Assembly (NCBI GenBank): GCA_947561395.2 | Contig: OX387190.1 | Span: 39,730,392 to 39,794,391, forward strand | Source of the DNA: Buxus sempervirens | Taxonomy: Eukaryota > Streptophyta > Magnoliopsida > Buxales > Buxaceae | Reading direction: 5' to 3' | Length of the DNA stretch: 64,000 nt | Made by a program: the position numbers and the translations under genes | Shown here: piece by piece, positions 1 through 64,000 of the stretch | How the letters are laid out: every line of letters starts with the position of its first letter | Position numbering within the stretch: position 1 is the first letter of the stretch | Notes under the pieces: model-generated | The model's database searches: none | Seen by the model: the letters and a program-made list of their open reading frames with translations, nothing else | Told to the model about the DNA's origin: nothing

Positions 1-934
1 ATGTCAAATCTCGGCTCCTACCCTCTTAACAGGAAATGGGGTCCGGGAAAGGAAGGGAAAGTTGTTTGTATGACTGAAAATTTGTGTGACTGTATCATTA
101 GCGGGGAAATTCGAAACCCCAGTTAGGCACATTTGGGAATGGGCCTTAGGATGAGTGAGATTTTGAGTTTCATTGACTCTATTTCTCTCGGTTGAATTCA
201 AGAATATTGTATCTGACTTTATCTCTGCCTTCATCTTTTGACTAACAAGAATGGATGGATGAGATTCTCAATTTCATTTTAAATGTATTCAGTATGCGTT
301 AAACTGATTGACTAATACAAATTTTCAATGAGATATATAGCTGGTGTATGACCAAAGGATTGGTTATTTCTACCCAACTTTTCTGGGAAGGGAAAGAAAA
401 AACAGATGATGTGAAACCAAGAATTGAATCAACTGTGCAAAATGATGGGGACGGCCAAAGTGCCATTCGGAAGATGGGATTGCTATTAGAAAGGACGGCA
501 GCTTTGAGCCAGTAGAAAATGGAATAGTCAGTTGGTGAAGTCGAGTTTTCGCTTCCTGTTTGATGGGGACGTTATGGAGTGGTCATTTTCTCTCTCTGAT
601 GTGAAGTGATGCCGGAAAGGTTAAAGGCTAGACGACGTATTCACATCTCCCTCCCTCTGAAACCACAATATTGAATCTTAACAGAAACCACAATTTCTTG
701 GTGCCCTCCTAAAGGAAAAATCAATGAAAAGCACAACTATCAACGACCGGAACCGTAATCATTTTTAATCCAAAAACGACAACAATTCCAGTGCAAACTT
801 AGCCAAAAAAATCACAAAAACAGATTAGAAAAAAAGACATAAAACGAGCGTTTTGATCAGGAACAAGAATACAAAAGTTTTGACCGTTATTCCACAAAGT
901 AGAGTCTTAAAGTTCAAAATGTTCCATGGACAAT
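1..934. other. Intergenic sequence, no gene seen
   Basis: No exon with recognisable protein similarity is visible on either strand. A 76-codon open frame on the minus strand at 4-234 has no recognisable motif and is probably chance. The stretch is ordinary AT-rich plant intergenic DNA. Confidence 0.5.
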
Positions 935-1040
935 TCTATTACTCCTAAAAGCAAAAACCCCTTTTTTTCGTGTAAGCCTCTTTTTCCCCCACCTTTTAGT
1001 TTAAATTACTTAAGTACCCTTTGTGATTAATATTAATTTA

Positions 1041-1207
1041 TCATATATGCTACAAAATATGTTAGTAATTATCAATTTCTTAAGGTTAAAAAAGTAACTT
1101 TTACATATTGAGATACATAGGTTAAAAATATAAAGTTTCTCCCTAATGTCAATAAGTGCCATTAAATTCCAACCGATCTCAATTATTAATGAGACAATGA
1201 AAATTTT
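1041..1207 (+). repeat. Direct dispersed repeat, copy 1 (about 165 bp)
   Basis: This stretch is repeated at about 3312-3481 in the same orientation. Shared blocks include a run ending in AAGGTTAAAAAAGTAACTTT and another around TATAAAGTTTCTCCCTAATG. The copies differ by small indels and substitutions, so the duplication is not recent. Both lie inside the putative Helitron-derived region. Confidence 0.75.
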
Positions 1208-3311
1208 TTGTAGTATAATTCAAAAGGCTTCGGCTTAGAAGCTCAAGAGGCTTCAGTTTAGAAGTTCAAGAGGCATCAATTTATTATATTAATGCTCAAC
1301 ATAAAACTGATGCATTAATGGCAGTCTCTTGGACTACCCATCCCCTACACTGTAAAGAGCTTGAGAGGAAGAAGACCTTAAGTTCTATTTTTGTTTTAGG
1401 TGAGCTCCATTCCATCTAAGAGAGTGAGAATCGTTCAAACTGCGTTTGGGAAAAATCCGGTTTTGAGGAATTGGTTATTCATAGCCTACTTGGTGGGTGG
1501 CTTTCTACATGGTTTTTACCTGGTGTATGCTTTTTTCATTTATATGTTTACAGTATTAATTATAGTTCTATAGGAATTTGACTATTCTTATTTTCTCCTA
1601 TATATTAGTCCCCTTATTAATGGTGTTCAATAGTTTTTATGCATTAGCTCTTATACTTTGATGACAGTTTATGGTTGTAATATTTGTACTAAATCAAAAT
1701 TATTGAAATTTCATTGTACAACAAAACTTGAAATATTGAATTTGAAAATTTTAATTTTTGATGTTCATTAGTGTGTATTCTACTACTCCTAAAAGAAAAA
1801 ATCCTCAATTTTCGTCACCAATCCTTTTTTCCCTATTCTTATCATTAAAATTACAATGCTATCCAAAAGTTTTTTAATAATCCATCAGTTTCTAATAGAT
1901 TATATTTTAACTAAATGTTTTGAAAGGGTTAAGTAGTCCATTAACATATAAAGAGTAATCGAATGTAGTCGTACGATTTTAAAAGAATTTTCCCCACTTT
2001 ACCTTCGATTTGTATTCGCTAGCAACTATGATTTCAATTAATTTGCAATAAATATATTTAATTAATGTTAGATAACGGATGCATTTAATGATTAATTGTA
2101 TCAGTTAACGTTATTTGCCAAGTTAGAGTCTGTAACTACTCTAACTTTACAAATTTCAACTAATGATACATTTTAACCATTATCTCTCTAAAATCTATTT
2201 AAACTTTTCTATTTCTTTGTCTTGCCATCTTTATCTCCACCCATGCACTCGCCCATCACGGAGCCATCTTGGCCTACAGACTGTGAGCTCTTCCAACCAA
2301 GCAGCTCATAACCAGTAACCAAATTTTTCCACCGAAATCTCACATTCGTAATCTTTTATCCTTCGCATATGAGGTCCTATGTGTATGCTTTCAAATGGGT
2401 TTTGGATGTACACACCAACAAGCTCAGATCTCAAGATGTTGATTTAGGCAAGTGCCTTTGAGTGTGGATCACTTACACTACTTTATGTTCTGTTTCCTTG
2501 CTCTCCTGTACTTCAAAGGAAAGATTGATGACAAAACCATTAGGGTGATCGAGGCAAACTTAGAGAAGCACCAACATGTATAAAAGTAGATGTTTGAAGG
2601 GATTCAAAAGGTGATAAAAGATGGAAAGAGATCAAAGACAAGAATTTGCAGAATATGCCATATATGAAGGTTGTAGTTTTTGAGGTTTCAGCAGGCATCT
2701 ACTGATGAACTTGTAATGCAACCGATGAACATGCATCTCGTGATAGTTGATTATAAACATCTTGGTTATATCATAGGAAATTTATGATATGAAAAATTTT
2801 AAAAATATATATCTCTGACAATTACTTATTTCGATTGATCGTCTTAACTATTTCTTCTTCCAGTAATTTAAAGTTAATAGGAAAGCAACAATTTAAAAGG
2901 GTTTGATAGAGATTAAGAAATAAATCTTTTTGATAAGTACTTGTTTGGATTGATCATCTTGGCTCTTAACTCCTTGTTCTTTCAATAATTTAATATTAAT
3001 GGGAAAGCAAAAATTTTAAGGAATTTGATAGAAATTAAGAATAAGGTTACTTAATTTGTAATTAAGACAATTTTATATGATAAGTTACTATGCCTGCTCT
3101 TTGTTTTTTATAAATAATGATCCAGAAAAATTAATGTTTTAAGACTTAGTTTAGTGCATTCCTTTTTAGTGAGAATAACCATTGAGTATTTTTCTGTTTT
3201 TTTTTATATACATTAGACACCCTCTTTTATGTGAACTAAAGGGCAAAATAGCAACCCAACATTAAAAGAGTAACACAACAAATTAAAACACCATTAAGAA
3301 AAGCGTTAATT

Positions 3312-3481
3312 TATTATATAGATTATAAAATATGTTAACAATTCTCAATTTCTTAAGGTTAAAAAAGTAACTTTTGACATATTGAGATACATAGATAAAA
3401 AAATATAAAGTTTCTCCCTAATGTCAATAATTGTCATTCAATTGTAATTAATCTCAATTATTAATGAGACAATGAAAAGTT
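3312..3481 (+). repeat. Direct dispersed repeat, copy 2 (about 165 bp)
   Basis: Second copy of the 1041-1207 sequence, same orientation, about 2.27 kb downstream. It suggests that the surrounding element is a nested or duplicated structure. Confidence 0.75.
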
Positions 3482-3963
3482 TTGTGACTATTCATCTTTA
3501 TCACTCTCAAGTTATGTCCTCATCCTCTTTTTATTTTCTCTAACTCATGATAAAAGTTAATTATGAATGAAAACTTTGTAACCACTATTTTCTTACTTTT
3601 TAATAATTAATTTTTAGTAAAAAATACAAAAGGCTTTAATTTAGAAGTTCTAATAGACCAGACCACGTTGGTGGGTAACATTTGCCATTTATATGATAAT
3701 CTCATATCATATTTTTTTTCAAATTTGATGATTCATTTCAGATTTCATTTGCTTGTAACTTTTTTTCTTATGCAAGTTGTTTGATAACCGCTCTTTATCG
3801 TTTATATTTCAATTAAAGGACAAGTCAATATATTTGATATATTGTGTGTTGTTAGATTTGGTTTGAAAATCACATGGTCGCCTACTTGGATTGTGAATCA
3901 TTGGTTTAAGACTCATTCATTCCTTCTCAAGTCTGAGTTATAAGCCCTTAATAATTTATTTGC

Positions 3964-4500
3964 TCTTTTTTTTTTTTTTTTTGAAAGAAAATTCAAGGGG
4001 TTAAGGCCAAGACCCCAACTTGTATATTAATGAAGCAAAGGATGTACAAGAGATGGGATAAAAATCCCTAGGAAAAAAAATAAGAGGCGGAAAGGAAGAT
4101 CTAAGTCCATTTAAGAGAACAAACATAGTGCAAGCCTAATTTATCTAATCCATATAAACCATAGGCAGACTTGGGCAAATCCCTTGTTGAGGGGTAGGTA
4201 GAAGATGCACTATGAACACCATTTTTAGCCAACATATTAGCAACTTTATTAGTTTCTCTAAAAACATACTAAATAGAATGATTAAAGGAGTGAAGAAAAA
4301 GACTTAATCTATAGCAAACAATAATTCAATTTCTAGAGGTAAGCCGATGAACCATCCAGCCAATTGACTAAATTCTTTGAATCAGATTCAATAACGAGAA
4401 CATGGAAGCCTCTTCCATGCTGATGATAGAGATTAAGGCCAACAAGGAGACCATAAACCTCAACTTCAATGTTGGAGCAAGAACCAAATAAATGAGAGAT
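3964..4500 (-). mobile_element. LINE 3' fragment with RNase H remnant
   Basis: Read on the minus strand, 4355-4495 encodes a decayed RNase H-like segment. It includes EVEVYGLLVGLNLYHQHG followed by VLVIESDSKNLVNWL, the typical C-terminal RNase H of plant non-LTR retrotransposons. The element ends in a poly(A) tail, seen as the T run at 3968-3982 on the plus strand. It is 5'-truncated and interrupted by stops, so it is a dead copy. Confidence 0.65.
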
Positions 4501-5073
4501 TTTTTATTATTGTTATTTATAAGGTGACAAAAAATATTGTTTTGCTCTCCAATTCCAATCTGATAATATATATAAATTTTTAGAGACCTTTTTTTTCCTT
4601 CTCTATCTCTCTTACTCCTTTTTTTTTTTAAAAAATTTGATACTTAATATCTTTATTTATTAATTGATCAAATGCATAGAATAACTTATCCTAAAATAAA
4701 TGCTTGTATACCTAAAAATATTTTTATGCAATAATTACCCAGAAATATTCCTCAACGTGCAAAGCACGTTCTACCTACTATTTACAACTAAAACATGATA
4801 ATAGATACTATGCACACGAATGAGATCTTCAGCTATAATAAGTAAATACAGCAAACATCAACAAAACTTAACTCCATAAGCATTTGAAGTTCAAGAAGCT
4901 AGAGAATGACATTTCACAAGGAGTTCCACATAGCAAGTTTTTATTTATATTTTCCATAGCAGTAGGGTAGAAAATTATCAAGACCCATTACTAATTTGCA
5001 CTAAAAGAAAGAAAGCATGTCCACAGACTATCTAATTATTTTCATAGTTTCCTCCAAAGCCGGATGAAAGCTT

Positions 5074-8000
5074 TTAGGCAGTTGCAACAGTCATGTGCTT
5101 CTCAATTGTCTGGTTTAACTCTTCCTTTTTTGCACCCACAACTTTATCCACAGGCTTTCCCTCTTTCAAGAACAGAAAGGTTGGCATTGCCTCCACAGAC
5201 CATTCCTCAGCAACAGACTGAAAATCACATGTCCTGATGGTCAAATGTAATGATAACCAAGGCTATATTCTGTGCCGTCTAATGACGTAGTCGAAAGCTA
5301 CCTCTGGTTTTAGAATTTGGAAAAAATAAAAAAGCACAATTCATATGCATGAGAGATTCATTCACCTTCAATTCATCCACGTCCACCTTGAGGAAAATAA
5401 CATGAGGCAATTTCTTGGCCAGCTCTGACAGGATTGGGGCAATAATACGGCATGGTCCACACCATGAAGCAGTAAAATCAACCACCACCTGCACAAGCAA
5501 ATGATAGATTACATTTGAGTATGTTGATGTCAAGTACTCTACATGTGTGCACGCACGCTCGCACATGCAGATGGTTGATGATGAGTAGCAGCATCTACTG
5601 GGAAGGAGGTGCTACAAATTGAAAATGGGTGTCATTTGGAAGTCATTTTGTACTGGCTTGAAAAAATATGCCAGTCTGCTAACATTGTGTAAGATTTTAT
5701 GTCAACAAATAAACCAAACAAACGTCCATGAAGGGGCATCTTTATTCCCCCCGGAGGATAACATAAATGATAAAATCATTCAGGAACACAAATGATTTGG
5801 TTCTTTGTCCATCTCCTTCTTTTATAAGAGAAAAATAATGTCATTCAGTATACAATGCAAAAACAAGAGCATCAAATGGAACATAAATTATGCAAAATTA
5901 GGTTAAGTGTACAAATTTCCAACCCAATTTCTCAAAATGGTGAGTTCCCATTTGATTCATCAACCCACCAAAAACAATTAATAAACTATAGTTACTCGAA
6001 CAGCAAAAAACATTCACTAAAGATACAGTAATTCTACATAATCAGTTAATTCATACCTAATCAGGTGAAGAATACAACCAAAAAAAAAAAATTTTAAATT
6101 CCCCGATCCTGTAACAGAAGGTGCATCTTAATAATTCAAACGAAGAAAATATTGCGAGAATTATGAAACGTGCAGCCTATGACAAGGTTTAGCTACTTAG
6201 AAGACAATTTTTGGGACCACCCGTTTCACAGATAGAAAAAAAAAAAGGTCATTTGGACCAGGTGAACTTGGTCCTTGAACATTATATTAGTAATTTCTTG
6301 AGCTTGCAGATGATAAAATCATTCAGGAACACAAATGATTTGGTTCTTTGTCCATCTCCTTCTTTTATAAGAGAAAAATAATGTCATTCAGTATACAATG
6401 CAAAAACAAGAGCATCAAATGGAACATAAATTACCCAAAATTAGGTTAAGTGTACGAATTTCCAACCCAATTTCTCAAAATGGTGAGTCCACATTTAATT
6501 CATCAACCCACCAAAAACAATTAATAAACTATAGTTACTCGAACAGCAAAAAAATTCACTAAAGATACAGTAATTCTACATGATCAGTTAATTCATACCT
6601 AATCAGGTGAAGAATACCAAAAAATAAAAAAAAATTTAAATTCCCCGATCCTGTAACAGAAGGTGCATCTTAATAATTCAAACAAAGAAAATATTGCGAG
6701 AATTATGAAACGTGCAGCCTATGACAAGGTTTAGCCACTTAGAAGACAAATTTTTGGGACCACCCATTTCACAGATAGAAACAAAAGGTCATTTGGACCA
6801 GGTGAACTTGGTCCTTGAACATTATATTAGTAATTTCTTGCGCTTGCAGATGATAAAACGAGCAACATAGGCTCATCAATAATCCAGGAAAAAAAAATAA
6901 AAAGTAAAAAACAAACAAAGCGTAAAACTCATAAGAAAGGCATAATACTTCACACTGTGGAGGAAGACAAATTGAATACAATCTACCACAAATGAATCAT
7001 AAGATATAACATGGATCGATGAATCAAGAGGCCACAGGTAGAATAAAGGAGATTTATGAGTTAAAAGCACATGCCTTATGGCAAAAAACTACAATCAAGA
7101 ATTATAACAGTGCAGAGTACACCATTTCTTAAATACAACTGAGATGATTAATCTCACTATGTCTATAAAAAATTATATTGGGTTGTAACCAATTCAAATC
7201 TATCAAACAAAAAATACCATTTGCTTACCACTAAAAACGAGACATTACTAATTTGATAATAAGTAATGAATCAGATCATATAAAGTAGAATAAACCATCG
7301 AAAGAAACTTGTTGAGGTGAGCACCCTGCCCATAAAACAAAAAATACCAAGAACTAAACGGCTCCGGATCCTCTGTGCATCAAATCCTCTGTGTAGCAGA
7401 GGATCCTCTGTGCAGCACCATTGAACGGACCAAATTAATTTGGGCCAATTCTCTATGTATGGAGGTACCTTCGGCTTATATTGGGGTACCTTAGGCTTAG
7501 AAGGAGGGTACCTTAGGCTAATTTTGGTGACTGCATATGGCTTACCATGGGGGGTACCTTAGGCTTATATGGGAGGTACCTTAGGCTTACATGAGGGTAT
7601 CTTGGACTTAGAGTAGGGTACCTTAAGCTTATTTTGGGGGGTACCTACCACGATTTAGGGAGGTACCTTCGGGTTATAGTGGGGTACCTGAGGTACCCCG
7701 TATTTGACAGAGGTACTCCATTGTTAGGCCAAAGGTACCTCCATGAAAATGATTGGGTACCCCAGTATTTGACAGAGGTACCCTATTGTTAAGCTTTAAA
7801 GGTCAATTAGGGGCTATCAAATATGGGGTACCCCCATGTTTGCCTGAGGTACCCTAGTATTTGATAGAGGTACCCCATTGTTTGCCTAATGTACCCCATA
7901 TTTGATAGCCTTCATTTAATTTGGACCGTTGGATTGCGCTGTAGTTTGCTTCACAAAGGATCTGCTACACAGAGGATCCGTTGCAGAACTAAACAACCAA

Positions 8001-8748
8001 ACCCTCACTCTAATCATTTGAACCATAAAATCCAAGCCCTAAACAGAAAATATATAACTATGCAGCGCAGAAAATTATAAAATCCTACAAAGAAAACTCA
8101 TACGAACCTTTTCTATCCCCAACACAGTAACAGATTTCGAAGTAAGGTATAATCATACTAGACCCATAGTTCAAATTAGCCCCACAGCACACATCAAACA
8201 AGAATTACATGAACTTACCACTCAAAATCGTTCGATCCCAACATTAAATAACAAAAAAAATTCAAATACACGGAAAATCAAACCAAATGCAAAAGCGTGT
8301 CCAAAGCTCATTCGAAGAAGACCATCGATAGAGCTTACATAAACGTTTAACCAAAACCTGCATGGGCCTTTGAGCGTAACCCCATAAACAGAAAATTCAT
8401 CGAATAGAGACCAAAACCGATCGTATGCATCACCCACAAAATTTCAGGCATATATAAAATCCATCGAATCCGCAGAGCCCAGGACCAGAAAAAATAGTTA
8501 ATAAAGCTAGAAAAAACGAAAGCAACATTAATCCTCAAAGCCCGTGAATTAAAAACGCTGAAACAGATCCAGATCAAGAGAAACAAAGCATATGAAATAC
8601 AGAAGGGAGAAAAAAAAAAGGGAAATCAAGCAAACAAATTCAGGATTCATTGAACGAGTACCAGTTTCTGCGAAGCTTTTCCCTTCTCGAATTGTTCATT
8701 CCACGAGTCGACAGTGTGGCAACTGATAACTTGTCCCTCTTCAGCCAT
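5074..8748 (-). CDS. Thioredoxin h-type
   Basis: Three coding exons join to a 117-residue protein: 8662-8748, 5366-5488 and 5074-5217, all with GT-AG introns and phase-0 junctions. It is a cytosolic thiol-disulfide oxidoreductase that reduces target disulfides after being reduced by NADPH-thioredoxin reductase. The redox site WCGPC lies at residues 38-42 and the cis-proline (AMPTF) at 82. The start MAEEGQV and the intron positions match plant Trx h, usually 112-125 residues. No transit peptide is present. The first intron is 3.17 kb and carries a tandem duplication and an inserted element. The last bases of intron 2 and of exon 3 are clean, so the gene looks intact. Family assignment is firm; the subgroup within Trx h is not resolved. 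Confidence 0.95.
5768..6310. repeat. 543-bp tandem duplication in Trx intron 1, copy 1
   Basis: The sequence from TGATAAAATCATTCAGG at 5768 recurs at 6311 with very few substitutions and small A-run indels. The two copies abut head to tail, both inside intron 1 of the thioredoxin gene. No coding potential is visible in it. The high identity indicates a fairly recent segmental slip or unequal exchange. Confidence 0.9.
6311..6858. repeat. 543-bp tandem duplication in Trx intron 1, copy 2
   Basis: Second head-to-tail copy of the 5768-6310 unit. Similarity ends just after the repeated CTTGCAGATGATAAAA junction motif at about 6858. Confidence 0.9.
7360..7984. mobile_element. Non-autonomous TIR element with GGTACC array (Mutator-like size class)
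   Basis: A 625-bp element with terminal inverted repeats. The left end GGCTCCGGATCCTCTGTG pairs with the right end CACAGAGGATCCGTTGC, and subterminal GAACGGACCAAATTAA pairs with TTAATTTGGACCGTT. It is flanked by a perfect 10-bp direct repeat AGAACTAAAC at 7350-7359 and 7985-7994, the target-site duplication. A duplication of 9-11 bp is typical of Mutator-like elements. There is no transposase. The interior is an irregular array of about sixteen GGTACC-centred motifs. It lies in intron 1 of the thioredoxin gene. Boundaries are seen directly; the superfamily is inferred. Confidence 0.85.
7440..7900. repeat. GGTACC motif array
   Basis: The palindromic hexamer GGTACC recurs about sixteen times at irregular spacing of 10-40 bp. 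It is mostly in the context GGGGTACCTTAGGCTTA in the left half and GAGGTACCCCA in the right half. The left half reads T-rich after the motif and the right half reads C-rich, so the array itself has weak dyad character. It fills the interior of the 7360-7984 element. Confidence 0.85.
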
Positions 8749-10055
8749 TTTTTTCAAGCGAATCTAACAACGCAGAGATATCACAGAATATGCTCCTCTC
8801 AAATCCGAGCTCTTCCTCGGCCGAAGCACAGGCTTAAATAGATAAATACAGAAAAGAAGTAGGTGACGTTCCTTACAACAATGTCCTACGTTACAATCCA
8901 AATTGCTGAAATGCCACCCAGAAAAAAAAAATTTCAAAGAGTCCACTTGGATCAGATCGGTTGGGTTTTCCTTTTGCCTTTTAGGCCAATCGATCTGACA
9001 ATCAGATTTCATCAACTAAAGTGTATCTAATTAAAAAGAAAAGAAAAACTCGTTTTAAAGATTTTTGTCATAATTCCAGACTAAATGTTGATTGTTGATC
9101 AATCAAATAATTGAATAAGAAAAGGCTCGTCCTCATTTTCAAGCACTGAGATCGTGAATAAAAGTAAATCCGGCAAGGCAGATGATCGTGGAATCTTTAA
9201 TTTCCTTTTAAAATACTGCAGCGATCCGCTAACTTATCGATTTGTTATTACCTCTGTTTTTTTTTTTGGTAACGCTTTTGTTATTACCTCTTATTTTGTG
9301 ATCTTCAGACGGCAATAAATTTAAGGATTAGAACGAAATGGCGCTGCTATTCTACAGCCATTGTACAATTAATACGATGTAGACAATTAGCTTTGTAACG
9401 CTTTTCATGTGGACACATTTCCAGGCGTTGGCTTTTTCATTTGTTCACATTAGTGGATGTCGACACATTTTCAGGCGTTGGCTTTTTCTTAGCTGCTAAG
9501 CTTTGAGGTTAAAACAGCAAAGGTGGCTTTTTCTTAGCAGTAGCGGGGGCACATGTTTCCAACGTAACATCAGCAGTGACGCATAGGAGCACTTCCAAAT
9601 GCAGCCACGCAATTGCCAGCACCAGAAATAATAAATTAGTAATGAATTGGTTGAACTCAATAACGTGAGATGCCTCCACGTTTCTCCTCTCTTTGGCATT
9701 ACCCATTAAGAAAAAATTTGCCCTAGTCAGACGCAAAAATGGATCATCTGTGAACCCACAACCCAAAAAAAAGGAACAGTTCACGACCAGTGCAAAAACC
9801 AGGCGATAAGCTTGGGGGTCTTAATAAAAGACAGAATTGGTGGCCCTTCTTTTGTGGTGTAATGAAACGATGATCAGATCATCTGCTAGCAATTCGTAAT
9901 TCGATGCAACCCAAAACAATTGGCGTTGCGACAGAACATGTTCATCCGACCTGGAAAAGCTAAGAACTACGTAAGATGTGGCAAATTCATATTTTTTTGA
10001 CATCAAAGCTCCAGTACACATTTGTCAAATTAAATAACATCCGGATTGGTGATAG
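8749..10055. other. Intergenic: thioredoxin 5' region and RTH 3' region
   Basis: This stretch separates two minus-strand genes, so it should hold the thioredoxin promoter (right of 8748) and the 3' UTR of the RTH gene (left of 10056). A short imperfect direct repeat, CAGGCGTTGGCTTTTTC, occurs at about 9423 and 9473. Open frames here have no recognisable motif. Confidence 0.5.
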
Positions 10056-10832
10056 CTACAGCCCGATTAAACTCTTGAAGCAGTACGTACCCAAAACAAA
10101 CCAGCCAACAAGAATAAACGTAAAGGAAGCCAAGAATATCAGGAAGTTCCATCCGCCAAGTATGAGGCCAAGGCCGAGTACTAAAACAAATGGTAAGAAA
10201 GCCTTCAGAATAGCTGCTCCATTTACCCACTGACCCTTCAGGAAAATCAGAGCTGCAAGATTCACCACATTCCACCTGCCTGTGCCACCGTAACCCAATC
10301 TATTTAGGTTGTTTGCAACAAAGGAGTGGCAGTTGCACGTAAATAGATTGTAAGATCGGTTTTGGAATTCCTGTGTGCTCCTCCTCAGTGAATCATCCCA
10401 TGTCAATGTTTCTCTTTCAAATTCAGGGTACTTGCTTCCATTTCCAGTAAAACCAGGAGAGATGCAGCACTGATTGCGCAGAAATTCAAAGAAATGAACA
10501 TTTGATCACTATCCAATGACTTGTTGTATATAATCTAACATCATATGAAATTCCACATTTACCTTCTCTTTACTTAATTGGATGTATCGGGCCACTGCGC
10601 CAAATGTGAAGTTGTCCACGCAGACAAAATTGGGCCCTGCAAAGTCCAAAATGACTCCGTCCTCTCTGCAAATACCAATGTGGCCAATGAAAGGTACCAG
10701 CCATGAAATCACAGGAAGAGGCGTCCACACTATGCAACATGGAAACCGAGCTCTTCTTGGATCAATCTGCATACTTGGTGAAACACTTTCCTCTAGCATC
10801 GGCTGACTATCAAACTCGGTATTTGATTCCAT
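10056..10832 (-). CDS. RTH: RTE1-HOMOLOG (RTH) family membrane protein
   Basis: Two coding exons, 10563-10832 and 10056-10469, give 227 residues. The N-terminal core ([20 protein letters not shown], residues 30-49) is followed by [20 protein letters not shown]. The Cys/His motif [16 protein letters not shown] starts at residue 134, and a C-terminal hydrophobic region spans about 170-223. This is the RTE1/RTH family (DUF778, TMEM222-like). In Arabidopsis RTE1 promotes ETR1 ethylene-receptor signalling at the Golgi/ER, and RTH acts with it. The segment [12 protein letters not shown] before the core and the STQE motif near 121 favour RTH over RTE1. ATG 10832 (MESNTEF) is chosen because the frame upstream has no ATG and an acceptor-like AG lies at about 10850. 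One or more 5' UTR exons probably lie further right, up to about 12.4 kb. Confidence 0.9.
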
Positions 10833-10850
10833 TGATTCTTGCACATAACC

Positions 10851-13525
10851 TGATGTTCCAAAACAAAGGAACCTGAACAGAAAATATATAGAACCTACAC
10901 TTCAACACCAATACAATAAGAATAACAGTAAGCCTTATCTAAAAGTAGTTGGGTTCGGCAATAGGAAAAGGTACCCTGTTCCTCCATCCCAATCTGTCAA
11001 AAACCAAAATTTCGTTAGATTATGAGTATCTAATTACTCTCTGACTAACTTTGCCCTGGTTCTTTTTTATCTTCCTCTCGTCCTTCTAAATCTTTCAACA
11101 AATACTGTCCCAACGTTTTTGAACTCTTTGATCGGTAAAGATGCATTCCATGAAAATCTTTCTAGTAAAAAACAGAACCCTCTTTCTAATTTAAATGGAT
11201 AAGTGCTTTGAAAAATAAGATCGAACTTGTTAAAAAGAGGCAATGTGAAGTTCTCCTATATAACTATCAATTTCTCCCTAAAGGCCAACAACTTTCAAGT
11301 AATTCCCTGGCTTCATTAACTGATCAACTCATCCCTCCCAAAAAAATAACCAAAAAAAAGAAAGAAAAGAAAAACAGTAGGAAATTATAAAACAAATGGC
11401 TATGGCAATATAGAAGCAGAAACACAATCACCAACTTACAGCAAAACTGATATGAAAGTGAGAGATTCCTAAAGATTCCTGACTTTTAACTCTCAAAATG
11501 TCGATCCCAATTCGGAAACAGAAGGTAGGGAGGATGGTGTTTGAGTACTCGCTTTTTCCTCAACTAGCTACTCTTCCCAATTTTTGTGCCACCTTCGGTG
11601 GAGAAAGGGCTTCAATGACTGAAGCAATCATGTAATACCATACTACTTATATATCTAGTCAAATAGCTGCATGTGGAGTTGGGAAGATAGCAAAATATAA
11701 AAAGTTAAACATCTTTTGCAACAAAGTTGAGTCTTACGTTTCCCTTCGAATTTTAGGATTTAGGCTCTTTGGGATTGGGAATTTTGAAGGTTTTCGCGTT
11801 ATTTTTGGGATCTTTTATTAGTCCCGTGCATGTGCTATAAGCCTATAACACAAGCTATTTTGGCTGCTTCCGATGTTTTAAAGTGAAAATTTGGCTTCCA
11901 AGTTGCAGCGCAATAGAAGATGTCGATCACTCAAGTAATAAAATCAGCTTTGTCAAATGCCGTTCCCTGTATTTATGGGAGAAGATACAGCTCTAGGCTG
12001 AGAGAGAGATTACGACTGAGACCTAATTTACAGGCAAATCACGAAGCGGAAATGAAGAATCGATGAACCCTACTTCTTTCCTCTTACCCAAAAAAAAGGA
12101 ACCCTACTTCTTTCCTCAATACCAGTCTTGTTTAACATGATTCACAAACGGGAACTTCAATCAACGTGATCGAAAATTTCATATCCGAAAGACAGAAAAA
12201 GAAAGAAGGAGATTCATTACCTTTGGGATCGAGAGGCGCAGAGAGATTCCACCACAAATCGTTCCTTGGTAATGGTACTACCGAAGATCCCAAGGGGAGA
12301 CCGCCGATACCATGGTGACGGTTCTCCGGCTTCTTTATACATGGAATGTAACTCTAATACGGATCCCCAACCATTATACCGCTCGCCCGAATGCATGGAT
12401 CCGGATAGGGGTGCCATTGGAATCTTTCATCACCTAACCCAAGAAACTGATGACCCAACCCGATCCAGTAACTTCCGATTTGTTAAATCCTAAACAGATT
12501 AATCCACAACTGGTCATTTGGGTTGGGTTTCTCTTTATTTGGTCCAAAGAACAGGAACCGAAATCTATATCTAGCAAGGCGCCCTTTCGGGAATCGCGAG
12601 AATCAAAATGTCCAAATCTCCAAAGTAGTTCTTAGACATCATTTGTGAAGATTCTTTAATAAAACTGTACAATTATTAAATTGTCTCAATTTTTTTAAAA
12701 CTTAATAATTAGTTGCAAAACTATTCCCTCCCCTTCTATTTGTTTCTTCATGCTTGCAATACTGCATTTGCACCCACCTCCTAACATTGGCTTTCCTGTC
12801 TTTCGGATAGAAAATCTATAATTCTATTTGATGTGTTATATAGCATGTTGTTTCAATGTATACATTCTAAGTTCCAAAAGACCACACACATAAAGGGAGG
12901 GGCATTTGGTTGATTTCAAAACAACTAAAAGTTTGTTCATAGCTCCTTCAAGTTTCTAGCTTATTATTATCTCAAAGTTTCCCAAACCTTGTCCATATTG
13001 CGGTTTGTTATTGTCTACTGAATTCTTAAAGATAAAATTGCGTCTGGTCCGAATACCCTGAGTTCCAGAAAAAAAAATTTGCGTCTGGCCTTTGCATTTC
13101 TATTTTTGGATGTCACAAAGGTGCAAAAGACTTCATTCTTCCTTCCGATTAAGAGAGTTTTGCCTTCTACTTATTTCTGTATTTCCATCTTTCAGTACTA
13201 TTCTTGATGATTTAGCAGACCTCGTAAGAGTTTGAGAGTTTGTAAAATCCACATTTAACATAATTTAAAACATATACAGTCCATGGCCATCTCTTCTAAG
13301 GTTTCTTCCTTTGTTTTTGTTGTTGTTGTTGTTGTTGTTTTTTGTTTTTTTTTTTTTTTTTGACTGCCTTAGCTTTTAAGGTTTCTTCCTTTTCTTTTAT
13401 TCTTTATACCCTGTTTTTTCCGAGTCGTTTGTACTTTTGAAGTCTTATTATTGCTATTATTCGTCCAATGAAGAATTTGACGGGGAGTCAATTGATAAAG
13501 TGGACTCCAGAATATAAAATCATAT
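10851..13525. other. RTH 5' region and intergenic DNA
   Basis: No further coding exon is recognisable. The RTH coding exon begins just after an intron-like acceptor, so a non-coding first exon and promoter of RTH are expected in 11.5-12.6 kb on the minus strand, but I cannot place them. Simple repeats (GTT)n and a T run occur at about 13318-13362. Confidence 0.4.
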
Positions 13526-13530
13526 ATCAT

Positions 13531-15838
13531 TGTTTACACCCTGTACCGATCAACGAATAAGATAAGGCCATGTGATATCTACATGGCCTACTGAGGCCAT
13601 GTCATAAACACACGGATGCTTTGTTCAGTCAGATAGGCCACGTCAGCATACACATAGACCGAGAGTTTAGTTAAGGCAACGCAAGCCTATACGACGAACC
13701 ATACTCATGTTTATCAAAAGATCGTGTCATCGGTCGTTTGAGGATAACCAATTTAAGATCGTGGCCGAACAGTTATCTTTCATGAGCAGAAGACTGCAGA
13801 TGACCAACCTCCATGAAGATCGTGCAAGAGTGGGACGTTGAACAACCGTCAAAGATTGGCTATAAAAGGCACAAACTCGAAGAGCTCGAGCACACAATCC
13901 ATCCAACTGCAATCGGTTATAATATTATTTTGATCATCCATGATCTTTATCCCGTCTCCTACACTGTAGCCAGAAGGATAAACTAGGACTTCTCTCACTG
14001 CTTCCAGTTGCAGTGACACCTTCGACCCCTGTTTACTCCGATTCACGCCAGAATCCTGCCACCGGAGAGTAAGTTGAGGCTGCCCCTGACTCGTAGTTTT
14101 GTACCCCGATCACGATTACAGAATCCCGAACAGCCAGTCCCGAGACTTACTTTGATCAAGCCAGGTGACTTGCGTATTTTCGGTTAAACAGCAATCCTAG
14201 GTGAACCCCCGAATTGGCTTTGTTAGCAGCCGCCCCCTCCTCCTGTTCTTATACTCCGATTACAACTATAAGACCAGAACAGGCCGGTCCTGCAAGCTTT
14301 GTCAGTTTTCTTCTTACTTTTTGTTCCCTTTTGGGGATTATCTGTTGTAGCTTACGGCCATTGGCCGATTTTATAGTAAAGGAGTTTTGTGCCATTAGTT
14401 GCTTTCAATTTCAAACACTTACAAGAACCCAAACGAAGACCGAACCCCTAGTCTTCATATTATCGCCTGACCGGTTTTATTACAGGTGACTTGCAGTACG
14501 ACTGAATCGACCCCCCGGTTTAGATTCGGAACAGGTGCCCGAGGTCAGGACCCAACCCGAAATCATTGTATCAAACGATACTGACACGCCCGCGCAGAGA
14601 CACATCATCAACATCGCCATATGTCCACACCAGCCCAATTCCGAAGGAACATCCCTTTTTGCCGCCATTAGTGCTCTTTCAAAGACTAAGGGTCTCACCG
14701 GGCGTGCCAAAAAGGGATGTTCCTCCAAAATTGGGCCGATGTGGACACGTGGCGATGTTGATAATGTGTCTCTGCGCGGGCATGCCAGTATCGTTTGATA
14801 CAATGATTTCGAGTCGAGTCCTGACACCGGGCACCTGTTCCAAATCTAAATCGGGGTGTCGGTTTAGTCGTACTGCAAGTCACCTGTAATAAAACCGGTC
14901 AGGCAATAATATGAAGACTAGGGGTTCGGTCTTCGTTTGAGTTCTTGTAAGTATTTGAAAGCGAAAGCAACTAATGGCACAAAACTCTTTTATTATAAAA
15001 TCGGCCGATGGCCGAAAGCTACAACAGATAATCCTCAAAAGGAAACAACAAGCAAGAAGAAAACTGACAAAGTTTGCAGGACCGGCCTGTCCTGGTCTTA
15101 TAGCTGTAATTGGAGTATAAGAGCAAGAGGATGGGGTGGTTGCTAACAAAGCCAATTCGGGGGTTCACCTAGGATTGCTGTTTAACCGAAAATACGCAAG
15201 TCATCTGGCTTGATCAAAGTAAGTCTCGGGACCGGCTGCTCCGGATTCTGTAACCGTGATCGGGGTACAAAACTACGAGTCAGGGGCGGCCTCAACTTAC
15301 TCTCTAGTGGCAGGATTCTGGCGTGAATCAGAGTAAACAGGGGTCGAAGGTGTCACTGCAACTGGAAGCAGTGAGAGAAGTCATAGTTTATCCTTTTGGC
15401 TACAGTGTAGGAGACGGGATAAAGATCACGGATGATCAAAATAATATTATAACCGGTTGAGGTTGGATGGATTGTGTGCTCGAGTTCTTCGAGTTTGTAT
15501 CTTTTATAGCCAATCTTTGACGGTTGCTCAACGTCCCACTCTTGCACGATCTTCATGGAGGTTGGTCATCTGCAGTCTTCTGCTCATGAAAGATAACTAT
15601 TCGGCCACCATCTTAAATTGGTTATCCTCAAACGACCGATGACACGATCTTTTGATAAACATGAGTATGGTTTGTTGTATAGGTTTGTGTGGCCTTAACT
15701 GAACTCTCGATCTATGTGTATGCTGACGTGGCCTATCTAACTGAACAAAGCCTCTGTGTGTTTATGACATGGCCTCAGTAGGCCATGTAGATATCACGTG
15801 GCCTTATCTTATTCGTTGGTCTGTATAGGGTGTAAACA
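13531..15838. mobile_element. 2.3-kb palindromic LTR-like element with 5-bp TSD
   Basis: Two arms of about 1.14 kb (13531-14666 and 14701-15838) are inverted copies of each other around a spacer of about 35 bp. The outer ends are TGTTTACACCC and GGGTGTAAACA, so the element reads TG...CA. It is flanked by the direct repeat ATCAT at 13526-13530 and 15839-15843. TG...CA ends and a 5-bp duplication are hallmarks of integrase-mediated LTR-retroelement insertion. Each arm carries a TATA box in the U3-like position, oriented inward (TATAAAAGG at 13861; TATAAAAG on the minus strand at 15508-15501). Corresponding 91-codon open frames in the two arms differ at about one residue in six, so the arms have diverged. 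No gag, pol or transposase is visible. Boundaries are seen directly; origin is inferred. Confidence 0.85.
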
Positions 15839-15843
15839 ATCAT

Positions 15844-18437
15844 GTAGTTCAAGCCTTCAACGGTCTTCCCTCCTTTTGGAGTCGTTTGTGTAAACAACCC
15901 AAATCAAGCAAAAATTAAAATTTGGGCTAATTCAGTTAAAAATTTTGGACTTTAATTTTAATTTGGTTCAATTGTGGGGTTTGGGAATTTTGACGCTGTT
16001 CCCATCATTTTCAGTTCAACTTGGGGACGCATGTGGGCGCTGGCATGCTAGCATCGGTGCCGATGCAAGGAGTCGGAAACTTTTGACCCCAGCGCTGATC
16101 ACACGCAGAACCAGATGGGTTGCAATTCAGATACGACCCAACCACCTGTAGATTTGGAGACTTTTGATCCAGTGATTGCTTAGAAGATTGGGGTTTGTCC
16201 TCCAAGGTTCTTTCCCCAATTTTATGGCAACATAGACGACGGGCACGATGGTGGTTTCTAACCATCAAGCATGGATGGTTTGATTGCCGCCTTTAAACCA
16301 ATAAATCAAACCAATCCAAACCTATCAAGTTCAATTTTTTTGGGGGTGTATTAATGGATCTCAGTTCGATTTCGATTTTATATTAGAACAAACCGATTCA
16401 ATTTCAGTTCAGTTCTGGTATAAACATTCTTACTTGTGGCATGCACATGTTGCCTTTGAATCTATTCCACCAACGGTCAAAACCATATTCGGTGACATAT
16501 GTATAAACAAACATTCCTGCTTGGGGCATCAACATGTTGCCTTTAAATCTTTTCCACAATGGTAAAAAACATATGCTACCTATAATTTTGATTTTAGGTC
16601 TCATTAATTGTGGGCTTAACATATGAATTAAAGTAGAATCTATAAATATTTGAGATCCTTTTTTTTTCTTGGTAAATAAACATGGAAGAAGGGGGCTACC
16701 ACTGTGGGCCCGAGCATGACCACAATGGCTTCTTCCCCATTGCACAATATTCAGATTGGGCCATAGCTACCAAATATCCCTGTTTTAGTTGGGGAGATTG
16801 GACCATCATCACAACACCACGAAAATGCAAATGGGATGGTTTAATTTATTAGTTAAATCGATAAACCAAACATATTGGGTTCAATTTTGGGTTTGTATTA
16901 ATCGATTGTAGTTCTATTTCAATTTTATATTGAACCAACTAATTCAAATTTTTTTCATCTCTATATTAACTAATAGGTTTGGTTCCAATTTTTTTCAAAA
17001 CCGATCCATTGCCATCCCTAGTCTATATCTATCTATTATAGTGAGAGTAGTCCCTTGGGAAGCTTGACAACAACTATACAAAACTTTCCCAAAAAACCCT
17101 TACCATTTGTTTGTTTAGGCATAATTAATATAGGGTTAAAATAGTAAAAACTATACCTATTCATTCAAATCGTTGCAAAATTGTTCCCTGACTCTACCTG
17201 CTGTACTACACGTGTACCCTGCTAGTTGTTATTATCATGTTTATGATATCCATTGGTTGTTTATGAGTACATACGACAACATACAAGATCCCGACCATGT
17301 TAAGTAGTCAATAACATTTATATAAAAAGAAAAAGATAAAAAATAAAAAGGAAAAGAAAAGGAGTACCAATAACATGACAAAATAGAACCTCACATATAT
17401 CTTATACTTTTTAGCATAGTTGTATTTATTATAAATCTTTAAAATTAATAAAATCTATGACTAAAAAACCATTCTATTACATCACGATATGGCCCCATCA
17501 GAGCAAGAAAGTCAAGATCTTTTAAAATTTTGATTTAATGGAACATGGCTCCGAAACCATTTTAACGTCTTATTATCTCAAAATACCTGTAATTTTCTTA
17601 TCAACTATTTATTAATTCAATAAATAAAAAAATAACATAATATTTTAAATATGACCTAATTTACTCAGTGGGTATCTAACGAGCTGCTGTTTATATATAA
17701 AAATAAAAAAGAAAAAGGAAAATCTAACGAGCTGCTGTCGAACCAATTCTCAGTGAGCCCGTTCAACAGAGGGGGAAATATAAGGAATAAAAGGAAGAAG
17801 AAAAGCAAAAACCTCAGCCGGCTCACAGCGCCTTGGGATGAAATCGTCTGCCGTGTGGCAGACTTTTGCAGCGGGCGCGGCCGGTGTCTGTTTACATCTT
17901 TAAACGTGAAAAGGCATTTTTATATTGAAAAAAAAAAAAAAAAAAAAATATTCCAACAAAAAAAAATATTGAAAAAAATAGGCCGTGAGATGTTGCCCGT
18001 GGCAATATCTAAGGCAGCTGCGAGATATTCTTGCAGCAGACGATTTCAACCCAGCGGCTTACAATTGCTTGCCAGTTGGCTAGCGAACGAATGGTCCAGG
18101 ACTTAACGAACCAAGAGTCGGCTCACAAATTTCAAACAATTTAATACCATAGCTCGCGACCTACCCCACACGTTATTGCTTGATATCACGAGAGAGAGAT
18201 TATATTTCAGATCACAAGCTACGATATTAAGACATCTCTTAAAATCCAACCAGCACGATTGGTGCATTTCGTACGAAGACGTTCCTGATGAACGGTGATG
18301 GAATCACGACATCAATAAAGCATGAAATATCACGCACCAAATCATAGCTCTTAGTTCCAGAGAGAACATCTGTTTTCTCTTTCTATTTTCTGTGTCTGCT
18401 TTCTGTGCATGACTCGGGTGTTGTCTTCCTTCAGTCC
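15844..18437. other. Intergenic DNA and SHL 5' region
   Basis: No gene is recognised. An imperfect tandem repeat of about 80 bp lies at 16420-16560 (AACATTC...GGCAT...ACATGTTGCCTTT twice). AT-rich blocks around 16280-16440 and 16850-17020 resemble internal and terminal parts of hAT-like MITEs; the second ends in TTGCCATCCCTAG, but I could not find a matching partner end. The promoter and 5' UTR of the SHL gene should lie to the left of 18438. Confidence 0.4.
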
Positions 18438-21400
18438 ATGGCGAAAGCCCGGGCGCCCAAACAAAGCTTAGACTCGTACACCATCAAAGGCATCAACAAA
18501 ACCATCAAAGGTAATTTCTATATCTCTTTCGTTCGTAGATGATCTCGATTCTTGTTTCTGCGATTATCTACTGTGCGTCGCTCTCATTCTCGACTCTTCA
18601 TCTTCAACAGCCGGTGACTGTGTGTTGATGAGACCATCGGAGTCATCAAAACCGCCGTACGTATCTAAGGTGGAGAAGATCGAAATGGACGGTAGAGGGA
18701 GCGTTAAGGTGCGTGTGCGGTGGTACTATCGTCCGGAGGAGTCGATCGGTGGTCGGAGACAGTTTCACGGGGCCAAGGAGTTGTTTCTGTCCGACCATTA
18801 CGACGTGCAAAGCGCCGATACTATCGAGGGCAAGTGTACGGTACACAGTTTCAAAAGCTATACTAAGCTCGACGCCGTTGGTAACGATGATTTCTTTTGT
18901 CGATTCGAGTATAATTCTTGCACCGGTGCGTTCAATCCCGACAGGGTTGCCGTGTATGTGTGCATCTTATTTTGATATTTTGATCGATTGTTTTGCGTCT
19001 GCTATTATAGTTCGTTGAATTAAATTAACCGACTAATTGATCAAATTGGGCAAAATTTCTCAATTTCATGCAAGTTGCGGAAAATTTCATTTTCTGTACA
19101 AAATATGTGGTTATAGTTGTTCTCGATTGTGATTTTTTCTTTTTTCCTTCTTTTCAATTTAATTTCTTTGGGGATTTTCTCACCAAGAAATTTCTTGTGG
19201 CAGATACTGCAAGTGCGAGATGCCCTACAACCCTGACGACTTAATGGTTCAGTGTGAAGGATGCTCTGATTGGTAAGTTTCAATTTTCCGGATTTTTTTT
19301 TGGGGTCTTTTGTAATCCATGGATGGTCGGTTTTTGTGTGATTTAGCTTCAATCGTCAAATATAAGCTCTCTAGTTTGTAGATTAAAGGTCATCGGAATG
19401 TGAACCACTATGTATTTATGAGAAATAGAAATGTTTTTCTTTTCTTTCAATGCATATAAATGAAAAACCTAACTGTTAAACATGAAACTAATGAAACAAA
19501 CACCTTGGATAGCTAAATTTATTGTTCTACCTTTTGCTTTCATTGTGTAAGAGAATCTATGTAAAACATTTTTTGAGCTATGAAAGAGTCATGAGCTATT
19601 CATTTGATCAAATCCCTTCCGAAATGATGGGTTTGGGAGGGCTCTTGATTTTCTTTTAATTTCTGAATACTGGTCACATACATCATTGTCTAATTTGTAA
19701 TGCTCTCTACTATGATATTAAATGAAGGTTTTTTCATCTATCCCTACTAATGATGCTAATCACACATTTGATGCTACTCCTGATTCTAGATTTCACAATG
19801 ACTCTGAAGAGAATTCCAGAGAAGATGAGTAAAGATCAAAGAGTTTGCTTTGCTTCTTGATCCATGGTTCTCTTTTGTTCCTTTACTTCTTCCTTGAAGG
19901 AAAATGTGTGAAGATCCAAGAGTTTTTGATACCTTCTAATTTTGCTAAACTTTGAAGGTATCTTCATATACCAGAAATTTCTGTTGTGAGGAATGTATTT
20001 AATGACCCGTTCTACCCATAACCACACCAATCTCATAGTTGCAACTTTATTCCGTGCTACAATACTGGTAGTCTGCCCTCAATAATTCCAGTGAGATCAA
20101 GATTCAACTGCCTAGCGTTCTCTGTGATAGTGCTGAAATATATGTTACTCTTCTCCTTATTAAGACTAAGTCTAGTCAGTCTCTCGAAGCATTGAAGCGC
20201 ATCCATTATGCATTTGATGGAGCCCGTCACCAAGATAAAACAAAAACAGATCATTCTCAAATTGGATAACACAAGAATATCAGTTTTTAATACATTTGGG
20301 CTCAGATTCTCAATAAATTTGTCTCTCTTTCTCTCATGCTTTCTTCCCTGTACTTCTCATACTTATCTTTCGGTCCCTCCAACGCCCATCAGACACTTAA
20401 ACGCAATGATTTCTCATGGCACACAACTCATTCAAATTCAGTTCTTGCAATGGGCAAATGTAGTTCATGGGATCTGGATTTGGTGATGTGTCTTTGGTGT
20501 TTAGAATATGTTGCTGAATTAGTGATGAAACCTAGCGGTAGAGAAATCTGGTTAGGTACAGTACAAAGTTTTGGATTCTAGATTTTGCATTTTGATGCCA
20601 GACATTTTTGTAGGTAGCGAATCACTTGGTTGCTTTTATTAGCAGGTCTTGGATTTTTAGATTTAACTGTGGACCTGTTGGAATCAGACCCACAAACACA
20701 GTCGTTGTTGGATAAAGCCTGAGCACTCCTGTTGAGAGCTGGTTTGTCTTGAATTCTTTGGGGATTTTGAATTGCAGAGTACAGATTCAAGTATGGAGAA
20801 AACCTTCACTTACGAAAACGAAGACTGGCAAATCTTGATTGAAACCTTGGGAGAACCATTTGCCTGCCCTCCTCTCTTGCTTTTATTCAGTTCATCGCAG
20901 GAAACATGGTACTATGGTAGTGTCGAATTCAATGGGAAAGGTTTTTATCTGTTTTCTACTACTTCATTGGTGAACATAATTTGACAATGGTACAACTTTA
21001 ATGGTGAAATAGGAAAATTAATTTGTACTTGGGTATTTATATCCTCTTCTATAAAAAAACTAGGAAAAGGATTTCCTTCCTCTCAATTACACTTTGTCTA
21101 AATTTTTCTAATAAGATTTAAACCTTCCCTTTATTCTCCCTATACGCTATTACCATTCTCATACTACCATGACAATAATATCTTGTTTTCCTTGGTGGTT
21201 TACGTCTGTGTAGATGGTAATTGCGCGATATCCATTTCTACAGGAAATTATGAATAGCTATTCTGTTGAGAACTTGTTCAACGTCAGTAATGCCCTAAAT
21301 ATTTCTAGTTGTCACTGTGACTAAGCATATTTAAATTGTTTAATAAGTAATTGCAGGGCTTGACATTTCATTTCTTTTGTTGGTCCTTTTTTTTTTAATT

Positions 21401-24400
21401 CCTTTCTTTGGTTTTTTTTCTATGGCTTAGAGGCATTTATTTTCCTTTGATCCGAATCAATGACATTTGTTTACAGTAAATATTATGTAAATAAATAGGC
21501 CATTAAAATCTCCTATTCTCTTCTTCTCCGCCAGGTTTCATCCTGCTTGTATAGACATGACTGCGGAGGAAGCCAAAAGACTTGAACATTTCTTTTGCGG
21601 GAGTTGTTCTTCTCAAAATCAAAAGAAATCACATAGCTCTCAAAATGCTTCCCGACAATCAGAGACAAAGGTATACCTATTTGTTGAAATGATGAATAGA
21701 TTTGACCGGTTTGTTTCCCTTGCATTGTTAACTTCTATTTTTTTAATTGTCCGGAAGGGTAGAAATGGATTATGTTACCAACCTAGTTGGGGATAAGAGG
21801 TTGATAATTTTAACTTCACTTTCATGTCTGATTTCAAAAGGGAAGTCATCTGATATCATCTGGTTAATGAAATTGATGGAATGGCATCCCAAATCAATGG
21901 ATAAAATTGTCAACATTGTCAAACTGCCTATCTCCCAGTTTGATTGGCTAAGCATTTGGTCCATCATCTTTTTCATTCTGATGTTTATTTTCATGCATAA
22001 GTTGCTCCCTTAACTGGCTATGACCACTTTGTTTAATATTGTAAATTCTCACGTTAATATGATGTACTCAGTAAGTTTTGAGGTTGAGTGTTTTCCTTTT
22101 TCCTACGTAGTGTTCCAATGACTAAACATTCCATTACCAGAAAGAAAAGGAACTTCTCTTTTATTTCACTACTTTTAATGAAAGCTTCTATTAATTATTA
22201 AAAAAGAAAAAAAAAGAAAAGAAAGAAAAGGAACCCCAAAAAAAAAAGGAATAAGTATTTAGATTGGAGATTTCAAATCTGTTAATGTTGGTGAAATGGA
22301 TGCGTTTCACAGTTGCTTTTAGGAATGGTGGATAAGAGGACCAGGACTCTGTCCATGTCATCAAGCTGAAGAGCAATTTTATTCAATTGATAAACAATTT
22401 TGTTAAATTCAATAAACCGTTCATAAACACATGCACCATCTATCATCTCAAGCATGTTCAAATTTCAATGGCTTCTTCAGGTAGGGATACAACTTGGTTC
22501 AGTTTGGTCCAGTTGACATCAAGCCAAAACCAAATCAAGCTTCTTGACTATTAACTTAAAACTGAACTGAACTGAATTGAGAACCAACATTTTGAACCTA
22601 AAAACTGAACCGAAATTAAACTAGAAACCCTAAAACCTAGTTGAACAGTGAAAGGTCAAAAATTACAAATGGTGAACAGTAAGTGGGTTTTATACCCACA
22701 AGCTAATTAAACTAATTACATCAACAATCAACAATTAACACTACTAATATCTAACACTCCCCCTCAAGCTGAGGCATAGATATCGATCATGCCCAGCTTG
22801 CAAAGAGAAGATCTCAGAAGAGAAGGACCAACAGGCTTGGTAAGAACATCTGCTGTCTGCTCTGAGGATGGCACAAAATGAGGAACTATAGCACCAGACC
22901 GAACTTTCTCCCGAATAAAGTGAACATCTATCTCAATGTGTTTAGTTCTCTCATGTAGAACAGAATCAGATGCGATCAATATTGCTGACTTGTTATCACA
23001 GTATAGAAGTGAAGGTAACCGAACAGGAAAGCCAAGCTCTCCAAGAATAGAGTGAAGCCACATAATCTCACAAGTGCCCTGGGCCATAGCTCTATACTCA
23101 GCTTCTGCAGAAGACCGGGAAACCACAGATTGCTTCTTACTTTTCCAGGAAATAAGATGATTCCCATAAAAGGAACAAATACCAGACGTGGATCTCCTAT
23201 CGGTTTTAGACCTAGCATAGTCCGCATCAGAGAAACACGAGACATCGGAGGAAATGGTGGAATCATAAAAAAGACCAAGGCCTGGACAAGACTTAAGGTA
23301 CCTCAAAATATGATAAACTGCATCCATATGAGCAGTCCGTGGTGCATGCATAAACTGACTCACCAAGCTTACAGCAAAGGCTAAATCAGGCCGGGTATTG
23401 GTCAAGTAGATAAGCCTCCCAACCAATCTCTGATAGATACGAGGATCGGGTAAAAGATCACCAGACTCAGCTGAAAGCTTGATATTAACATCCATAGGAG
23501 CAGATGCCGGTCTACATCCTGTCATCCCGGTATCACTCAAGAGATCTAAGACGTACTTCCGTTGAGAGAGGGAAATACCACGCTTTGATCTAGCGACTTC
23601 AATGCCCAGAAAATACTTCAGATTACCCAAATCCTTAATGTCAAAAACTGAACTGAGGTCCTTCTTGACCTGAGTAATCCCACCATCATCATCTCCAGTC
23701 AAGATGATATCATCAACGTAGACAGATAAATATACACACTTTCCTTTAGGATTGCGCCGGAGAAAGCATGTATGATCATTATGACATCTCAAAAAACCCA
23801 TGTTGAGAACCACATCACTGAACTGAGCAAACCAAGCTCGAGGGGACTGCTTCAACCCATACAGCGATTTCTTCAGACAACAAACCATGCCGGCAAACTC
23901 CCCCTCAGCCCGAAAACCCGGAGGAGGATCCATGTAGATGACTTCATCGAGATCCCCATTTAAAAAGGCATTTTTAATATCCATCTGGTGGAGGGGCCAG
24001 GAGTGAGAGGCAGCAAGAGAAATCAAGAGCCGAACAGTGGTAAGTTTGGCGATTGGAGCAAATGTAGCAGTAAAGTCCTTGCCAGGCACCTGAGTAAAGC
24101 CCTTAGCAACAAGGCGGGCTTTAAAGCGACTAACAGTCCCATCAGCATGATGCTTGACACTAAACACCCATCGACAACCGACTGGTTTCTCCCCCTCAGG
24201 AAGAGGAACCAAGTCCCACGTGTGATTAGCCTGTAATGCCCTCATTTCCTCCTGCATAACAGATGTCCAAACCGGACTAGAAAGAGCCTCCCCAACTGAC
24301 CGTGGAATGGAAATAGAGTCAACGGCCCCAAGAAAACCCTGAAAAGATGTAGATAAAGCACTATGCGACATATGCCGCTCAATGGGATGGTTAGTGCTAC

Positions 24401-27400
24401 AAGATAAGTTAAGACGATCAGGGGGCCGACGATCCCGGAGAGGGTTTCGTCGAGGGGAGGTAGAGGAGGAGGGAGAGAGAGTACCTTCATTCGGAGAGGA
24501 GATTGGTAAGGGGGGCCGAGGGCGACGGCTATACTGAAGAAGGGGAGGACCTGCAACAGAAGGTGAGGTGTCCAGATAAACAGTGCTAGTATCAGTAGGG
24601 GTATCAGCAGAAACACTAGTAGGCGGATCAAAAACAGGAAGAGGACAAGGTATGGATGGGCCACAGGAAGGCGGCGAGCTGCCCTGAACATCAAGGGAAG
24701 AGAAAAAAGGGGTAGACTCCCAGAAAGTGACATCAAGGGAGGTGATTAGACGCCCAGAGGAAGGGTCAAAACATCTATACCCTTTGGATTGGGAGGCATA
24801 ACCCATAAAGACACAGCGGATGGATTTATCGTCAAGCTTTGTTCGAGAAGGATGCCGATTTTGAACAAAGCAGACACATCCAAAAACTCGAAGAGGAAGG
24901 AGAAACAAGGGTTTATCGGGCTGAAGAACACTAAGTGGAGAAGAACCTCCCAGAACTTTGCTAGGAACCCGGTTAATAAGGTAAGTGGCTGTAAGCACAG
25001 CCATATGCCAGAACGACTTGGGGACAGACATTCCCCGAAGGAGACATCGGGTAACGTCCATAAGATGACGGTTTTTGCGTTCAGCTACGCCATTTTGTTC
25101 AGGGGTATAAGGACAGGTGAGCTGGTGTAGAATGCCCAAGTTGGACAAGTGAGCTACAAGATCATTGGTGAGGTATTCCCCCCCATTGTCAGACCGAATA
25201 CCCCGAACAACAGTGGAAAACTGAGTTTTAACCATAGTGAGAAACTGGCACAGAGTAGCAAAGACATCAGATTTTTTCTTAAGCAAATAAACCCAAGTAC
25301 ATCGAGAAAAATCATCAATAAAAGTAACATAATACCGATGACCAGAACTAGCAGTAACGGGGGAGGGCCCCCAAACATCAGAGTGAATTAAATCAAACAT
25401 AGTGGGAGAGCGATGCATACGAGAAATATAAGGCTTTCGACAATGTTTCGAAAGTTCACACACATGACATTTAAAATGAGATTGTTTGCAAGCAACAGAC
25501 AGACTAGGAAACATTAAACAAAGATACTGAAAATGAACATGACCCAAACGAGCATGCCACAAAGGAATGTCATGGGCAGAAACAAAAAAAGGAAAGTCAA
25601 AACACAGGAGTAGTAGCAGCACGCAGAGCATGGTCAGGAGGCTGAGAAGGCGGTGGATCGCCAAAGTAGTATAGTCCATCACGCTCATACCCCTTGCCAA
25701 AAATCCTCTTCGAAGTCCGGTCCTGCAAGAAACAACGATCAGGTAAGAAGATAACAGCACAATCAAGGGATTTTGCAAGACGACTAACAGATAAAAGATT
25801 AAAAGCAAATTTTGGGACATGAAAAACAGATGAAAGAGTGATATTTGATGAAAGTTTGACTGCGCCTTCACTACTAATCGTAGCAACGGACCCATCAGCT
25901 AATCGAACAGATCTATGAGTATGAGTCAAGGGGGAAGAAAAAAAGGATAACTCACCCGTCATATGATCATTGGCACCAGAATCAAGAACCCAAGAGGGGG
26001 ACTCAGAGCGAACGTGGAAGGCAGTGGGGATACCTGAGGATAAAGTAGTGGTGGAGCCTGGTAATGACAGTTGGGCAATCTGGGCTTGAAGTGCTGCCAC
26101 CTGAGCAGAGAGGGAAGGGGCAGGAGGCTCTGTGGTCTCGGCAACAGCAGCAGCTCTAGGAGGGAGGCCAGTCTTCTTTTGGAATTGAAGCTTCAACTCG
26201 GGGTGAAGTTTCCAGCAAGTTTCCTTAAGGTGTCTGGGGTTCCCACAATAGCGACAGGTCGACCGCCTTTTTCCAGAAGGACGAGTATTAGACGAACCTG
26301 CTGAGATAGCAAAGGCCATCTGATCTGTAACCTCACCAGTAGGTGGTATCGCAATAGGAGTGGAAATAAGGCGTCGACGCTCTTCCTGATCAATCATCGC
26401 AAATGCATCCATCAAAGATGGAACTGGAGTAGAGTTTAGAATCTGGGTGCGAAGATTCTCAAACTCGGGTTTAAGCCCCATAAGAAAAGCATAAGTATGA
26501 AGACGATCCAACTTCTGAACCGCCACAGAGGCCATCGTCCCAAAGTCACTGACGGGATCATACTGAGCCATCTCATCCCAACGAGTCTGTAGGTAGCCAA
26601 AAAACTGAGAGACAGTCAATCCAAGGCTCTCCTGAGTGGCACGGGCAACCTCCTGGTACAACTCAAAGTGCCGAGCCTCATTCCGGGAATGAGCATACAT
26701 CGCAGTCAAAGTAGTCCAAAGACTAGCAACATTCTCATGATACATAAACATATTGAAGATATGTGGCTCCATAGAGCCATAGATCCAACTCAGAATGAGG
26801 CATTTATCAATATCCCATTGATCTGCCTTAGGATCATCATCAGCGGGACGTGGAGCTTTTCCCAAAAGCCAAGCAGACTTACCTCGGCCACCAATAAACA
26901 ATTTCAAGGACCGAGACCAAGCTGCAAAATTACGTCCATTCAACAGAACACTGGTAACTCTTCCACCGGTTAGAGGAGGTGCCAAATCCAAACGGGCACT
27001 AGATGATTCTGCCATGGAGAATCAAAGGAATAACCAGGGAAGAAAGGAAAAAACAGCCCTTAGGGCATCAACAAGTCGCAAACGACTTCACTTTTTTGTC
27101 TTGTGAGATGCAACGAGAAATGGAGGATCCAATCTCGAGCTTCAGCAAAGCCCTAGCTTCGTTCTACAAACACCTCCAGACCAGCTGCGAAGCCCTCAAG
27201 GAATCTATTGAAAGGCGACCCATCCCTCTTGATTCAGCGTCTTCAACCTTCGTACAATGCCTCAATCGACGAGTTTCTTCCGCAAATAAGGAAGGTCCCT
27301 GCGTGCGCGCGAGAAGAGGGGAAAGAGAGGACCTGTGCGCGCGCGAGAAGAGGGGAAGGAGAGGACCCGCGCGCGCGCGAGAAGAGGAAGGAAGGGCCTG

Positions 27401-30400
27401 CGCTGCGCGCGCGCGAGAAGTGGAGAAGAAGGACCTGCGCGCACGCGCGAGGAGAAAGAGGGAAAACGAGGGTGCTGTGCGGGGAAGAAGAAGAGGAAAG
27501 TTGGGGACGGTGGTGCTGTGCAGCGGCGGCGGCGGTGGCGACGGAGGTTGGTTTTTTGTTTGTTTGCTCTGATACCAAGTTGAACAGTGAAAGGTCAAAA
27601 ATTACAAATGGTGAACAGTAAGTGGGTTTTATACCCACAAGCTAATTAAACTAATTACATCAACAATCAACAATTAACACTACTAATATCTAACAAACCT
27701 AACCAACCAAACCCATATTAAAAATTCGGTTCTGTTTGGGTTGGTTTAGGTCGTCTGCCACACATTATATAGTTTTTGAGGTTTTGACAGGATCCTTAGA
27801 AACCCTTTTAATATCAATCCAAGCCCATATTATATGCATCTTGATCTACATATCCTCTCCTAAACGAGTTTACTAAACACCTCAAATCTTCTCATCAGGC
27901 CTAGAATAATCATAGAACAGAAAAAAATAATAATAATAAGAGAGAAAGAGAGAGGAAAAAGGTAGTATTTAGTACTTTCTAGAAGCCACAAAGAACGACA
28001 TCTGAAGTTCTCCATCTATAAACCAGGTTTAGTTCCCTCCTTGAAAAATTTGGAAATGTTACTTGGGAATGCTCTCAAAGACATGCCCTAAAATACAAAA
28101 AACCCTCCATGGGGCCTTCATAGCCTTCCTACTCTTGCAACAAGGGTAAACAAGAGAAAATGAGAGCTGTTACTGAAGGTTTTAGGAAAAATAACAGAGG
28201 CAGGAGGAAGACGGTAGAATCTGGCAAAACGGCACTGAAGGTTTTGACATTGCAGAAAAAAAAGGGTAAATAAACCCCAAAATAGACAGCCAAAATAATT
28301 GTAAATGGTGAAAAATGAATAAAGAAAAGGAGAAAAAAGAGTTCAATCCTGTTGTTTTAGTTTGAGGTTTTGAGATTTGAAACTTTGAAGCTCTCTGTGA
28401 AGAACTCTATGTTTTTTTAGATGAAGATGGCAATGGCTGGATAAATATAGCAATGATGATGGTAGCAACTGCAAGTGCTGGGACTCCTGGAATGAAATCC
28501 TTTCAACTCTAGAAAGATAGAAAGTAGAAACCCTAAATATTAGGGTTTAAAAGTTTAAAATTTAAGTGACTTCAATCACAATTTCTCTATCATCTATGAG
28601 GCTAGGGCATGAAGAGTTAAAATAAAGTTGCAGTTTGTATCATAATTATGGTATAATAATGATAACGCACATGTACACACACGCAAACTCCACACACACA
28701 CACTCACAGTTAGGGCTGCAACTCAGTGCGGTTTGGTTCGGGTTGGCCTCAACCCAAGACCAAACCAAGGTTACTGATGGTCGGCCCAAAACTGAATTGA
28801 ACCGACCTTAGAACTGAAATACCCAAACCGAAAACCAAACCGATTATTTAAAGAAAACCCGTAACCCAACCCAAACCGAATTGTTCGGTTTGGGTCATTT
28901 TCCCATACTTAAAACCTGTTATCAAGAGAGAGATTCCTACTTTTGCCAAAAAAAATTTTAAAGAATACATACAACAAATTTAAATGATCATCACTTACAT
29001 GCGGTTCAATCTCTTAAGTAGTTCACATGCATACATAAGATGGAGCAAAGAGCTTAGAATCCCAAGTCATATGTTAATTGTTTTGGATCACACTTTTGAG
29101 CTCATGAATCAATTTAATAATTAACTACAAAATTGATAAAATAATAATCTTATTCATTATTTTATAACTTATAATTTATAAGTTATATTTTATTATTACA
29201 ACTTTATCTATTGTATATTTTATATATATTAATATATTTCGGTTTGGTTCAATTCGGTTTTACACTGAGGAAATTCAGTTTGGTTAACCTGAGCCTTCAA
29301 CCCAAAACCGAACCAAACAAATTCTTTTAACAAATTTGGTTCTCTATTTTTAGAACCAAAACCTACCCAAAGACTATATAACCCAAATCAAACCGATCCA
29401 AAGTCGGGTTGGACCGATTTGGTTTCAATTTTAACCGACCCAAGTTGTAGCCCTACTCACAGTTGAGGAAAATATATCAAATATTTGAGTTTTGGTTCAG
29501 TTATGTTTTGAGATTTTGGAACTAAAACAGAACCAAATGTGTTGGAACCAAATCCCACCTGACACAAAATTGGTTTGAATTAGTCGGCTGACCATAGTTT
29601 CACCCCTAGCTTCAAGTATGGTCCAATTAGGGACTTTGTCGTGTCATGGTTGTCTTAGAGGATATTTGTAGAATTCTCAATGATAATGCTATATAACATT
29701 TCATCAGCAACACAAGCAAATATCACCACAGCCCTCTAGTCATAATCTTCCATCTAACATATGGGCACGGTATGGTCTTCTTTTGTAATGGCTTGTGAAA
29801 ACTCTATTAGATTACTAGATATTGAAATTAGCAAAATCTATTCCTCCTTTAAATTATCTGAATCAAAATTTGTAGTTGATATCATGACTCGATGACAATA
29901 GCTTACTTGTTCTATAGTGTCAGGAGCAAATCCTTTTACTATACATGCAAGAGGCAGGGTTAGTGGTCCGTCTCAGTTTTGTTGTCTGTTCACCCAGAAA
30001 TCTGGACCTTCTGGCATTGGAGGTCATTAGAGCTGTAATTTGCATGCATATTTTGGTCCTATAAGGAGTGTTCAATGAGGGCAAAAATATACACCTTATT
30101 GAAAGGCCTGAGGGGAGCAAGGTCACTTGGGATATTGGATTTAGTAGCAGAAGGTGACTCTTCAAGGGTGATTTCACTTGGGGAGAAAGGCTTGATATTA
30201 TGACTCGATGACAATAGCTTACTTGTTCTATAGTGTCAGGAGCAAATCCTTTTACTATACATGCAAGAGGCAGGGTTAGTGGTCCGTCTCAGTTTTGTTG
30301 TCTGTTCACCCAGAAATCTGGACCTTCTGGCATGGGAGGTCATTAGAGCTGTAATTTGCATGCATATTTTGGTCCTATAAGGAGTGTTCAATGAGGGCAA

Positions 30401-32488
30401 AAATATAAACCTAATTGAAAGGCCTGAGGGGAGCAAGGTCACTTGGGATATTGGATTTAGTAGCAGAAGGTGACTCTTCAAGGGTGATTTCATGGATGGC
30501 TGATATATCGAGTTGTTCATGGAGGTTGTCTCACCTTGTTCAATTGGCCAAAGATCTAGCACAAGAGTTGAATACCTTGTTCAATCGTTTGATTAGACAA
30601 GCCAATGTTTTAGTTGATATATTGATACAGGTCGGGGTGAGGAGATATTGTTTACTGGCTTGCCTTCTGAGGTATGTTGTTTGGGTGATGTGAGTTCCAT
30701 TTTTTCCTTTTTTTTTCTTCTCTTGTGACTAGGTGGCTTTAGACACTTGAATTTATCCTTTTAGCTTTCTAGGGTTGCTTCCATGCTCGTTGACTTCCGT
30801 TCATCTGGTAAGCAAACACTAGTACATTCTTCTATTAATAAAGAATTATGATTCATTATATATATATGATTATAAAACTTTGAGGTTTATGTTTTCACCC
30901 GATTGCAAAATCTGACTTTAAAGTTTTACAGCTTTGCAAAATTGCCTTGACCAAGGTTTTTACAATGTGTGAAAAATAATTAGGGAAGTCGGAAGGGAAA
31001 CAAACCACAACTCTAAAATTTATATGGTTCACCCAAGTCAACAGTTTAATAGGCAAAGTTTATCTAAAGAATTTCCACCATACGATGAAGATTATACATG
31101 CAAAAAATTAAAATAAGTCTATTCTAGAACCCAATAGAACCCCTTAAACAGAAGCCAAACAACTGAAGTTGACTAGAACACACAACATTCTCTGAAGCAG
31201 TTTAGTCAGAGAGTGATCTTGCACAAAGAATACACACAAATCCAGCTTAAAAGAGAGATTGTTCATAAAATATCTAAAACAGGGTCAATAAAAATTGGCT
31301 AGTCTGATTCTGTTCTAACACAATTGCACTCACATTGCAGGAGCTTTTATTAAATGTGTTGCAGACTTATTCAAACCTTAGATCTCTCAAGTCTTAGTTA
31401 CCTGTAACAGAGAAAATCTTTGATTCTAACTCTAAAGAAAAATTTTCAAGTGTACAGGTTTTTATTTATTTATTTATTTACTCGTGGTTGAACATGATAT
31501 TATATTTCAGACTCCTTATGTAACTAAAGCATGATAAAGACAATGTTATTTCTATATTTTTTGTGGGTTTGAAAGCTCATTCATTGGTTTGTGCAAGCAC
31601 GAGGCTCATCTTTGGTGATGTTTGGACTTCTTGGCCCTTTGATTTTTTATGGGGCATAGAGTCCACTATTGCTTTAAATACATTATTCGATGGGAGATCT
31701 ATCCCATTTGAGATGTTTTATCAGTGGATTGAAGTCCATTCATAAGTTTATGGTTAGGAATCCACTGACATGGATGGAAGAAATCCTTAATGAAACCATG
31801 TGAAAAATTTTAGACTCATTGTTTAAAGTCTGAGAACAGGGGTCATTGTTGTTTAGTTCTATGCTCTTCTTGGCTGATTAATTTGTTTGACAGCATATTC
31901 TTGATAAAGTGAATATGGATCGTCAGGTTGTGAGACGCAAAGACTTGCAAATGGGCTTAAGGCCCTTGAAGTTGTACGTTGTGGATCATTTCGCACTTTT
32001 CTATGGGTTTTAGGACCCAACAGGTTTTATTAAATGGAGTCAAAATGCCCTTATTTTTCTTTTATTGACTTTGGATTTGAGCTCAAGGCTACCTGTAGAT
32101 TGCATATTCAAACTTAAGATCTGTTTTCATGAAATCTTCTGGGGGGCTCAGGACTCAAAAGATACATTAAATGGAGTTAATATTACTATATCTTGAATTT
32201 TTATTATGGTGAATTGTTGTTAATGAGCTGAAAGCCTTGTTAGTTGAGGAAATCTATAAAGTTGCTGAATTATTTGTAATAATCTGTTGATGGTATAATC
32301 TTTTGGGTTGAAAATCCAACTCATATTTTAGAATAGGACCCGTTCTGTTAGGTTAGAGTCTCATCCTTTTACAAGCTCAGCAGCAACAAATATAGTACTC
32401 ACTTCTAATGATCTTATTGTTTATGTACCTCCACTGAAATGCATGATGATGTTGTCAGGTGGACACAAAACGCAGGAGGAGGCGATAA
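18438..32488 (+). CDS. SHL: SHL-type BAH-PHD histone-reader protein
   Basis: Five exons (18438-18510, 18611-18953, 19204-19272, 21535-21670, 32459-32488) close in frame to 216 residues. The BAH domain spans about 25-140 and includes [22 protein letters not shown]4HC3 PHD finger follows (C141, C143, C156, C159, H164, C167, C183, C186). The pair SHL/EBS in Arabidopsis are nuclear readers that bind H3K27me3 through BAH and H3K4me2/3 through PHD and repress flowering. The phrase [20 protein letters not shown] favours SHL over EBS. The final exon has ten codons including the stop and adds a basic tail, VDTKRRRRR. It lies 10.8 kb downstream because intron 4 (21671-32458) contains a copia retrotransposon and other repeats. 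If intron 4 were not spliced, the frame would run on and stop at about 21796. Confidence 0.92.
19830..20290 (-). mobile_element. LINE reverse-transcriptase fragment in SHL intron 3
   Basis: The minus-strand translation contains [20 protein letters not shown] followed by [13 protein letters not shown] and GIIEGRLPV. This is the stretch after the catalytic motif in plant L1-type reverse transcriptases. Frames shift and stops occur on both sides, so it is a dead internal fragment. It sits in reverse orientation inside intron 3 of the SHL gene. Confidence 0.8.
22480..22638. mobile_element. hAT-like MITE remnant, left half (split by copia)
   Basis: This AT-rich block with repeated GAACTGAA/ACCAAA words and a leading TAGGGATACAACTTGG resembles the 28711-29455 element. 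It stops abruptly at the copia target site AACCT, and similar sequence resumes at 27696, so the retrotransposon landed inside it. No clear right terminus was found after 27760. Confidence 0.5.
22639..22756 (-). repeat. Copia 3' LTR (118 bp)
   Basis: Identical to 27578-27695. A TATA box (TATAAAA on the minus strand, 22694-22688) marks U3. The outer boundary is set by the AACCT target duplication. Confidence 0.95.
22757..22765 (-). other. Polypurine tract
   Basis: On the minus strand, GAGGGGGAG sits immediately before the 3' LTR, where the plus-strand primer of an LTR retrotransposon is expected. Confidence 0.85.
22764..25620 (-). pseudogene. Copia pol: integrase, reverse transcriptase, RNase H
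   Basis: The long frame (open from 25895 down to the stop at 22764) carries the zinc-binding N-terminus of integrase (WHARLGH ... CHVCELSKH). The catalytic core follows ([25 protein letters not shown]). Then come RT with [11 protein letters not shown] and RNase H ([17 protein letters not shown] and [13 protein letters not shown]). The order is that of Ty1/copia. The first 90 or so codons of the frame, 25895 to about 25620, overlap the upstream gag-protease frame and look non-coding. It therefore lacks its own start and is joined to gag by a one-base frame change near 25600. No stop interrupts the domains. I call it defective in this copy unless the shift is programmed. Confidence 0.93.
25597..27015 (-). 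CDS. Copia gag and protease
   Basis: A 472-residue frame starts [11 protein letters not shown]. It carries a UBN2-like gag region, a CCHC zinc knuckle ([16 protein letters not shown]2CX4HX4C, at about residue 254) and an aspartic protease with [13 protein letters not shown] at about residue 341. It ends at TGA just before the integrase zinc-binding region, in a different frame from the rest of pol. Most copia elements encode a single polyprotein, so this is either an indel (a T7 run lies just downstream) or an unusual frameshift design. Confidence 0.93.
   Translation of the reverse strand: MAESSSARLDLAPPLTGGRVTSVLLNGRNFAAWSRSLKLFIGGRGKSAWLLGKAPRPADDDPKADQWDIDKCLILSWIYGSMEPHIFNMFMYHENVASLWTTLTAMYAHSRNEARHFELYQEVARATQESLGLTVSQFFGYLQTRWDEMAQYDPVSDFGTMASVAVQKLDRLHTYAFLMGLKPEFENLRTQILNSTPVPSLMDAFAMIDQEERRRLISTPIAIPPTGEVTDQMAFAISAGSSNTRPSGKRRSTCRYCGNPRHLKETCWKLHPELKLQFQKKTGLPPRAAAVAETTEPPAPSLSAQVAALQAQIAQLSLPGSTTTLSSGIPTAFHVRSESPSWVLDSGANDHMTGELSFFSSPLTHTHRSVRLADGSVATISSEGAVKLSSNITLSSVFHVPKFAFNLLSVSRLAKSLDCAVIFLPDRCFLQDRTSKRIFGKGYERDGLYYFGDPPPSQPPDHALRAATTPVF
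27120..27290 (+). pseudogene. Possible captured host-gene fragment in copia leader
   Basis: On the strand opposite to the retrotransposon genes, 57 codons starting at ATG 27120 read [20 protein letters not shown] and continue with [20 protein letters not shown] and [11 protein letters not shown]. The composition looks like a real helical plant protein N-terminus, unlike the low-complexity translation that follows. It recalls a conserved plant family annotated as spindle/kinetochore-associated-like, but I am not certain of that. The frame runs into the GC-rich tandem repeat at about 27290, so it cannot be a whole gene. It lies between the primer binding site and gag, in antisense. Confidence 0.45.
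27294..27460. repeat. GC-rich tandem repeat in copia leader
   Basis: Five imperfect copies of a 33-37 bp unit, each built as GGACCTG, then a CGCGCGCG run, then GAGAAGAGGGGAAGGA. Its GC content contrasts sharply with the AT-rich surroundings. The alternating CG tracts could form hairpins or Z-DNA and would be dense in CpG methylation sites. Confidence 0.9.
27566..27577 (-). other. Copia primer binding site
   Basis: On the minus strand TGGTATCAGAGC directly follows the 5' LTR. This matches the 3' end of plant initiator tRNA-Met, the usual primer for copia elements. Confidence 0.95.
27578..27695 (-). repeat. Copia 5' LTR (118 bp)
   Basis: Identical to the LTR at 22639-22756. The inner boundary is set by the adjacent primer binding site and the outer one by the AACCT duplication. 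Confidence 0.95.
28711..29455. mobile_element. hAT-like MITE, 745 bp
   Basis: Terminal inverted repeats TAGGGCTGCAACT and AGTTGTAGCCCTA are flanked by the perfect 8-bp duplication CTCACAGT (28703-28710 and 29456-29463). TAGGG ends with an 8-bp duplication are standard for hAT elements. The interior is full of ACCGAACC/GGTTTGGT words and has no transposase. It lies in SHL intron 4. Confidence 0.88.
29884..30690 (+). mobile_element. LINE RNase H remnant with 316-bp tandem duplication
   Basis: The plus strand at 30470-30640 reads [20 protein letters not shown] and [20 protein letters not shown], then [14 protein letters not shown]. This is the end of the RNase H domain of a plant non-LTR retrotransposon. 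The upstream part, 29884-30175, is repeated at 30200-30491 in direct orientation with few differences. Stops and shifts elsewhere show that it is dead. It is part of SHL intron 4. Confidence 0.7.
30700..32458. other. Remainder of SHL intron 4
   Basis: No gene or clear element boundary is seen. The block at 30950-31300, with TATATGGTTCACCCAAGTC, looks like degenerate retrotransposon sequence. The acceptor GTTGTCAG at 32451-32458 ends the intron. Confidence 0.4.
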
Positions 32489-33195
32489 TGTACATATGCA
32501 TACTCACAAATACACACAAAAAGATGAAAGCGCGTTTGGAGGCACTGTAGGCTCTCTCTCCCTCTTTTACTGCCTCTCTCTATATATGTTTTAGAGTTGG
32601 AGACCGAGGCATGTATGGCGTGGATGGGTGTGTCATGAACATGGCAGTGTTTTCATGCCAAAAGGGAAATTTTTAGCACATCTAGTCGCTTAAGAGGAGG
32701 TGAAAATGATTTCCTTAAAATGGCAATGGCTTCTTCAAGGCGTTGAGAAAGTGTATTTGGATTTGTAAATAACTCCTGTCTGCATGGTTGGAAACATTGC
32801 CATGCAATGTAGATCATCTCTTTCTTCACAACCATCTATTTAAGGTCTTCTACTTTTGACCCGATACACTCACTGGCAGGCTATTTTCAACTTGTTGAAG
32901 GACATCAGAGAAAAGTTGCTTTTCATATGTATGTACTGTATATGGATTTTAGATTGGAACTTACCAAGTTAGCTTTCTACATTCGTTGATTTTTCTTCTC
33001 TTGCCTGATCAGCTGGAGAGATTATTGTGTTATGTGGCCATCTGGATGGTAACATGTTCTTGGCAAACTCTAATCTGAAATTACATGAAGTCCACCTTAC
33101 ACCAAAGCCGCTCATAAGCTGGTTAAGTGAATGCAGGGGTAATGAGACGGTCATTGATCGCAGGATCGAAGCTTTAAATTGATAAGCCAAATTGG
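32489..33195 (+). other. SHL 3' UTR and downstream region
   Basis: The SHL stop codon ends at 32488. The following several hundred bases should include its 3' UTR. CT-rich tracts lie at 32550-32590. No other coding sequence is recognised. Confidence 0.4.
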
Positions 33196-33660
33196 ACGGA
33201 TTTTTTTTTTTTTGGTTTTGGTAAACAAGAAGGATTATATTAAGAAACAGATCGTATGCGTACATAACTTCTTGCCTCATCAAAGATAGATGATACTTCC
33301 TAAGCCAGGTGAAGGCTTCATCAGCCAGAAAAAGAATAGCTTTCTGTAGTCTGTACGAAAATTGGCTAAAAAATCGGCAGCCGAATTACCCTCCCGATAA
33401 ATATGTTAGACCTGGACATTTTGAAACACACCCCATGATTGAGAGATTTCAGTAAGATAAGGAAGAATTTTCCTTGGGACATCAGAACCAGATGGGGAGC
33501 CATTTTGCAAAGTTTTTAGTAATCGCACCATAAGGAATCTCCCTCTAAAATAATGTTTAAGAACCCCATACCGACAGCCATATGAACTGCTTCCAAAACT
33601 GCTAAAGCTTCTGCTTGTAAAGAAGAAGAGCATGATTGGGAGTGAATGGTATAAGATCAT
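33196..33660 (-). mobile_element. LINE 3' end with RNase H remnant
   Basis: On the minus strand a poly(A) tail (T run at 33201-33214) follows a decayed RNase H domain. It contains LVRLLKTLQNGS-like and LPYLTEISQSWGVFQNVQV segments and then a REGNSAADFLANF motif from 33410 down to 33360. This is a truncated plant L1-type copy. Confidence 0.7.
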
Positions 33661-33764
33661 TCTTGGAAGAATTTGTTTGTAACAGTGAAATACTAAAAAT
33701 TAATTAATTATTTTTTATAAAGGTTCATTAAAAGTTAAAATATGTATGATTAATGTGTGAATGA

Positions 33765-34740
33765 CAATGGGGCATATTAGGGTTGCTAATCGGGTCGCAC
33801 ATGAGTGGGCCGACACAGCATGGCTCGTGGCCCTAGCCGTACCATGCTAGGTCCTTAATATTGGGCACGCAGCCCGTTAAGGCATGGTTTGCCCCGCGTG
33901 TTGGCTTGCCAGGCACGAAACAGCTAGCCATTTTTTACTTTAATAAAGTGGTTTTTATCATTATTTTTGACTATTTTATCCCACCAACAGCCATTTTATG
34001 GGGTATGCTTGTAATTGACTGTAAATGACAATTTTCACCCTTCCAATTGCCAAATAACAGTCATATTTGAGGGTAGAGGTGGTAAAAAGCCACTTTTGGT
34101 TTTCTATAAATAGGCCTAACCCTTCCTACTCTAAACCACACCTCTTCTACAATATCTGTTACTCTTTTCGACAATTTCCCTTACTTTCTTCATCTCTGTA
34201 GCTATCAAGTAATAGTTAATTTTCTTAAATTGCTCAAGCATCAAAGATGGGAAGTTGGACTCTGGAGGTTGAAGGCCTCAACTGCAAAGTTGAAACTTCA
34301 TTCTAAAGAGTTATTCTTGTATTTAATTTTCTGATTTTAGTATTATTATAAATATTATATATATAAGTAAGTTTCTTTTTCTATCTTTCTTATTATTTTA
34401 AAGCTTAGTATAGTGGGTGACTATTGTGCAACTAAGTGCATCTCTAGGAAAGTTCTGTCACAAAGGACGAGATAATTGCCTAAAGAAACTGGGTTTTAAG
34501 CGGAACAGTTTGTGACCCCTTCAGTTACGTGAGAATTTTCCTAGTCCATTTTTGCATACATTATTCCTCATTTTACTATAAGTAGTGTATCACAAGAAAT
34601 TTATTATTATATTATTTATTAAGAAATTTTTTTTCGAAATTTGGTAATAGACCTTAGGCGGTCTATATACTTTAACATTAAGGAAATGGAATTTCTTAGA
34701 ACCCTATTCAGACATGTTTTTCGGGCAGATTAGGGGGAAT
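33765..34740. other. Intergenic, repeat-like GC-rich patch
   Basis: The patch at 33775-33920 is rich in GGGCACG/GCCCGTG words and begins ATTAGGGTTGCTAATCGGGT. This style is common in plant hAT-like MITEs, but no matching right end was found. The rest is AT-rich with no gene. Confidence 0.35.
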
Positions 34741-34741
34741 C

Positions 34742-34815
34742 ACGTGATTTCAATTGATGTTAAACGGAACAGGAAATTACGTGATTTCAATTGATGTTAA
34801 ACGGAACAGGAAGTT
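34742..34815. repeat. 37-bp tandem repeat, two copies
   Basis: Two nearly identical 37-bp units (ACGTGATTTCAATTGATG...) at 34742-34778 and 34779-34815, just beyond the terminator of the tRNA gene. Confidence 0.9.
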
Positions 34816-34816
34816 C

Positions 34817-34823
34817 AAAAAAA
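34817..34823 (-). terminator. Pol III T-run terminator of tRNA-Glu
   Basis: On the minus strand a run of seven T lies three bases past the tRNA discriminator base, the normal RNA polymerase III stop. Confidence 0.85.
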
Positions 34824-34826
34824 CCA

Positions 34827-34899
34827 TTCCGTTGCCGGGACTTGAACCCGGGTCTCTCGGGTGAGAGCCGAGTATCCTAACCAACTAGACTACAACGGA
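34827..34899 (-). tRNA. tRNA-Glu (anticodon CTC)
   Basis: The minus strand begins TCCGTTGTAGTCTAGTTGG and ends CCCGGCAACGGA plus discriminator A. The acceptor stem TCCGTTG/CAACGGA is perfect. The anticodon stem CTCGG/CCGAG closes the loop CTCTCAC, giving anticodon CTC, which reads GAG. The T arm contains GGGTTCAAGTCCC. There is no intron. Internal A and B boxes are intact and a T-run terminator follows, so it should be functional. Confidence 0.97.
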
Positions 34900-35594
34900 T
34901 TTGGTATTGAAGCTTTAGTTTGTTTTATATGACAAAACAATCGATGACTCCACGTCAGCCTTTTAATTTTGGGGGGACAACAGAAGATGAGCAAACCAGT
35001 CGATCGGGACGGAACTAGCAAAATAATTGAGCAAGTTCAATTGCCTCAGTTAATTATTTGGAGTAGTTCAACTGTATCCAACCAAATCCAACCGATTGCC
35101 AACCCTAGGGCTAATATGTATCTCAAAATGTTCACCCCGGCCGGTCCCATTTATGGTCAGTATAGACTTTGTTGTTAAAATCTTTGAATAAGCTTGAACC
35201 CACCTGAATATTGATTGATACGATTACAAGCATAAAACTTGGTTTAGTAAGTATTTCTTGTCTTCTCTCCCAAAAATAAGTATTAATGGAAAAGACCAAG
35301 CAAATCAATCAGCAATATAATTGCAATAGATATGAACTTGGAATCAAAATATTTGCAATTTATATGCATCGTAATTTGCATATGTATTTGAAAGTTGTAA
35401 CTACTAATTTTTTTTATTTTTTTCTCTTTCTTTTTTGTGGTAATTATCAGAAGTTGTAATTCGGTAACAGACTTGTTTTCGGTGTCCGAATTAGGATATA
35501 AATCCCAAACTTGCACTTGGGGACACCTCTTCCCTCGATATTCTTCAGTTGGAAGATACCCTTGATTTCAAATAGCAATTTGAGATTTAAGAAG

Positions 35595-38500
35595 ATGGAT
35601 GTGGATCCTCGACTGTACGATCACGTTGTAAGTTTTCTGTTCTCCTTCGATTTATCAGCCGAACCTCTTGTTTCTTCTCCTTGCCATTTTCTCTTTTGTA
35701 ATTTCGTTATGGTCATTCAAAACCCTTGATTCCTGATTGAATATCTCCTATCTTCAGTTGCAACTGCAATGATTATGTATATCCAGATGCTTAGGGATTT
35801 AGTCCTCCCAACCCTCATTTTATCTTTATGTTGTTCGTGGGAATACCATTTCTGGATTTTTAGCAAAACCGTTATATGGAATATGATTAGATGAATCGTC
35901 GATTTAAATGAACTGAGGAGATCCTGAACGGTTGGGTTTAATATCAGATGTAGTGCTGCGAGATCTTGTTTGATTTAGTATGGATGTTACTCTTGTTAGG
36001 GTAATTGCAGTTCCGGAGAATAATTTGTTGAGTTTCAGAACTGGGTTCAATTTCCTTGACCAAAAAACGCTTGGGGAAGAAAATCCCACTAGCAAGCAAC
36101 CTCCTATAGTCCTAAGAAAAAAAAAATTCTGCTGATATCAAGTTGTGAGCGTCTATCTATTTAATCCACTTGAACCGTTGTGCTACTTTATTGATGTCAC
36201 ATTATTTGGATAACGTGATATTGAAGAGTCAATCAAGTATTCTGAGTGCGAGACATTATATTTGTGACTTCGCGGAAGAGAGGAGAAAGGATGTTGCCAA
36301 GAGAAGAGAAAGGATGCTGCCATTGTTTTTTTTTTCTTTGTTTGTGTTTCTTTCTTTCTCTTTTCCCTTTCATTTTTAGAAAACATCCCAACAATTAAAT
36401 TTTGTTGAATTATGAGTTTGTGGGGCAGAGTACAAACAGGGAAGGTAAAATAAGGGCAAGTTTTTCCAACTGCCGGTTTACATACCTTCATTATGGGAAT
36501 TGGGGATGGATGTATTGAGAATGTTTTCATTGCAGCTCATGTGGAGTAGCAAACTCATAGTCATTGGTTCATTTGAATTCATTTTGTGCTTTCACCTGCT
36601 AAGTACATATCTATGAATGACTCTGCCTGAAATATTGCCATAAAAAAATAGCTTTTCAATGCAGAAAAAATTTGTTAAAAATTTACACATAAATTCACTA
36701 TGTAGGGCAAATACTAAACTCTTAGTATTGGGAGGACATGGGAGCATAAGCTTCTCTCATTTGGTCTTGCAACCACAAGTAAGAGGCAAGAGAATGGCAG
36801 CTGAGCAGCTGCAATGGTGTTTCTGTGGCAGAATTGGTCAGGTGTATGCCAAGTGCAAACTGGTGAAGAAAAAGATTGCATGTATGTTCAAAGAATTGAA
36901 GCGGATTGCACCCATGATCTTAGCAATGGCATGGGTCTTGTTATTGTTGTCAATTATGTAGGGTTGGATTATATTTACTAGCTTGATCAGAATCATGTGG
37001 GCAATGTCTAAATTAGGTTTTCATGTTGTTTGAAGTAGCCATTCATATATTAAGTTGTTATTGGGAAGATTATACTGGTTGTCCCTTGTTAAAGGACTGC
37101 TGTGATTTATATGCTTTGTGGGATTTGATGCTAATATTCACCATTGACACTCCTGAAAACATTTATATGCACCTGTGATATTTAGGAAAACATGATTCAT
37201 CCTTTTCTTTCTTATGCTTTATGTGGTTGATTAACATGTAAGATGTGTGCACAATCTCTAAATTAGATTACATTGGTCCCATTTTTTAAGGAATATTTGT
37301 AATTTCTGTGCGTTCTGGAGTTTAACAATTATTCACTCGCTTGGAATGTTTTACAACCCCGTCCTCAATAATGGCACCTTGCTCTTATTTGAAGCATATT
37401 TTCTTTGCCCTTCCATCTGCAATCACCATAGGACCCTAATCATAAGCATGGGTAAATAATCGTAGTGTGGGTACTTGCGAATGAACTATCCAAAAAGTTG
37501 ATTTATTATTTTCATTTTTGGTCCCTACTTGCTCAATAGCTTTATGATTCTCATTTTTGTTATTTTGTTAAGATTATCAGTTCCATTATCCTATTTCGTC
37601 GCTTTATGCATCCATTCCTGCATGATTTTTCTTGTGTGATTCTGGAGCATTTTGTATTATGTTGACAGGCTATCAATGATAATGATGTCCGCAGCATTAT
37701 TCTATCATATCTTGTGCATAACTGCTTCAAAGAGACTGCTGAGTCATTCATTGCTTGTGCTGGACTGAAGCAGTCAGTTGATTATCCAGTGAACATGGAC
37801 AAAAGAAAATGTAGGTTAAAGACCTTGTTTTTTCTCTTTCATGAAAGTTCTTATTTTTGTTTTGTAGAAAAATAGAAATCACAGCCTCAAAAGAAACACG
37901 GAAAAAAATTTCCCCTTTTACCGATAAACTCAACATTTCTGCTTGGGTGACAAAATTTGACTCCATTGTGGGTGATACTTGTTGATAATCCTACAAAATC
38001 ACATCTATGTCCCCAATACAGCCAGGTATTAATGAGATATTGTGGAAAATCTAAACTTGAAAAGTAGAACACTCCATATTTAGAAACTTGGATTTCACTC
38101 ATTGTGGCTTACTTGGGGAGCCCTACATGTTCACATGTACTCCTATTCAGCTGTACCTGAAATGCTAAATTTCATCCTTAAAAAAAAAATTGTTACGTGG
38201 CAGAAAAGCATCTCCTCACTCTGGCACCTTTTTTGGTGTATGACCTCAAAAATTAAGAAATATAATGACTGACCACTGTTGATGGAATCCTTTCTCATGG
38301 TATCATTAGGACTTGTATGGTTGATATGCACTATCAAAATGGTCTCATGTTTTTTTTACGGTTGGATTGATGACATCATTGTTCCCTGTGGCAAAAAAAG
38401 CCATATTCACCTGGTCATTAAACCTGGCAAAACATTAAGAAACTGCTTTGATTATTTAAAATTAAAAAAAACTTTGATTATGCATTGTCGACTCGATCCG

Positions 38501-40134
38501 GTGCAATTCAATATCGACAGTATAATTTACGTTAATTATTTATATTGACCCAAACGAATAAAAGTCATAAAACTATATCCTTTTGCAGCACATTGATTTT
38601 GAAGAGCAGAAGCAACGGGAATTAAAGATTACTGCTTGTAATTTCAAATATTATTTGCTATATCTTTTTTCTCATGGAAGTGAAAATTATGTCCATATGT
38701 AGTTATTATCCCTTCAAATACAGTTTTAATTTTTGCGTTGGACCATATTAGAGATAGGGCTGTATGGCTGCTTATTATTATTGTTATTCTTTACGCAGCA
38801 ATTTTCCACTCTGCCTTGGAAGGAAATGCGCTGAAGGCCATAGAATTGACAGAAGAGCTGGCACATGACTTGTTACATGAAAACAAGGACGTGCATTTTG
38901 ATCTTTTGAGCCTTCATTTTGTTGAGCTTGTACGCTTGAGAAAATGGTAAGTAAAAGGGCAGAATTTCCACACTGCAAAGCTACAGTTTAATTCTCTCCT
39001 TTGAACTGAATTTTATATTTCCTTGGCAGCACAGAAGCACTGGAGTTTGCTCGGGCCGAGTTTACCCCCTTTTGGAAGGTGCAAAAATATGTTGAGAAGC
39101 TGGAAGTATGTTTCCTTGGGAACTGCCACCTTAAAGATATTATGCCTTCTTTATAGATTAACCCACTTACACTGCTGCAAAGAAATATAAAAATGGTGGA
39201 CAAATTGAAAATTAGGAACAAAAACAATGTGTTCATGTGTAGAGTAATTTTGTTGCACATTCAGATGTTAGTGTTACTGAGGGTTACATAGATTGTGAGG
39301 CAAGTTTTCAACTTTTGTAGGACCTCATGGCTCTGCTAGCATATGAAGAGCCAGAAAAATCCCCAATGTTTCATCTGCTAAGCTTGGAGTACCGACAGCA
39401 TGTTGCAGATAGTTTAAATCATGCAATTCTTGGTGAGTTCCTTCCATGCCAAACTGCCTTTGTTTAGAATATTTTTCTCAGGAAATTGCACAAGTAATCT
39501 TTTCTCCAAGTTTTGCTTATTTCCTTTTAATAGTTAATCATCTCACCTTGACAAGTCTTAACTCATTTCTCATGATTCACGATTAATGACAGCTCATGCT
39601 AACCTGCCTAGCTATTCGGTAATGGAAAGGCTGATACAACAGGCAACGGTAGTTAGACAGTGCTTACATCAAGAGTTTGGCAAGGTAAACATATGGTTTG
39701 TTCTTCTGTCCTTTGGGATCTTTTGATGTGAATGCCTCTTTTATGATAAGAGTGTCCAATCTTAAAACTGTTTGGCTTACTTTGCTGGAATAGCTTGTAG
39801 ATTAGTTTCCTTGGTCTTATTCTGAAGCATGGACGACTTTCTTTGGTCTGTGAATGTCTGTTTTGATTAATGGTGTCAATCTTCTATATGATGCTTAAGG
39901 CAGTCCACTTTTTTAATTTCAGAACAGTATCCAAGTGCCTATGTACCGGCTAGAGTAACTAATGGTTCAAATGAAGCAGTTTGGTCTAGGGTCCACATTA
40001 TGATTTCAATAGGGTGCATGAAATATAAAGGAACTAAACGAGATTGTGAATGACACATGTGTTTAATCTTTCTACTTGTTGATTGGTAGGAGGGGCATCC
40101 ACCATTCTCTATGAAGGCTTTCCTAAATAGCTGA
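35595..40134 (+). CDS. LisH-CTLH-CRA domain protein (RanBPM/GID8-like)
   Basis: Seven exons (35595-35627, 37669-37810, 38799-38946, 39030-39105, 39321-39432, 39593-39684, 40090-40134) close in frame to 215 residues. It resembles the plant family of Arabidopsis At1g06060, which is about 213 residues. A LisH motif (DVRSIILSYLVHNCFKETAE) spans about 17-45. A CTLH/CRA region follows, with LEGNALKAIELTEELAHDLL, FDLLSLHFVELVR and PMFHLLSLEYRQHVADSLN. LisH-CTLH-CRA proteins are scaffold subunits of CTLH/GID-type ubiquitin ligases or RanBPM-like complexes; the role of this member is inferred only from its domains. Exon 2 is taken to end in AAAAT before GTAGGT, giving RKSIFHSALEG. A possible extra exon at 38590 was not used. 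Confidence 0.88.
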
Positions 40135-40876
40135 ATGAAGAAACCATGTCAACGTAGCTGACAAGGGGCGATCATGGCATGTTAATTTTCCACTTCATGT
40201 TATGTGGCACCAGATGATTTTGGTTCAAAGTTTGGTACTGGATGGGGGGCCAGTCATCTACTTCTTTGTGGCATTTGACAAGGTAAGCCCCAGATTTTCT
40301 TGATTTGGTCAAATATGGGAATGAGTTCTTGCGGCTGCATACCAACGGCCTTCAGGGTTGCTGGTCTTATTGATCAAGGTGTGGCTTTGTGAGAACTTTA
40401 GGTCTATTGGAAGGTGTGGCTTGTAGGAACTTTTGTTTAGCAGGAGACTGAAAATAAATAAAAGAAAAGTTGCTTATGTATTGTATTGGATTGTATAAAC
40501 AGTTTTGAAATGCAGATCTGTTAAAATGGCAACTGTATAAATATACTGTTAGATTTCATTTCCTCTGCCACGAGAGAGAGAGAGAGAAGAATTCTCATCA
40601 CACAGGAAACAATTGTGCGTCTCAAGACCAAATCCAACTTGCCCCATGCCGGTTGTTTCATGGCAGCTGGACCAGTCACCGGATTAACCTATCCATCTTC
40701 GACAATTCTACTGTCACCAACCTAGTAATAGTTTAACGGCCAACGCCTCTACCAAATTCCTCTCTAACAAAAACGGACCATGATCTATAACACCATCGGA
40801 CCATGATCGGACGTCCCCGATCGGCAATACATCACCTGCCCAATTAAATTTGCAAAGAAAGAAGAAAATAAATAAG
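40135..40876. other. Intergenic after LisH-CTLH gene
   Basis: This should hold the 3' UTR of the LisH-CTLH gene. A short (GA)n run lies at about 40573. No gene is recognised. Confidence 0.4.
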
Positions 40877-41033
40877 ATCTATTTGTTTGCTCCGTGACGA
40901 AATGAACATCTTGGCGTAAAGCTCGGCGGAGAGATTCTTGACGGCCTGGTGAAGATCCTCCGTGAGCGGATTCTCCTCCGATCGATAACTTCGTTCTCCG
41001 TATTTTTTCAATGTGTTCTTTCGGCGTTGCCAT
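40877..41033 (-). pseudogene. NO VEIN-like gene first-exon fragment
   Basis: On the minus strand, ATG 41033 opens MATPKEHIEKIRRTKLSIGG. The sense then moves to another frame as NPLTEDLHQAVKNLSAEL and returns to the first as DVHF. This is the conserved N-terminus of plant NO VEIN-like proteins (GHKL-ATPase, sacsin-like). Intact members run on into the ATPase N-box. Two frame changes of one base each break the sequence, and similarity ends after DVHFVTEQ. It is therefore a short, frameshifted relic, possibly left by a duplication or transposition. It lies about 600 bp upstream of the phosphatase gene at 41645, in the opposite orientation. Confidence 0.75.
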
Positions 41034-41644
41034 GGCTGAATCCTTTCAATACACAGAAGCACTACTGTTTCAGAGAGAGAATACTTGCTCGCTTAAGACG
41101 AACAGTGAAATACCTGATTTTCGGGATTTTCTACCAGGGAATCGGTCTGCGTCGTATCGTGTTAGAATAAACGAAGAGAAGAGTGAAGTCACTGTACAAA
41201 ATTATCAGGGACTTGGTAGTAGAAAAACCACAAGATTTGGAAGGGAAAACTTGGAGGCGAAGAATCGAACAGGGGAAAGACGTTAACAGCGTTAACGTGA
41301 AAACTGTTAGTATTCTAATCCTAGACGCTTGGCGGCAAATGAAGCCACGTAGAGGGATTGAAATATGGTTTTTGTTAGAGAAGAATTCGGTCTTGAGATT
41401 ATGACGGTGGTTAGGGATTTGTTTTGGGTGCTTGAGGGTTTTAACTTATGGCTCTAACTTGGAGTAGTTTCACTGGATTGAAACTGTAACGGTTCAGTTG
41501 AAATAATATAGGATATTGATAGCTACAAATCTGATACTAATCCCCACATATCCGAACATCGTATACGTTATTTCTCTCACCGGAAACTCTATTTATCACT
41601 AGAAGAATCTGGGCGGTGAAGAGGGAGTCGCAGTAGGAGGAGAG

Positions 41645-43858
41645 ATGGGCTCTACGCAGCATATACTGGTTTTGTCTCTGATTCTGTTTTTCTGCACAGG
41701 CTTCGCGTATGGAGGCATTACCAGTAGCTACTTCAGAAAAACCCAAGCGTCTGTTGACATGCCGCTGAATGCTCATCCTCCACCGCCTGGCTACAATGCC
41801 CCAGAGCAGGTACCATGCTTTAACAATACACTATCATTTTATTTCGGATGAGTTTCAGCCACTTTATTTGATCTTGCGTGTTGCAGGTTCACATAACCCA
41901 GGGAGATCTCACAGGACGGAGCGTGATCGTTTCATGGGTAACTCCTGCAGAGCGTCACCCAGGCAAAGTTACTTATTGGGCAGCTGATTCTAATTGCTCT
42001 TGCAAACACAAGGCATATTCCACTGTTAAATCTTACAAATACGGCCACAACTACAAGTCGGGATACATCCATCATGCCACCATTAGAGGATTGGAGGTCT
42101 GTTTTGACGACTATAATCATTTTTCGTTCTCTCTTTCTGTATTTCTCGCTTGTTAGTGTTCTTCTTTTTCTGAAAGAGAGAACAAAATAATTGACAATCG
42201 ATATGTTTTCTTTTCCAATTCGTCCATAATGGGTTTTATGTGGAGATAATTGGCCGTCTAAAGCCAATTTGATTGTATATGGTAATCATATATGTGGTCT
42301 TCTGTGTGCTTTTGTGCAGTATAATACTAAATATTTCTACGAGGTTGGGAGACACGACACAATTCGTCGGTTCTCATTCACAACTCCGCCTGAAGTTGGT
42401 CCGGACATTCCCTACACCTTTGGCGTTATAGGTAGTTAGCATCTGCAGTCAACAATCAACATCCTACTTGCTTAACCAAACAGTGGAGGAAGATATTTGC
42501 AAAAAATGAAAATGAAGAAGAAGCATGGAGGAAGAGTGTTATTTTTTTTGTTATTTGTTCTCTTTTTCTTTTTCTTCTTTGGGACCTGAAGTTTTGCTTT
42601 CTCTGTTCAGGTGACCTGGGACAGACATACGATTCTAATCAGACTTTGGAGCACTATGTATCAAACCCAAAAGGACAGGCAATGTTGTTTCTTGGTGACC
42701 TCTCTTATGCTGATCATTATAGTGAACACGATAACAGGAGGTGGGATTCATTTGGCCGCTTTATTGAGAAGAGCACTGCATATCAGGCCTGGATCTGGAC
42801 AGCCGGCAACCATGAACTCGACTTCGTTCCTGACATTGTAAGTCATATAAAGGTTGATAATTTGATGTTTAAACATAAGCTCATTTCGTGTAAGTTGTAT
42901 GGATTGATGTCCCCATTTATGTGTTCATATAGGGTGAAACCAGGCCATTCAAGCCCTACATGCATCGGTATCATACGCCTTACAAGGCATCTCAGAGTAC
43001 ATCTCCCTTATGGTACTCCATTAAGCGTGCATCAGCATATATCATCGTTCTCTCCTCTTACTCGGCTTACGGTGATGAATTTACTCTTATTAATTTCTGT
43101 AAATTTACCTGAATAAGGTTGTTACATTTCTTTTATGCTGAATACACTAAATGCCATGTTTTCTGCCTCTCAGGGAAGTATACTCCACAATACACATGGC
43201 TCGAGCAGGAGTTACCAAAGGTCAACCGATCTGAAACTCCATGGCTGATTGTTCTTGTTCATTCTCCATGGTATAACAGTTTCGACTATCATTTTATGGA
43301 AGGAGAAACCATGAGGGTTATGTTTGAACCATGGTTCGTTCAGAACAAAGTTGATCTTGTGCTTGCTGGCCATGTTCATGGATATGAACGTTCTGTAAGT
43401 ACTATAAAATTTACTTGTGTAATTTTATGATGAATGATCCATTATTTCTTCTAATCATCCACATAAATTGTAGGAGAGGATATCAAATGTGAAATACAAA
43501 GTATCTAATGGACAGTGCACTCCTTCCAAGGACCCTTCTGCACCTGTATACATAACCCTAGGTGATGGAGGAAACATTGAAGGACTTGCTAATCGGTAAC
43601 ATTTGTTAATCGCTTCCCCCCTTTTGAATGAAATGGTGAAATGGTTCTGATCCTTCACCAAACTGTCTCACTTGTTGCAGTTTTACGGAGCCTCAGCCAA
43701 GTTACTCAGCCTTTAGAGAAGCAAGCTTTGGGCATGCCATTCTGGAATTAAAGAACAGGACCCATGCATACTACACCTGGCACCGCAACCAGGATAACGT
43801 AGCAGTTGCCTCAGATACTCAGTGGTTCTATAACAGGTACTGGTATCCACATGAATAA
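41645..43858 (+). CDS. Purple acid phosphatase, intact copy
   Basis: Eight exons (41645-41809, 41887-42096, 42320-42431, 42611-42837, 42933-43071, 43174-43394, 43474-43595, 43681-43858) join to 457 residues. It is a secreted or vacuolar binuclear metal phosphomonoesterase of the large plant PAP class, involved in phosphate scavenging. A hydrophobic signal peptide covers residues 1-23. All seven metal ligands are present: D164 (GDLG), D192 and Y195 (GDLSYAD), N229 (GNHE), H314 (VHSPWYN), H351 and H353 (GHVHGYERS). The N-terminal fibronectin-like domain includes [19 protein letters not shown]. It lies tail to tail with a second PAP gene 1.1 kb downstream. The exon lengths of the two genes correspond almost one to one, so they arose by inverted duplication. 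Confidence 0.95.
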
Positions 43859-44938
43859 AGCAGCACTCCTTAGGAGGAGATGACCCATATCAAGTTTCTC
43901 TTCAATGTTAAAGGGTAGGTATATAATTGTAAGATTTGACCATCCTAATCAATGATCATAGCACATAGCCAGAACAGTTTTGTTTGTTTTTAGCCATTTT
44001 AGCAATAAGATTTAAGCAGTTTTGTTTGTTTTTAGTCATTTCAGCAGTAAGATTTAACCATGATCTCTCTGGGAGACTTTTAAATAAAAGTTTTCGCTGA
44101 TTTATCTTAATGCATTCCTCTTATAAGGTATCCTAGAAATGCAGGGCATTACATATTATATGTTACATAAATTTGAGGAGGCGATTCGCGTTACACATCT
44201 TTTTCCAACTTCATGAACCGTGCCTTCTGCGAGGCTGGGACTCAAGAATTGACACAAGGGGTCCATGATCCAACCGATATATCATCCTATCTGAATGAAC
44301 TAATGCGTTCAAGGTAGGAGTAGATCGTGGTGAGTGCTTTGAAACAGTGGGCTCTATTCTACGATGAAGTTGCAGTAATGGCTATAAGGGAATCTACCAA
44401 CGGCTATTAGGCCCTGAGTTGAGGGTTTCAATTCGAGAAACCACTTGATTTAGAGTTTTGCCCTAAAAGAATATGGTCCAGGTAGCCCAAAACGCGTATG
44501 ATGCGCTTTTACACAACCTCCCTTTGCATTTTGCAAACTTGTCAGAAACCTCTTTACACATTTTCAAAATAACATGCACACACCCCAGATTTTGTTATTT
44601 CAACGCTTACCATCCTTCTAGCTTCAAGGTTGTCTTGAAGCTGTTTGAAATTTTTATTAACCGGAACTATTTTATTTTTACCTCCATAAATTTAATCGTC
44701 TAAAGAAATGTCATTTTTACTTTGTAAAGAATTTTTAACTTGTAGTAGAAGACAGATTTGAAGGGGAAATAAAAATTCAATTTAAGTAAGAAAAAATAGG
44801 AAATTAAAAGTTTTTAATAAGAATAAAACAATTTACTTACACTATAACTTTGCATGAGTAAAATGGTCTATAACTAATGAAATTCATCATGTACAAGGCG
44901 TATATAGTACAGAAATTATGGCCTGATAGGATCTGCTA
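43859..44938. other. Spacer between convergent PAP genes
   Basis: This holds the two facing 3' UTRs. A short imperfect direct repeat (AGTTTTGTTTGTTTTTAG) occurs at about 43976 and 44019. No gene is recognised. Confidence 0.45.
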
Positions 44939-47900
44939 TCAGTATGCTGCCCTAGAAGATTCATCCAATGTGTTCCAGTATCTGTTTAGGAACCATGCAG
45001 AATCAGCTTCTACACCATATCTATCTTCATTTCGGTGCCAACTGAAGTACGCATGGGTACGATTCTTGATATCGAGTATGCCATGACCATAACTGGCTTC
45101 ACGAAATGCCGAATACTCTGGCTGCGGCTCAGTCATGCTGCATCATAAGTCAAAACCATTAACTTTACATGTAGCTAAGTATAGGAGGCACATTTTGAAA
45201 ATCAAATATTATAAAAGATCAAATCTAAGAAATTAGTATATGAGCATATATTTACTATCGTCTTCTTAGCTTACTGCGTTGCCAATCCTTCTATATTTCC
45301 TCCATCACCAATGGTTACGTATACAGGTGCAGATTGATCATTTACAGGAGTGCACAAACCATTTACAATGTTGTATGCAATGTTTGATACGCGTTCCTGT
45401 TTAAAAATATTTTGGTGATAAATAATGGTAGGAGAATTGATTCTATGGCAAACGCAAAAAGATTTCACAGGAGTGAGCAGAAGCACTAAAATCTTTGATC
45501 CTCAAATGAAAATTGTGTACTTAAGTAGAAAATATGAACAACCCTCTTCTAAGTAGTGAGCTTTTGGCTTTTGAATTTAGGAGTAAGATTAGGTTTAATA
45601 GAATCAAGTCCACTCAAGGACTGATTAATCTGATATTTCATTGATACTGTTCACATTGTCAGATCATAACATGTAAAAAAGGGAAAGCCATTCCAATGAA
45701 AATGACATTTTGAACAGAGAGGTAAAGGCTGTGGACTTACAGATCGTTCGTAGGCATGAACATGACCAGCAAAGACAACATCAACTTTGTACTTAACAAA
45801 CCAAGGCTCATATATTACTCTCATGCTTTCGCCTTCCATATAGTGCGTCTTGTAGCTATTATACCATGGACAATGCATAAGTACAATCAACCATGGCGTC
45901 TCCCTTCTGTTCACTTTAGGAAACTCCTGTTCAAGCCATTTGTATTGGGGAGTGTATTTCCCGATAAATGAAGGAAAATAAATGTGATCATCTTACTTAT
46001 ATTTTTCTAATTAGGCAGTTAAGTGATTTACATTTACCATATTTTTACAATATAATTTTAGAGCACATAATCATTTTAATTGTTATATAGCCTTACCATA
46101 AGAAGAATACGAGGCCAAGATAATGATGTAGGCTGAACCTCTCTTGATTGAGTACCAAAAGGGAGTGGTACTACTCGATGCTTTATATGGCACATGATAA
46201 CGATGTGTATAAGGTTTGAAGGGTATGGTTTCACCCTGCAACAAACTTGCCAATATTTGATAAATTCACAAGCTTTATTTGTTATCCAAATCTTTGTAAT
46301 TGCATGTGATATTCTGATTGAAAATTGAAACAAGTACATCTGTTCATGAATAAAGGGCAGGTAAGATAATATTAATGAACACCCTGAATAAAAGGGCAGG
46401 TAATTCCCAAACCAGATCATAAGAATGGAAAACTTCTGCCTACTTACAAGTCTATTAAAAAGGTTGATGATTACTTACATTTAGAGAGGAAAGATGCTAA
46501 ATTACTATGGTAAATAGATCATAAAACAGAACTTGTTCTAATCAATAGTTGGATAGATCATTTTACAAGAATAAATAGTACACACAAAAGGAATGCAAGA
46601 TATAGTCACATTTCAAGCACGAAAATACAGAATTAGTTCTATGCCCTTTTGATTCTGAACTTCAAACATTTTCCAACCAAAAAGGGAAAAAAAATTCAAG
46701 AGTTAAAACTTGTCAACAACTGGCTTACATTAATGACATATGCAGAGTAAAAGAAGAGCATGTCATTCCTAATTCCTTTTAGAGCTAGAAATGCTTTCTG
46801 CATACTGCTTCACTTCCAACTATTTAAACTTGGTAGTTGGTATAGATTTGGTACCTTTCTGTGGTATAACATCCCAACTTTTTCAAGCAGTGATGAGACA
46901 AAATTAGTTATTGAAATAAATAATTTTATCCATGTCAACTATATTCTTCCCATCTTTCATAATATTGTGTTATATAATTGTTTCTTGTTTGCAACATCAA
47001 GAATGCATTTGAAAACACCAACAGCTTCTAAATGGACAAAGAATTTTGCATTACATGTAAAGCAAACTAATGTCTTTCAGAAATTCATATATAAAACCCT
47101 CAAAATGAAGTACTTGTCACGAAGTTAGCTCATGAAATATGGTAAGTGAACTACAGTAGGAAGCATTTCCTAGCAACAGAACATGTCGATTTCAACAATT
47201 GGTCTTGCAAATTTCAGATAAGAGAGGAAATCATACAATTTCAGGAGCAAAATCAATCTCATGGTTTCCTGCAGTCCATATCCAAGGTTGATAAGCAGCA
47301 CTTCTCTCCACAAATCTACCCCATGTATCCCACCTAACATTGTCATCAAACGGATAGTCATCTGCATAAGAGAGGTCACCAACAAACAACAATGTCTGCC
47401 CCTTTGCAGGATTTAACTGATAATGAGTAAGTGTTCTATTTGAATCATAAGTCTGACCAAGATGCCCTGCAAAAAAAATGATCCATAAAGCGAGATTAAG
47501 ATGAAAAAAGAAAAAGAAAACCATGTCAGATTCATGTAGAGATATGTACATGCTTGTATTGGAACTAATCATGTAATTGTAAAACGTCAAAAGAAAGTTC
47601 AAGACAAGTATTAGAAATCACAACTTGGATAGTCTACATGGTTAGCAATATAGTAATATGTTGCAGCTTATGTTTTTCAAATAAATTGCTGAGAAAGAAT
47701 TACCTATGAGACCAAAAGTACAAGGAACATCAGGGCCAGCTCTAGGAGGTGTTCTAAACCAAAACTGCCGCACAGTTTGTCCAATTCCAACCTCATAGTA
47801 GTACTTGGTATCAAACTGCATATAAGGCAGAAATAACGTGTCATCTCTTAGTTTAACACAATGAGACTGTATTATGCAAATAAGGATACTGAAATTATAA

Positions 47901-48754
47901 TGTCATGCAAGTGGGAAAATCAGATCAAAATGGCTGGTTGACCCTCACCTCTAAATCTTCTATGGTGCAGTGATGAATATAACCAGAAGTGTAGTTATAG
48001 AACCTATAAGTAACTACGATGCCCCCAGCACTGTTCTTGTCTTTACTCTTTTCACTCCAGTAAAGCACTGTATTTGAACCAGGCTCGTCCTGAGTGACCC
48101 AAGAAACGATTACTCCCTTCCCAACATGATCCCCTTGTGTTATATGTACCTTAAAACACAAACACCCAAATAGCAGAGGGTGAGTCTTGACGATTACTTT
48201 CAAATTTTCAATCCAGTAAGACTAAAAGGAAAAATATTCAATAATTTGAAGGGGACATAAAAAATCACTAATTTTAATGTTAAATAAAACCAAAAAGAAG
48301 CTCATTTTTGCTTCATTATTTGTCAAACCAAAATTACAAAAACAAGAAAGGGGGGAAAAAGGAAAAAGAAAAACAACAGCAACGAAACGAAAACAAATTA
48401 AGAAGCTAATATTGGGAAACTTAAGAGAATTAAGAAGAGGGACAAATAACAGTTAAGGGAAATAAAAAAACTGGAAGTCCCAAGATGGAATACCAAAAAA
48501 AAAAATTTTTGATGCGGAATTTAATCTGTTGTTAGAAGAAATCACATGAACAGTAGGAGGAAGAGGCATACCTGTTGAGGAGCATTATAACCAGGAGGTA
48601 CTCGAAAGACATCGCTGTCCAGTGGCATATCAACACTGAACTCAGCCTTTCTAATGAAACTGCTTGTTATTCCCCCATTGCACAAGACTACTGAATCCAA
48701 AACCAAACCCCCAAGAAGAAGGGCAACAACAACAGAGACCTTCCACGCGCCCAT
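44939..48754 (-). pseudogene. Purple acid phosphatase, probably degenerate copy
   Basis: Eight exon-like blocks (48572-48754, 47949-48149, 47704-47815, 47237-47466, 46097-46235, 45741-45961, 45275-45396, 44939-45137) would make 468 residues with a signal peptide and the full PAP layout. Two lesions stand out. The first metal ligand is lost: GDLG is GHLG, with His at residue 167 in place of Asp, from GGG CAT where the sister gene has GGT GAC. The acceptor of intron 5 is CG instead of AG (TTTATCG before GGAAATACAC), and no nearby AG restores the frame; retaining the intron brings a stop within a few codons. The other ligands (D196, Y199, N233, H318, H355, H357) are kept and the exons have no stop. 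ATG 48754 is chosen for its good context; 48778 is an alternative. Confidence 0.8.
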
Positions 48755-50372
48755 CGTAATCTTCACACCCAACTTCATCTCCCCAAATGAAGTCATTACG
48801 ATTCTCGTTGGGAAGACGATGCAGAGAAAATATTGTTGGCTTTTACGATCACGCTGTCCCTTCCCACGAAGTCCCAAGTTTGAGAGGTCTTTCCAAATTG
48901 AAGCGAAACCCCAGTCCAGAGTCTTCATACTCGAGCATCCATCTACTTCCTGATTATTACTGCATCTGATACCAGTGGAATATCCAGTCCATGATACCAG
49001 AATCAACACAATTTTTTTTTTTAGTTCCATCAAAAAAAACAAATTCAGAAAATCAATCACTTAAACAGAATTTTGACGTTTGAAGGTTTGATTGGGCCAT
49101 CTCTCTCTCTTAATCGCGGTAAGGAATGTCTATGGGGCTGGATCGGGAAGGAAGGATCCTAGCCTGGCCCTAAATCATAGCCCTAAAACATATGTAACAT
49201 GTTTCAGAAATGGTTTGGGCTAACTTGAGAGGCATTAAAATCACATATCATGCCAACCCAAACTGGATCAAAATTTGGTGGTTTAGCAGCTCGGGTCATA
49301 TATTACCAGCTCGACCTAATGCCAGCCTTTCCGCACAGACGTAACTGGCATCCTGCTTGTCCATTGTACAGAGAAACAGGCATTGGCAGGCGTTTAGTTC
49401 TTTGACGTCGGTTATCTGTCTCCACATGATTGGAAACTCACATCACATATCCAAGGGTTTTACTTGATCTGACGCATTAATGAACTTATAATGGTCCTGA
49501 TCATATAAAGATAAAAAAATTTTGAGAAAGACTTTATATTCTATAAAAATTCTCATACGAAAATGATCCTTAAAAAATTTATAAACTTTTGAAGATTCTG
49601 AAATGGATGGAAAGCTGTGGTCCGTGGACAATAAACCCAGTTCATGTAGTGTTGAGACGGCAATTGGAACATTCAAAATTTCTTCTCTTTTATTTTCATA
49701 TCCTCTCTCTAAAAGTAAATTATCCCTTTCATCGTGATCATCTAAAGTTGGCTTTTCGTCAGTCGTTTTGTAAAATAGTAAACCACATTTTCTAATAATT
49801 CGCTTTCCATTGAGACTGAAGCAGTCCATAAGATTAACACGTTACATTCCAAAAGCTGTTTTCAAACTTTATACGACCGTTACACGTTCTGAAGATTGAT
49901 TCTGTTGCCAGCTTTTCTCTTGCTCCGACTCGTTTTTCTACTCCTTTTGAATAGATTTTTAGGCCCAATGCATCCTTCCAGAAACTGTAAAAGCATAGCT
50001 TTAAAACCAGATGAGTTCCTGTGCTTCAAACCCGCCAAAAGGCGTCTTTGAAGGAAGTATTCGAATGAAGAGGGCGAGAACCCTCCAATCCACCAACCAA
50101 AATATGGTACAGTGTGCCGGCTGCACTAAATGACAATAAGACGAGTCAAAGCATCACCCTTTTAGTAATGAATGGATTTCAGTTATGTTTATTCAAATTA
50201 CGACCCACTCCTCTATAAGAATATGTGTAACAACTAGTCTCCTTAGTACCCTGCATAATATAACAAGTATCCATCCGAGAAGAAGAGGCTCTACCATTAT
50301 TAATCTCAAGCGTCCATAGACGAAATTGTAGGAGCAATCGAGTCGGCACAGAAAGCCTTGACTCAACAATCC
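48755..50372. other. Intergenic between PAP and NPF genes
   Basis: This should contain two divergent promoters. A 128-codon minus-strand frame at 49443-49829 has no recognisable motif. No other feature is supported. Confidence 0.4.
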
Positions 50373-52810
50373 ATGGAGATGATCGAGGAAGCTAACAAGC
50401 TAAATGGGAAGGTAAGTTCAACCCATCTTTAATTGAATGCAACCATAATCAGAAGGATGGTTACCTTCAAAACATCATTAATTTTCATTGCTGATATATT
50501 GATTCTTTGTAGGAGGGGATCGATTACTCATCAAATACGGCAAGGTCGACGACGTTGGTAAGCAATGGTTGTGTTGATAATCGTGGGAGAATTGCAGATA
50601 AGCGAACAACCGGAGGATGGAAGGCCTCGCCGTTCATCATAGGTTCACCTTACAGCTCTGCAATTTCTTTAAATTCCTATTGTTGTTGTCTTTGCTTTGT
50701 ACTCGTCTAGCTTAGCTACATGTGCTTACACTAAACCGAGATGTGTGTCCTTGCTGTGCTGTTGTAGCGAACGAGGTCGCAGAGAGGCTGGCCTTCTTTG
50801 CAATTGCTGTGAACATGGTGACTTTCCTGGTTCGGGAGATGCACCAGTCACTTCCAGATGCCGCCACCCACGTTACCGACTGGATCGGAGCTGCGTTCGT
50901 GCTAACACTCTTCGGAGCCTTCCTTGCCGATGCTTATTTGGGCCGATTCAGGACCATCATCATCTTCACCTGTATTTATGCAATGGTAAAGAAAAGAGCT
51001 AGCCACACCCATGTTTATATAAGGTTATACCAAAAAAAAGAGAGTACAAACTAAAGAAGGGCCGGCCGGCCGGCCCGCCTAATTTATAACCAAAATCCCA
51101 TTTCAATCTGGCCTTTTCCTTTGTTCATGGGCTTCTTAAAACTGAACTGAGCCAAGAACTCTGAACAGAGATATTACCTCATCAAAATAAAATTCAGCTG
51201 TTCATCTCTCTCTGATCACATGTTTTGTCGTGTTGTTTTGGTTTTGGCCGTCTCAGGGAATGGTTATGCTGACACTCTCGGCTTCCATAGACAGCCTACG
51301 CCCTCCACCTTGTGTGGGCAGGGTCTGTGCACCTGCAACAAAACGCCAGACAGCTTTCCTCTACGGTGCACTGTCCTTGATAGCTCTCGGTACCGGTGGC
51401 ATCAAGCCATGTGCGTCGTCTTTCGGGGCCGACCAATTTGACGAGGCCGACGAAAGGGAGGCCCGGAGGAAGTACGCGTTCTTCAACTGGTTCTTCTTCG
51501 CCATCAACATGGGCGCACTCTTGGGTATTACATTGCTTGTATATGTACAAGTAAAGGCAGGATGGACTTGGGGCTTCGGAGTTCCGACCGTCGCAGTTAT
51601 CTGCTCCGTCATTATTTTAGCATCTGGGGTTCCGTTCTATAGGTACCAAAAACCAATGGGCAGTGTCTTCACAAGGTTCCTTCAGGTTTGTGTGGCTTCT
51701 GTGAGAAACCATTATAGAGGGATTGAGGTAAGAGCAAATATAGAGCTGTACGAGGTCAAGACGAAGGAATCTGCAATCTTAGGTGCTAGAAAGCTTCCGC
51801 ACACGACACAATTCAGGTGAATGTGAATCATTGAATATCGAGCTATGGTGATCAAAATTTATGTAAATTAATTACTGAAATCGTGAGGGAGGACTAATTA
51901 ACTTTGTTGCCTCGTATTGCGCAGGTTCTTGGATAAGGCAGCAGTTATAGCAGACCCAGAGCCAGAGGAAGGCAACATCAAGAGCCGTTGGAGGCTTTGT
52001 ACCGTCACACAAGTGGAAGAATTCAAATCTTTCATTAGAGTTCTACCTGTTTGGGCATCCACCATAGCCCTCTCCATCTCATTCGCTCAACTCTCCACCT
52101 TCTTCATTAGCCAAGCCACGATCATGGACCGAAAGCTTGGCTCCAAATTTGAAATCCCCGCCGGCTCTATACCAGTCTTCAGCGCCGTCAATGCACTCGT
52201 CCTTGTTCCCGCTTATGAACTATTCGTGGTCCCATTCCTCCGCCAGAAAACCGGTCACCACCGTGGCATCAGCTCATTACAACGTATAGCTGTCGGCCTA
52301 TTCGTGTCGATCTTCGCCCTGGCTTCAGCGGCTTTAGTAGAGAAGAAGAGGAGAGAAGATTCTAAGCCACTGAACATGAGTGTCTTCTGGCTCCTCCCTC
52401 AGTTCTTCCTCATGGGTAGTGCCGAGGTGTTCACCTACGTGGGACAGTTGGAGTTCTTCTACGACGAAGCATCAGATGGGAGTCGGAGCATTAGTAGTGC
52501 AATGTTCCTTAGTGAGATTGGGATCGGTAGTTGGCTGAGTACTGCGCTTGTTAAGATCATAGAACGCACCACCGGAGGCGAAGATGAAGGTTGGCTGAGA
52601 AACAATCTAAATCAAAGCCGGCTTGATTATTTCTACTGGGTGTTGACTGCTATCAATGCCGTTAATTTCTTGATATACTTGTTTGTCGCATGGAGCTACA
52701 AGAGTAGGGACTGTTCAAGCGGCAGTATGAGCAACGAAGCCGCGTTGGTTCAGTTGCGTGGTGCGGTTGAAGCAGGTGATAAGGGGGATGTCCACAGTAA
52801 CGTCTATTAA
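50373..52810 (+). CDS. NRT1/PTR family (NPF) transporter
   Basis: Five exons (50373-50411, 50513-50642, 50768-50985, 51257-51816, 51925-52810) give 610 residues, the usual NPF size. These are twelve-helix, proton-coupled major facilitator transporters for nitrate, peptides or hormones; the substrate cannot be told from sequence. The proton-coupling ExxER motif (EVAER) is at 59-63 after GGWKASPFIIAN. Other NPF signatures are LGRFRTIIIFTCIYAM, LSLIALGTGGIKPC, SSFGADQFDEAD, YAFFNWFFFAINMGALLG and FLDKAAVIADPE. The hydrophilic loop between helices 6 and 7 contains KLPHTTQFR. The C-terminal half contains SVFWLLPQFFLMGSAEVFTY. All splice sites are GT-AG and the gene looks intact. The subfamily was not settled. 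Confidence 0.95.
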
Positions 52811-53342
52811 AGAGATCTTTTAAATTCTTAAGAAATGTTAATCCAATTTGATTAATGTATTTATTATATCATGTCCGATTTAAATTTAAATCACTCGATT
52901 CCCCTTCTTTACTGGTTTTACTTCTAAAAGCTTCAAGAACATATCAGGACCCACATCAAAGTATAAGTATCAGGCGAACTCGATGGATTTTCCTTGAGTT
53001 CATTGGCCACAGGGTTTTTACCTGATGATACAATCTCCTTGTGCAGTTGCTCATCTTCGGACTGTGATTTGGGGTTGTGGTTACCTGCTATTGCTGTTCA
53101 TCTTTGTTAATATTTCCTGTATGTCTGTTGTTATGTTTATTGTAATGGCTTCGGCCTTTTTTGATGTATCAGTTCTCCTTTTGAATGCAGACTAGTTTTG
53201 GCTATTATCAAAAAAAAAAATTTATTGGCATCTCCAATCCAACGTAACTGACTTTAATACAAACAGAGCTTTAATACAAACGGAGCTTTCTGACTGACTT
53301 TAGTTGCTTATCTTTAAACTATAGTTAGTTAGGGTTTCTACA
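52811..53342. other. Spacer between convergent NPF and WAT1 genes
   Basis: Facing 3' regions of two genes. An A run at about 53210 and AT-rich DNA are present; no gene is seen. Confidence 0.45.
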
Positions 53343-55129
53343 TCAAACATTTGGCGTGGAAGAAGGAAGGAGTGGCTCAACTAGAGCTGACTTCATGTGC
53401 CTTGTGGCCCCCCTGTTGCTTTCCTGCTCCGCGGAGGAGGGAATCGACTCAGCCGTTTGTTTTGCCACCTTTTGCTCTTCGCTTTTTCCCCACAGGACCA
53501 TGTACAATCCGGCTATGATCAGCACTGCCCCGATGATCCTGCGGGTACAAAATAGAAATTAGAAGGAACCCTACCCTGGTCAAGAACTGCACTCAGAAAA
53601 ATACAATATAAATCAAAGATGTGATTTTGTGTTTGATTGGGACTCACCCTCCCAAGTAGAACTCTTCCCCTAGGGCGATGGATGCCATAATAGCGACAAC
53701 CAAAGTCTGTACAGGTTGGTATACTGCCACGAACACTGGGCCTCCTCTGTCAATGCACCAAATCTGTATAGCGAATGCAATCCCGGAAGCCACCACTCCC
53801 TGCCACCAACAAACAACCCGTCTCACTGTCATTTTCACATCTTCAATTCAAAATAAATAAATCTGCCCAACTAAGAAAAGTCACCTAGAAATAAGGCAAT
53901 TTGGCCAGAAATTAAGAAGCCCTCTGTCTCAAACTCTCCTCCTCAGAAGTATATTACGACTGAGCCTTGTTCAGTCGCTTACACAGGAAAGCAAAGAAGA
54001 AGATAATGCGATTAATTAGTTAAAAGTGTTACAGACCGCATAGATGAGACTGAAGAGCTCGCCGCCGGAGTGAACGAGCCAAGCTTGAGAGTCTCTTTCG
54101 AAGAAGGCTGCGATTGCAAGAAACTGTAGGACTCCGAAGAAGCAGGTGTAGGAGGTGACGGAGAGGCGAGCGGGGTATTTCTTTAGGACAGGTGCCTGTA
54201 AAACTAGCCAGCTTGACCATGAGAGACAGTGGCCGATGAGGTAGATACAACCCAGGGTCCAGCTCTTTCCCTTGGCGTCTCCCAACCAAGGCAATGGCGC
54301 TGCTGTTTGGTGTAAAGGAGGACTTGGCATGAATATCGTTGGGCCTTTGTACAGAGTTATCACCGATGCTCCTGCAACACAAAACAGCGTCCCCATCACC
54401 TTTGACACTCCGTCTTTTCGGTTTAAACGTACTTTCTCTATCCTGGCACACAACAACTAACATAAGAAGCCTATGATGCTCTGGAAGGAATAGAAGCAAG
54501 TGATAGCAGAGAAGCTTGCCTGAGTGAAGCGGCCATGAGAAAGGTTAGTGCCGGGACAGAGTTTTGTATGGCAGAAGCGAAGGTGGGTGATGTGTTGTCC
54601 AAACCCAGCAAGTAAAATCCTTGATTTGCTGTTATTCTGCCGACGTACGAAATTAAAGGAATCAAAATGGACTTTGATAATCATAGTACTTAAAAAATAT
54701 TTAACCTTTTTCCTTTCATGTTTCTTACCCGACAAGCGCTAGAAGGAAGAACTGAACAAGAAATGACAGAGTGAGTTTCGGCCTATCTTTTCTGGAAAAA
54801 AAAAACGGAGAAGAATGAGAATGCGGAACTCTGTGTGAGTGAAATAGAAGAAGAAAATATAGAGTATATTATTTAACGTTAAAAGAGATCGAGTTTGGAG
54901 AAATCAGGTACTTCTCTAGAAAAAAAGCAAAGGGTACGAGCAGAAGCAGAGCGATGATGTTTCTATAGACGGGGAACACAATCTTGCTGATTCCCATATT
55001 AAGAGCAGCTCGTGATACGACGTGAAACCCCGCGTAACCGAACTGCAAGGCCAACATGGCCAGATGCAGCTGGACTCGTTCGGGAACGGAGAACATTCTT
55101 TTCACCCAGGCAGAGCCACTGCTAGCCAT
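53343..55129 (-). CDS. WAT1: WAT1 (WALLS ARE THIN 1) auxin transporter
   Basis: Six exons (54912-55129, 54729-54791, 54520-54636, 54037-54442, 53648-53799, 53343-53538) give 383 residues, against 389 in Arabidopsis WAT1. It is a ten-helix EamA/UMAMIT protein of the tonoplast that exports auxin from the vacuole and is needed for fibre secondary walls. Clear blocks are LQFGYAGFHVVSRAALNMGI, ITANQGFYLLGLDNTSPTFA, GTLFCVAGASVITLYKGPTI, LGCIYLIGHCLSW and SGIAFAIQIWCIDRGGPVFV, followed by MASIALGEEFYLGG. ATG 55129 (MASSGSAW) sits where WAT1 proteins start. Intron 3 has a GC donor (CACTCAG then GCAAGC), a tolerated minor class. The intron 4 donor, GTCTGTAA, is weak. Confidence 0.95.
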
Positions 55130-55685
55130 CGAGACGGGAAAATTAGTGACCCAAAGATAGAGCTCTACTAAACGGAGAAACCAAGTGAAGCTGTGGAGTG
55201 CCAGGGGGAGAAATCTGAGGATGTAAATATACTTGAACGGATACAGTGGAAATTCAGAGAGAGTGGAGTGGGGAGGGTGTCTGTGTCCCACAACGTGCCC
55301 TAGATAGACGTAATGTCAATTGTTATGTTAGTACCCTTCAAGTTCAATTCCTTTTTGTTGCCTCCCGTTATACTCTTCTTTCCTTTAGCCGATAAGACAG
55401 CCCCATCGATCGAGAGAGATAGAGGTTGGTCAAAAGAGTTTCTGTTTGGCGCCATGCCACTAACGATGATAATTGAGGAAAGTCTGGGCCGCCATTGATA
55501 GATAGCGCGCACGAGGGGGGGCGGTACACCAAGTGTCCCCATACCACATGAATACACAGGTGATCACCATCTCTCACACGATCTAAGTTTTACATTTCCT
55601 CCACCTTTCACATGTATCTGTGATACAAGTCTTATTTGTCTCTTCAAATCGTATTAATTGGAAGATCAAAGAGACAAGGAATCTA
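55130..55685. other. WAT1 5' region
   Basis: The 5' UTR and promoter of the minus-strand WAT1 gene should lie here. The open frame continues upstream of ATG 55129, but that part shows no WAT1 similarity. Confidence 0.4.
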
Positions 55686-55887
55686 TCTATACTATTAGTA
55701 AAAGGAGGAGGGAGAATATTTCTTCCAGATTTTGGCTTCTTTTTTTTTCCCAACTATTGTCCTCCTCAATTAAAACAATCCGAAACTATAACCGCCCCAT
55801 TACTCTTTCCACATTCGAATTTAAACTCTTATTTATATATTGCAATTAAGGGTACGAGGATGTGCAGTATGCACGTGCCACCACTAA
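55686..55887 (+). mobile_element. Complete miniature Helitron (202 bp)
   Basis: The 5' end TCTATACTATTAGTAAAAGG and the 3' end CACCACTAA match the Helitron pattern TC...CTRR. A 5-bp-stem hairpin (GTGCA-GTA-TGCAC, 55862-55874) ends 13 nt before the terminus. The element sits exactly between A (55685) and T (55888), with no target duplication, as Helitrons do. There are no coding sequences, so it moved by using a partner's Rep/helicase. Confidence 0.85.
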
Positions 55888-56458
55888 TTAACGATAAAAG
55901 GACCTATTTGAGGAATAATGTTAAAAATCATCCTTTCAGGCTGTTTTTCACTTCGAGACTATTATTGGCAAAATACAAGAACACTCTTTGAGTTTTAAGT
56001 TGAAAAATAAAATTCCTTAAGCACTCCAGTGACTTACAGCCATGCTACACTGATTAATGCCACATACGAGTCAATTCTTTGACCATTTATCTTGAAGGCT
56101 TTAAAACAAAAGGTTAAAGCAATTAAGCATCTGTTATGTGTTTGGCTAGGCTATCAATTCAGAGAGCTACGGCCGCTCATCTGATCTTCTGCAGAAATTC
56201 TTTCCCTTCTTTAACTTTTTGTGACAATGATAGTCAAGGTGACTTTGAATGCTCAGTCTCACTCAGATGCTGCACTGGAGTAAAGAGGATTTCCATCCCT
56301 GTAGAAAGTGGAACTTCCATTAATGCGACCTACATTTAAAGTTACCAGCACCCATAGTCCCCATTATTTCCCCTTCTATCATCCAAACTTTTCCAAATTT
56401 GATCTTCATATATGGTTCAGCCTAATTTCCATAATTCAAGAAGGAGAAAGATGACAGG

Positions 56459-56506
<48 letters not shown>

Positions 56507-58386
56507 CAATATCCCAACATCATACATAGAGTTTCACCCTTGACATCCTCATTCATGGGAATGAAAGTCACCATGGAAGGGCAGGGTCCCCCAATTGGGG
56601 TCCCTCGCGGGCCTCGCCCACTACCCTGCATAAAGTTCAGGCCAAGTCGAGCCGTGCACATTGAGAAGACGGTATTGGAATCATTCCATGGAGTGAGGCG
56701 ATGCTCTAAAATCCTCCATGATGATCAGAATGCAGATTCCTTTTCCGTATTTTTCAAGATCCTCATCGCCATCGCCGTGTGTCAGAGTCAGGTCGATCAG
56801 TGCATTTTTTTTTTTTTTGGTAGTCATATCGATCAGTGCATGACACTTCAATGGCCATTCGCCATTAATAAAGAGTCCTATGCAACGCATGCACTACGTC
56901 GCATTCAAATTACCACTCGATGAGCACGTTCTCAGTATGTTTCCTCTTACGTCTTTCGATTTGTTCACTTCGATTGGTCCCATCGCCGAAAAAGCCGTGC
57001 AACGCGAATCAAATGAAAAACAATAATTCTAATGAATTATAAGTTAAAAATTTTTCCTTCTTTTATTTATCTAACCCAGCATCAGCTCTTAACAAGAAAA
57101 GAACGGTAACCTTCATCTTTTTCTTCTTGGTATGGAAAAAAGAACCGTATATTCTCCATTGAAATGCCACATCTGTTAAAGCAACTTTGCTTGCCTCAGA
57201 ATCCGTTAAATAGGGATTCTATATTCCAACCCAGGTTGAGAAAAAGGTTTTATAAATCGTAATTAAAAGGCATTATAGACTTGTGGAAGCGGTCGAGTGC
57301 GAATTCAAGACATGAATCTAGGTTAAAATCATGGCGTAAATAATTGGTAACAAACCTAGCACTTACCGCACTTAGCATACAAGTTCACATTATCACGACG
57401 TTAGATATATATGAGCATTGGTGAACACAGAAGCATAGCAGGTGCCCTTGCAAGTCGCAACCAACAACCTCGGAGACGAGCGGCGTTTGGCCAGCTTGAC
57501 TCATAAGCTGATGTTTGGTTGACCTGTGTCTCAACCGAATCTCTTTTCAGTTTTTTTGGACTGTTGGTGTACATCCGTGAGATGAAAGTTTGTCAAGCTC
57601 CAGAAAGAAAAAACACACAAGTCCCATAAGCATCTATGCAAGTATAGTTCATGCAGGCATGTTTCATGTTCACTGCAACAAGCTTTAACAACACGAGTGA
57701 GCTCAAGTTCATCGCAGCTTTAGGTTAACCTTTCTGATCTAAGATCAAGATCGAACCATGGTGAACCGAGCCAGCCAGCAACATCGACAGCACAGCCCCA
57801 GTTAAGTCTCCATACACCACAAGCAATAGGTTCTGAATCTGTTTGGGACTGAAGGATTGGGCAATAATTCTGCCGTGAGGTGCCAAAACAAAAAATAAAA
57901 ATAAAAAATAGAACAAAAACAAGTCCTACATCCTACACATACACTCATACATGCTATAAAAATATTAAATACAATAAAGAAAAATTTGTTAATAATTAAA
58001 ATGCTCAAGTTTGTAGAGAAACGGTTTTAATACCAACACTCAAAACTACGTATGAAATTAACAGACATCATTTTCGAATGCAACTAACGTGGCTGTCAGC
58101 CGAACTCCCTCACAAAAATACAGGAAGAAAAATGCTTTGCCTAGTGGCAACTCTATAAAAACATTCTATAACTTAAATCTTTAATAATTGAGAAGGCGTT
58201 TGCCTACTATCCTTTCATATTTCTCTAGCATCTTCCATCTCTTTATCAAGTGACAGAGAACCTAAGAACATCACCACATATTGGATCTATGAGGAACCAG
58301 TTTTTTCTCTGTAATGAATTCTTTATTCCAGAATAAAGAAAGTTTATGCTCGTACCGTATAATGTACAATCAGCAGAAGTGATTAA
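55888..58386. other. Intergenic DNA between WAT1 and TFIIF beta
   Basis: No gene is recognised. A (TC)n microsatellite lies at 56461-56504. Open frames at 56540-56923 (+) and 57725-57922 (-) carry no recognised motif. The TFIIF beta 3' UTR should occupy the right end. Confidence 0.45.
56461..56504. repeat. (TC)n microsatellite
   Basis: About 22 uninterrupted TC units. Confidence 0.97.
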
Positions 58387-58672
58387 TTATTCTGCATCTG
58401 CATCCTCAGCGGATTTTTTATACTCCGGCTTAAGTTCATAAGTGCCTTGATTCGTTCCCCTTTTATTGTACACGCAGAGCTCGTTTAGAATCTCCTTCAA
58501 GAATTGCTGCAAAAAAGAATGATACCAAAGCTTTATGACTACATTCCAACTGATGATTTTAAGTAATAAGCTTCTTCACATCATGTTATCATCAAATAGT
58601 CCTTCTGCACATGTTTGATGGCTTCTACATATACATATACATATGCATACATACATACGAATATATATATAT

Positions 58673-58706
<34 letters not shown>

Positions 58707-61700
58707 TTTAATGCTTAGTCATGTGTTTATGCAGGCTATTAGATGTCCATCTACAGTATTTTAAAAGGCATGTGAAGCTCTATGGATCAAGGTGAATTGT
58801 AAAGAATCATTGATTTAGTGCGAAGCCTACACCTTATAGGTGTATATCATGATGCTCATTTATGGATTATTCCACTAGCCTTACCGGAAGTCTCAAGACT
58901 TTCAACTAAAGATTTTCTTAAGATTGCTTGCTCCCAATACAAGTCCAATTAAAAGATTATCTACAAAAAAGGCTCAGCCAAAACTTTTACATTTTAAACT
59001 GATGATATGACTATGATTGCTTGTGAACCTGATCATTCATTGATTTGATTGATCAGCAAGATTATCATTTCAATAAGAAAGAATGAAAAATCAAAAGCAT
59101 TGCAAAAGTGAGCCCACATTTCTTATCTCGTGACGTTGCAAAGCAAAGTACTCAAATGACATACCGCAGGTTGATCTGTTTCCTGCACCAGTTGTTTCAA
59201 TGCCCAGTTTGGTTGCCTTTCAAAGAGCTTAAACATAATATCCTCCAGTTCTCCACGATCCCTTCTAGTTCTTTTCATGTCTGATCCCTTTACTGGTGTT
59301 GCCTTCTTCTTATCCTGACCAAGTTGCAGCAAAAATTAAGAAATAAGAGATCACATCTGGTAAACCATATACATAATATGCCCCACACACCCCGCAACCC
59401 CCTCCATTCCACCCCCCAGCACATGTATCATCATGTGACTTACGCAACATTTTACTGAAAATGGTTTCTCTGAACAAGTGACAGTTATTTTATTCACAGA
59501 AAAGAGATAATAGTAGAGAAATACTTAACGAAGCATAAAATATATATATATATATTCCTCCGATGTGCTTTCTAAAATATTAAATTGAGCTCCTATAACA
59601 CCACATGTGAGGAGGAAATGAAAATTCATAAGCAAGAGCATCAAAGGCAAACAAGCACCATAAAATTGGTATTGGCAAGGCAAAGTAGAAAATAAATACC
59701 TTAGGATTGGATCCACTGAAACCAACCATTCCAGGCATAGGTCTCATGAGAACCCCTCGGTCATTGTCAATCACCTTTTAAACAAAGGAATTCAATCAAA
59801 ATAAATTACATATTAAAGGGAAAAAAAACTGAAAAAAAAGGGGAAAAAGGAATAGAATCTATGAATACAAATTGCAAGCATGAAAGGACATCAATGAGAT
59901 GGCTTGATAGCAAAGATCGAATGATTAACCTTCAAGTTGGAAAGCCAGAACCCCTTGAAACTGGAAGAAACCAGCAACCCGGAAGGTTCAGCCAACCACT
60001 TGAATCAGTGTCATGTAACAAACCATTCCGGTCATTACATGAGCAAAAAACTGTCAATTTTTTGTTAATAGGTTAAGTTCTTTTAACTTTTTGACAAAAC
60101 TCACTGTTCAATTAAGATCAAATATACAAAGCAATGTGAAAAGAAGCAGGGATAGAATTCAGTGCATTGAAATATGGTTTCCTGCCATAGAGAGAGATTG
60201 AAAGTATTTTAAATGATCCCCAATTGGATCTTCTCAGCAAGAAGGAAAAAAAATGCAACTGTCATAAATTATATGGCATTACAAAGATCTTCAATCAAGA
60301 AAGCATCAAACACTAGACATAAACAGAGAGCATTGCACAGTTTCCATGGCTTTCTCATTGCCATTGTTGCCCCATCCCTATTTCCATTTGAAGAACTATA
60401 CCAATTTGAGAATGATGCCAAAGTGGTGATGAGATAGAAGAAGATGAGGGGGGTAAACGGAGGAAATAAAAATAAAATTCAGTCACAGCTCTCTTTGTTG
60501 TGCATGTGACTTGAATTAAGCCAATATTATGATACGGGCCATACTGTATTGTATTTCGACCAGGAGAGAGTTGTGTGTTTTGTAACCCTATTTTTCACAG
60601 TTAAGGAAGGAACCCCATCATCCGCGGACATAGGCATCTTTGCCGAGCCACGTAAATCTTGTCTCTTGTTTACTCTGCTTTCTGTTTCGTTTATTGTTGC
60701 TGTTCGATTTCTAACACTCTTCTATTCTAAAAATGCTTCACTGATTTTATCAGTGACGAGTGTGATCATATTTAGCCTATCTGCATCAAAAATGTTTCAA
60801 CCAAGTTGACCCAACAAATACCTTTGGGCGGTTCAATCTCTGGTCTTAGCTAAAAACATTAAAGAAACTATTAGGAGCTACCTGTATTTGCCTAGTTTTA
60901 ATCATGGATTTGTTTGTTCTTTCACGACACAACTTGCGATACTCCTCGATATTTTCATTATGAGGCTTCATGTCAAATTTATGTTCCACTTTTCCTTCAA
61001 CTGCAACCCTTCCTGCAAAAAATAATAACAAAAATAATAGTTAAATTTAATTAAAGCACAGTATCCATGGCATAAAATTTTCTGGACCACCGGATGCAGT
61101 TTTTCTAATGCATATCACACATTTATGCATGTATGTTTTCCATGTGCATTTAAGACATAGAGATATCGAACATGATAGATGCAATGGGAGTTAAATCCAA
61201 GCACATGTTTTCAGATGCATATCAATTATTTATGCATGTGCCTTCATTTGTGAATTTATGCCATCAATATCTCCTACTTTTCAAGCAGCATGGGGCTATA
61301 TGCTGCCAGTATTGCTTAAAACAGGGAAGGTTTTAACACTGCATCGAAATTTTCCAGGACCAAAAAATTTCACCAAAATAGAATACACTGCATAAATGTC
61401 AAGTTCTCAAAAGAAGAGCATGGTAGTACCCACATATAAGAATATAGGAGATATTCAAAACAAGGTTTTAAGTATTGGCCGATATCGAGAAGTATCGGCC
61501 GATACGTATCGGTATCGCCATAAGGCGATACCAACCAGTATCGGTCAGTATCGGGTTTGGTATCGGAAGTATCGGCTGATACAACTCGGTATCATCGGGC
61601 TAGACCGATACCAAACCCGATACCGAGTTTTTAAACCTTGATTTAAAACTGCAGCAATTATCATGAAATTAAACTTATGAACCATACAATGAAAATATGG

Positions 61701-62709
61701 AAAAGATTCAATGGAGCAAAAGCTAAGAAGAATATGATTATTTTGATATAGATATATGAGAAGGCTGCGAAATTAACGTAAATAATGAACATATCCAAGA
61801 GCATCTAGGTAAATTTGACTAAAGATACAATTTCTGAAAGATTGATATGGAGGAATAGGATTCATATTTCTGACCTAACCAGCTGGGATAAAGCATTTTG
61901 TTGTCGTTTATTTGATAGCTCTAGTATTTTTGGCATAAATGCAAATAAGCATACTAGAATAAAGTATTTATAGTTATGGGTAGAGTCTAGGCATCTGGGT
62001 GACAAAATGAAATTTTCACTTTTTATTATTAACTGCTGCCATGTCAAGATTCACATAAAAATAATAAAAATTAGATAAAAATCTAATTGCGTGAGTGGGA
62101 GAATCAGTGGATGGGGTGGACAATTAGATAAAAAGCCAAAAAATAAAAAAATAATGACACATTTGAGTATACATCCAAATTGATCATTTTGTTTCTGAAT
62201 CAGCTCGAAGTTATGTCAAATCCAAAGTCATGTTTATTCACTTTCTATAACTTTACATCAATTAAAGCGTTCATGATTCAGATCATTTCTTGCAGTATTA
62301 CGTATCAAATAGGGAATTTTACAACTATTTGGAACAGTTTTTCTTGGAATATGGTGCAGGACATATATATAAATTTAATGTCTGACTTCATATCCAGATA
62401 GTGAACATATTGAATTTATGCAAGAAATTATTGTTATGCCAAACAAGTGTAGAAACAATCAAGTTGTAGTATACAACATTTTCAGTCATGAGATATAATG
62501 AAAAGTTCTACTATCATGATTTCCCATAAAGAAAATTTCAGCAACAAAATTAAGAAATAAAGAGTGAAATTTCAATAAACTGAACATATCAGGATCTGAC
62601 CTTGAGGCATCTCAGAAAAAACACACATAGGAACAAAGTCTTTGAACATATTCAAAGAGTAATTCTTTGGCATATTTGAAGACTCAGTGCCAGCCAATTC
62701 CATCGTGAA
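58387..62709 (-). CDS. TFIIF subunit beta (RAP30), partial
   Basis: Five C-terminal exons are in the window: 62601-62709, 60882-61012, 59700-59774, 59165-59314 and 58387-58506. They encode 194 residues plus stop; the complete plant protein has about 260-270. The product is the small subunit of the general factor TFIIF, which binds RNA polymerase II and helps load it at promoters. Diagnostic blocks are NMPKNYSLNMFKDFVPMCVF, VEGKVEHKFDMKP, RPMPGMVGF and RTRRDRGELEDIMFKLFERQ, then PNWALKQLVQETDQPA and QFLKEILNELCVYNKRG. The last is the winged-helix DNA-binding domain. The exon at 62709 opens in phase 0, so at least one more exon with the start codon lies beyond 64000. Introns contain a (GA)n tract and a MITE. 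Confidence 0.95.
58675..58703. repeat. (GA)n microsatellite
   Basis: About fourteen GA units in the last intron of the TFIIF beta gene, next to a TACATA/TATA-rich tract. Confidence 0.9.
61461..61640. mobile_element. 180-bp MITE (TATCGGCCGATA type)
   Basis: Terminal inverted repeats CAAGGTTTTAA and TTTAAACCTTG enclose multiple TATCGG/CCGATA words. The element is flanked by ATTCAAAA (61453-61460) and ATTTAAAA (61641-61648), an 8-bp target duplication with one mismatch. It lies in a TFIIF beta intron. The 8-bp duplication suggests hAT affinity, which is an inference. The single mismatch implies some age. Confidence 0.8.
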
Positions 62710-64000
62710 CTGGTTATCATTTGTGAGACATGTAAGAAATATGGAAAAAATGATACAGAGAGCATCAATCACAGTAAGAAACATAAAGATATTTCTCTAA
62801 ATAGAACAAAAAAAGTGGCTTTAACGAAATGATAAAAACAAGTGATAATAACATTACCAATATAATATCTTAAATCAGAAAAAAAAATGAAACAAAAATG
62901 AGGAAATTGAACTCAGCAGATTTTGATAGTTCAGTAAACCACAACAGACATATTTATTTTGAATTGCAGAAACAAGATCTCAGACTCAAATGAATTATGT
63001 TGACACACAGGAGTGAGCTCAATGCTGTAAAAAAGAAAAGAATTTATACACATTCAAAGGCGCAGTGTTATATTGATTTCAGCTCTCCTATTGCGTCAAA
63101 TAATCAATTATAAACAGACAATCTACTCACGGACAAAAGTCCACAGGAAAACCACACTCATCTAAGAGACACCATTCATTGGTGAATTGAACACAAAAGA
63201 ATCCATCTGCCAATCAAACCATGCATTTCACATAAAGACTGTATCCCAGTATAGTTCCAAACCAAAGTAGGGTCCTAAGAGGGGTGCACTAGCAATAGAC
63301 CAGACTTGTGGCAATTTTTTTTGGCAAAACATCTGTACATAGACTGGAAGCCGTGTTTCATACTCACAAAACAAGGTTTTTATTATCATAACAAATAATG
63401 ATCCTTTTCATTTCCCATAAATTTCATTCGCAATGAATACCAAGTAGAACCAAGAGTAGAAGCAGAAGCACAGAAGGATAGGATGTATATTAACCCAATG
63501 CTACAATGTAGGATATGTCATATCATCCAGGAGATCTTTGCTTATAACAGTCAAATGAATCGACCAGAATGGAAGATTCACATACAGTAGCAGCAAAAGT
63601 TAAATCATAAGATATTTTACAACCTAAAATACTTCTTCTGTCACTTCACATAGAAAGAGTGACAAACCAGGTTCCCATAAATTGCTCTACCGGTAATGAT
63701 TTTGTTCACAGTAACAAATACAGAACCATGTTCTATTTCTTATATTAAGTCCAGATCTCATACTCTTCCAGCAGAAGTCCATAAAAGGAGAATCAGGGGC
63801 ACCCCATCTGATAATACAACAATAAGTACGATCATGATCAGCAATCTTGTGGTGCTTGAAATTATCATACATTTATCAACAGATTTTTTAGAAAACATCT
63901 TGTTCGAAGATCATTTATTTATTCCTGATCTATTTACAATAGTATAACTAGCGTTATTAACAACCCCCCAACAATAATAAAATCTCAACAACCAATTCGT
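62710..64000 (-). other. 5' intron of TFIIF beta running off the window
   Basis: No N-terminal TFIIF beta exon is recognised here. The stretch is AT-rich with no other feature, most simply intron. Confidence 0.5.

Follow-up and report, generated by a model that had tools for sequence, protein, structure and literature searches.

A 2.3 kb palindrome in the Buxus sempervirens genome is best explained as an integrated palindromic cDNA, joined U5-to-U5 and head-to-head, of an ordinary Ty3/gypsy-type LTR retrotransposon. The palindrome is located in contig OX387190.1, within the 64,000-nucleotide stretch of DNA that we analysed (hereafter, the window). Aligned with itself, it matches over 2339 positions (E = 0.0), far above chance. 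The two arms, each a complete LTR of 1121 bp with U3 outward, occupy positions 13531–14651 (forward strand) and 14718–15838 (inverted). Both begin TGTTTACACCC and finish GGAACA, with the left arm reading TGTTTACACCC to GAAGGAACA. Differences between them affect 77 of the 1121 sites (64 transitions and 13 transversions), and no gaps are needed to align them. The initial annotation described a near-perfect inverted repeat of 2.3 kb with 1.14 kb arms. The inverted repeat is real, but 'near-perfect' is too strong, because the arms are only 93% alike. Furthermore, arm length is corrected to 1.12 kb, either side of a short, asymmetric centre of 66 nt (14652–14717). Copies of the sequence ATCAT, said to flank both sides, are indeed present at 13526–13530 and 15839–15843. 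Note that, at even base composition, the chance of one 5 bp match is about 1/1000. It had also been noted that the same U3-like end is outermost twice, in opposite orientation, each time with an inward TATA box. We see this in both arms. The predicted promoter elements, TATAAAAG, are 330 bp inside both palindrome ends and face inward (13861–13868 on the forward strand, and 15501–15508, starting from 15508, on the reverse).

To identify the arms, the genome (676 Mb in 247 contigs) was searched using the left arm. The best 40 of 1892 candidates were scored, and the matches listed were 88–100% alike. Thirty loci were fetched; two are the palindrome arms and the other 28 are our comparison copies. 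Most of the latter (24 of 28) start TGTTTACAC, and 24 of the 26 with a placed right end stop at AACA. Loci were typed as solo, 5' or 3', omitting L008 and L024, for which right ends are unplaced. The 26 loci with both ends placed comprise 11 solo LTRs, six LTRs followed by the spacer and primer binding site (PBS), and nine preceded by a PPT-like tract, AGTAGGGGGCAA or a variant thereof. An exact 5 bp repeat flanks eight of the 11 solo LTRs, and in the remaining three 4 of 5 bases match. Two direct LTR pairs were examined on C11 and both have outer 5 bp duplications: CATAC outside the pair formed by L017 and L057, and GGTAC outside that formed by L058 and L020. The respective spans, of about 22.1 kb and 18.7 kb, may include nested insertions because only the outer ends of each pair were examined. 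Given the direct pairs with 5 bp duplications, and the copies flanked by a PBS or PPT, we conclude that the arm is the ordinary direct LTR of an abundant Ty3/gypsy-type plant element. Hence, a genome search with one arm, suggested in the initial annotation, recovers normal elements that carry the arm as direct LTRs, the outcome named there as favouring a reverse-transcription error.

Ten open-frame fragments of the family were scanned for protein domains. An RVT_1 reverse transcriptase (4.4e-19) is found in L031, downstream of the 5' LTR. Plant mobile domain ORFs, antisense to the element, pass the Pfam cut-off in L034, before the 3' LTR (3280–4467 and 6627–7190, reverse strand). A further such ORF, also antisense, is in L033 (1005–1835, forward strand) and falls below the Pfam curated cut-off. 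One fragment matches a protease model below the curated cut-off, five of the 10 have no domain match, and no integrase domain was found in the 10 fragments. The presence of RVT_1 rather than RVT_2, together with element size, suggests a Ty3/gypsy element of the Tat or Ogre kind. The 18.7–22.1 kb span, and the antisense plant-mobile-domain ORFs, only suggest such a lineage. Two pairs of LTR copies, L004/L005 and L009/L018, have the same or near-same flanks at different places, and short branches in the second tree described below. These are likely to be segmental duplications rather than separate insertions.

Next to the LTR, normal 5' copies have the spacer TCCCTTTT, the PBS TGGCACGCCCGGTGGGAC and the leader CCTTAGTCTTTGAAAGAGCACTAATGGCGGCAAGAAGAAG, with point variants among 18 loci. 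Note that these loci were chosen by an exact 14-base leader motif, and that their agreement within it simply reflects this choice. The palindrome departs from this arrangement. Past the left LTR, the sequence TCCCTTTTTG is followed by leader, PBS, spacer and LTR, all in reverse. Briefly, TCCCTTTT plus TG (14652–14661, forward strand) takes the left arm to the tRNA-primer start, and no more than 2 nt into the PBS. The leader segment (14662–14691, reverse strand) is 30 nt long, reads CCTTAGTCTTTGAAAGAGCACTAATGGCGG in element order, and matches the 18 loci with point variants. Alignment with the same loci places the PBS, TGGCACGCCCGGTGAGAC, at 14692–14709 and the LTR–PBS spacer, TCCCTTTT, at 14710–14717, both on the reverse strand. 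The reversed PBS has a single A, at a position that is G in each of the 18 aligned loci. Thus, the centre contains spacer, PBS and 30 nt of leader; nothing else from the 18.7–22.1 kb element is present. At the joint there is a 3 nt microhomology, TTG, the final bases being compatible with both sides. Since TTG fits the left arm and the reversed leader alike, the joint is placed within 14658–14661. The tRNA-primer start, between 14659 and 14660, falls inside this interval. During reverse transcription, the complete minus strand begins at this point, and the plus strand meets the primer there. Hence, allowing for the 3 nt ambiguity, the left arm ends at a landmark of cDNA and not of chromosomal DNA.

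Our preferred explanation, which we hold to be probable, is a primed jump of plus-strand strong-stop DNA, either intramolecular or between two RNAs of the same particle. Such DNA would consist of U3-R-U5 followed by TCCCTTTT and 0–2 nt from the tRNA primer. Having missed its normal transfer, its 3' end would anneal at CAAGAAG in the leader of the plus strand, 57 nt past the LTR end, and be extended. The extended strand would copy leader, PBS, U5 and R, make the usual R-to-R jump, and then copy U3. PPT-primed synthesis would complete a double-stranded linear molecule terminating in U3 on both sides. Finally, integrase would take the two U3 ends and insert them at ATCAT, with the normal 5 bp duplication of the family. 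Because all but the PBS and 30 nt of leader has been lost, the jump is likely to have occurred at the strong-stop stage. The initial annotation had proposed snap-back reverse transcription and insertion by two U3 ends. That model fits best in outline, and the centre refines it by setting the jump at the tRNA-primer, or strong-stop, stage. The 'snap-back' itself is less secure, since a jump between molecules, or end joining, would look identical.

Potential base pairing at the joint was measured after the event, and the result depends on the strand end assumed. If the plus strand ended at TCCCTTTTTG, a 7 nt pairing with the leader is possible at the joint (including one G–T wobble). In all seven leaders tested, the joint is then the first 7 nt pairing site past the LTR. 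Equal or better pairing occurs at just 7–9 of about 1500 positions, and at 0.4% of positions in 8 kb of L031. Conversely, an end at TCCCTTTT gives a 5 nt run, equalled at 35–47 of about 1500 positions, with some of these nearer the LTR. For this reason, we would give the pairing argument for a primed jump moderate weight.

The same joint could also be made by end joining between an unprocessed U5 cDNA end and a broken end, about 57 nt inside another cDNA of the same source, before the action of integrase. This is the strongest competing origin, although an unlikely one. Joining of unprocessed cDNA ends is known from retroviral 2-LTR circles. Moreover, the left arm stops where a blunt unprocessed cDNA would stop, and microhomology end joining leaves a joint like the 3 nt overlap seen here. 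However, a random break within about 60 nt of the LTR, in a cDNA of 18.7–22 kb, has a chance of only around 0.3%. The longer possible pairing favours a primed jump, while also being compatible with microhomology-mediated joining. We also considered autointegration. Joints formed in this way start at the processed CA end, and the joint here is 7–10 nt past the processed CA; this candidate was rejected.

At their outer ends, both arms terminate at exact U3 ends that adjoin a direct 5 bp repeat, of the duplication length typical for the family. These features argue for one integrase event using two U3 ends. We infer the order of strand events described above, insertion by integrase rather than repair, and use of two U3 ends by the integrase of this family. 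Alternatively, a normal insertion could have been rearranged afterwards, by inversion, template switching or recombination with a neighbouring copy. In favour of this, two of the 28 other loci, L007 and L028, have a second LTR within 1.5 kb in opposite orientation, with U5 ends facing. In L007, the opposite LTR (63–869) is older, from a related subfamily, and the pair is 84% alike; the main LTR, preceded by a PPT-like tract, is of the 3' type. In L028, the opposite LTR (249–1056) is again older and from a related subfamily, the pair is 72% alike, and L028 has a repeat of its own that matches at 4 of 5 bases. To judge from these features, these opposite LTRs look like independent insertions. 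We consider post-insertion rearrangement improbable for the palindrome. A break would be needed exactly at the outer U3 end, with the direct ATCAT repeat kept, and fold-back of the flank would yield ATGAT rather than ATCAT. In addition, the left breakpoint is at the tRNA-primer start and, unlike the neighbour pairs at L007 and L028, the palindrome arms are sisters. No paralogous empty site was found in the genome, where the left flank has only nine short, weak matches. Similarly, no paralogue of the right flank was found; its shared part is a dispersed repeat of about 259 bp, plus one weak match. This repeat, near the right side of the palindrome (window positions ~15996–16255), is 83–86% alike in 39 other scored places.

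Relationships between the arms were assessed by searches and trees. The arms are reciprocal best matches, with the best 40 of about 1890 candidates scored for each arm, so a closer relative could in principle be missed. In two 30-row trees, the arms are sisters with support of 100/97. The first tree contains both arms plus the full set of 28 comparison copies; its right arm is overlong by 3 bases at one end and by 1 base at the opposite end. The second uses exact ends, omits L008 and L024, and adds L057 and L058. Trees constrained to group either arm with L003, which is the next-closest copy, were rejected (AU test, p = 2.6e-9 and 3.3e-5). Five bases are common to both arms and present in at most two of the 28 other copies. 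Reciprocal best matching, and the sister position, indicate that both arms were copied from one template. End branches for the arms are 0.035 and 0.041–0.042, compared to a median of 0.038, and the arms have 17 and 24 private changes. Differences between the arms are evenly spread, with the longest difference-free run being 72, compared to 69 expected. Gene conversion was considered as a reason for the similarity of the arms; because the differences are evenly distributed, no converted tract is visible, and this candidate was set aside. Arm divergence, at 6.9%, falls between the values obtained for the two direct LTR pairs, 4.6% and 7.7%. On this measure, the palindrome appears to be an old insertion, about the age of its direct-LTR relatives. 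These comparisons also bear on whether the palindrome is an assembly chimera or a fold-back sequencing artefact. Fold-back reads are known to produce palindromes. Nevertheless, this explanation is very improbable: near-identical arms would be expected, whereas differences here affect 77 sites and are evenly spread. Both arms have private changes and the target repeat is exact.

We also looked for further palindromes. With a 116-position query spanning the joint, and the best 40 of 396 candidates scored, there was no second full match. The 39 other matches cover only query positions 25–27 to 114–116, which is the normal leader side, and one further row is the self-match on the opposite strand. 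Exact U5–U5 patterns, with gaps of up to 60, occur at this site alone in 676 Mb. Relaxing the U5–U5 anchors to 8 bases gave 11 places, compared to four for a reversed control; by their matched letters, this site alone belongs to the family. There were no U3–U3 pairs, with gaps of up to 60, in the genome. As a yardstick, exact LTR–PBS junctions were found 171 times (85 and 86 by strand), with none in a reversed control. By its letters, the right arm of the palindrome would count among the 171. The seven 5'-type loci, taken from the first 30 fetched, are L004, L005, L008, L013, L017, L023 and L025. Since the 14-base anchor is exact in only three of these (L004, L017 and L025), a diverged second palindrome could be missed. 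Wider palindromes, with gaps above 60, could also escape the pattern searches. Two family LTR–PBS junctions on C8 (G000), at 31855093 (reverse strand) and 31859261 (forward strand), are 4.2 kb apart in opposite orientation. Their LTRs would face by U3, and they are probably two neighbouring insertions.

The initial annotation had offered a foldback DNA transposon as its alternative, with many full palindromes, each having a different duplication, as the sign of a mobile family. Within the sensitivity of our searches, we find none but this one. Long inverted arms and a short centre would suit a DNA transposon of the foldback type, or a palindromic family that propagates. However, the joint has no second full match among those scored, the U5–U5 and U3–U3 patterns have no other site in the family, and the arm is an LTR, with a PBS after it or a PPT before it in normal copies. 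With one close U5–U5 pair in 676 Mb, compared to 171 LTR–PBS junctions, we regard a mobile foldback family as extremely unlikely.

Transcription from the predicted inward TATA boxes, on both sides, would make a hairpin RNA from the palindrome possible, and such palindromes could seed hairpin RNA against their own family. The silencing predicted in the initial annotation gained no support from the base changes seen, since the arms have no excess of methylation-type changes. CHH transitions number 9/293 and 12/293, compared to a range of 6–25 (of about 292) across the 26 remaining copies, and counts of CG and CHG transitions are also inside the range of those copies. Note that transition counts are a weak test of hairpin silencing.

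We compared the palindrome with known systems. A solo LTR is the single LTR that remains after recombination. Solo LTRs of this family share the LTR, ends and duplication length of the palindrome, which differs in having two inverted LTRs plus a PBS and leader. Like TRIM elements, the palindrome combines two LTRs with a very short, PBS-containing internal piece. However, its LTRs are inverted, the PBS is without a PPT, and a further copy was not found. Retroviral autointegration and 2-LTR products are aberrant uses of unintegrated cDNA ends, and the palindrome resembles them in this respect. While a 2-LTR circle joins U5 to U3, here U5 is joined to leader in reverse. Galileo and other foldback DNA transposons also have long inverted arms; the palindrome differs because its arms are LTRs, with relatives bearing a PBS or PPT, and is the only copy found. 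The titles and abstract openings listed, from largely open-access literature, yielded no precedent for an integrated head-to-head LTR palindrome. A close parallel is with complex LTR insertions of Triticeae, attributed to template switching, where, in the sections available to us, abnormal cDNA from reverse transcription is described as inserted as a unit, with 5 bp duplications and similar outer LTRs being diagnostic (Sabot and Schulman 2007; PMC1950507). The palindrome is likewise flanked by a duplication, and its outer LTRs share an origin. As presented in those sections (PMC1950507), the Triticeae insertions have three LTRs in the same orientation and two cores, whereas the palindrome has two head-to-head LTRs, no core, and probable integration by two U3 ends. 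DIRS-1 is likewise a retroelement with inverted terminal repeats; according to the sections available, it has genes between the repeats and a tyrosine recombinase, in contrast to the 66 nt centre and 5 bp duplication described here (PMC5633606). Among other accessible excerpts, one report dropped two opposite-LTR pairs during curation (PMC4600303), another mentions, with no analysis in that excerpt, LTRs side by side in opposite directions (PMC7166211), and two, as far as their excerpts go, are of background relevance only (PMC5371799 and PMC10069891).

The novelty is modest, in that the palindrome is a variant of known reverse-transcription accidents. It is a single readable fossil of aberrant replication, in which the centre records the position of the strand jump. 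Our data suggest that two U3 termini are enough for insertion of a plant Ty3/gypsy-type element. Tentatively, and with the balance slightly against it, a broader claim may be made: that plant Ty3/gypsy-type integrase can insert cDNA with two U3 ends, and that strong-stop DNA can use its own leader as a priming site. If so, a hidden class of LTR palindromes could exist in plant genomes, at a low rate per active family, and would escape annotation tools in which direct LTRs are a requirement. The search image is U5, spacer, short leader, then reversed PBS and LTR, with an outer 5 bp repeat; its use could indicate how often such cDNAs form and integrate.

Other repeats are present in the window. 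A Copia-type element at 22635–27695 (reverse strand) has LTRs of 122 bp that are 99.2% alike, and is probably a young insertion. Two overlapping frames contain its RVT_2, integrase core and gag domains, and a 34 bp tandem repeat is located near its 5' side (27298–27454). At 29876–30492, there are two tandem copies of a 316 bp unit, with 98% matches. Two direct copies of about 550 bp, head to tail and 96% alike, are found at 5767–6858. Finally, positions 42668–47406 contain inverted, diverged duplicates that are 72–81% alike, with ORFs resembling what we take to be pieces of a purple acid phosphatase gene.
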